Source of the DNA: Bacteroidales bacterium
GTDB lineage: Bacteria; Bacteroidota; Bacteroidia; Bacteroidales; WCHB1-69
DNA: 36,321 nt
Assembly (NCBI GenBank): GCA_017525245.1
Contig: JAFXTE010000034.1
Coordinates: forward strand, 1-36,321
Direction of reading: 5' to 3'
Shown here: in pieces, positions 1 to 36,321 of the stretch
How positions within the stretch are numbered: position 1 is the stretch's first letter
How the letters are laid out: the number at the start of each line of letters is the position of its first letter
The notes under the pieces: generated by a model
The model's database searches: none
What the model was told of the DNA's origin: nothing
The model's input: the letters and a program-made list of their open reading frames with translations, nothing else
Position numbers and translations under genes: made by a program

Positions 1-40
1 ATTCTCTCATTCTCTGATTCTCTCATCCTCTCATCCTCCC
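1..40. repeat. Octanucleotide tandem repeat, five units
   Basis: Five consecutive 8-bp units related to attctctc fill positions 1-40 with a few substitutions. The array lies just past the stop codon of the minus-strand barrel protein, so read on that strand it is downstream of that gene and would precede whatever gene follows outside the window. It resembles the 6- and 7-bp arrays elsewhere in the window in size and placement, but not in sequence. Confidence 0.9.
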
Positions 41-41
41 C

Positions 42-1994
42 CTAAAACCGGTACATTCCCTGCACCCTCACTTCCGTCTTGTGTGGCTTGTCAATGTAGG
101 TCAAGCCGCTGCTGATGTCGTGTCTGTCCAGATAGTGCGTTCGCGACACTCTGAACCATACGCTGAAATTCTGAATCTTATACCGCAGCATCAGATACGC
201 CCGCACTCCCTGATAATAGTAAGAGCCGATAGTGAAAGCGTAATACAGGTCGTTTTCGTAAGCGTACAGACGTTCTTCGTAACTGTCTGTGTCGAAATAG
301 GCAACACGGAGGTTGATACTTAGTTGCGGTTTCCGAAAGTTGAACGCCAAGTCTTGATACATCAGAATCCCTTTGTTCCAGCGTTCCTGATCCGAACCCT
401 TGTTGAACACCATGCTGATTTCCGTTTTAGTGTTCAGAAACGGCCACGGGGCATTCGTCCATTGCACTCGTAATCTATGTCGGCACTGCTCCGCGAGGCG
501 ATGCATGTATAGGTCTTCATTCTCGTTTTTCGGCTTTGTTCGCCATTGGTATCGGAGACACAGCGTACTTTTTCGGGTGAGACGGCACGTCAGAAGGAGT
601 CCGGCGTCCGTTCCCTGCACGGGCGCATCCGTACGATAAGTCAGCCATTTCAGCCGATAGTAGTCGCAGAACAAATCCGCCTCCACTTTTCGAGAGAGGA
701 TGAGATGCCCTGTGAGATAGAAGCCGAACTCGCCACCATCTCCCGAAGCCGCCCGGAACCCGCTGCCCATGGGAGACTGATAGCCCATGGCATAGTACCT
801 CGTCAACGCGGCTACCTGAAGCACTGGGGTGACGGGGAAGAGTGCGGCCTGCAACAAGGCAGGTTTCCCCTTTTCATTGAGAGCCACCTCTCCGAAGAAC
901 AGCGCTTTGCCTGCCAATGCCTGATACGACACGCTGGCGTTCCATTGACGAGGTTGGATTAGCGACTGCCATTTCTCTTTGTTTGTTGCCGAGTCAGCAA
1001 ATTCCCCAAAGCATACAAATTGTCCACCGACCGAAAACCGTGCCCGCCGATAAGAGAGTGCTCCCCCTATGGCGGTACGATTGGTTTCCGTCACCGCTCC
1101 AGCAAAGCCACTCCCCGACCAATTCGCATTCCCCAGCGTGAACGCTGCCCCTCGGAAAAACTCGCTTTCGTTGGTGGTTGCTACAGGACGAATCCCTTCA
1201 CTGAACCGCCGTATCGCCGACACTCCCCCACCCTTTCCGGTCATCATGGAGGAGCCCAGCACCAGCCCTTGCCCGAAATTCAACCGGTAATCCCCAACCA
1301 CGGCACACTTCAACCATTTGATGTTCTTCACATACAGCGATCCCGAATAGTGATCGAACCCGTACTTTTGGTCGCCTCGAAAGAACGCATCCCCAGCATC
1401 TTTCTCTCCAGCAATGCGGAATCCGAAATTCTGCCGCACTGAGAAATCGTAGCGGAATTGCAAGTGAGCTGGCGACCCGTCATAATGGTTTGCCCTCGAG
1501 GTGTCATACCCCATCTGCCGCTCAACTACCTGTCCAAAACGCAGCCAAAGCACACTTTTGCTGCTTTTCATCAGCTGTCGGAAAGACGGACGCAGTTTCG
1601 GCGGCGGCAAAATGACCACCATATCAAACAACCTACGCATATCATCATCCGTGAAGCCATCAATAGCAGCCAGTTCGTAAATACTATACAACTGGCCATA
1701 GTTTTCAATATACAGCTGTAATTGATAGTATTGGTAATCAGACAACTGTAGTCGTGTTATCGCCACTTCGTAGCTCAAATCGTTCAAGTTGGGTCGCAAG
1801 TCTTTCTGAAGCTCATCCATCAGTTCAAGCGTCTCCTCGCTGACATTCTCTTCGTTTTCCAAATCGTCCATTTGAAGCATCCAACTTTCGACGGAGCTCT
1901 CCAAGATCCGAGTGGAATCCTGTTGGGAGAACCCAACTGTCGAGATGAGTACAGCTACCCCCAGGATACTCCATAATATTATCTTGTTCTTCAT
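42..1994 (-). CDS. Helix-hairpin-helix protein with outer-membrane beta-barrel
   Basis: This 650-aa protein starts with a signal peptide (hydrophobic stretch to about residue 22, ending GFSQQ). Residues ~66-130 form a ComEA-like helix-hairpin-helix region with the phrases YIENYGQLYSIYEL and DGFTDDDMRRL. The rest has alternating aromatic/polar strands and ends in VQGMYRF, a terminal Phe typical of outer-membrane barrels. The architecture matches the Bacteroidota family annotated as helix-hairpin-helix domain-containing protein, often compared with ComEA. Its role is not established; a part in DNA uptake is only suggested by the HhH domain. The ATG at 1994 is the clear start. The gene lies 78 bp downstream of another predicted outer-membrane protein on the same strand, with a hexamer tandem repeat between them. 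Confidence 0.85.
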   Translation of the reverse strand: MKNKIILWSILGVAVLISTVGFSQQDSTRILESSVESWMLQMDDLENEENVSEETLELMDELQKDLRPNLNDLSYEVAITRLQLSDYQYYQLQLYIENYGQLYSIYELAAIDGFTDDDMRRLFDMVVILPPPKLRPSFRQLMKSSKSVLWLRFGQVVERQMGYDTSRANHYDGSPAHLQFRYDFSVRQNFGFRIAGEKDAGDAFFRGDQKYGFDHYSGSLYVKNIKWLKCAVVGDYRLNFGQGLVLGSSMMTGKGGGVSAIRRFSEGIRPVATTNESEFFRGAAFTLGNANWSGSGFAGAVTETNRTAIGGALSYRRARFSVGGQFVCFGEFADSATNKEKWQSLIQPRQWNASVSYQALAGKALFFGEVALNEKGKPALLQAALFPVTPVLQVAALTRYYAMGYQSPMGSGFRAASGDGGEFGFYLTGHLILSRKVEADLFCDYYRLKWLTYRTDAPVQGTDAGLLLTCRLTRKSTLCLRYQWRTKPKNENEDLYMHRLAEQCRHRLRVQWTNAPWPFLNTKTEISMVFNKGSDQERWNKGILMYQDLAFNFRKPQLSINLRVAYFDTDSYEERLYAYENDLYYAFTIGSYYYQGVRAYLMLRYKIQNFSVWFRVSRTHYLDRHDISSGLTYIDKPHKTEVRVQGMYRF

Positions 1995-2028
1995 GTTTGT
2001 TTTTTGTGATTAGTGTTTAGTGAACAAC

Positions 2029-2080
2029 AGTTATAGTTATAGTCATAGTTATAGTCATAGTTATAGTTATAGTCATAGTT
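2029..2080. repeat. Hexanucleotide tandem repeat (agttat/agtcat)
   Basis: About 8.7 units of 6 bp alternate between agttat and agtcat. The array fills most of the gap between two minus-strand outer-membrane protein genes and runs into the last codons of the upstream one, supplying its stop codon (TGA on the minus strand at 2073-2075). Gain or loss of one unit keeps the frame, but point changes could move the stop. Confidence 0.92.
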
Positions 2081-2861
2081 TAGGTGCATCAAACCATCCC
2101 CCTCCAATTTCAGGGGAAACCGAAATCCGATAATACCATTTGGCTTGCACTGAAACAAGGAACTTTTTGTAAATCAATCCGATGTAAACGCCCAAGTAGT
2201 TGTTAGAGCAGTCGGCAGCGAGCAGAAGGGGTGTAATAGGATGAGTCATGAACCGTCCTGTCACTTCCCATGCGCCCGGCAGCGACTTCAACATCGTGAG
2301 TGAGAGCAACAGTTTGCGAAGGGGCATATATGTACACCCTACTGCAAATTCCAAGGGCATCACCTCCTGACCCGTAACCCCGTAATGCAGGAGGAACGGA
2401 TTATACACTGATGCATCAAGCAGCAATTTTGGCGACACTTTACAGGCGAAAGCAAAATCCGCACAAAGAGAATGCCGAGGAGGATACCCTCGGGCATGCG
2501 CCATCAGATAAAAGATTCGCGCTGTCATGGCGAAGCGGTCACCAAAATTCCGACCATAACCAGCTGTCAATTTGAAATCGCCGTAGTTTACGTAACCATA
2601 ATGGTTTACGGCAATCAGCAAGATGTTCTTCCGCAGGTTAATATTGCTTACCACATTGGCAAACATCATCTCCTTCATTCCAAAGTCATTCCGGAAGTGG
2701 AAACCGGCGAATGTTGGAATGAAACAGCTCAACGCAGGCATTTTCGCGGATTTCTCTACCGCATGAACGCAGAACATCCAATCCTGCGACTGGCAACTTG
2801 CCGATGCCAAGCAGCACAATACACTGACAAACAGTATCTTCTGTATTATTCTTGTTTTCAT
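2073..2861 (-). CDS. Predicted outer-membrane barrel protein, unknown function
   Basis: A 262-aa exported protein beginning MKTRIIQKILFVSVL, with a hydrophobic segment and a small/Cys stretch (LASASCQSQ) that could be a signal peptidase I site or a weak lipobox. The rest is rich in short amphipathic strands (FAMTARIFYLMAHARGY, LLLDASVYNPFLLHYG), as expected for a small beta-barrel. A TTG at 2882 could extend it by seven codons. I prefer ATG 2861 because the -7 box at 2885-2892 would put the transcript start downstream of 2882. It is likely co-transcribed with the HhH-barrel gene downstream. I do not recognise a named family; a small companion outer-membrane protein beside this kind of HhH-barrel gene is plausible. 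Confidence 0.75.
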   Translation of the reverse strand: MKTRIIQKILFVSVLCCLASASCQSQDWMFCVHAVEKSAKMPALSCFIPTFAGFHFRNDFGMKEMMFANVVSNINLRKNILLIAVNHYGYVNYGDFKLTAGYGRNFGDRFAMTARIFYLMAHARGYPPRHSLCADFAFACKVSPKLLLDASVYNPFLLHYGVTGQEVMPLEFAVGCTYMPLRKLLLSLTMLKSLPGAWEVTGRFMTHPITPLLLAADCSNNYLGVYIGLIYKKFLVSVQAKWYYRISVSPEIGGGWFDAPKL

Positions 2862-2884
2862 ACCCAGAACACTTTGTTTCAATG

Positions 2885-2892
2885 CAAAAATA
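2885..2892 (-). promoter_or_regulatory. -7 promoter box (TATTTTTG) of the outer-membrane protein pair
   Basis: On the minus strand this reads TATTTTTG, matching the Bacteroidota sigma-ABfr consensus TAnnTTTG, 23 bp upstream of ATG 2861. No clear -33 TTTG is visible. Confidence 0.6.
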
Positions 2893-2981
2893 CATCAATG
2901 AAAAGCGTTTGTCAAGTTAAAAATTGTTAATAATTTCAATGCAATATTTTAACATATAACATTGATATGACCCGTTACAAT

Positions 2982-3030
2982 TTATTACGGAGACGTTTCA
3001 TTATTACAGAGACGTTTCAGGAAACGTCTC
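2982..3030. repeat. Tandem 19-bp repeat ending in a perfect palindrome
   Basis: Two 19-bp copies (2982-3000 and 3001-3019) differ at one base. The second copy forms the left arm of a palindrome: gagacgtttc at 3009-3018, a 2-bp centre, then gaaacgtctc at 3021-3030. It lies just upstream of the queA -7 box. It could be a REP-like element, an operator for a dimeric protein, or a terminator-like hairpin without a T tract. Confidence 0.85.
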
Positions 3031-3052
3031 TACTGCGTATTCGCAATTTGTG

Positions 3053-3060
3053 TATTTTTG
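3053..3060 (+). promoter_or_regulatory. -7 promoter box (TATTTTTG) of queA
   Basis: A TAnnTTTG match ends 5 bp before the ATG of queA at 3066. The transcript would therefore begin at or within a few bases of the start codon, giving a leaderless or nearly leaderless mRNA. The usual -33 position falls just downstream of the palindrome at 3009-3030 and has no TTTG. Confidence 0.6.
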
Positions 3061-3065
3061 CCGCC

Positions 3066-4289
3066 ATGACTGATCCGAATAAAAACATCCGCATAGAAGA
3101 TTACGACTACCCGCTGCCGGAGTCACGTATTGCCATGTATCCCGTTGCCCAAAGGGACCAATCCAAACTATTGATTTACAACAAGGAAGAAAGGAAAATC
3201 ACCGATGCGCAATTCCACCAGTTACCTGAATTTTTGACAGACAATCATTGGTTGGTGTTCAATAATTCCAAAGTGATTCATGCGCGGCTGTTGGTACACA
3301 ACACCACCGGCGCCGCCATCGAAATTTTCTGCCTCGAACCGCTCGCCCCCACTTCGGATCCTGCCGTCGCATTTACGTTAAGTGGCAGTGTGACATGGAA
3401 GTGCATGGTTGGAAATGCCAGAAAATGGAAACATCCGTTGGAGATAGAGGTCCCTATTAGCGAGCGGGTTATACGCATCAAAGCGGAACGTGGCGAAGCC
3501 ATCGAAGGCACGTTTGAGGTCACTTTCACTTGGACGGAAACCGATGTTTCTTTCGCTGAATGGATTGAGGCATACGGGAAAGTACCGTTGCCGCCATACA
3601 TCCATCGTGATGCAGAAGACAGTGACACAGAACGTTACCAGACCGTATATGCCCGCTACGACGGCTCTGTGGCAGCCCCTACCGCCGGACTTCACTTCAC
3701 CGATGAACTACTGCATACTCTCAACAAGAAAAGTATTGAAACAGAATACGTTACACTTCATGTCGGGGCCGGTACTTTCAAGCCCGTCTCGTCAGAGACA
3801 ATCGGAGGGCATTTCATGCACGAGGAGAAGATTCTGATAACCGAAGATTTTATACGTAAATTACTGAAAAACAGCAATAAGAAGCTTGTCGCCGTGGGTA
3901 CGACCGTCACGCGCACGTTGGAGTCGCTCTTTGTTATCGGAGCCAAATTGCATCTCGGAATCGAACAGCCACTTTTGGTGGAACAATGGGAGACATACGA
4001 GAATCCCGCGATCCATCAAGTGACTGTGGAACAGTCGTTAACCTCCATTCTCAACTACCTTGAAGCGCATGATACGGATATGTTGCGGGCCAGCACGCGT
4101 CTCATCATCCTGCCGACCTATACGCGCCACATTGTCAAAGGGCTGATCACCAATTTCCATCAGCCGAAAAGCACACTTTTGTTATTGATTTCCAATTTTT
4201 TAGGCGAAGATTGGCATCAGGTTTACCAACACGCCTTAGATAACGGATACCGTTTTCTAAGCTATGGCGATGCAAATCTGTACTTGTAA
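3066..4289 (+). CDS. queA: S-adenosylmethionine:tRNA ribosyltransferase-isomerase
   Basis: QueA transfers and isomerises the ribosyl moiety of S-adenosylmethionine onto 7-aminomethyl-7-deazaguanine in tRNA, forming epoxyqueuosine; it acts in the cytosol. The 407-aa product shows the family's N-terminal phrase YDYPLPESRIAMYP and the conserved GSVAAPTAGLHFT (residues ~199-212), with VGAGTFKPV nearby, and NFHQPKSTLLLLISNF near the C-terminus. The open frame extends upstream to 2967, but that extension crosses the palindrome and the -7 box and matches nothing in the family, so ATG 3066 is chosen. At 407 aa it is longer than the ~350-aa proteobacterial form, consistent with the longer forms found in Bacteroidota. 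It stands alone, converging with the unknown gene at 4324. Confidence 0.95.
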   Translation: MTDPNKNIRIEDYDYPLPESRIAMYPVAQRDQSKLLIYNKEERKITDAQFHQLPEFLTDNHWLVFNNSKVIHARLLVHNTTGAAIEIFCLEPLAPTSDPAVAFTLSGSVTWKCMVGNARKWKHPLEIEVPISERVIRIKAERGEAIEGTFEVTFTWTETDVSFAEWIEAYGKVPLPPYIHRDAEDSDTERYQTVYARYDGSVAAPTAGLHFTDELLHTLNKKSIETEYVTLHVGAGTFKPVSSETIGGHFMHEEKILITEDFIRKLLKNSNKKLVAVGTTVTRTLESLFVIGAKLHLGIEQPLLVEQWETYENPAIHQVTVEQSLTSILNYLEAHDTDMLRASTRLIILPTYTRHIVKGLITNFHQPKSTLLLLISNFLGEDWHQVYQHALDNGYRFLSYGDANLYL

Positions 4290-4323
4290 ATTGCTGTATA
4301 TATAGAATTATGGTCAACATCGA

Positions 4324-4935
4324 CTAACCGTTGGTAGCCGCCTCGCTTAGTTTGTTCTGCACCATATTTTCCCAACGCAGGAAAGCATTGGTCTGGACAT
4401 CATAAAAAACATTGTAAAACGTTCTGGCCCAATAGTTTCGAGTCCCGAAACCCGCCGGAGTTTTCAGGAATTTTTCGCACAGAACCACCTCTTGCGTTTC
4501 CGTTTTTGTGATTACCACCCAGATGGCCGCAGTTTTCACAGTCGTGTCGAACGACTCCACCACAAACGACAAGGCATAGGGATATGTTTTCGGCAACGTC
4601 AGTTCAGACATATACAGAACCATCTGGTCATCTGTGAAAACGTCTTTTATGTCGATATATTTGGCAAACAAATTACTGATTTTCACAGACTTGTTTAATT
4701 TTGTCACGGCAGACAAATCGTAGTGCATCACGGGTTTCCGGAAACTCATACGGATGTCGTACTTTTTTTGGTCGTTCAAAATCAACTTGTTCCATTCCTG
4801 AAAATAATGCTGCATGATTTCCTGAGAATAATCGAAACCGGCACGAGTGAACTTGGCCTTGGAGAAATTCACCCCGACCCATAGTATCTCCCTGACACTC
4901 AAGAAATCTACAAACAAATCTTCATTCATGTACAT
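4324..4935 (-). CDS. Conserved hypothetical protein, third gene of a putative operon
   Basis: A 203-aa protein without signal peptide or membrane segment; I do not recognise its family. The sequence is globular, mixed alpha/beta, with a basic and aromatic composition (for example TRNYWARTFYNVFYDVQ near the C-terminus). The frame can begin at TTG 4941, but ATG 4935 is better: it has AAAGG about nine bases upstream, and another ATG follows two codons later. It starts 21 bp after the acyl-ACP thioesterase stop on the same strand and so is probably co-transcribed. Its role cannot be derived from the sequence. Confidence 0.8.
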   Translation of the reverse strand: MYMNEDLFVDFLSVREILWVGVNFSKAKFTRAGFDYSQEIMQHYFQEWNKLILNDQKKYDIRMSFRKPVMHYDLSAVTKLNKSVKISNLFAKYIDIKDVFTDDQMVLYMSELTLPKTYPYALSFVVESFDTTVKTAAIWVVITKTETQEVVLCEKFLKTPAGFGTRNYWARTFYNVFYDVQTNAFLRWENMVQNKLSEAATNG

Positions 4936-4956
4936 ACGCAACTACCTTTCAAAAGA

Positions 4957-5712
4957 TCATGACAAATCCACTGTTTCCCACTCCGTTTGAAGACGGCAAT
5001 ACTCTGTATTACCATCTGCGGAAAATATGGCCGTATTGAAGCAACTGTCGGAAACGGGTTCCGTACACACTATATATCGGTCGCCGAGCTTGGCTTGAGC
5101 AATGAATTTGACCGCCACGCCGGTGATTCTGTGCGTCTGTCGGAAAGACTCGCTCATCGCATCAAAAGCCCACTGGATATAATGAGCATTGTTGACGTGT
5201 TTGTTTATGTCGATATCAGAATGCCGCACATCCATTGGCTCAGGAAGCGTATCCGGAAGCCTTATCGGCCCGATTTTCATCGGTTTAAGCTCCAATGCGC
5301 TGCGGTCCAGCGGGCAGAAACAACCGTCGAAAATGTTCATGCGCTGGGGTTGCCCTTTCTCTTTGTCCAAAATGGCCCATACGGTGCTTGCTGCAACCAA
5401 GACTTGTCCGTCGGAACCTATGATTTCGATGTCGCGAGGAGAAGTGGCCGCACCCGATTTTCTCACCCACGTGCGTACCGTAACCTCTTCTGTCCATTTA
5501 GGCAAACGGTTGATTTTCATCTGGATTTTGATGATCACCCAGAAAAAACCACGCTCGCGAAGACTATGCCAGCCAGCCCCTAAAATGGTAGCATGGCGGT
5601 CGCTCATCTCCTGCATCAGCTGAAACAGTGAACAGACCGTCATCTGGGACCTGTCATCTACAAAATAGGACGGGATTATGAGTTTTTTCTCTAAAATCGG
5701 CAATGGTTCCAT
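4957..5712 (-). CDS. Acyl-ACP thioesterase (FatA/FatB-like, hotdog fold)
   Basis: This enzyme releases free fatty acids from acyl-acyl carrier protein in the cytosol. The 251-aa product matches the bacterial PF01643 family in length and motifs: an N-terminal hotdog with GFFWVIIKIQMKI and WVRKSG, then the second hotdog with RHSDIDINKHVNNAHY (residues 163-178), which holds the Asp/Asn/His cluster used for catalysis in the family (N170, H172). The start is ATG 5712, only 12 bp after the stop of the C69 dipeptidase, so the two are likely co-transcribed. Bacteroidota commonly encode one such enzyme; acyl chain preference cannot be read from sequence. Confidence 0.9.
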   Translation of the reverse strand: MEPLPILEKKLIIPSYFVDDRSQMTVCSLFQLMQEMSDRHATILGAGWHSLRERGFFWVIIKIQMKINRLPKWTEEVTVRTWVRKSGAATSPRDIEIIGSDGQVLVAASTVWAILDKEKGQPQRMNIFDGCFCPLDRSALELKPMKIGPIRLPDTLPEPMDVRHSDIDINKHVNNAHYIQWAFDAMSESFRQTHRITGVAVKFIAQAKLGDRYIVCTEPVSDSCFNTAIFSADGNTEYCRLQTEWETVDLS

Positions 5713-5724
5713 GTCACGTATATT

Positions 5725-7320
5725 TTACCACATTCCATCAAATGTTGTCCAAATCTCATCACCCAGTTTCCAAGCGCGCTCAACGGCTTCATTTCCACAA
5801 ATATCAGTAAAGTTAGTCAACACCTGGATAGCATCATCATAACGATCCTGCTTGATCAGTTCCATCGCTTCCTGTTCGATGACAAAATGCTCTTTGATGA
5901 ACTCTTTCTGCATTGGTTTCCACACATTGTCCACCACAACATGCATATCCCCCCATCGTTGTGCGGCCAACGTACCCACGCGGTTGAACGCCCACCACGC
6001 GGCATCCCTGCTAAAACCTGTCAGGCGACCGTCCGTCTTATACGTTTCCGGCAGATCTGTAACATTCGCATAGATAGGTACATAGATGGAAGAAGCGACA
6101 TTGTCCAAGGCGAACCAGCACAACGCACCCACCTCATCGGGCAGCCAGTTGCGGCATTGGATGATGGTGGCATAGACCGTGAAATGGACGGCGATACTGC
6201 GCTCACCGCGTTCGTTCCAGCCACCATTGATGCGATGCAGCTTCAACTCATCGAGCTTCATGAACGGATTGGCCATCGGGGAAATGACGTTTTTGCCATC
6301 TTTGTCAGTGACCGTCAACGTCTTGCGCATGTCATACGGAGTTCCTTCGTAATAGTCATGGAAAATGCTCATCATCTTCTCCAAGGTAACCAATGTATCA
6401 GGTTTCACTGAAAACGGATAGTTTTCAGCGTTCGGGTCGAGGTGGAGGGAAGGGGCCACGAGGTCGAACACGCGCCATTCCCTACGGCGGCAAGCCATCA
6501 TCGTGCGGGTCTGCGGCGCGTATGCGTATGCGAAACGGAAGGTCTCTTTACCATCCCACCAACCGTTCTCTTTGGCTAACGAATAGACGTTGTCGGAAGC
6601 CATGAAATAATCTTTGTCTTTAAGGTTGATTTCGCGAATAGTGGATGCATTAGCATTAACAGCCACATGGTCGTCGGGAACGCGCTGTGCCGCCCAGACT
6701 GCTCCCACCTTGTCTTTACCGGGACCAAGGATTTCAAGATGCCAAACCTCGTCCTTGTCGGCGATGGTCAGGCACTCGCCGGCATCAATCCAACCGTATT
6801 TTTTCAGCAGCACGCCCGCGGTTTCGATAGCTTCGCGTGCGGTGCAGCAACGTTGCAAAAGCAACATGCACAGTCTCTGACAATCAATAAGTCCGCTATC
6901 GGATTGCAGTTCCTTTCGACCGCCGAACGTCGATTCGCCAATGGCCAACTGCGCCTCGTTCACGCAAGGATAGGCCGTGTTGAGGAACTGGTAGGTGTGC
7001 TCCACCTGCGGAATCTCACCGATGAGGATGTTGTCGTAGCGTTGCATCTGGCCGGGAAGCTGCTTTTTCGCCCATTGACGCTTATAGAGGGGTTGCATCG
7101 CGCCACGCTCGTAATCCTGCTCGGGGGTCACGTAAATGTTCGTGCGCGAGCGATGGCTGTCGTCCGTGTGCGAGGTCATCACCGAACCGTCCGCCGATGC
7201 CTTTTTGCCCACCGTGATGGAGGTGCATTCCATGCCGTCGGACTCGAAATCAGCGACGTTCTGCGCCGAAACGGATACTATCCATAAAAATGCTACTACA
7301 ACTAAGAAAAATCTTTTCAT
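5725..7320 (-). CDS. Secreted C69-family dipeptidase (PepD-like)
   Basis: A 531-aa peptidase of MEROPS family C69 with a signal peptide (MKRFFLVVVAFLWIVSVSAQ), so probably periplasmic. The family uses an N-terminal-nucleophile Cys exposed by processing. The candidate is Cys32 in MECTSITVGKKASADGSVM, followed by the typical TSHTDD. Further family features are AYAPQTRTMMACRRREWRVFDLVAPSL in pieces and the C-terminal Trp-rich segment. The start ATG 7320 gives a clean signal peptide. The 5' leader carries four 7-bp tandem units ending 4 bp before the ATG, with a -7 box (TACTTTTG) at 7365-7372. It is the first gene of a likely operon with the thioesterase and an unknown protein; why a dipeptidase and a thioesterase travel together is not clear. 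Confidence 0.9.
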   Translation of the reverse strand: MKRFFLVVVAFLWIVSVSAQNVADFESDGMECTSITVGKKASADGSVMTSHTDDSHRSRTNIYVTPEQDYERGAMQPLYKRQWAKKQLPGQMQRYDNILIGEIPQVEHTYQFLNTAYPCVNEAQLAIGESTFGGRKELQSDSGLIDCQRLCMLLLQRCCTAREAIETAGVLLKKYGWIDAGECLTIADKDEVWHLEILGPGKDKVGAVWAAQRVPDDHVAVNANASTIREINLKDKDYFMASDNVYSLAKENGWWDGKETFRFAYAYAPQTRTMMACRRREWRVFDLVAPSLHLDPNAENYPFSVKPDTLVTLEKMMSIFHDYYEGTPYDMRKTLTVTDKDGKNVISPMANPFMKLDELKLHRINGGWNERGERSIAVHFTVYATIIQCRNWLPDEVGALCWFALDNVASSIYVPIYANVTDLPETYKTDGRLTGFSRDAAWWAFNRVGTLAAQRWGDMHVVVDNVWKPMQKEFIKEHFVIEQEAMELIKQDRYDDAIQVLTNFTDICGNEAVERAWKLGDEIWTTFDGMW

Positions 7321-7324
7321 ATCT

Positions 7325-7352
7325 TTGGCTGTTGGCTGTTAGCTATTGGCTT
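7325..7352 (-). repeat. Heptanucleotide tandem repeat in dipeptidase leader
   Basis: Four 7-bp units (plus strand ttggctg, ttggctg, ttagcta, ttggctt) lie between the -7 box and the ATG of the C69 dipeptidase, ending 4 bp from the start codon, where a ribosome binding site would normally sit. Confidence 0.88.
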
Positions 7353-7364
7353 AAAAATAAAATG

Positions 7365-7372
7365 CAAAAGTA
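7365..7372 (-). promoter_or_regulatory. -7 promoter box (TACTTTTG) of the dipeptidase operon
   Basis: Minus-strand TACTTTTG fits TAnnTTTG, 44 bp before the ATG at 7320. A run of T and AT-rich DNA lies upstream; no clear -33 element. The rest of the 150-bp gap to the helicase stop shows nothing else recognisable. Confidence 0.55.
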
Positions 7373-7472
7373 CAATTTTTTTCATGGTACTGCAGCGATT
7401 ATTTTTACAATGACACTTTTTGATATTGAATTTTTTTGCCGTTATTTCTCTTTTGCACAGTGAGTTTGATTT

Positions 7473-9704
7473 TCATAAAGAGAACCGACCGCACACCCGC
7501 CGTATCATTCCCTCAACATCTAACACACCGTGTGCGAAGCCTTTGCGAATCAACTCTTCCGGAACATATTCGTCGTATTTCTCAAAAACGGGGTTTTCTT
7601 TGGGATAGACGAGCTCTAACGGGTCAAAGGTGACGGACGCTTCTTCGCTGACAATGCGGTAGAATTCCTCCTCGCTGACTTTCATGGTGAACTGCATGAA
7701 ATAGGGTCTTGAGGCGTTCAATCCTTTCAGTCCGAGGCGTTTCCCGCAACGGATTTTGAGGAATCGCTCCAATGCGAGGAAGGCGTAGCTGCCCAACCAC
7801 GGGAACAACGCCCACATATTGCCGCCGAGATGCACTAACGGTCGGTCTGGCATCCCGGATTTTGTGAAAGTCTCGCGGGCGTCCTGCAAACGTCCGACCG
7901 CGTGCCGCATCAGGTAGGGATAGCTTTTTTGCTCCGCTAACACACCGTACATGCGTTCGAGGATGCGCGTGTGGATGTCGCCGGCGCAGTCACCGAAGTA
8001 GGCGGGGATGTTCCCTTTCACGAGCGTGCAATAGACCACCCGTTTCTGATGGTCCACCTCGTCCACTGCCCAAACCCTGCCGACGATGGCGATTTTGTCG
8101 CCCACTGGCGGCGGTTTCACGATAGTGCCGAGTTCCTCGGAGTAGGAGCGCACCGTATATTCGATATTCTCTTGGAATACGGCGTAGAACTTGTAACTGT
8201 TGACGATTCTTTCCCCGGTGAGTCCGAGAATCAAGCCTCCGTTTTCCGTCCGCATGATGTGGTCGATTTTGAGCAGATGACGGAGCAGCGTCCGGAAGTC
8301 ATCCTGGCTGATGCGTCGGAAAGCCGTCAGCGGGAGCACCCGTGAGGCGAGTTCCGCCGGGGTCATCTCCCCGCAGGAAGCTAACGTGCTCATTGTCTGG
8401 TGGTAGAGGAGGCTGAAAGGGAGTCGGTTGGTGCGCGGCGGCTCCACAAACCGCTCTTCGATGTAGAGTTGCACGAGGGCGATGCCCTGAATCAGTCGCC
8501 ACGGAATCATGTCGGGAAGCATGGCACGGGCTTCGGGGTGTTCCTCCCGCATAACGAACCACATCTCCGACGGGTCGCCACGCCTGCCTGTGCGACCCAT
8601 GCGCTGCAGAAACCCCGACACAGTATAGGGTGCATCAATTTGGAATGCCCGCTCCAACTTTCCGATGTCGATGCCCAACTCCAAAGTAGCGGTGGCGCAC
8701 ACCGACATCAGCGAGTTGTCGTCCTTCATCTCCTCCTCGGCACTCTCCCGGTAGGAGGCGGAGAGGTTGCCGTGGTGAATAAGGAAGCGGTCAGGCTCGT
8801 GATTGACTTCGCAGTATTGCCGCAGTTGTTGGCAGACGGCTTCGCACTCCTCCCGCGAGTTGGTGAAGACGAGGCATTTTTTGCCCCGCGTATGCTCGAA
8901 AATATAGCCAATGCCGGGATCCGCCGCTTTCGGGGCGGTGTCGCTTGACGGTTCCTGTTCGGGTGTTTGCACCGTGATGTCCTTGTCCTCGTCTGCCTGC
9001 GGGTCAGTGTTGAAGAAGTGCTCCATGGAGAGCCGCCAGACCTCTTTGCCGCCGTCGAATTTGGGGATGATCGTCGGGCGGCCGCTGCCTGCCGACAGGA
9101 ACTGCCCGGCTGCTTCGGGGTTTCCGAGTGTGGCGGAGAGACCGATTCGGCGGGGCTTACATTCTGCAATCCTGCAGAGCCGCTCAATGAGGCAGAAGGT
9201 CTGCCAGCCGCGGTCGCCGCGCAGCAGCGAGTGGATTTCGTCAATGACGATGAAACGGAGGTCGCCGAACAGCGAAGGAATCTCCCCGTGTTTGTTGATG
9301 AGCAGCGACTCTAACGATTCGGGTGTGATTTGGAGGATGCCCGACGGTTTGCGGAGCAACTTCCGTTTGCGCGACTGCGCCACGTCGCCGTGCCACCGGT
9401 AAACCTCGATGCCCACCTCCTCGCAAAGTTCGTTCAGCCGCCCGAACTGGTCGTTGATGAGCGCTTTCAGCGGCGCGATGTAAAGGATTCCGACGGTTGA
9501 TGACGGATTCTCGTCCAACAGGGTCAGCATCGGGAAGAAGGCGGCCTCGGTCTTGCCGGAGGCTGTGGAGGCGGTGAGCAGGACGTTGTCGTCGGTGTCG
9601 AAAATGGCCTCTCCGGCAGCGTTCTGCACGCCCCGGAGGGTCTGCCAGCCGGAGCGGTAGATGAAATCCTGGATGAAGGGGGAATAACGGGCGAAGACGT
9701 TCAT
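7473..9704 (-). CDS. sngC: Lhr-like DEAD/DEAH-box helicase, Shango SngC candidate
   Basis: A 743-aa superfamily 2 helicase. Visible motifs: Walker A TASTASGKT (residues 44-52), APLKALINDQ (Ia), ITPESLESLL, DEIH (155-158), SAT (190-192), LVFTNSREE, a GIDIG motif and motif VI QRMGRTGRRG (367-376). The layout is that of Lhr-type helicases, close to those called BrxHI in BREX type 2. The TerB-domain protein and P-loop ATPase immediately upstream match the three-gene Shango anti-phage system (TerB-like protein, ATPase, helicase). A GTG at 9719 would lengthen it by five codons, but the -7 box at 9724-9731 makes ATG 9704 the better start. It is separated from sngB by 180 bp holding a strong hairpin and its own promoter, so expression may be partly independent. 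Confidence 0.88.
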   Translation of the reverse strand: MNVFARYSPFIQDFIYRSGWQTLRGVQNAAGEAIFDTDDNVLLTASTASGKTEAAFFPMLTLLDENPSSTVGILYIAPLKALINDQFGRLNELCEEVGIEVYRWHGDVAQSRKRKLLRKPSGILQITPESLESLLINKHGEIPSLFGDLRFIVIDEIHSLLRGDRGWQTFCLIERLCRIAECKPRRIGLSATLGNPEAAGQFLSAGSGRPTIIPKFDGGKEVWRLSMEHFFNTDPQADEDKDITVQTPEQEPSSDTAPKAADPGIGYIFEHTRGKKCLVFTNSREECEAVCQQLRQYCEVNHEPDRFLIHHGNLSASYRESAEEEMKDDNSLMSVCATATLELGIDIGKLERAFQIDAPYTVSGFLQRMGRTGRRGDPSEMWFVMREEHPEARAMLPDMIPWRLIQGIALVQLYIEERFVEPPRTNRLPFSLLYHQTMSTLASCGEMTPAELASRVLPLTAFRRISQDDFRTLLRHLLKIDHIMRTENGGLILGLTGERIVNSYKFYAVFQENIEYTVRSYSEELGTIVKPPPVGDKIAIVGRVWAVDEVDHQKRVVYCTLVKGNIPAYFGDCAGDIHTRILERMYGVLAEQKSYPYLMRHAVGRLQDARETFTKSGMPDRPLVHLGGNMWALFPWLGSYAFLALERFLKIRCGKRLGLKGLNASRPYFMQFTMKVSEEEFYRIVSEEASVTFDPLELVYPKENPVFEKYDEYVPEELIRKGFAHGVLDVEGMIRRVCGRFSL

Positions 9705-9723
9705 GATACAATAAAACACTTTG

Positions 9724-9731
9724 CAAAGATA
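9724..9731 (-). promoter_or_regulatory. -7 promoter box (TATCTTTG) of the helicase gene
   Basis: Minus-strand TATCTTTG is a full TAnnTTTG match, 19 bp before ATG 9704 and 5 bp downstream of the long hairpin. The -33 region therefore lies inside the hairpin arm, so terminator and promoter overlap physically. Confidence 0.65.
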
Positions 9732-9795
9732 AAAAAATTACCGTAAACCAGCGCAATCGATGATTTTTTGATGGATTGCGCTGGTTTACGGTAAT
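9731..9795 (-). terminator. 22-bp perfect inverted repeat plus T tract between sngB and sngC
   Basis: The arms at 9737-9758 and 9774-9795 are perfect 22-bp reverse complements around a 15-nt loop. On the minus strand the second arm is followed directly by seven T residues (7 A on the plus strand, 9731-9737, the last also part of the arm). This is the form of an intrinsic terminator for the sngA-sngB transcript. The stem is unusually long and perfect, so a small mobile palindrome or a protein-binding operator are alternatives. Confidence 0.75.
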
Positions 9796-9884
9796 CGGCG
9801 AGGCATACACGTTGCTATAATGTCAAAATGGCAAATCGTATGATGGTTGTTCTTCACAGACAAAAAGTGTCGGCTCGTGTCAGC

Positions 9885-11216
9885 TTATATCGTGAACTCC
9901 ACAAATCCCCCTTCCGCCTCGTCGCTCACCGCCTCGCTCTTGGCGTATGAGAACTCGTCAGATTCGAGCAACGTGGTCAGGGTCATCGTCGGGTGCTGGT
10001 ACAGCAGGTCGAGCAGCTCGATGAAGTCGCGGATGACCTCGCGGGGCGTGATGTTCTGGTCGGCCCCGATACGGCCGAACTCCACCTTGATGAACGCCAC
10101 GAGGTCATCGGTCGTGAGGCTGCGCGGGTAGCCGTAAAGCCCGGCGTGCATGTCGGCGAGCTTCTCGCAGAGCACTAACATCTCCTCCGCCGTCAAGGGC
10201 TCCAGCCGGATGACGGGCGCGAGCAGGTCGCGGGTGCCCGGACGCGAGAACTTGCCCTCCGCAAGCCGCGAACGCAACGCCTCGTAACTGTAAATACCGC
10301 GCCGCTTGTCCTCCACAGCTTGCGGTGTTGCCCCCATGATGATGCCGAAATACCGAGCCTTGCCCTGCAGCGTGTCGTTGTACATAGTCAGCATCTTCTC
10401 GTAGTTGTATTGGCGGGTGATGGTGTTCGGAATCTTGTAGATGTTGACCAATTCGTCAATCATAATCATCATGCCCGCATAACCTGCCAGACGGAAGAAG
10501 GTGGCGAAAATCTTCAAGTAATCGTACCAGTCGTCGTCCGTGATAATCATATTCACACCGAGTTCCTCTTTGGCTTCTTTCTTGAGATTGTATTCACCTC
10601 TGAACCAGCGCACCACCTTGGCTTTCGTTTCGTCATCGCCGTTGACGTAGGCGTGGTAGTAGGCGGAGAGCAGCCTGGCGAACTCGAAACCGTGTACAAG
10701 TTCGCTTACGGAGGACGTGACCGCGTAAATCTTCCGGTCCACAGCTTGCGTCAGAGCTGGATCTCCCGGAACGAGGCCGGTTTCCTGCGCCGCCTCTGAC
10801 TGCACGGTGCTGATCCAACGGTCCAACACCAACGTCAGGGCGCCGCCTTCGGGTTTCGTCTTCGTGGAAAGGTTGCCGATCAGTTCGCGGTAGGTCGCCA
10901 ACCCCTGCCCTTTCGTACCTTGCAGCCTCCGCTCGGGCGAGAGGTCGGCATCGGCCACGATGAATCCCCTGTCCATCACGTAGTTGCGGATGGTCTGCAG
11001 CAGGAAGCTCTTGCCGGAACCGTATCTGCCGACGATGAACCGGAACGACGCGCCGCCCTCGCTGATGATATCGACATCGTGGAGCAGCGCCTCGATCTCG
11101 CTCTTCCGTCCGACGGTGATGTAGGGCAGCCCAATTCGCGGCACTACCCCACCCTTCAGAGAGTTGAGCACTGTTTGGGCAATACGTTTTGGTACTTTTC
11201 GGTTTTCTTCGTTCAT
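9885..11216 (-). CDS. sngB: P-loop ATPase (DUF2791/BrxD-like), Shango SngB candidate
   Basis: A 443-aa ATP-binding protein with Walker A GRYGSGKS (residues 63-70) and Walker B MMIMIDE (249-255). It opens with VGRKSEIEALLHDVD, a pattern of the BREX-type ATP-binding family (DUF2791) and its BrxD relatives. It sits between a TerB-N/TerB-C protein and an Lhr-like helicase, the arrangement described for Shango, where the ATPase is SngB. No methylase, PglZ or PglX is present, which argues against BREX. The ATG at 11216 is 33 bp after the sngA stop, and a 7-bp hairpin spans that junction. How the ATPase works with the helicase is not known from sequence. Confidence 0.88.
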   Translation of the reverse strand: MNEENRKVPKRIAQTVLNSLKGGVVPRIGLPYITVGRKSEIEALLHDVDIISEGGASFRFIVGRYGSGKSFLLQTIRNYVMDRGFIVADADLSPERRLQGTKGQGLATYRELIGNLSTKTKPEGGALTLVLDRWISTVQSEAAQETGLVPGDPALTQAVDRKIYAVTSSVSELVHGFEFARLLSAYYHAYVNGDDETKAKVVRWFRGEYNLKKEAKEELGVNMIITDDDWYDYLKIFATFFRLAGYAGMMIMIDELVNIYKIPNTITRQYNYEKMLTMYNDTLQGKARYFGIIMGATPQAVEDKRRGIYSYEALRSRLAEGKFSRPGTRDLLAPVIRLEPLTAEEMLVLCEKLADMHAGLYGYPRSLTTDDLVAFIKVEFGRIGADQNITPREVIRDFIELLDLLYQHPTMTLTTLLESDEFSYAKSEAVSDEAEGGFVEFTI

Positions 11217-11232
11217 ACTTTTAGTTTTATAT

Positions 11233-11259
11233 CCCAGGGCTCAATGCGTTCACCCTGGG
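11233..11259 (-). promoter_or_regulatory. Hairpin spanning the sngA stop codon
   Basis: CCCAGGG (minus strand, 11259-11253) pairs perfectly with CCCTGGG (11239-11233), with a 13-nt loop containing the sngA TGA stop. It ends 17 bp before the sngB ATG and has no T tract. It could tune sngB translation or partial readthrough. This is a visible structure with inferred function. Confidence 0.55.
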
Positions 11260-12839
11260 TTAACATAGGTCGGGCTTTCAGTCCTTTTTGGAAAAGTTTG
11301 ATGTTCAACTAAAGGTCTTACCTCCTCTACATAATCTTCCACTAGACTTATTCGTTCCCCATCGCATTCGAGGATGTTGTCCCCGATTTCATCGAAGAAG
11401 GCTTCGTTGATAGTGTCGGTGACGATGGAGGGCATGAGCCGATTCGCGGTCATCAACTCTTGCACGGGCTGGCCGTCTAAAAGGGCGACCACAATCTGCC
11501 TGTGTATCGGGTCTAACGACAAGGTGGTTACTTCTTCTATTACTGTTTCAGAAACGGGGATTTCTTCTGTGACCGGTTCTTCCTCGGCCTCTATCAAGTC
11601 CTCTTCCGTGAGCAGGCTGTCGCGTGTCACGACCGCATCGGCACGGATTTGGACGAGGTGGGTGAGGTCGATGTTGACTTTCGGCCGCGCCGCCTCGATT
11701 TTCGCCTGCCTGTCCGCCTCAATGACCGCCTCCACGTAAGGAATCGCCCACGCCTCTTCGGGTTTTTCGCGGAGATAGGGGGCTTTTTTCAAATATCTGC
11801 GGAGCATCAGGTCAGTGACGTGTACCAACTCTTTGATCCAATCCCTTTTGAAATAGAGTTCTTTATACGTTTCCTCCTTCCAAGAGTTGTTGTGATAGCG
11901 ATAACGCAGACAACTGTTCAGCTCGTAGGAGATTTCCGTCAGGTCGCGCCGTTCCAGATACACAGCATTGGCAAGTGGGTACCAGCTGAACCCCATTTGG
12001 TTGCCAAAACAAGTGGTAAAAAGATCTTTGCCGTCCTGGAGATGTTGTGCCGAGGCGAGTCTCCAAACTTCGGCGAAGAGATGTTTGCCGGCAACCGCGT
12101 CCGCACGGATAACGGGGGAGGATTCTATCTTCCGTTCCTTGAAATGGCGGAGAGCCAGAAAAATTTCCTCATCAGTCTTGTTGTCGGGGGTTCGGAGAAT
12201 TTCCAAATCTCGGGCGAGCCGGATGTAGTATGGCTCTATGTACTGAAGGACGATCTTTTTCGGCAGTTGGTGGATGATGGCGAGTTCCGTCATCCATCGG
12301 TGGAGGTTGTACTGAATATGCGGGTCGCAGATGCCCGTCTCGAGGAACTCTGTTTCAAACTCCTGCATCCGCCACAGGCTCTCCTCCACAGATGAGGTTC
12401 CGATGCCGTTGAGCAGTTCGTAGAGGTAGATGTATGCCAAGGAGGTGGCAATCGGGAGACGCTCGCCTTTGCGCAGGCGCGTCCGCCATGTGAAATAGCC
12501 CCGCAGCTGAGGGATATTCAGGTCGTGGTAGGTGGGGAAATAGCGCCGGAACTCGCCATTCCACGGAAAGTCATCCTCATAGTCCTCCATGAACTTGCCT
12601 TGCCGGTAGAAATTCCGGCATTTTTGCTTGAACGAGCCATCGCCGTATTCGTACAAGGACAGCATTTCGCGGATTTTGGCAGGCACGGACGGGTCGTCCC
12701 TCCCCTCTGAATCACCAGCGGAAATAGCCGTTTCCCGATAATCGGACACATTCTGCGTGGACTGCGTGTCAATTACAATCACGTAGCCGTTCTCTTTTTG
12801 GGTTAAATCCGTGTAAACAGAATGTTCCGTCAAGGTCAT
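11250..12839 (-). CDS. sngA: TerB-N/TerB-C domain protein, Shango SngA candidate
   Basis: A 529-aa protein without signal peptide or membrane helix. Residues ~50-250 look like a TerB-N domain, with FPTYHDLNIPQLRGYFTWRT and RLRKGE followed by a helical YIYLYELLNGIG. Residues ~385-510 look like TerB-C: THLVQIRADAV, then an acidic linker of E/P-rich sequence, then LLDGQPVQELMTANRLMPS and NEAFFDEIGDNILE. Such proteins are linked to DNA-processing ATPases and helicases in the comparative work on Ter domains, and the triad has been named Shango and shown to resist phage in E. coli and P. aeruginosa. Start ATG 12839 follows AAAAAGG and a TACCTTTG -7 box at 12860-12867. It is the first gene of the module, divergent from the zinc peptidase. 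Confidence 0.87.
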   Translation of the reverse strand: MTLTEHSVYTDLTQKENGYVIVIDTQSTQNVSDYRETAISAGDSEGRDDPSVPAKIREMLSLYEYGDGSFKQKCRNFYRQGKFMEDYEDDFPWNGEFRRYFPTYHDLNIPQLRGYFTWRTRLRKGERLPIATSLAYIYLYELLNGIGTSSVEESLWRMQEFETEFLETGICDPHIQYNLHRWMTELAIIHQLPKKIVLQYIEPYYIRLARDLEILRTPDNKTDEEIFLALRHFKERKIESSPVIRADAVAGKHLFAEVWRLASAQHLQDGKDLFTTCFGNQMGFSWYPLANAVYLERRDLTEISYELNSCLRYRYHNNSWKEETYKELYFKRDWIKELVHVTDLMLRRYLKKAPYLREKPEEAWAIPYVEAVIEADRQAKIEAARPKVNIDLTHLVQIRADAVVTRDSLLTEEDLIEAEEEPVTEEIPVSETVIEEVTTLSLDPIHRQIVVALLDGQPVQELMTANRLMPSIVTDTINEAFFDEIGDNILECDGERISLVEDYVEEVRPLVEHQTFPKRTESPTYVNPG

Positions 12840-12859
12840 TTCCTTTTTGTTTCAGAATG

Positions 12860-12867
12860 CAAAGGTA
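12860..12867 (-). promoter_or_regulatory. -7 promoter box (TACCTTTG) of sngA
   Basis: Minus-strand TACCTTTG matches TAnnTTTG, 20 bp upstream of ATG 12839. The 146-bp divergent region to the zinc peptidase gene carries both promoters; no obvious operator palindrome is seen. Confidence 0.6.
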
Positions 12868-12953
12868 CAATTTTATGGAATATCTTTGAGATATAGACGA
12901 AAAAACTTGTTTGGGATAATCTATAATATCACCACAACAATCAAAGATTTTTA

Positions 12954-12961
12954 TATTTTTG
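12954..12961 (+). promoter_or_regulatory. -7 promoter box (TATTTTTG) of the zinc peptidase
   Basis: Plus-strand TATTTTTG matches TAnnTTTG and ends 24 bp before ATG 12986. No clear -33 element. Confidence 0.55.
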
Positions 12962-12985
12962 CGGTCTTAAAAAACAAAGAAACAA

Positions 12986-13678
12986 ATGGGATACTTTATC
13001 ATTTTTATCGTATTGATGGTTGCGAGCTGGATAGTGCAGAAAACCCTGACCTCGCGTATTGAAAAATATTCTAAAACCCCTATCAGCAGCGGGCTCTCCG
13101 GCAAAGATGTGGCCGAGAAGATGCTGCGTGACAACGGCATCTACGACGTGCAGGTGACCTGTACCGGAGGTTTCCTCACCGACCACTACGACCCGACGAA
13201 GAAGGTTGTGAACCTGAGTCAGGGCGTGTTTGAGGGCCGCAACATCGCTTCCGCCGCCGTCGCTGCGCACGAATGCGGTCACGCCGTGCAGCACGCCACC
13301 GCCTACCGCTGGCTCACCATGCGCTCCAAAATGGTACCCGCCGTGCAATTCGGCTCCCAGTTCTCGCAATGGATCCTGCTGGCCGGCATTGTGCTGCTGA
13401 GTTTCTCCTCGTTTTTAGGCCGCTGGGTTCTGCTGGTGGGCATCGTGCTGTTCGCCCTCACCACGATTTTCTCGCTCATCACCCTGCCCGTGGAATACAA
13501 CGCCTCCGAGCGTGCCGTGGAATGGCTTGAAAGCAACGCCATCACGACCGGCAACGAAACCGCCATGGCCAAGGATGCCCTCAAGTGGGCTGCCCGCACC
13601 TACCTCATCGCCGCCATCTCCTCGCTGGCAACATTACTGTATTATGTGATGATTTTCCTTGGAGGAAGAAGGGACTAA
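12986..13678 (+). CDS. Membrane zinc metallopeptidase, YugP/PF04298 family
   Basis: A 230-aa integral-membrane peptidase of the Zn_peptidase_2 family (YugP-like). The zinc-binding HExxH is HECGH at residues 95-99 in AAVAAHECGHAVQHAT. There is one N-terminal membrane segment (~2-18) and three more (~125-145, ~148-168, ~205-225). The family also shows GxFLTDHYDP and VVNLSQGVF upstream of the active site, seen here as GGFLTDHYDPTKKVVNLSQG. Substrate is unknown for most members. Length is normal and ATG 12986 gives the expected first helix. The DUF4831 gene follows after 41 bp. Confidence 0.93.
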   Translation: MGYFIIFIVLMVASWIVQKTLTSRIEKYSKTPISSGLSGKDVAEKMLRDNGIYDVQVTCTGGFLTDHYDPTKKVVNLSQGVFEGRNIASAAVAAHECGHAVQHATAYRWLTMRSKMVPAVQFGSQFSQWILLAGIVLLSFSSFLGRWVLLVGIVLFALTTIFSLITLPVEYNASERAVEWLESNAITTGNETAMAKDALKWAARTYLIAAISSLATLLYYVMIFLGGRRD

Positions 13679-13711
13679 TTCATAATTCATAATTCATAAT
13701 GCATAATTCAT
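13677..13711 (+). repeat. Heptanucleotide tandem repeat before DUF4831 gene
   Basis: Five 7-bp units of aattcat (fourth unit aatgcat) begin inside the stop codon of the zinc peptidase gene and end 8 bp before the ATG at 13720. Confidence 0.92.
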
Positions 13712-13719
13712 AATTGGCA

Positions 13720-14814
13720 ATGAAAAGAATCAGTATATTGTTGATAATTTGCGTGTTATCCATTTCTGCATTTGCGCAGGTGCAGGTATATCCGTTGAAG
13801 GAATTCCCGGAGAAAGGGGTGAAGTATGTGGGCAAGGTGCAATATGCGCTGCCGACCACCACGTTGAAAGTGACAGTCTCCGTGTCTAAAGTGCAGGACA
13901 TTCGCGGCTATTTCGCCGACTATGCCGAGAGTTTGCTCGGCCTTACGAACATCATCCAACAGAACCGCACCTACTACAAACTCAATTCTGTTGACATTGA
14001 GCCGATTGCAGCTCCTGATGAGTCAAAAGTCTTCGTGGCTTACACCTCAAATACTGACCTCGCAAAATTGTGGCAGGAGGAAAGCATGACCGCAACCGAT
14101 GTACTTGCTGCGACACCACCCATCACCTACACGACCCACACCGCTACGCTGCCTGATTTCTTCAAGAACTACGCCGACATCTCCTACACGCAGCAGTCAG
14201 AGACCTTTGTCGATACCAAAATTATTGACGGTGTGGTGACGCAAGTGCCTGCCAGTCACACGAAAACCGTTTCCAAAAGTTTCGAGAGCAAAGCCCGCGA
14301 GGCCGCCGATGCCATCGTGAAAAGTCGCAAGGACCAATACAATCTGGCTGCTGGAGAACAGGAAACCCCTTATTCCGGGGAGGCCATCCAGACAATGTTG
14401 GCTGAGCTTAAGAGTTGGGAAAACAACTACATGAGTCTCTTTTCCGGTGTATCTATTGCTGACACAATGGTTTACGTATTCTATGTCAACCCGAAGAACC
14501 TCTCTCCGACCACTGCATTCTATTTCAATGCCACAAAAGGATTTAGCCAGGAGAAAGGAGCTGCCGCTGATGCTTACAGTTTGATCTTCAACAGGATATA
14601 CAAAGAAAATATCACCGAAATTATCGAATTCAATTATCCGGAGTACAGTTATATCACCCGCGACAAAAAGCCCGTCCAGGTTTCGCTTACGCACGCCAAC
14701 GACAAAATCCATGATTTCGGTGTCATCAACATGCACCAGGCCGGCTCACTCCAAACCTTCCACCCTTATTCCAAACAAGTGGTAGGAATCAAAGGTATCG
14801 GTTTCGTCTTCTAA
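13720..14814 (+). CDS. DUF4831 family exported protein
   Basis: A 364-aa protein with a signal peptide (MKRISILLIICVLSISAFAQ) followed by the family's typical opening VQVYPLKEFPEKGVKYVGKV and YALPTTTLKVTV, then KVQDIRGYFADYAESLLGL. DUF4831 is a Bacteroidota family of unknown function, probably periplasmic or lipid-surface exposed. A TTG two codons upstream extends the frame, but ATG 13720 gives the better signal peptide. The leader is a heptamer tandem repeat. Next comes a small lipoprotein gene on the same strand after 54 bp, so the two may share a transcript. Confidence 0.87.
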   Translation: MKRISILLIICVLSISAFAQVQVYPLKEFPEKGVKYVGKVQYALPTTTLKVTVSVSKVQDIRGYFADYAESLLGLTNIIQQNRTYYKLNSVDIEPIAAPDESKVFVAYTSNTDLAKLWQEESMTATDVLAATPPITYTTHTATLPDFFKNYADISYTQQSETFVDTKIIDGVVTQVPASHTKTVSKSFESKAREAADAIVKSRKDQYNLAAGEQETPYSGEAIQTMLAELKSWENNYMSLFSGVSIADTMVYVFYVNPKNLSPTTAFYFNATKGFSQEKGAAADAYSLIFNRIYKENITEIIEFNYPEYSYITRDKKPVQVSLTHANDKIHDFGVINMHQAGSLQTFHPYSKQVVGIKGIGFVF

Positions 14815-14833
14815 ACAGGGGCGATAAATTCCA

Positions 14834-14854
14834 AAGTCTCAAGTCTTACGTCTC
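14834..14854 (+). repeat. Heptanucleotide tandem repeat before lipoprotein gene
   Basis: Three 7-bp units (aagtctc, aagtctt, acgtctc) lie in the 54-bp gap and end 14 bp before the ATG at 14869. Short, but the period equals that of the arrays at 7325, 13677 and 26961. Confidence 0.7.
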
Positions 14855-14868
14855 AAAAATTGACAACA

Positions 14869-15381
14869 ATGACAACACCCAAATACTTTATCGTGGCACT
14901 CCTTTCTGCAACGGTCTGTCTCACAGGCTGCCAGAAGATGGAACAGAACAAACTGAACCGCCAGATGAAGAAGATGGCGAAAACATATTTGCAGCAGGAG
15001 CAGATAACCGATTATCAAAAGCTGACCATTACCAGTGTGGACACGCTGACGGAGTACGGTTATGCCAAGCTTACCTCCGAGTTGCTTGAAAACATGGAGG
15101 GTGTGTATGAGCAGATGTATTGGGATGATTCGGATGACACTGCCCGACGCGAGGTTATCGGCCTGTACCTGAAGGAGATAAAACGGACCAAAGCAGACAT
15201 GGAGGATTTGATTGACAACGGTGACCTCCTCACCGAAGGGGTCACGCTCTTCATGGTAACGGGAAATTTAGAAAAAGACGGCAACAAGCAAGAGTTTATG
15301 TTTTTGGTGAATCCGGACAAGAAGTCGCTGCACACGTTGGATCCCTTCGGAGACAATTTATTATATAAGGATGCGGAGTGA
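14869..15381 (+). CDS. Small predicted lipoprotein, unknown function
   Basis: A 170-aa protein beginning MTTPKYFIVALLSATVCLTGC. LTGC is a lipobox with lipidated Cys21, so the product is probably membrane-anchored. The mature part is acidic and helical (QNKLNRQMKKMAKTYL, then YEQMYWDDSDDTARREVIGL) and ends in a short predicted beta region (FMFLVNPDKKSLHTLDPFG). I do not recognise the family. ATG 14869 is preferred over TTG 14860. Its TGA stop shares one base with the start codon of the radical SAM gene, so translation of the two is probably coupled. Confidence 0.8.
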   Translation: MTTPKYFIVALLSATVCLTGCQKMEQNKLNRQMKKMAKTYLQQEQITDYQKLTITSVDTLTEYGYAKLTSELLENMEGVYEQMYWDDSDDTARREVIGLYLKEIKRTKADMEDLIDNGDLLTEGVTLFMVTGNLEKDGNKQEFMFLVNPDKKSLHTLDPFGDNLLYKDAE

Positions 15382-16322
15382 TGTTTCCCTGGGGCAACGA
15401 GCGACGTTTTCACGCATACAGCCATTATTGTAAAACCCATTTCGGCGGGCGCATTCAAAGGCTTCCTGTGGATGCCGGTTTTTCGTGCCCGAACCGCGTG
15501 AACCGTTCGCAAGGCGGGTGTACCTACTGCGCCAACAATGCCTTTACGCCATCCTATCTTGCTGAAAACAACGATGTTGCAATACAGTTGGTAAACGGAA
15601 AACGATTCTTCGAGAAGCGCTATTCTTCCAATAACGGTTATTTTGCCTATTTCCAGGCATACACAAACACTAACGCCCCTCTTGACGTTCTTCGTCAGAA
15701 ATATGAAGCTGCATTACAAATTACTGACATCAAGGGAATTATTGTTTCCACCCGTCCTGATTGTCTTCCCGACGAGGTGCTAGATTACCTTTCGGAATTA
15801 AACAGCCGCACCTATCTTACCGTGGAATTAGGCGTGGAAAGTTTTCACAATGAGACACTTGTACATATTCATCGGGGACATACGGTGGAATGCACCTTTA
15901 ATGCCTTCGAAAAACTGCATTCACGGAATATTCCCGTTGGGGTGCACCTGATTTTCGGATTGCCGAACGAAAAGCCGGAACAATGGTTAACGGACGTGCA
16001 GTCACTCAACGAGTTGCGACCACAGTTTGTAAAATTCCACCAGTTGCAAATTTTCAAAAACACCGCTATGGAAACAGAATACAACGACCATCCCGAGCGT
16101 TTCAACCCGCTCTCCGCCGACGAATATGTGCAGTTTCTGTGTGATTATCTTGAACGAATGTCGCCCGAAATCGTGATTGAGCGTTTCTCTGCCGAAGTGC
16201 CGCCGCGTTATCTCGCTGTCTCCCAGTGGAATCTACTCCGCCACGACGCACTTGTACGCAAGATTGAGGAGGAGCTTGAGAGAAGGGACAGATGGCAGGG
16301 CTCGGTGATACATAATATATGA
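15381..16322 (+). CDS. TIGR01212 family radical SAM protein (YhcC-like)
   Basis: A 313-aa radical S-adenosylmethionine protein. The iron-sulfur ligands are Cys36, Cys47 and Cys50 in FSCPNRVNRSQGGCTYC; this C-x10-C-x2-C spacing is that of the YhcC/TIGR01212 group. Further matches are YFQAYTNTNAPLDVL, VSTRPDCLPDEVLDYL, LTVELGVESFHNETL and HLIFGLPNE. The reaction is not established. ATG 15381 overlaps the TGA of the upstream lipoprotein gene; GTG 15378 is an alternative one codon earlier. Length is normal. Confidence 0.93.
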   Translation: MFPWGNERRFHAYSHYCKTHFGGRIQRLPVDAGFSCPNRVNRSQGGCTYCANNAFTPSYLAENNDVAIQLVNGKRFFEKRYSSNNGYFAYFQAYTNTNAPLDVLRQKYEAALQITDIKGIIVSTRPDCLPDEVLDYLSELNSRTYLTVELGVESFHNETLVHIHRGHTVECTFNAFEKLHSRNIPVGVHLIFGLPNEKPEQWLTDVQSLNELRPQFVKFHQLQIFKNTAMETEYNDHPERFNPLSADEYVQFLCDYLERMSPEIVIERFSAEVPPRYLAVSQWNLLRHDALVRKIEEELERRDRWQGSVIHNI

Positions 16323-16358
16323 TTCGCCGGAGATAGCATGCGATCAAAAATTACAAAA

Positions 16359-16423
16359 ACTTGCGAAATCTAAAATTAAAATTAACTAATAATTATTAAT
16401 TTTAATTATCAAAAATTGCAAGT
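16359..16423. repeat. Nested AT-rich inverted repeat upstream of DUF5618 gene
   Basis: A perfect 12-bp inverted repeat of only A and T (16374-16385 with 16396-16407, 10-nt loop) lies inside an outer pair, ACTTGC at 16359-16364 and GCAAGT at 16418-16423. It follows the radical SAM gene and could be its terminator or an operator region for the DUF5618 gene. Confidence 0.6.
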
Positions 16424-16460
16424 CGCTGATTCTCAACATTATTTATTTTCAAAAAAAAGT

Positions 16461-16492
16461 CTTGACAAAAGATTATTTTTGTTGTATCTTTG
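16461..16492 (+). promoter_or_regulatory. Promoter of the DUF5618 gene (-33 CTTG, -7 TATCTTTG)
   Basis: TATCTTTG at 16485-16492 is a full TAnnTTTG match. CTTG at 16461-16464, one mismatch from TTTG, lies 20 bp upstream, the expected spacing. It is the best two-part Bacteroidota promoter in the window; the ATG follows at 16512. Confidence 0.68.
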
Positions 16493-16511
16493 CTGCGTTA
16501 AAAATTAATTT

Positions 16512-16913
16512 ATGGAAAAAACAAATCCCATTGAAGAGGCACGGAGATATGTGACCAACGCGGAAGAGGTCATCCAGAAAGCGAATTTTGACCCAATGGT
16601 AAAATTGTATTCAGACAGCAAGTATGTCAAAATGGCCGGAGACACGCTTTGGAAAGGTTGTCTGATTGCTTTAGATGCAATCCTGAACATTCGCAAAGGC
16701 AAAGGCCGCCCTTCCATTAAGAAATACATGGAAGAAGCCGGCAAGCGTGACCGCAAATTACTGGCCGCCATTGTGTCTGGCTATGACATCATGCACCTTA
16801 CCATGGGTTATGATGGAACCAAGAACAAAAAAGTCTGCGATATTGGCTTTGAAAACGCCAACGCCATCATAGACCGATGCGCAGTGCTATACAACGGTTT
16901 GCAATGCGCGTGA
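16512..16913 (+). CDS. DUF5618 family protein
   Basis: A 133-aa cytosolic, mostly helical protein starting NPIEEARRYVTNAEEVI, with the family-like phrase KYVKMAGDTLWKGCLIALDAIL and then a basic KGKGRPSIKKY. This matches DUF5618, a Bacteroidota family of unknown function. Its helical layout recalls HEPN-fold proteins, but the RxxxxH catalytic motif of HEPN RNases is not evident, so a toxin role is not claimed. It has its own promoter, and yifB follows after 38 bp, so it may be co-transcribed with it. Confidence 0.72.
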   Translation: MEKTNPIEEARRYVTNAEEVIQKANFDPMVKLYSDSKYVKMAGDTLWKGCLIALDAILNIRKGKGRPSIKKYMEEAGKRDRKLLAAIVSGYDIMHLTMGYDGTKNKKVCDIGFENANAIIDRCAVLYNGLQCA

Positions 16914-16951
16914 GAGCCGATTCGCCGTGAATAAAAACGAAATATTATATT

Positions 16952-18496
16952 ATGTTGATAAGAACGAACAATTGTGCATTGATGGGGGTGGCCGCGATAC
17001 CCATCATGGTGGAGGTGAATGTTGATAACGGCATCGGTTTCCACTTGGTCGGATTGCCCGACAGCGCGGTGAAGGAGAGTCAGCAGCGCATCGAGACCGC
17101 GCTGAACATCTATGGCTACAAGATACCCGGGCGGAAAATCGTGGTGAACATGGCACCGGCGGACATCCGCAAAGAGGGTTCAGCGTACGATTTGACCCTG
17201 GCCATCGGCATCTTGGCTGCTTCCGAACAGATTGCGGGAGCGTCGGAGCTGGAGGACTACTACATAATGGGGGAACTGTCGTTGGACGGTTCGCTGCAGC
17301 CCGTGCGCGGCGCGTTGCCCATCGCCTTGGAGGCGCGACGGCACAAGAAAAAGGGGCTGATTCTGCCCATCCAGAACGCCAGGGAAGCCGCCATCGTGCA
17401 GGGCATCGATGTTCTGGGGGCATCCAACATCAAGCAGGTCATTGACTTTTTCGACAAGGGCACGCCCATTGAGCCCACGCGCATTGACGTGGCCAGCGCC
17501 TTCAGCGACAGTCTGAACCACTACGAGTACGACTTCTCGGACGTGAAGGGGCAGGAGAACATCAAGCGGGCGATGGAGATTGCGGCGGCGGGTTCCCATA
17601 ACGTGATTTTGATCGGTCCGCCGGGTTCCGGCAAAACCATGTTAGCCAAGCGGTTACCATCAATTTTGCCACCCTTGTGTCTGGAAGAGGCGTTAGAGAC
17701 CACCAAAATCCATTCCGTGGCGGGCAAGATGAGCCGTTACGCCTCCATCATCGCCACTCGGCCGTTCCGTTCACCGCACCACACCATCAGCGATGTCGCG
17801 CTCGTGGGTGGCGGCACGCACCCGCAGCCGGGCGAGATCTCGCTCGCGCATAATGGCGTGCTCTTTCTGGACGAATTGCCGGAATTTAAACGGCAGGTTT
17901 TGGAGGTGATGCGGCAACCGTTGGAGGAACGGAGGGTCACCATCTCGCGGTCGAAGTATTCCGTGGAATTTCCCGCCTCGTTTATGTTCATCGCCGCGAT
18001 GAACCCTTGTCCGTGCGGAAACTACAACCACCCGACGATTGCCTGCACCTGCAAACCCTTTGAGGTCCAGAACTATTTGAGTAAGATCTCAGGACCTTTA
18101 ATGGATCGCATCGACCTCCATGTCGAGGTCGTGCCGGTCAGCCATGAGGAGTTAGCGTCCGACAAGCCGTCGGAGCGCAGTGCGGAGATTCGCAAGCGGG
18201 TGGTGGCAGCACGGGAAATTCAAAAGCGGCGGTTCGAGGGGTGTCAGGGTGTGTTCGCGAACGCGCAGATGAGCAGCAGGATGGTGCGGGAATATTGCCG
18301 TATTGACGAGGCGGGGCAGCTGCTCCTAAAGCAGGCGATGGACCGCCTCGGTCTTTCCGCCCGCGCGTACGACCGCATCCTCAAGGTGGCCCGCACCATC
18401 GCGGACCTCGACGGCAGCCCGAACATCGAAATCGGGCATTTGAGCGAGGCCATCAATTTCAGGAATCTGGACCGGGATAATTGGGGGAGGCGGTGA
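16952..18496 (+). CDS. yifB: YifB/ComM family AAA+ ATPase (Mg-chelatase-like)
   Basis: A 514-aa protein of the YifB/ComM family. ComM in Vibrio and Haemophilus is a branch-migration helicase promoting integration of DNA taken up by transformation. The N-terminal Lon-protease-like S5 domain carries VGLPDSAVKESQQRI and MAPADIRKEGSAYDL. Walker A is GPPGSGKT at ~222-229, Walker B/DELPEF is at ~305, and a Cys-rich NPCPCGNYNHPTIACTC follows. The C-terminal domain ends SEAINFRNLDR. Full length, with ATG 16952. With the HhH-barrel protein at 42-1994 it is the second gene in the window whose relatives relate to DNA uptake, though they are 15 kb apart. Confidence 0.95.
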   Translation: MLIRTNNCALMGVAAIPIMVEVNVDNGIGFHLVGLPDSAVKESQQRIETALNIYGYKIPGRKIVVNMAPADIRKEGSAYDLTLAIGILAASEQIAGASELEDYYIMGELSLDGSLQPVRGALPIALEARRHKKKGLILPIQNAREAAIVQGIDVLGASNIKQVIDFFDKGTPIEPTRIDVASAFSDSLNHYEYDFSDVKGQENIKRAMEIAAAGSHNVILIGPPGSGKTMLAKRLPSILPPLCLEEALETTKIHSVAGKMSRYASIIATRPFRSPHHTISDVALVGGGTHPQPGEISLAHNGVLFLDELPEFKRQVLEVMRQPLEERRVTISRSKYSVEFPASFMFIAAMNPCPCGNYNHPTIACTCKPFEVQNYLSKISGPLMDRIDLHVEVVPVSHEELASDKPSERSAEIRKRVVAAREIQKRRFEGCQGVFANAQMSSRMVREYCRIDEAGQLLLKQAMDRLGLSARAYDRILKVARTIADLDGSPNIEIGHLSEAINFRNLDRDNWGRR

Positions 18497-18502
18497 GGTT
18501 TC

Positions 18503-18516
18503 GCCCCTGAAGGGGC
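18503..18516. repeat. REP-like palindrome 1
   Basis: GCCCCT-GA-AGGGGC, a perfect stem 6 bp after the yifB stop, without a recognisable CTCGGTAG tail. It may also serve as the yifB terminator. Confidence 0.65.
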
Positions 18517-18545
18517 TTTCTGGAACCCATCTGTGAACGCCGTTC

Positions 18546-18572
18546 CTACCGAGCTTGCGTCCCTATCGGGAC
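18546..18572 (-). repeat. REP-like element 2 (inverted)
   Basis: CTACCGAGCTT followed by GTCCC-TATC-GGGAC: the same unit as elements 4-6 in reverse orientation. Confidence 0.85.
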
Positions 18573-18611
18573 ATGAAGATCGTTGTGGGTGATGTGCTAT
18601 ACAGGACTGTT

Positions 18612-18626
18612 GTCCCGTCGGGGCAC
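18612..18626 (-). repeat. REP-like element 3 (degenerate, inverted)
   Basis: TGTCCC-GTCG-GGGCA-type imperfect palindrome. The preceding bases resemble a decayed CTACCGAGCTG tail, comparable to element 9. Confidence 0.55.
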
Positions 18627-18672
18627 ATTCCTGTGCGGTGTCAAACGCAGGAAACCGCAACGGTCACGAACA

Positions 18673-18699
18673 GCCCCGTCAGGGGCCAAAGCTCGGTAG
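18673..18699 (+). repeat. REP-like element 4
   Basis: GCCCC-GTCA-GGGGC followed by CAAAGCTCGGTAG. Confidence 0.85.
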
Positions 18700-18724
18700 A
18701 ATGGGTGCCACCGTTCTCCCCATC

Positions 18725-18750
18725 GTCCCGAAAGGACGAAAGCTCGGTAG
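18725..18750 (+). repeat. REP-like element 5
   Basis: GTCC-CGAAA-GGAC followed by GAAAGCTCGGTAG; the stem has lost one pair relative to element 6. Confidence 0.85.
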
Positions 18751-18775
18751 CACGACAGCCGTTGCGGTTTCCCTC

Positions 18776-18802
18776 GTCCCGACAGGGACGAAAGCTCGGT
18801 AG
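18776..18802 (+). repeat. REP-like element 6
   Basis: GTCCC-GACA-GGGAC followed by GAAAGCTCGGTAG; an intact copy of the left-flank type. Confidence 0.88.
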
Positions 18803-18830
18803 AACGAGGAACATCACGGTTCACATGAAC

Positions 18831-18848
18831 GTCCCTTTAGGGACGAAA
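18831..18848 (+). repeat. REP-like element 7 (truncated)
   Basis: GTCCC-TTTA-GGGAC followed by GAAA but no CTCGGTAG; the copy nearest the transposase start. It may mark an element end. Confidence 0.75.
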
Positions 18849-18896
18849 CATAAGACGAAACAAATGACAATTATCACACAAACAAATCAAACCATT

Positions 18897-19370
18897 ATGA
18901 AATCAATGAGAAACAACACCTACACGCAAATCCATATCCAACTGGTTTTTGCAGTTCAAAACAGGGAATCCCTTATCCTCGATTCTTGGAGAGAGCGTCT
19001 GTACAAATACATGATTGCCATAATCCAAAACAACCGCCATAAGGTTCTGGCCATAGGCGGAACGGCGGATCATGTTCACATTCTGATAGGAATGCGCCCA
19101 TCACAATCGTTGTCCGATTTGATGCAGCACGTCAAAGGGTGTTCGTCGAAATGGATAAACGAGAACAGGTTGGCAAATGGCTGGTTCTCCTGGCAGGAGG
19201 GTTATGGCGCATTTTCTTACGCAAAGGATGATTTGCCGAATGTCATCCGTTACATCGAGAATCAGGCCGAGCATCATAAACAGAAAGATGTGGTGGAGGA
19301 ATACAAGGAACTTTTGGAGGAACATGGTGTTGAATACGATGAACGTAATGTTTTTAAGCCAATAGAATGA
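18897..19370 (+). mobile_element. IS200/IS605-like HUH (Y1) transposase, RAYT-like
   Basis: A 157-aa single-domain tyrosine transposase. The HUH motif is HVH at residues 59-61 (GGTADHVHILIG). The catalytic Tyr is most likely Y119 in VIRYIENQAEHH, with Q123 four residues on as in the TnpA Y-x3-Q arrangement. The segment SWQEGYGAFSYAKDDL is typical of the family. The open frame begins at 18555, but the upstream part only translates REP palindromes, so ATG 18897 is taken (18906 is also possible). No TnpB partner is present. Instead REP-like palindromes flank the gene on both sides, as in REP-associated tyrosine transposases, which are domesticated Y1 enzymes that act on REP hairpins. The gene appears intact. 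Confidence 0.9.
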
Positions 19371-19387
19371 TTTATTGTATTTCTGTC

Positions 19388-19402
19388 GCCCCTGACCGGG
19401 GC
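19388..19402. repeat. REP-like palindrome 8
   Basis: GCCCC-TGACC-GGGGC, 18 bp after the transposase stop; possible terminator or right-end hairpin. No tail is seen. Confidence 0.7.
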
Positions 19403-19428
19403 GCGGTTTCGTGCCCTGGCGACGATTC

Positions 19429-19456
19429 CTACCGAGCTGTTGCCCCTGCCGGGGCA
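19429..19456 (-). repeat. REP-like element 9 (inverted)
   Basis: CTACCGAGCTG then GCCCC-TGCC-GGGGC. It faces element 10, whose tail CAGCTCGGTAG is the exact reverse complement, giving a BIME-like pair. Confidence 0.88.
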
Positions 19457-19501
19457 TTTGTTGGTCGGCAACGGATTACGGGAAACTGGCCGGCCATGAA
19501 T

Positions 19502-19529
19502 GGCCCCGGTAGGGGCCTCAGCTCGGTAG
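19502..19529 (+). repeat. REP-like element 10
   Basis: GGCCCC-GGTA-GGGGCC followed by TCAGCTCGGTAG. Confidence 0.9.
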
Positions 19530-19553
19530 AGGGAGACGGTTCGTTTGTCGCCA

Positions 19554-19581
19554 GGCCCCGGTAGGGGCCACAGCTCGGTAG
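19554..19581 (+). repeat. REP-like element 11
   Basis: GGCCCC-GGTA-GGGGCC followed by ACAGCTCGGTAG; nearly identical to element 10. Confidence 0.9.
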
Positions 19582-19607
19582 GGAAGCATGTTGTATTGTA
19601 AATTGTT

Positions 19608-19622
19608 GTCCCGATTAGGGAC
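19608..19622. repeat. REP-like palindrome 12
   Basis: GTCCC-GATTA-GGGAC without a clear tail, the last of the array. It lies just upstream of the -7 box of the next gene. Confidence 0.65.
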
Positions 19623-19643
19623 ATCACAAAACAATAAAAATTT

Positions 19644-19651
19644 TACCTTTG
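19644..19651 (+). promoter_or_regulatory. -7 promoter box (TACCTTTG)
   Basis: TACCTTTG matches TAnnTTTG, 17 bp before ATG 19669; its -33 region falls next to REP-like palindrome 12. Confidence 0.58.
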
Positions 19652-19668
19652 CCGCCAAAATAATCCCA

Positions 19669-20469
19669 ATGCCCCTCCACAGGAAAAAGCATTACGACCA
19701 ACGCCGGCGACTGATGAAACAGCCGTTCGAGACGCAGGAAAAGGCACAACGGCGTCTCGATTATGTTTTTTACGCCGTCATCGCGGTCGCGGTTGTCGTT
19801 GCTATGTCGTTTTCACTGTTCAAAGACCACAACATCGGCAGGGCTGTTTTCTTTTTCCTGTTCCTCATTTGGTGGACTTATTTCGCTTTCAAATCAGATT
19901 TGCACCGCCTTGCCAAGAAAAAAGGCTGGGAAACCGTCGCAAAAATGACCTACGACCCAAAAGCGGAGAAACCAAACGAAGAGGCTGCGCTACGGGAAGA
20001 ACGGCTGAAGAGCCCGATTGATACGGAAACGCTCATTGTCATGGAAAATGTTACAAATCTTGAGGATTTGGAAGCAATCCTTTTCGATTATGTGGAGGTG
20101 GAATGCAACACATTATGTGACGACCTGCCCCTGTTGTGGAAGGTTGGAGAGAACCGCTATGCCGTCACGTTCCCCTGCGGTATCTCCCGAAAGCCTTTTT
20201 ATGAACTGATGGACAATCTGTTATGTTTTCTTGATATGGCAACCGTTTATGGTTGGTGCCGGTCCGGTCTCTTCAAGAAAAAAGGCGACGGATGGCTCTT
20301 CTTGCGCAACGGAGATGAGGATATGCTTGTTGCCTATTCGGACGACGGTACTCTTTGGGGCATTGATGCCTCAGACGCGATACTCCGTAACCCACACTAT
20401 GCCAACGGATTTAAGGAATACCCGACCATCGATTGGGATTCTGCCGAACAGCTGGGGGTGTATTATTAG
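19669..20469 (+). CDS. Two-TM protein of unknown function
   Basis: A 266-aa protein I do not recognise. A basic N-terminus (HRKKHYDQRRRL) precedes two membrane segments (~32-50 VFYAVIAVAVVVAMSFSLF and ~58-74 RAVFFFLFLIWWTYFAF). A ~190-aa acidic domain with many aromatic and Cys residues follows, probably cytosolic. The open frame extends back to 19588, but that part overlaps a REP palindrome and the -7 box, so ATG 19669 is used. It converges with the LytTR regulator gene; no operon partner is visible. Confidence 0.75.
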   Translation: MPLHRKKHYDQRRRLMKQPFETQEKAQRRLDYVFYAVIAVAVVVAMSFSLFKDHNIGRAVFFFLFLIWWTYFAFKSDLHRLAKKKGWETVAKMTYDPKAEKPNEEAALREERLKSPIDTETLIVMENVTNLEDLEAILFDYVEVECNTLCDDLPLLWKVGENRYAVTFPCGISRKPFYELMDNLLCFLDMATVYGWCRSGLFKKKGDGWLFLRNGDEDMLVAYSDDGTLWGIDASDAILRNPHYANGFKEYPTIDWDSAEQLGVYY

Positions 20470-20559
20470 CATATTGAAAAAGTCTATGTTGCACCTATTT
20501 CATTAAGATACAGGAGCAAAAATCAAAGGATAGATGATTAAAGAAGCAAGCGAAACAGA

Positions 20560-21645
20560 TTATTGGTTAGAATTGCTACACAAAGCGGTTGCATGGTAAC
20601 CGCCGTGGCGTTTGCTGCCGACGTATTTGACGAGCTTGCGCTTGCGGAGCTCGGAAAGGCAACGCTCGACCGTGCTCAGCGAAATCTCGGTCTGGGCGAC
20701 GATATCCGTGGTGTTGCAGCCCGGATTCGCCTGAACGCAGGATTGAACCATGTCGAGTTTCTGCTGCGGGGGAACGACGGGCTTCCGTTTGGACTTCGAC
20801 CGGGGCTTTCTCTTCGGAGCTTGTTCCCCTGCTGTTTCGGCCTTGCATCGCTGAAGACCCTCGGCGACCTGGTCGGCAATCGGGCCGCTGTTTTTGGGAT
20901 CCAACGTGAACGTGAGCGGCTTCTTCGTCCACGGCATCTTTTTCAGGAGCACCTCGCTGCCGTTGCACGACCAGATGTACTGATACGGAATCAAAACGGT
21001 GGGCGAAATGCGGACAAAGTCTTCTTCCCCAAACAGTTGCACAAGATGTTTCATGGAGCCGAGCCGTGTAAACCAACGGTCATGCACCGTATAGATGCGG
21101 GTGAAGTTCCCGTCCTGAACACAATAGTAGATGTCGTCTTTGGGAATCATTAAGAGGTTACTCTCATTGTCTATGACATCCACCATCTGAGTGTCGCGAT
21201 AGACCACCTGCACTTGGGCATCCAAGGCCTTTCGCAGTTCCTGTCGCTCCCGGAACATAAACGGGAAGAAGTTGAATGCCAAGGTACGGGCAGCCACAAC
21301 TCTCCCTTGATGGGTAAACATTCTGAAGGCGCCAAGTTGCTCTATAACCTCCGCATTACAATATTTCATCCATTTCCAGGCGATAACCATCTCAATCAAT
21401 CCTGCCACAAAGGAAACGAAAACCACTACCACCCAATAGACAACCGGATGCTTTTTATGAAGTAGGGGGTAAAACAGGAAATAGTTGGCATATATGGTGG
21501 CCAACAACAACAGCCCCGCAAGCACTTCATTGGTGACACTGCCCGCCCATGGACGAAGATAAGAGTTGTTGACAAAGAAGTAGAGCAGCACGGCGCAGAA
21601 CAAGACGTTCAGCAAAACGATAACGATGGTTCTTCGGTGTTTCAT
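20560..21645 (-). CDS. Membrane-anchored LytTR / winged-helix transcription regulator
   Basis: A 361-aa one-piece regulator. The N-terminus has at least three membrane helices (~6-25, ~39-60, ~66-90), perhaps a fourth near 120-132, resembling the sensor part of LytS/YehU-type kinases but with no kinase domain. Residues ~155-250 match LytTR DNA-binding domains (DDIYYCVQDGNFTRIYT, then GEEDFVRISPTVLIPYQYI). A Lys/Arg/Pro-rich linker (KRKPRSKSKRKPVVPP) leads to a C-terminal winged helix (residues ~310-355, NTTDIVAQTEISLSTVERCL then LRKRKLVKYVG). ATG 21645 gives the first membrane helix directly; the frame extends to 21708. It is divergent from a T9SS adhesin gene whose upstream region has repeated TGTGAGGG-like motifs, so it probably regulates that locus and itself. 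Confidence 0.82.
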   Translation of the reverse strand: MKHRRTIVIVLLNVLFCAVLLYFFVNNSYLRPWAGSVTNEVLAGLLLLATIYANYFLFYPLLHKKHPVVYWVVVVFVSFVAGLIEMVIAWKWMKYCNAEVIEQLGAFRMFTHQGRVVAARTLAFNFFPFMFRERQELRKALDAQVQVVYRDTQMVDVIDNESNLLMIPKDDIYYCVQDGNFTRIYTVHDRWFTRLGSMKHLVQLFGEEDFVRISPTVLIPYQYIWSCNGSEVLLKKMPWTKKPLTFTLDPKNSGPIADQVAEGLQRCKAETAGEQAPKRKPRSKSKRKPVVPPQQKLDMVQSCVQANPGCNTTDIVAQTEISLSTVERCLSELRKRKLVKYVGSKRHGGYHATALCSNSNQ

Positions 21646-21753
21646 AATCGGACATCCATATTTGTTTATAATTATGCTTCTTGTTTTCGGGTCTGAAAGT
21701 CGCTGCAAAGATAGTGAATTAATCCAAACAAAACCCCGGAAAACAGCCCCATT

Positions 21754-21785
21754 CCCTCACAGAAAAGCCCTCTAAAGCCCTCACA
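21754..21785 (-). promoter_or_regulatory. Repeated CCCTCACA motifs near the regulator
   Basis: CCCTCACA occurs at 21754-21761 and 21778-21785, 24 bp apart, with a partial CCCTC at 21768-21772. On the minus strand these read TGTGAGGG, the same word found upstream of the adhesin gene. They lie ~110-140 bp upstream of the regulator start. Confidence 0.55.
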
Positions 21786-21835
21786 ACAGCACAAAAATCG
21801 GACATTTATTTAACATATTGAAAATCAGATTTTTA

Positions 21836-21844
21836 CCCCCCCCC
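21836..21844 (+). repeat. Homopolymeric C9 tract in the divergent promoter region
   Basis: Nine consecutive C lie between the regulator and adhesin genes, about 95 bp upstream of the adhesin -7 box. Tracts of this length can slip, so phase variation of expression is possible. No other C or G run of this length was noticed in the window. Confidence 0.85.
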
Positions 21845-21885
21845 GAAATATTGGTTCAAAACTGGCAAATCGGTCACATTTTTAC

Positions 21886-21914
21886 TATGAGGGAACATAT
21901 TTTTTATGTGAGGG
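21886..21914 (+). promoter_or_regulatory. Direct repeats TATGAGGG / TGTGAGGG, putative activator site
   Basis: TATGAGGG (21886-21893) and TGTGAGGG (21907-21914) are direct repeats whose starts are 21 bp apart, two helical turns. This is the geometry known for LytTR-family sites (two ~9-bp direct repeats separated by ~12-13 bp). They end 24 bp upstream of the adhesin -7 box, a position suited to activation; no -33 TTTG is seen. Confidence 0.55.
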
Positions 21915-21938
21915 ATATAAAAGTGTTGCGAAAGATTG

Positions 21939-21946
21939 TATTTTTG
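21939..21946 (+). promoter_or_regulatory. -7 promoter box (TATTTTTG) of the first adhesin
   Basis: TAnnTTTG match, 34 bp before ATG 21981. The missing -33 element and the direct repeats just upstream suggest activator dependence. Confidence 0.6.
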
Positions 21947-21980
21947 CCGTCAGAAACTGATATAATTGAATGATTTCGTC

Positions 21981-24900
21981 ATGAAAAAGTCTTGTATAAT
22001 ATGGTGTTTGCTTTTAATGGCCACATTGTCTCTGCCGACAGAGAAGTTGGAGGCGGAAACGAGTGGCACAGGTCTGCCATTTGCATTGTCGAATTCCCTC
22101 TCCGATTGCGATTCCCCGAACGCGTTACATGTGTCCTCTGTGGCTGGTTCATCGGCGATGGTCATCTGGTCACCGCCCACGGCTAATCTGCCCGACAGCT
22201 ACATCGTGCGGTATAAGGCGGATGCACAACCTGTCTGGACGGAAGTTGTCGCTGTTGACACCTTTTTGATGTTGACAGGATTAGAGAGAGCTACTCGCTA
22301 TTGTGTCAACTTGTTCTATGTCTGTGGATTTGACACCACATTGTCATCATCGGTATGTTTTAGGACGCTTCATTATCTGGAATGCTTGGAAACAGATCCC
22401 AACCCTACTGTCATTTCAGGCTCTCCCCAATTGGAAACAAGTTATCCGATATCGGGAGCCCTCCACTCCTACCGTGAAGAGATTATCAGAGCCCGCGAAC
22501 TCAGTCCTGACGGTAGCCCTGTATTGCTCACGGGCATCTCCTATCAGTATGCATCCCCGTATCCTTTAGATACCAAAAATCATGTGGAAATCTATTTGAC
22601 ACATCGTGAAGACAGTGTTTATCGTAATAGCATTGACTTTACCCCTCTTACTGAAGCTTCTTTAGTTTATGTGGGGGATTTTTACTGTCAGTTAGGATGG
22701 AATTATTTTGAGTTTTCCACCCCATTCTATTTTGATGGTATTCATAATCTGGTTGTCTTTGTGTTAGATAAAACAGTCGATACAGCAACCAACAGCAAAG
22801 CCTACCACACGTTCAAATGCCACCAGATACCCAACAACAATGTTTCATTGGGTTGGGTGACCACTTCACCTTTGGATCCTAATGCACCATTTCTTCCCAC
22901 AGCTGGTTTCATCCGCAACAATATGCGTTTCACGGTTTGTTCGCATTCCGAAAGCGTTCCTTGCACTCCACCTAATATTTATCATCACGAATGGTCGAAC
23001 GACAGCGTAACAATATACTGGGCATCAGGGTTGAATGATTCTGTCTGGGTGTTGCGTTATAGGTTGTTGGGAGACAATGGTTGGACTTATGATTCCACGG
23101 CTACTTCGCCATACAAGATCTATGCACCCTCACCAGACAGCATATACGGCATCGAACTCCAATCGAAATGCGGTGACAGTCTGTACAGTGTTTGGAAATC
23201 GCCATTCTCAACAACGGATTCCCCTTGTCGTCCGGTAAGCGACATCACCTTGTCGTCCGTGAGTGAGCATACCGCCGAAATCACCTGGGTCCCAGGCGGA
23301 AACGAAAGTTTTTGGACATACTATCCTGTTGCGGATTTCACCACACCCGCCCCACCGCCTGCTAATGAGGGCTGGATTGCCACGACAGACCCTCTTTTGT
23401 TAGACTCACTTGCTGAGGGACATTGTCATCATCTCTGGATTAGAGCAGGTTGCGGTGCGGGAAACCTCAGTTCAGCCCAACCCTTTGAATTTTGGACAAG
23501 TTGCCATGAAATAGACCACTTACCTTATACTGAAGATTTCAACAACCCTGAAGATACGATATATCTTGGTGCGCAAAATTCGGGACCGCTGCCACACTGC
23601 TGGCGAAAGCTGAGTCCCTATCTTGATTCAGGTCCTTATTGCACCAGCGACAGTTGTCTTACGTTCTACAGCACCAGCAACGAGTACAAGGTGGCCATTC
23701 TGCCGCGCCTTTCCGACGACCTGCTGATTTCCCACCTCAAGATGAGCTTCTACTGCAAGAAACTGCAAAATTCCTATTCATCCTCTTTGATAGTAGGTGT
23801 GATGGACAACCCCACAGATCTTTCTTCGTTCACACCTGTGGATACAGTTTACACTCCAGATGTCAATTGGTGGAATTGGCATCAAAGGGAGGTTTTTTTC
23901 GAAAATTACACTGGGACGGGACATTACATCGCTTTGAAATATCAGAATTCTTCCTCAAATTATTTCAAGATGGACAACTTGACGATAGATACCGCGTTCA
24001 CCTGCCATACGCCCACAAATCTGATGGCGACAGGCATTTCACCCTCATCCATTTACGTGACTTGGGAGGATGAGGACGGTGAGAATGAGTGGCAGGTGGC
24101 GTTAGTGCCAGACTACCTCACTGATCCAGTTGGCAATAGCATTGTGACCGTGCATGAGAAACATCACCTTTTCACAAACCTCACAGACAGCAATTATGTA
24201 TTTTTTGCACGAACGCGCTGTGACAACGGCTGGGGTTACAGTGAATGGGTGTCTGTTCCCGTAACCACCTTCTCCCACGAACCAGCCGGAGTCCCTTATT
24301 TCCATGATTTTGAGAATGGAAATGAAAACGCTGCTTGGCGAGTGGAGAACGGGAATTTTGTCAATCGGTGGTATATCGGAAAACCAAACGGTTACAACGA
24401 TTCTTTGCTGTTTATAACCAACAACTACGGTGTTGATGCATCCTACAGCAGCACACGGTCTGTGGTGTGGGCATATCGCGACTTTTTCTTTTCAGGAGCC
24501 TCCGAATATGAGGTTAAGTTCAGGTGGCTGTGCCAAGGGAACATCAATTACGGATATATGCAGGCTCTCGTTGGGGAACCCACTCCGATACCTGTTTCCC
24601 AAAATGACATTCTTTATCCCGACGGTGCAGAGCTGTTAGGAAAGTATGTGCTTCAGGACAACTGGAAAACAGATCGTTACGTATTTGGGAGCGAATACGA
24701 CAACACCATGCAGCGTCTCTATTTTCTCTGGCGCAATGCCTCGTATCCGTCGAATCCGCCGGGAGCGGTTATCGACCACGTGGAGATCATCCCTTACCAT
24801 TGCGTCCGACCGACTGACCTTACGTTGGATTTTGTGGACGATCACAATGCCATCATCTCCTTTTCCCCTGCCTTGAATGATATAACCACTTGGGAGTATG

Positions 24901-26945
24901 TTGTTTTGGAAGGCGACAGTTTCCCGGAGGATTCCCTTTCCGCTCTCATTACCTCAAACACGTCTGTCACGCTCTCCGGACTATCTGAAAACACCTATTA
25001 CACCCTTTATATTCGCGGTGTCTGCAGCAATGGTTATCACTCTTCTTGGGCTGAATTAAAGTTCAGGACAGAATGCTCCCCTCTTGTTCTGCCATACGTG
25101 GAGACATTCGACGTGGCTGGTGGCAGCAAGTTTGAATGTTGGTCGTTTCCTGCTCCCGAGACAGGCATACATAGTCCATTTTTGAGTAACAATAGCTCTT
25201 GGGATGACGGAGGTTACGTTCTACGTTTTGAGGGTGTCAACTCCACAGATGCTTTGGCCATACTTCCCGAAGTTCCTTCCGATTATTCTGTCAACAATCT
25301 GCGGCTATCGTTCATGATGCGCACAAGCAGCGGCTATTCCAGTTTGATTGTGGGGGTGATGTCCGATCCCGGTGACATCTCGACCTTTGTTCCGGTGGAT
25401 ACAGTCCAAACCGTTGAGTCACAAGCCGTCAATCGGATGGATATCTTTTTTGACCATTATCAGGGCTCAGGCACTTATATTGCCATTATTTTCGATTATG
25501 AGGGAGAATACGATTTCTTCATTGATTTGGACGATTTGGTGCTGGAAGAGGCCCCCTCATGTCTTGCCCCGTCCGATTTACGGGTCACCAACATATCCCA
25601 GCATTCGGCAACGCTATGGTGGATGCCAGCCAATGATGAGCAGGCATGGGAGATAGCCTACGGCACAGAAGACTTCAACCCGGATTCAACAACAAATGTC
25701 TGTGTGGTAAATACAAACCCGTTCGAGTTGACAGGACTGGATGAAGGCACCTTCTATGGTTTCTATGTGCGGGCAATATGCTCTCCTGGAGAGCACAGCG
25801 AATGGAGTCCGCTCGGCTACATTTTCACTCGTTGTTACCCAATGTCTGTTGTCAGCGGGCCTTATCAGGAATCTTTCGACAGCTACACAACCGAGGTCTC
25901 CACATCGTATTTTCCACCGATGGATTATCCATATATCTCCTATCCGGACTGCTGGTCTTTTCTCAATCTCCATGTTCTTGTCGGTTGCCCTCCCGGGGTA
26001 CTTCCCGCCGCTTTTTTGTCTAGTAGTAGCAACCTGATTGTTTGGGGCAACAGTCTGCACCTCGTGGACAGCAAGGTCACGCCGATGTATGCGGTTCTTC
26101 CTGAATTTGCCGAACATCTTCGTTTCCTAAAGCTGACGTTCTCCTACAAATATGCAACCTATCGTCCAACTCTTTCGGTGGGCTATATGACCGACCCTTC
26201 TGACGGGAACACCTATCATGAAGTACAATTCTGCCCGAGACCGAACAACATAAGCAATTTCACGACCCTGACCATTGATTACAGTACGCTCGGCCTTGTT
26301 GCTGACAGCAACTACTATATTGCATTCCGAACGTATGACACCGTTACGGGATGGACAAATGCCGCCATCGAAAATGTGAAAGTGGAGCTTATCCCGAATG
26401 CTTTTCCCTCACCTACCCAGCTGAATGTCAGTGATATTACCACGCACTCGGCTGTGCTGGATTGGACCAACGGAAATGGCGAAGACCATTGGGTGGTACA
26501 GTACAGAGTGGCCCATAAATCCGTATGGACGGACAGCATGGAAGTTCTTGAGCATCCCGTCCTCCTCGACAGTTTGGCAACCAACACGGAATACGAGGTT
26601 CGGGTAAAATCGGTTTATGGGAAGAACAACAATACCATGTGCAGTGCCTACACCACCACGGCGTTCACCACCCTCGACGACACTTGGGTGCCCGAATACG
26701 GTGGTTTTGACCAGCACGTCACCATCCGACCCAATCCTGCCAAACAATATATCGACGTGATTTTGGAGGAGGAATCAGGGCCTTGCCAGATCGAGTTGTA
26801 CGACAGCCAAAGCCGAAAGGTCAGAGAGATGTCTATGGCGGGAAAGAGTGTGAGAATCCCTCTCGGGCATCTTGCCTCAGGCGTTTATTTCATCCAAATC
26901 AAGGGCGATGATATAAAGGTCACCAAGAAATTCATCAAAGAATAG
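21981..26945 (+). CDS. T9SS-secreted fibronectin III / choice-of-anchor J adhesin-like protein
   Basis: A 1654-aa exported surface protein. A signal peptide (MKKSCIIWCLLLMATLSL...) is followed by an Fn3 domain (~35-120), a ~190-aa beta domain (~125-315) and further Fn3 domains. Four choice-of-anchor-J / cleaved-adhesin-like modules begin near residues 513, 770, 1036 and 1292 (LPYTEDFNNPED, VPYFHDFENGNEN, LPYVETFDVAGG, GPYQESFDSY), each with an Fn3 after it, period ~260 aa. The last ~85 residues are a type A T9SS sorting domain: IRPNPAKQYIDVIL, a YDSQSRKV strand, LASGVYFIQIKG and a basic KFIKE end. It is therefore predicted to cross the outer membrane by T9SS and be attached or released. Related modules occur in gingipain haemagglutinin regions. 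The ligand is unknown. TTG 21966 is a possible but weaker start. Confidence 0.9.
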   Translation: MKKSCIIWCLLLMATLSLPTEKLEAETSGTGLPFALSNSLSDCDSPNALHVSSVAGSSAMVIWSPPTANLPDSYIVRYKADAQPVWTEVVAVDTFLMLTGLERATRYCVNLFYVCGFDTTLSSSVCFRTLHYLECLETDPNPTVISGSPQLETSYPISGALHSYREEIIRARELSPDGSPVLLTGISYQYASPYPLDTKNHVEIYLTHREDSVYRNSIDFTPLTEASLVYVGDFYCQLGWNYFEFSTPFYFDGIHNLVVFVLDKTVDTATNSKAYHTFKCHQIPNNNVSLGWVTTSPLDPNAPFLPTAGFIRNNMRFTVCSHSESVPCTPPNIYHHEWSNDSVTIYWASGLNDSVWVLRYRLLGDNGWTYDSTATSPYKIYAPSPDSIYGIELQSKCGDSLYSVWKSPFSTTDSPCRPVSDITLSSVSEHTAEITWVPGGNESFWTYYPVADFTTPAPPPANEGWIATTDPLLLDSLAEGHCHHLWIRAGCGAGNLSSAQPFEFWTSCHEIDHLPYTEDFNNPEDTIYLGAQNSGPLPHCWRKLSPYLDSGPYCTSDSCLTFYSTSNEYKVAILPRLSDDLLISHLKMSFYCKKLQNSYSSSLIVGVMDNPTDLSSFTPVDTVYTPDVNWWNWHQREVFFENYTGTGHYIALKYQNSSSNYFKMDNLTIDTAFTCHTPTNLMATGISPSSIYVTWEDEDGENEWQVALVPDYLTDPVGNSIVTVHEKHHLFTNLTDSNYVFFARTRCDNGWGYSEWVSVPVTTFSHEPAGVPYFHDFENGNENAAWRVENGNFVNRWYIGKPNGYNDSLLFITNNYGVDASYSSTRSVVWAYRDFFFSGASEYEVKFRWLCQGNINYGYMQALVGEPTPIPVSQNDILYPDGAELLGKYVLQDNWKTDRYVFGSEYDNTMQRLYFLWRNASYPSNPPGAVIDHVEIIPYHCVRPTDLTLDFVDDHNAIISFSPALNDITTWEYVVLEGDSFPEDSLSALITSNTSVTLSGLSENTYYTLYIRGVCSNGYHSSWAELKFRTECSPLVLPYVETFDVAGGSKFECWSFPAPETGIHSPFLSNNSSWDDGGYVLRFEGVNSTDALAILPEVPSDYSVNNLRLSFMMRTSSGYSSLIVGVMSDPGDISTFVPVDTVQTVESQAVNRMDIFFDHYQGSGTYIAIIFDYEGEYDFFIDLDDLVLEEAPSCLAPSDLRVTNISQHSATLWWMPANDEQAWEIAYGTEDFNPDSTTNVCVVNTNPFELTGLDEGTFYGFYVRAICSPGEHSEWSPLGYIFTRCYPMSVVSGPYQESFDSYTTEVSTSYFPPMDYPYISYPDCWSFLNLHVLVGCPPGVLPAAFLSSSSNLIVWGNSLHLVDSKVTPMYAVLPEFAEHLRFLKLTFSYKYATYRPTLSVGYMTDPSDGNTYHEVQFCPRPNNISNFTTLTIDYSTLGLVADSNYYIAFRTYDTVTGWTNAAIENVKVELIPNAFPSPTQLNVSDITTHSAVLDWTNGNGEDHWVVQYRVAHKSVWTDSMEVLEHPVLLDSLATNTEYEVRVKSVYGKNNNTMCSAYTTTAFTTLDDTWVPEYGGFDQHVTIRPNPAKQYIDVILEEESGPCQIELYDSQSRKVREMSMAGKSVRIPLGHLASGVYFIQIKGDDIKVTKKFIKE

Positions 26946-26953
26946 TATCTTTG
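26946..26953 (+). promoter_or_regulatory. -7 promoter box (TATCTTTG) of the giant adhesin
   Basis: TATCTTTG begins at the base after the stop codon of the first adhesin. The 87-bp leader that follows is mostly heptamer repeat. This suggests separate transcription of the second adhesin in addition to readthrough. Confidence 0.58.
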
Positions 26954-26960
26954 CACCCAA

Positions 26961-27023
26961 AACTTTGAACCTTGAACTTTGAACCTTGATCCTTGAATCC
27001 TGAAACTTGAAACTTGAAACTTA
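26961..27023 (+). repeat. Heptanucleotide tandem repeat, nine units, in giant adhesin leader
   Basis: Nine consecutive 7-bp units: aactttg, aaccttg, aactttg, aaccttg, atccttg, aatcctg, aaacttg, aaacttg, aaactta. The array ends 16 bp before the ATG at 27040. The longest and clearest of the four heptamer arrays. Confidence 0.95.
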
Positions 27024-27039
27024 GAAAACCCATATTATT

Positions 27040-30000
27040 ATGAAAAACCTCATTTCCTTATTCGTTATTTTAGCGACGCTGGTGGCAGGGCTGAACGCAC
27101 AGACCCTCACCGTTGCAGGTGGCAACACGGCTACCGACCGATACATCCCTGTATATGGATATTATATGGATGTGCCGCAGAAATCACACGTGCTGTATCC
27201 TGCCAATTTGCTGACCGACATGGTGGGCTCGCACATCACTGGGCTGACCTACTACTTCTCCTCGCTGCCCTCGGGTGCATGGGGAGGCACTCAGATGGTC
27301 CGCATGGGCATCACCACCGCCTCCGACCTGCAAAACGGCTATGACAATGCATCGGTCACGACGGTTTGGACCGGCACGTTGTCGAGTTGCATTTCGGAGT
27401 CAACCATGGTGATCACGCTGGATGAGCCGTTTCCATATACCGGTGGGAACTTGCTGATAGAATTCGAGAATCCCGTCGGGACTACGTGGAAAGACTCCTA
27501 TTTCTACGGGGCAACACAGACCGCCCAACTCTCCTATATTACTTATACCACATCCGTTTCGACATATACATACGGTGCAGCATTCTTGCCGCAAACCACT
27601 TTCACCTACGAAAGCGGCTGTTTCGCGCCCATATACACACACGCGAGTAACACAAGCGTGGAAACCGTACTGCTGACGTGGAATGCTGACCCTATTCTGC
27701 CCGCTTCGTCCTATACGGTAGCTTACAAGAAAGCTTCTGACACCGTCTTCACGGAGGTGACGGCCACAGATACTTTCCTGACCCTGACAGGACTTCAGAT
27801 TTCCACCGATTACGAATGGAAAGTGCGCTCCCACTGCGACACTGCCGGAATGAGCAATTGGAGTACGGTCAACACGTTCACAACGCTGCAACATCCTGCT
27901 ACTCTGCCATATCAGTGCGGTTTTGAAGATAACGCCGAGAACTTGGAATGGGGTTTCGCTCAAAACTCCACCAACCAGTGGCATATTGGGGAAGCCGTGG
28001 CACGAAACGGCGAAACATCTCTTTACATCTCCAATGACGGCGGTGAAAGCAACGCCTATACGCTCACCCAATCGTCTGTGGCCTGGGCTTACCGCGACAT
28101 TCAGTTCGCCCCCGGACACTCGCAATACCAAATCTCCTTCGATTACAAAGGAATGGGACAAAGCGGTCAGGATTATGTCAAGATGTTTTTGGGTCCGCAA
28201 ACCACCCCTGCTGGTTCCGCAGCACCAGCAGGGACAACACAGTTAGGCGACGCCTTGAGCATGGTTAATGCATGGCGGCACTTTAGTTTCACGGTGGATT
28301 CCTCCTTCGCGGGAAACCAGCGACTTTACTTCCTTTGGGTAAACAACGCTTCCGACGGTACAAATCCGCCCGCCGCCATCGACAATCTCCGTGTGGAGGC
28401 TTCGGATTGTGGCGTTCCTGTTGAGATGGCAACCATCTCTGTAACGGATTCTTCGGCCATCGTGTCGTGGAATGCCGTACCAGGCGCAACCGCAGGCTAC
28501 GAGGTGGCCTACCACTTGGAGTCTGACACCAACTATCTGACAATAACGACTATGGACACGTTCTGTGTCCTTCCGGCATTGCAGTCTTTCAGCGAATACC
28601 TGTGGATGGTGAGGACACGCTGTTCGGCCACAGAGCAGAGTGCATGGAGTTCTGAAACGATGTTCCATACGCAGATATCCATTGCCCATGTCCCCTTCCA
28701 TTGCGGATTTGAGGATGCTGTTGAGAACAACAACTGGCAGTTTGTCAACGGCACCGGCGTTAACAAGTGGTGCATCGGCACGGCCGCGCACACCTCAGGC
28801 GAAATGGGTATGTATATTACCAACGACAATGGAGAGCACAACAACTACTCACCGCCCAGTTCTTTCTCCGTTTGGGCCTATCGCGACATATACATCGACT
28901 CCACCCTCAACGATGTACTGCTCACTTTTGATTACCGGAATGCGCACGTCCCAGCCAACTCCGCTAGAGTGTTCATGGGACCACCTTCTACTTTGCCTTC
29001 CGGAAATAATGTCCCAGAAAATGCCGTACAGCTTGGGAGTTCATTAGCCACTGCATATAACGAATGGAAATCAGCTTATTACATGTTAGACTCCACACAG
29101 CGGGGATTGCAACGACTCTATTTCCTCTTCTACAGAAGTTCCGATTCCTACCATTACCAGAACCAACCTTTCGCTATCGACAATATTGCAGTCGTGGAGC
29201 CTCACTGTCTCTATCCTATTGAAAGATCCGTGGCCTCTTTGGACAGCACAACGGCATTGCTGACGTGGTCAACTCCGCTGACAGGACAACCAAACAGCTA
29301 TACTGTAGCATACAAGCAAAAAAACGAGACGGATTTCACCAGTGTTACGGTCACTGACACATTCGTTATGCTCACCGAATTGGAATATTCCACCCACTAT
29401 GTGTGGAAGGTGCGCAGCAATTGTAGTGCATCGGAAGTAGGCGACTGGAGTCCTGAATTAAGTTTCCTCTCCGCCCCCATTGTCTATCCGCTACCCTACT
29501 GCTGCAGCTTCGAGGACTCCACCGATAATGCCCAATGGCAATTCATTGCATCAGACACTAACACGCAATGGTATATTGGTCAAGCTATCAATAACGGCGG
29601 CACCTCTTCCTTATATGTTTCTAGTGACGATGGAACAACCTCTTCTTGCTATCATCCTGATTATTACAGTGTTTACACGTTAGCCTATCGGGATTTGTAT
29701 TTCCATCGTGCCACTGAATATTTGATTTCGTTTGATGTCAAGGAGAGCCGTTGCGATTATTCTTCCCTAAAGCTCATTATTGGTCGGCCAGCCATCCAAG
29801 AATCAATCAATTACAACAATGGCATTCCATCAGAAAATTCATTTATTCACTTCTTTAACAGTCAATACTATCAAGCACCTGACAGTGTTTGGCAACATTA
29901 TGAGTTCATTGTTGATTCCTCATACTATGGAGCAGAACGAATCTATTTCAGCTGGGAAGATTATGGCTATTACACGTGCGACCCCACAGCAGCGGTGGAC

Positions 30001-33000
30001 AATTTCTGCGTGTCGGCCACTACCTGCGGACGACCTGGCTCTTTACAAAATGTAACCGTTACGGACACTTTAGCCGAACTCTCTTGGCAGCCTTTCGACA
30101 ATCAGACAGCTGAATCTTATACTGTTGCCTATCGGGAAGAGACAGACACCGTCTTCACAGAGATGGTAGTCACGGACACATCCTGCATAATAGGCGGCCT
30201 GCAACCACTCACCGAATATGTGTGGAAAGTCCGCGCCAACTGCAGTGCTTCGGAATATAGCTTCTGGAGCGATGAATCAGATTTCTTCACCGACCAACTG
30301 CATGTTGGGTTGCCCTATTTCTGTGATTTTGAGGATGCTGTGGAAAACAGCAACTGGCAGATTGTAACTGACTGGGAATCAGAAAACAATCAAGTTTATA
30401 TTGGTAATGCCGTTGCGCACGGCGGACAAAATTCCCTATACATCAGCAATGATGGCGGCCTCACCAACAGTTACATCTCGGATGGAGGAGAACCGTATGC
30501 CTTCCGGGAAATCTACTTTACCCCAGGATTCTCCAAGTATCAGATTGATTTTGATGTTAAAGGCGGCGGTAGTATGCAGGGATTTATGCAAGTTTTCCTC
30601 AATTATGATGCCGTGAGCGGATTTCTGAGCGAAGCGCCGTTCTGGACACACCACTGTATCATGGTGGATTCTACGTTTGCCGGACTTCAACAGCTGCGCA
30701 TCGATTTCCGGTTCAACACCTCCTTGAATCCTGCCGGTGCCATTGACAATATTTCTATCAAGGGCATCAGCCACAGCATTCCTGAACAATTAGCCACAAC
30801 GGACATCACCGCGCACGCAGCGCGTCTGACTTGGCAGCCCGACACCGTTGAAGTACCGCAAGGCTATATTTTAGCTTACCGCGCCGAAACCGACTCGGCA
30901 TATACGGAAACACTTCTGTCCGCTTCCGACACAGCCTTCCAACTTTCCAACCTAACAGCATCCAGCTGGTATGCCTGGAAGTTGAAAGCCCAATATGCAG
31001 GCAATGTATGGAGCGATTGGAGTAGCGAGAAAGCGTTCCAGACGTTGGCACAGATACCCTATTTCTGCGATTTTGAAGACGATGCGGAGAACGCCTGTTG
31101 GACCATCCGAAACGGTGAGGATTGTGAAATCGGCGATTATTGGGCATCTTTCAGCTATGATTACCAGAACCGCTGGTATATCGGTACGCTGGCAGACGCT
31201 TCCGACAACACGCTACTATATATCTCCAGTGATGGTGGTGTTTCCAACACCTACGATTTCCAACACAATGCGTATGTTTGGGCGTACCGCGACATCTATC
31301 TGGAACCGGGATATTCCCAGTATCAGCTCTCTCTGGATTTCAAGGGCGTGGGACAAGAAGGACAGGATTATGTGAAACTTTTCCTGGATACACCTGCATC
31401 TCCGATTTTCGATATCTACGATGCTACCATTCCCCTTACACAAATCGGGGAAACATTGAACCTGACGGAACAGTGGACACATAAGAGTTTCACGGTGGAT
31501 TCCACCCATGCGGGCGTGCAACGGCTCTACATCTTGTGGAATAACGACTATAATTCCGGCACTAACCCGCCTGCCGCCATCGACAATATCTCCATCACCG
31601 TCTCCACGTGCGGTGTCCCTGCTAATTTGGCAACCCAGGCGCAAGACACCACAACAACCCTTTCCTGGGCTCCCAGCGCAGGCTCCCCGCTCTCCTACAC
31701 TTTGGCTTACAAGAAACTGGACGACAGTCTCTATGTGGAAATGTCTGTGCAAAACACAACTTGTGTGCTGACCGGACTTCTTCCTGAAACCACTTACACG
31801 TGGAAAATCCGCGCCAACTGCACAGATAATGAACAGAGTGAATGGAGCGGAGATATGTTCTTCACCACCACGCAGATGCTGAATCATTTGCCCTACGTTT
31901 GCGCCTTTGACAACACCGCTGAAAACAGCCAATGGACGATGGTAAACGGCGAAGCGGAAAACCAATGGGTCATCGGCAATGCTACCGGCTACGGCGACAA
32001 CAGCGCCCTCTACATCTCCAACGACAACGGCACGACCAACGCCTATACCATCACGGAAACCGCTTCTGTGTGGGCATATCGCGATGTCTTCTTCGATAAC
32101 GGCCATACTGAATACCAGCTCTCGTTCGATTTCAAAGGCATGGGCCATTCCAACACCGACTACATGAAGGTGTTTGTGGGCAGTCCCGCTGTTCCGTCCG
32201 GCACTGCAACACCCGCCGGCGCAGTGCAACTGGGTACTACCCTATCCTCTGTTAACGACTGGACACATTACGCATTCACCCTCGACTCCACCTACTCTGG
32301 AGTGCAGCGCATCTATTTCCTGTGGGTCAACAACAACTCTATAGGGTTGCAGCCGCCCGCCGCAGTCGATAATCTCGCCATCCTCGGACTGACTTGTGTC
32401 ACCCCTTCTGAGCCAGTGGTAACGGACATGACGGACAACACCGTGACACTCAGCTGGTCACCGAATCCGGTCGGCACTGCCGCCTCCTACACGGTGAGCG
32501 TGCGACAGGCGGAGAGCACCACAACCTCCGAATATACTACCACTGACACGTTCTTGACCATTAGCGGACTCACTCCGTCCGCCGCCTACTTCTGCAAAGT
32601 GCGCGCCAACTGCTCCGCCAACGATCATAGCGGATGGACCAGCGACCTCAGCGTACAAATGCCGGCAACCATTCCGTACCTTTGCGACTTCGAGAATGCC
32701 AACGAGCGCAATGCTTGGCAAACTGTAAATGGGAATTATATTAACCAATGGTATATTGGCAATGCCGTTAACAATGGGGGGGATTATTCTATATACATTT
32801 CCAATGACGGTGGCGTTTCTTACGCCTTTTCCCAAAGTTACTCTACTGCCAACTTCTCATACGTGTGGGCATATCGGGACATTTATTTCGACCCGTCCGA
32901 CTCTGTATATACTCTCTCTTTCGACTTCCGTGGGGTAGGTGGGACAGACTGGCGATATTTATCTTATGCGAATGTTTACATAGGTACACCTACTATCCCC

Positions 33001-36000
33001 AACGGCTCAACAGTACCCGACGATCTCACCGCACTTGAAACCGGTCTTTGCGGAATGTCGGCGTGGACAACCAAGACCTACACGTTGGACCACACCTATT
33101 CTGGTCTGCAGCGTCTCTATTTCTTCTGGAGCAACACGGGCTATTATGTCGCCAACCCGCCGGCCGCTATCGACAACATCAACATTGAAGGCACCCCTTG
33201 CACTAACGTTCCTTCCGAACTGACCGCACAGGTGATGGATACGCTCGCCAATCTATTGTGGTCTATGCCCAACGGCAGTTCCGAATCCTACACTGTTGCC
33301 TACAAACTGCAATATGACACCGCCTTCACCTTCATCACCGTACAGGACGAACATCTCACCATTGGCAACCTCACCCCGCTGACCACCTACGTTTGGAAAG
33401 TGCGGGCCAACTGCACCGCCACCGACCACAGCCAATGGTCTGCGGAATCCACCTTCCAGACCCCGGCGATTACTGCCCGTCTGCCATACGTATGTGATTT
33501 CGAAGATGCGGATGAGAACAGCCGATGGACGTTCGTGAACGGGAGTTACGCCAACAAATGGCATATCGGAAACGCTGTGAACAACGGAGGTAACTCATCG
33601 TTGTATGTTTCCAATGACAATGGCGCCACCAACACCTACACGACAAACTATTCGATGATATGGGCTTACCGCGATGTCTATCTGGATCCCAGCTATACCG
33701 ATTATGTGATTTCATTCGACTGCAGAGCTTTCGGCGAGCTGTATAACAACAATCCTGTTGACTACGCGAAAGTATTCTTAGGACCTCCCACGACGCCAAC
33801 TGTCACGCCCGTCAGCTCAAATATTATTGTCCCCGATGGTGCAACCCAGATGGGCGATGTCATCTATTTGGATTCCACCTGGCACAATGTCACCATCAAT
33901 TTAGACACCGCCTTCTCCGGTCTGCAGCGCATCTACATTCTGTGGCGCAGCGACGTGAGCATGGGTACCAATCCGCCAGCGGCTTTCGACAACATCTCCA
34001 TCACACCGGAAGGTTGCGGCATTCCACGCCATCTAACCGCCAACCAAGTGTCGGAGAACGATGCGGTGTTGTCGTGGAGTGCGGTTTACCAAGCCGATTC
34101 CTACACGGTGGCTTACCGCCGACAATCCGACAACACCTATAGTTATGTGACAGCCAACAGCAATCAAGTCACGTTGACCAACCTGCAACCCAAGACCAAC
34201 TATATAGTCAAAGTCAGGACCAACTGCGACACTATGCAAGGCGTTTGGAGCAACGAGTTCCAGTTCAGCACGACCACACTGCCCTATTTCTGCGGCTTTG
34301 AGGAAGCAGATGAGAACGTATGTTGGATAATAGATGACGGTATGAACAACCACAAGTGGTATATCGGCCATGCGGCGCACTGTGATGGCGATTCCGCATT
34401 GTACGTTTCCAACAACAATGGTGTTTCCAACACCTTCTCCGACAACGTGAACGCCCAGACCTGGGCTTACCGCGACATCTACTTCGACCCGCAATATTCC
34501 GAGTATCTGATGGAATTCGACATCCGCTCTTACGGTTATCCCGGAGCGTCAGCGGACTATGTAAGGGTGTTCCTCGGACCACCGACAACCCCTTCTGGCA
34601 ATTACACCCCCGCCAATGCAGAAGTTATCGGCGACTTCTATGGGATGGCCAACTGGAACCATTTCCGTTTCGTAATCAACGGTTCCCATGCGGGCATGCA
34701 ACGCCTGTATTTCCTTTGGACACAGCAGATTGTCGGGACGAACAACAACCTTCCGGGTGCCGTGGACAACATCTCCATCGTCGGTTCGCCATGCAGCATC
34801 CCGACGGAACTGACCGTTTCCGACCTTGCCGATGTCACAGCAGTGGTTTCCTGGAGCCCCGGTGCGTGCGGCATCACCAACGACTACACAGTCGGCTACC
34901 GGATGAGCAGCGATACAGGATGGTACGAGCTTTCCACCACCGACACGTTCCTGTTGCTGCAGAATTTGCAGTCCTCCACGCAATACACTTGGCGGGTGCG
35001 CAAGAGTTGCGTGCCTTCATTCGCCAGCCAGTGGAGCGATGTGAGCACCTTCTTCACTGAAGCCACCGAAGCGCAGCTGCCCTATTTCTGCGGCTTTGAA
35101 GAGAGTGACGAGAACCGCGACTGGCGTCTGCTGGGTGTGGGCGACAACCGCTGGTATATTGGGCAGGCCGCGCAACAGACAGGCCAACACGCTCTCTACG
35201 TCTCCAACGACAACGGTGCAACCAACGCCTACAATGTCTATGGCTCTATGAGCAACTCCTGGGCTTATCGTGACATCTATTTCACCCCAGGATATTCTGA
35301 ATACCAGATTGCCTTCGACTTCCGAGGGCTTGGGCAGAGCGGCGATGACCGCACCCGCATCTTCCTCGGATCTCCTGTCCCTGTGGAGCCCAATGCCACC
35401 TATTCCATCACTATCCCTTCCGGATTGGAGGAACTCGGCAACGGGTTGTACACGGATGCCGCATGGACCAGCCATTCATTCACGGTCGATTCCACACACG
35501 CGGGACACCAGCGGCTCTACTTCCTCTGGAGCAATGGCTACTACGAGGGAACGAACCCGCCGGGCGCCGTCGATAACATCATGATTTACGGCGGTTCCTG
35601 CGCCGCACCTCACACGCTGACGGTAACGGCAACCTCCACGACCAGCATCAGCATCAGCTTCACCCCCGCCGACACCAGTGACCAGAATTGGGAAGCCGTT
35701 ATTGTGGAAGACGGGCAAACTTTAGACACCACGCAGATTGTCGCGCTGACAAATATCGCTTACACCTTCAACAATCTGCACAAAGACAGGCTTTACACCA
35801 TCTATGTGCGTACCAATTGCGGGAACAGCAAGAGCGCATGGTGCTCCACTTCGCAAAGGACGGACTGCGGCACCATCACCGATATTCCTTATATGGAATC
35901 CTTTGACACCTACGGAACCGGCTCCAACTTGGACGGCTATTCCGCATTCCCGAGATGCTGGAGCCGCCTCTACTCCTCCTATATCGTCGCACCTTATCCG

Positions 36001-36321
36001 TTTATTTTCCCCAATGGATATTACAGCTCACCGGGTTCGCTCTATTTCCAACCCAGCAACGGCCACAACGTCGCCATCACGCCCGAATTTGATTCGTCTA
36101 TCCCGATGAACACTTTGCAGGCGTCGTTCAAGTTCAAAGCCAACACGACAGCCCCCAACTCCATTTTGGTAGTGGGTGTGATGACCGATCCTAACGACTT
36201 CTCCACGTTCACGCCTGTTGACACGGTCTTCCCGAACCCTTACGCGCTGACATCTTGGATTGACAGGACCGTCAGTTTGGCTTCCTATACCGGCAACGGT
36301 CACTACCTCGCCTTCATGCAG
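27040..36321 (+). CDS. Giant modular Fn3 / choice-of-anchor J surface protein (3' end outside window)
   Basis: One frame is open from ATG 27040 to the window edge: 3094 codons with no stop, checked in frame at many points. A signal peptide (MKNLISLFVILATLVAGLNAQ) is followed by a beta domain (~22-195) resembling that near the N-terminus of the upstream adhesin. Then Fn3 domains alternate with ~170-aa modules opening LPYxCxFEDxxEN and containing WxIG, SLYISNDxG, WAYRDIYF, QRLYFLW and NPPAAIDNI. Module openings are at residues 289, 551, 818, 1091, 1339, 1617, 1878, 2148, 2414 and 2680 (spacing 248-278). An eleventh at 2949 (IPYMESFDTYGTG) switches to the type seen in the upstream adhesin. The end, and a presumed T9SS sorting domain, are beyond the window. 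Ligand unknown; an adhesive or cell-surface stalk role is inferred from the repeats. Confidence 0.9.
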   Translation, partial: MKNLISLFVILATLVAGLNAQTLTVAGGNTATDRYIPVYGYYMDVPQKSHVLYPANLLTDMVGSHITGLTYYFSSLPSGAWGGTQMVRMGITTASDLQNGYDNASVTTVWTGTLSSCISESTMVITLDEPFPYTGGNLLIEFENPVGTTWKDSYFYGATQTAQLSYITYTTSVSTYTYGAAFLPQTTFTYESGCFAPIYTHASNTSVETVLLTWNADPILPASSYTVAYKKASDTVFTEVTATDTFLTLTGLQISTDYEWKVRSHCDTAGMSNWSTVNTFTTLQHPATLPYQCGFEDNAENLEWGFAQNSTNQWHIGEAVARNGETSLYISNDGGESNAYTLTQSSVAWAYRDIQFAPGHSQYQISFDYKGMGQSGQDYVKMFLGPQTTPAGSAAPAGTTQLGDALSMVNAWRHFSFTVDSSFAGNQRLYFLWVNNASDGTNPPAAIDNLRVEASDCGVPVEMATISVTDSSAIVSWNAVPGATAGYEVAYHLESDTNYLTITTMDTFCVLPALQSFSEYLWMVRTRCSATEQSAWSSETMFHTQISIAHVPFHCGFEDAVENNNWQFVNGTGVNKWCIGTAAHTSGEMGMYITNDNGEHNNYSPPSSFSVWAYRDIYIDSTLNDVLLTFDYRNAHVPANSARVFMGPPSTLPSGNNVPENAVQLGSSLATAYNEWKSAYYMLDSTQRGLQRLYFLFYRSSDSYHYQNQPFAIDNIAVVEPHCLYPIERSVASLDSTTALLTWSTPLTGQPNSYTVAYKQKNETDFTSVTVTDTFVMLTELEYSTHYVWKVRSNCSASEVGDWSPELSFLSAPIVYPLPYCCSFEDSTDNAQWQFIASDTNTQWYIGQAINNGGTSSLYVSSDDGTTSSCYHPDYYSVYTLAYRDLYFHRATEYLISFDVKESRCDYSSLKLIIGRPAIQESINYNNGIPSENSFIHFFNSQYYQAPDSVWQHYEFIVDSSYYGAERIYFSWEDYGYYTCDPTAAVDNFCVSATTCGRPGSLQNVTVTDTLAELSWQPFDNQTAESYTVAYREETDTVFTEMVVTDTSCIIGGLQPLTEYVWKVRANCSASEYSFWSDESDFFTDQLHVGLPYFCDFEDAVENSNWQIVTDWESENNQVYIGNAVAHGGQNSLYISNDGGLTNSYISDGGEPYAFREIYFTPGFSKYQIDFDVKGGGSMQGFMQVFLNYDAVSGFLSEAPFWTHHCIMVDSTFAGLQQLRIDFRFNTSLNPAGAIDNISIKGISHSIPEQLATTDITAHAARLTWQPDTVEVPQGYILAYRAETDSAYTETLLSASDTAFQLSNLTASSWYAWKLKAQYAGNVWSDWSSEKAFQTLAQIPYFCDFEDDAENACWTIRNGEDCEIGDYWASFSYDYQNRWYIGTLADASDNTLLYISSDGGVSNTYDFQHNAYVWAYRDIYLEPGYSQYQLSLDFKGVGQEGQDYVKLFLDTPASPIFDIYDATIPLTQIGETLNLTEQWTHKSFTVDSTHAGVQRLYILWNNDYNSGTNPPAAIDNISITVSTCGVPANLATQAQDTTTTLSWAPSAGSPLSYTLAYKKLDDSLYVEMSVQNTTCVLTGLLPETTYTWKIRANCTDNEQSEWSGDMFFTTTQMLNHLPYVCAFDNTAENSQWTMVNGEAENQWVIGNATGYGDNSALYISNDNGTTNAYTITETASVWAYRDVFFDNGHTEYQLSFDFKGMGHSNTDYMKVFVGSPAVPSGTATPAGAVQLGTTLSSVNDWTHYAFTLDSTYSGVQRIYFLWVNNNSIGLQPPAAVDNLAILGLTCVTPSEPVVTDMTDNTVTLSWSPNPVGTAASYTVSVRQAESTTTSEYTTTDTFLTISGLTPSAAYFCKVRANCSANDHSGWTSDLSVQMPATIPYLCDFENANERNAWQTVNGNYINQWYIGNAVNNGGDYSIYISNDGGVSYAFSQSYSTANFSYVWAYRDIYFDPSDSVYTLSFDFRGVGGTDWRYLSYANVYIGTPTIPNGSTVPDDLTALETGLCGMSAWTTKTYTLDHTYSGLQRLYFFWSNTGYYVANPPAAIDNINIEGTPCTNVPSELTAQVMDTLANLLWSMPNGSSESYTVAYKLQYDTAFTFITVQDEHLTIGNLTPLTTYVWKVRANCTATDHSQWSAESTFQTPAITARLPYVCDFEDADENSRWTFVNGSYANKWHIGNAVNNGGNSSLYVSNDNGATNTYTTNYSMIWAYRDVYLDPSYTDYVISFDCRAFGELYNNNPVDYAKVFLGPPTTPTVTPVSSNIIVPDGATQMGDVIYLDSTWHNVTINLDTAFSGLQRIYILWRSDVSMGTNPPAAFDNISITPEGCGIPRHLTANQVSENDAVLSWSAVYQADSYTVAYRRQSDNTYSYVTANSNQVTLTNLQPKTNYIVKVRTNCDTMQGVWSNEFQFSTTTLPYFCGFEEADENVCWIIDDGMNNHKWYIGHAAHCDGDSALYVSNNNGVSNTFSDNVNAQTWAYRDIYFDPQYSEYLMEFDIRSYGYPGASADYVRVFLGPPTTPSGNYTPANAEVIGDFYGMANWNHFRFVINGSHAGMQRLYFLWTQQIVGTNNNLPGAVDNISIVGSPCSIPTELTVSDLADVTAVVSWSPGACGITNDYTVGYRMSSDTGWYELSTTDTFLLLQNLQSSTQYTWRVRKSCVPSFASQWSDVSTFFTEATEAQLPYFCGFEESDENRDWRLLGVGDNRWYIGQAAQQTGQHALYVSNDNGATNAYNVYGSMSNSWAYRDIYFTPGYSEYQIAFDFRGLGQSGDDRTRIFLGSPVPVEPNATYSITIPSGLEELGNGLYTDAAWTSHSFTVDSTHAGHQRLYFLWSNGYYEGTNPPGAVDNIMIYGGSCAAPHTLTVTATSTTSISISFTPADTSDQNWEAVIVEDGQTLDTTQIVALTNIAYTFNNLHKDRLYTIYVRTNCGNSKSAWCSTSQRTDCGTITDIPYMESFDTYGTGSNLDGYSAFPRCWSRLYSSYIVAPYPFIFPNGYYSSPGSLYFQPSNGHNVAITPEFDSSIPMNTLQASFKFKANTTAPNSILVVGVMTDPNDFSTFTPVDTVFPNPYALTSWIDRTVSLASYTGNGHYLAFMQ

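Follow-up and report, generated by a model that had tools for sequence, protein, structure and literature searches.

A complete Shango anti-phage system, probably a recently inserted three-gene cassette, in a Bacteroidales chromosome

The Shango locus

The window analysed here is a stretch of 36,321 nucleotides from a Bacteroidales bacterium (contig JAFXTE010000034.1). Between positions 7473 and 12839 it contains three long, adjacent minus-strand open reading frames (ORFs) in A-B-C order, where a preliminary description made from the letters alone had placed a triad on one strand. The genes and the elements around them are listed below.

7361..7379, no strand assigned: left copy of a 19-nt direct repeat, with the probable -7 box for the C69 peptidase gene
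7473..9704, minus: sngC, 743 aa from ATG at 9704, a BrxHI-related SF2 helicase (PADLOC profile PDLC03960, 8.5e-283, residues 8-739)
9723..9734, minus: promoter-like -7 box directly upstream of sngC, deviating from the pattern at one position
9737..9795, minus: inverted repeat between sngB and sngC, 25-nt arms of 96% complementarity around a 9-nt loop, followed by a T run
9811..9882, no strand assigned: slot separating the inverted repeat from sngB; its 72 bp in the window are unrelated sequence, and in the copy of genome G004 (L072:7057-10198) it measures 3142 bp and holds an EcoRI-type restriction-modification set
9885..11216, minus: sngB, 443 aa, BrxD-like AAA+ ATPase (PADLOC profile PDLC03959, 1e-189, residues 5-431; Pfam BrxC_BrxD, PF10923, 6.9e-168)
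11250..12839, minus: sngA, 529 aa, TerB_N and TerB_C protein, the fast-evolving component (PADLOC profile PDLC03958, 1.4e-70, residues 40-510; Pfam TerB_N, PF13208, 1.3e-22, and TerB_C, PF15615, 2.8e-20, both above the Pfam cut-offs)
12856..12874, no strand assigned: right copy of this repeat, with the probable -7 box for sngA, TAnnTTTG when read on the minus strand

The three products match the PADLOC profiles of the individual Shango components over most of their lengths and in the published gene order, which bears out the composition of TerB protein, ATPase and helicase proposed in the preliminary description. The families named there are likewise recovered in Pfam, where SngC is matched by DEAD (1.7e-29) and Helicase_C (1.2e-17). 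The motor motifs are intact, as described, and can be located in the translations: GRYGSGKS at 63 (Walker A) and MIMIDEL at 250 in SngB, and TASTASGKTE at 44, DEIH at 155, SATLG at 190 and QRMGRTGRRG at 367 in SngC. For sngC, the ATG at 9704 is more likely to be the start than a GTG at 9719; the relatives begin at the same MNVF/MDVF position. The triad is a further member of an already known system, Shango.

The Shango of Pseudomonas aeruginosa PA14, which has the same gene order, reduces plaques 10-100-fold with many phages and protects cultures in liquid (PMC10250203). The window copy shares with the systems of PA14 and Escherichia coli the succession of TerB-like protein, ATPase and helicase. 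In contrast to these, it stands alone between housekeeping-type genes rather than in a defence island, its sngC has a promoter-like box of its own behind a palindrome, and its SngA shows no Pfam match at E ≤ 0.01 to PF05099, a central TerB domain that a review names for Shango (PMC10952713).

SngB and SngC also match the PADLOC models of BrxD (1.3e-48) and BrxHI (7.2e-126), and a study of Hachiman groups SngC with BrxHI, DruE and DpdJ (PMC12278908). Like the BrxD-BrxHI pair of type 2 BREX, the two window genes encode a homologous AAA+ ATPase and SF2 helicase and are linked, so that the locus could be read as the remnant of such a system. This reading is extremely improbable: the Shango models give much better scores (629 bits for SngB, compared with 164 for the BrxD model, and 938 bits for SngC, compared with 419 for the BrxHI model), the NCBIfam BrxD match of 168 bits falls below the cut-off of 350, SngA matches the SngA model only, and PglW, PglX, PglZ and BrxC, which accompany the pair in type 2 BREX, are absent among the window ORFs scanned.

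Insertion site and flanking genes

The cassette has a C69 peptidase gene on one side and a zinc-peptidase gene on the other. In three sister genomes these two neighbours lie side by side and the cassette is absent. The cassette is flanked by the 19-nt direct repeat, which holds the Bacteroidota -7 promoter box (consensus from PMC7366714) and is present as a single copy at all three empty sites. Of promoter-like boxes such as the one upstream of sngC, the window contains 10 against 0.62 expected.

Insertion at a promoter box is drawn from this single site, as no exact empty sites were recovered for the copies in G030, G037, G036/G020 and G006: one flank aligned to relatives as far as the cassette edge, and the second did not appear within the 1.5 kb taken to either side of the query gene. 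At the G006 site homology likewise stops at a -7 box; this is not counted as support, since ahead of any gene the last sequence to remain alignable is expected to be a conserved box. No exact empty site was found at the place occupied in G004 either, where the left flank can be followed in four relatives until the O-antigen ligase gene ends and the right flank cannot be aligned.

The flanks had been described as ordinary chromosomal genes instead of a defence island, and this stands for the 14 window ORFs scanned with PADLOC, a set without the pair of very large ORFs located from position 21966 onwards. Seven of the 14 gave no match to any profile, and the other seven only weak radical-SAM, AAA or CasR-like matches; a defence island at the cassette was accordingly rejected. 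Neither an integrase nor a transposase was found inside or next to the cassette, the nearest such gene in the window being an IS200-type transposase 5.7 kb away. No recombinase family was detected in 13 scanned neighbours across seven sites of the genus, one neighbour in G031 having no family at all, and the window has no tRNA or Rfam landmark.

Distribution and recent acquisition

Shango is present in 8 of 40 genomes of the genus, the window's own included; these are mostly metagenome bins (the own bin is 94% complete with 6.46% contamination, that of G004 68% complete), and incomplete bins may hide further copies. At E ≤ 1e-150, it was found in 4 of 393 genomes of the order, again with the own genome counted. 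The eight bearers in the genus harbour the system at seven different places. The nearest copy, that of G004, occupies another place, and its cassette differs from that of the window by a dS of 0.12-0.14 versus 0.21-1.44 for five neighbour genes. Low dS by itself does not prove recent transfer because the genus recombines: the C69 peptidase and thioesterase genes also show low values (0.124 and 0.110, both to the sister G027).

The empty sites, the patchiness, the seven sites and the low dS together support a recent insertion, and the cassette looks like a mobile acquisition rather than a long-standing resident. These findings contradict the suggestion in the preliminary description that the triad may be a stable resident and not recent cargo. 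The same patchiness shows that the triad is not a core gene set of all relatives, an outcome that the Shango assignment survives and that, together with the empty sites, rules out a stable core gene. A housekeeping module for DNA repair or replication restart would suit the housekeeping-type flanks and the lack of another clear defence gene nearby. It is nevertheless very unlikely, as the triad was not found in 32 of the 40 genus genomes, is missing from the three empty sites, sits at different places in different species and has SngB relatives on plasmids. Overall, with a probability of about 0.9 that covers identity and recent insertion and excludes mechanism, the triad is a complete Shango anti-phage system recently inserted as a three-gene cassette of ~5.5 kb.

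Carriage by phages or plasmids was considered and rejected. No SngB relative was found among 50,697 phage records at E ≤ 1e-20, none was confirmed in viral contigs (5 pattern matches), and the 676 plasmid records with relatives, not all of them Shango, show identities below 60% throughout. In a tree of SngB plus SngC, the 8 Bacteroidota rows fall on one side of a single branch, although its support is only 40; the high identity may therefore overstate how often the system has passed between phyla.

The gap between sngB and sngC

The palindrome at 9737..9795 belongs to a dispersed palindrome of the genus, and the RNA fold of this region has a z of -6.05. A role as plain terminator is not general, as in G016 the element lies between divergent genes. 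It was not listed by the terminator scan, probably because its 9-nt loop exceeds the limit of 8.

In the G004 copy an EcoRI-type restriction set is placed between sngB and sngC. Its endonuclease matches PF02963 (5.3e-151) and PDB 1ckq (2.6e-137), a feature shared with the type II restriction-modification system EcoRI. The classical EcoRI system has one methyltransferase gene, whereas the G004 set has two and lies inside a Shango operon. Within the genus the EcoRI family was met in 1 of 40 genomes, G004 only, and 14 control genomes were also without a match. The slot of the window is not a decayed version of this insert, with which it shares no match longer than 8 nt. Among 78 loci drawn from the best 80 of 285 relatives, the gap, measured to the GTG start of the window, is at most 41 nt in 71. 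Besides the G004 set, inserts of more than 400 nt occur in 4 further loci of the 78, only one of which (RhuM/Fic) is possibly defence-like. Word searches of the literature showed no restriction set nested in Shango among the matches listed; no claim is made that the arrangement is unpublished.

A broader but improbable idea starts from the single exact empty site (in three sisters), where the box is repeated at either end of the cassette, from the seven sites occupied in eight genomes, and from the nested restriction set and the inserts in 4 further loci of 78. In this group of Bacteroidales, Shango might move as nothing more than its three genes and use short homology, without an integrase, to enter at promoter boxes. 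The sngB-sngC gap would then be a cargo slot, insulated by the palindrome, provided with its own promoter and loaded with further defence modules such as the EcoRI-type set.

Evolution of the components and a proposed mechanism

The three components evolve at very different rates. Across 54 loci the median pairwise identity is 46.0% for SngA, 84.4% for SngB and 82.7% for SngC, and SngA is less conserved than the other two in all 1431 locus pairs. Relative to the G004 copy, dN/dS is 0.13 for SngA versus 0.014 for SngB, with no sign of positive selection.

No mechanism for Shango was found in the literature searched. A 2026 study of BREX puts BrxD forward as a possible loader or activator of BrxHI (PMC12839542). 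Applied to Shango, this idea, which is no more than proposed for BREX too, yields a model to which roughly even odds can be given. SngB, as an ORC/Cdc6-type AAA+ ATPase like BrxD, would load the BrxHI-like SF2 helicase SngC onto invading DNA or switch it on there. SngA, changing fast beside a nearly fixed B-C motor, would be the subunit that recognises infection or licenses the motor, and we infer that it replaces the sensing and modifying parts of BREX. The outcome would be that phage DNA replication is obstructed or dismantled. No nuclease domain was found in the three proteins; any cleavage would therefore have to be supplied by host enzymes or by a portion of SngA that escapes recognition.

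A less probable possibility is that the system, still Shango by descent, acts by abortive infection: once the SngB-SngC motor encounters phage DNA, SngA would damage the cell as the effector. The fastest divergence, that of SngA in the 54 loci, is in keeping with this, and SngA has no relative of solved structure by sequence (best E 0.97), which leaves room for an undescribed activity. Against it, no effector family was detected in SngA, which matched TerB_N, TerB_C and SngA profiles only (Pfam, PADLOC and NCBIfam, E ≤ 0.01). The liquid-culture protection by the PA14 system (PMC10250203) fits both readings.

Implications

Sister species in which one chromosomal position is either occupied by Shango or empty, together with two near-identical copies, one with a restriction system inside, constitute a well-delimited natural experiment. 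The near-frozen SngB-SngC motor set against a fast SngA singles out SngA as the subunit to test for phage recognition. Finally, the link to BrxD and BrxHI makes a loader-helicase mechanism for Shango directly testable.

Identity of the triad

Three consecutive genes, arranged in the order A-B-C, make up the cassette:

11250-12839, minus strand: sngA (Pfam TerB_N and TerB_C)
9885-11216, minus strand: sngB (Pfam BrxC_BrxD)
7473-9704, minus strand: sngC (Pfam DEAD and Helicase_C)

The preliminary description had correctly assigned these ORFs to the anti-phage system Shango from motifs and gene order. All three are present as described, and each matches the PADLOC profile of its own component over most of the protein (SngA 1.4e-70, SngB 1e-189, SngC 8.5e-283), in agreement with the Pfam domains; such a triple match is not due to chance. 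The start of sngC is most likely the ATG at 9704. As had been claimed, the window translations of SngB and SngC retain intact motor motifs. Among relatives, the GSGKSF string of SngB is present in 75 of 80 rows, SGKTE of SngC in 71 of 72 and DEIH of SngC in 66 of 72. Shango models outscore those of the related BREX system widely for the window proteins, and the match to the NCBIfam BrxD model lies below its cut-off.

A recent arrival

The triad is flanked on the left by genes for a C69 peptidase, an acyl-ACP thioesterase and QueA, and on the right by genes for a zinc peptidase, DUF4831, an MnmL-type radical SAM protein and a Mg-chelatase-family (ComM-like) protein. No convincing defence family was detected with PADLOC profiles in the 14 flanking ORFs scanned, and for these the flanks are as ordinary as first thought. 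The accompanying suggestion of a stable resident is contradicted by three sister genomes, G007, G027 and G032, in which the same site is empty: the C69 and zinc-peptidase genes adjoin, 166-173 bp apart versus 5.7 kb in the window. In all three alignments left homology stops at 7380 and right homology resumes at 12856, end points that fall inside a 19-nt direct repeat, AATGCAAA(A/G)GTACAATTTT, of which each empty site has a single copy:

7361-7379: left copy
12856-12874: right copy

SngB was found in eight of 40 genomes of the genus, in three of the 23 with completeness of at least 90% and contamination of at most 5%, and, at E ≤ 1e-150, in four of 393 in the order, the window's own being counted in the first and last figures. 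The triad is patchy rather than a core set common to all relatives, and is a recent arrival. The probability that it is both a good Shango member and a recent insertion is put at roughly 0.9, a joint figure that does not extend to mechanism.

Within the repeat, read on the opposite strand, lies TAnnTTTG, the -7 promoter box of Bacteroidota (consensus from PMC7366714). With up to three mismatches, the 19-nt pattern has two sites in the window versus 0.04 expected; the shorter -7 box occurs 10 times versus 0.62, a frequency that suits a promoter element. Because it has the G also present in the sngA promoter of the Shango copy of a sister genome, G004, the right copy probably arrived as part of the cassette. 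As a possible route of movement, entry at promoter boxes via short homology would agree with the single site for which an exact empty counterpart is available.

Elsewhere in the window, 18497-20591 holds an ORF that matches no family and a Y1 transposase gene of IS200 type, with a weaker match to the REP-associated type; the stretch containing them is ∼1.6 kb shorter in G007, marking a second event of lineage-specific insertion or loss close to Shango. The interval 21966-36321 is taken up by two fibronectin type III ORFs, both very large. The first (1659 aa) has a Por secretion tail; the second, scanned over its first 1000 aa, exceeds 3094 aa and runs off the end of the contig.

Multiple sites in the genus

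The eight Shango loci of the genus occupy seven places.

Table. Neighbours of Shango loci (one side / other side)
Window: C69 peptidase / zinc peptidase
G004: O-antigen ligase / secretion-tail protein
G030: GH20 / tRNA synthetase
G020 and G036: DUF4293 / apolipoprotein- or YtxH-like protein
G037: GTPase with KH domain / adenylosuccinate lyase
G006: guanylate kinase / ATPase_2
G031: ORF without family; contig ends inside sngA

No recombinase was found among 13 scanned neighbours, those of G036 being left out because they are homologous to those of G020. The G004 copy shares 96-97% DNA identity with the window, with dS values of 0.124 (sngA), 0.136 (sngB) and 0.120 (sngC). For five neighbour genes the corresponding values are 0.212, 0.338, 0.444, 0.713 and 1.438, the lowest (DUF4831) being based on 174 codons. 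Between the window and G027, dS is low for C69 (0.12) and the thioesterase (0.11) while that of QueA is high (0.58); across 2967-14814, compared with G027, G007 and G032, neighbour-gene values vary several-fold within a few kb, from 0.11 to 0.72. Such differences indicate that homologous recombination is frequent in the genus, and the low Shango dS is therefore support for, not proof of, recent transfer.

Insertions inside Shango

Among the best 80 of 285 relatives, both sngB and sngC are covered in 78 loci. In 71 of these the gap between the two genes is at most 41 nt, counted to the position that corresponds to the window's GTG start. The window itself has a gap of 180 nt between the sngB stop and the sngC ATG, which contains a promoter-like box preceding sngC and an inverted repeat whose 25-nt arms are 96% complementary and which is accompanied by a T run (fold z -6.05 for the region). 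G004 has the same palindrome, and there it precedes 3.1 kb (L072:7057-10198) carrying an EcoRI-type restriction-modification set: an EcoRI endonuclease (PF02963, 5.3e-151; PDB 1ckq, 2.6e-137) beside two N6/N4 methyltransferase genes. The GC content of this insert is 36.8% versus ∼55% in the Shango genes, and G004 is the only one of the 40 genomes in which the EcoRI family was found.

The gap exceeds 400 nt in four further loci of the 78: L089 (RhuM/Fic protein), L114 (histidinol dehydrogenase), and L106 and L112 (two related inserts without clear gene). Among 78 loci in which sngA is covered, two have ∼2 kb between it and sngB, L145:6070-8085 (DUF3990 and Sel1-repeat genes) and L153:7894-10001 (Lcl_C and KilA-N genes). 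From these tallies, insertions inside Shango occur, and are rare and of mixed content.

The palindrome (9737-9795, arms of GTAAACCAGCG type) is dispersed in the genus (other copies L194-L200), with matches at E ≤ 0.01 in eight of 40 genomes, one of only 19 nt. By eye, a -7-type box lies directly beside all seven copies viewed outside Shango; one of the copies precedes an ATPase-like gene (protein MLIGREKEQQ..., read by eye).

Conservation and proposed mechanism

Of 81 distinct loci, 65 have three full-length genes and 54 of these lack stops. Median pairwise identity across the 54 is 46.0% for SngA, 84.4% for SngB and 82.7% for SngC, SngA being the least identical in all 1431 locus pairs. The record titles name hosts from Bacillota, Chloroflexota and Lentisphaerota, among others, as well as complete genomes of two Treponema species; assignments from bins may reflect stray contigs. 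Since the SngB and SngC tree (71 rows) largely tracks phyla, with one change for Bacteroidota (support 40), one for Spirochaetota, two for Chloroflexota and four for Bacillota, the slow evolution of these proteins may account for more of the pattern than recent transfer across phyla. Two loci have an internal stop in the sngA frame, early in L105 (Treponema parvum) and about two thirds along in L093, with sngB and sngC frames free of stops; these are either decayed copies or frame or start errors.

Components, gene order and motifs of the window Shango are established. The PA14 Shango reduces plating 10-100-fold and generally protects strongly in liquid (PMC10250203). SngC is grouped with BrxHI, DruE and DpdJ (PMC12278908), and in BREX the ATPase BrxD is proposed to load or activate the helicase BrxHI (PMC12839542, whose main text contains neither 'Shango' nor 'TerB'). 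By analogy, SngB would load or activate SngC. The subunit most likely to recognise phage or stalled forks is the variable one, SngA. Obstruction of phage DNA driven by SngC is favoured over cutting because Pfam, PADLOC and NCBIfam profiles revealed no nuclease family in the three proteins; the odds of this mode of action are about even, and its main rival would be an abortive role of SngA. Both the multi-site cassette and the EcoRI set nested in its sister copy merit a second look.
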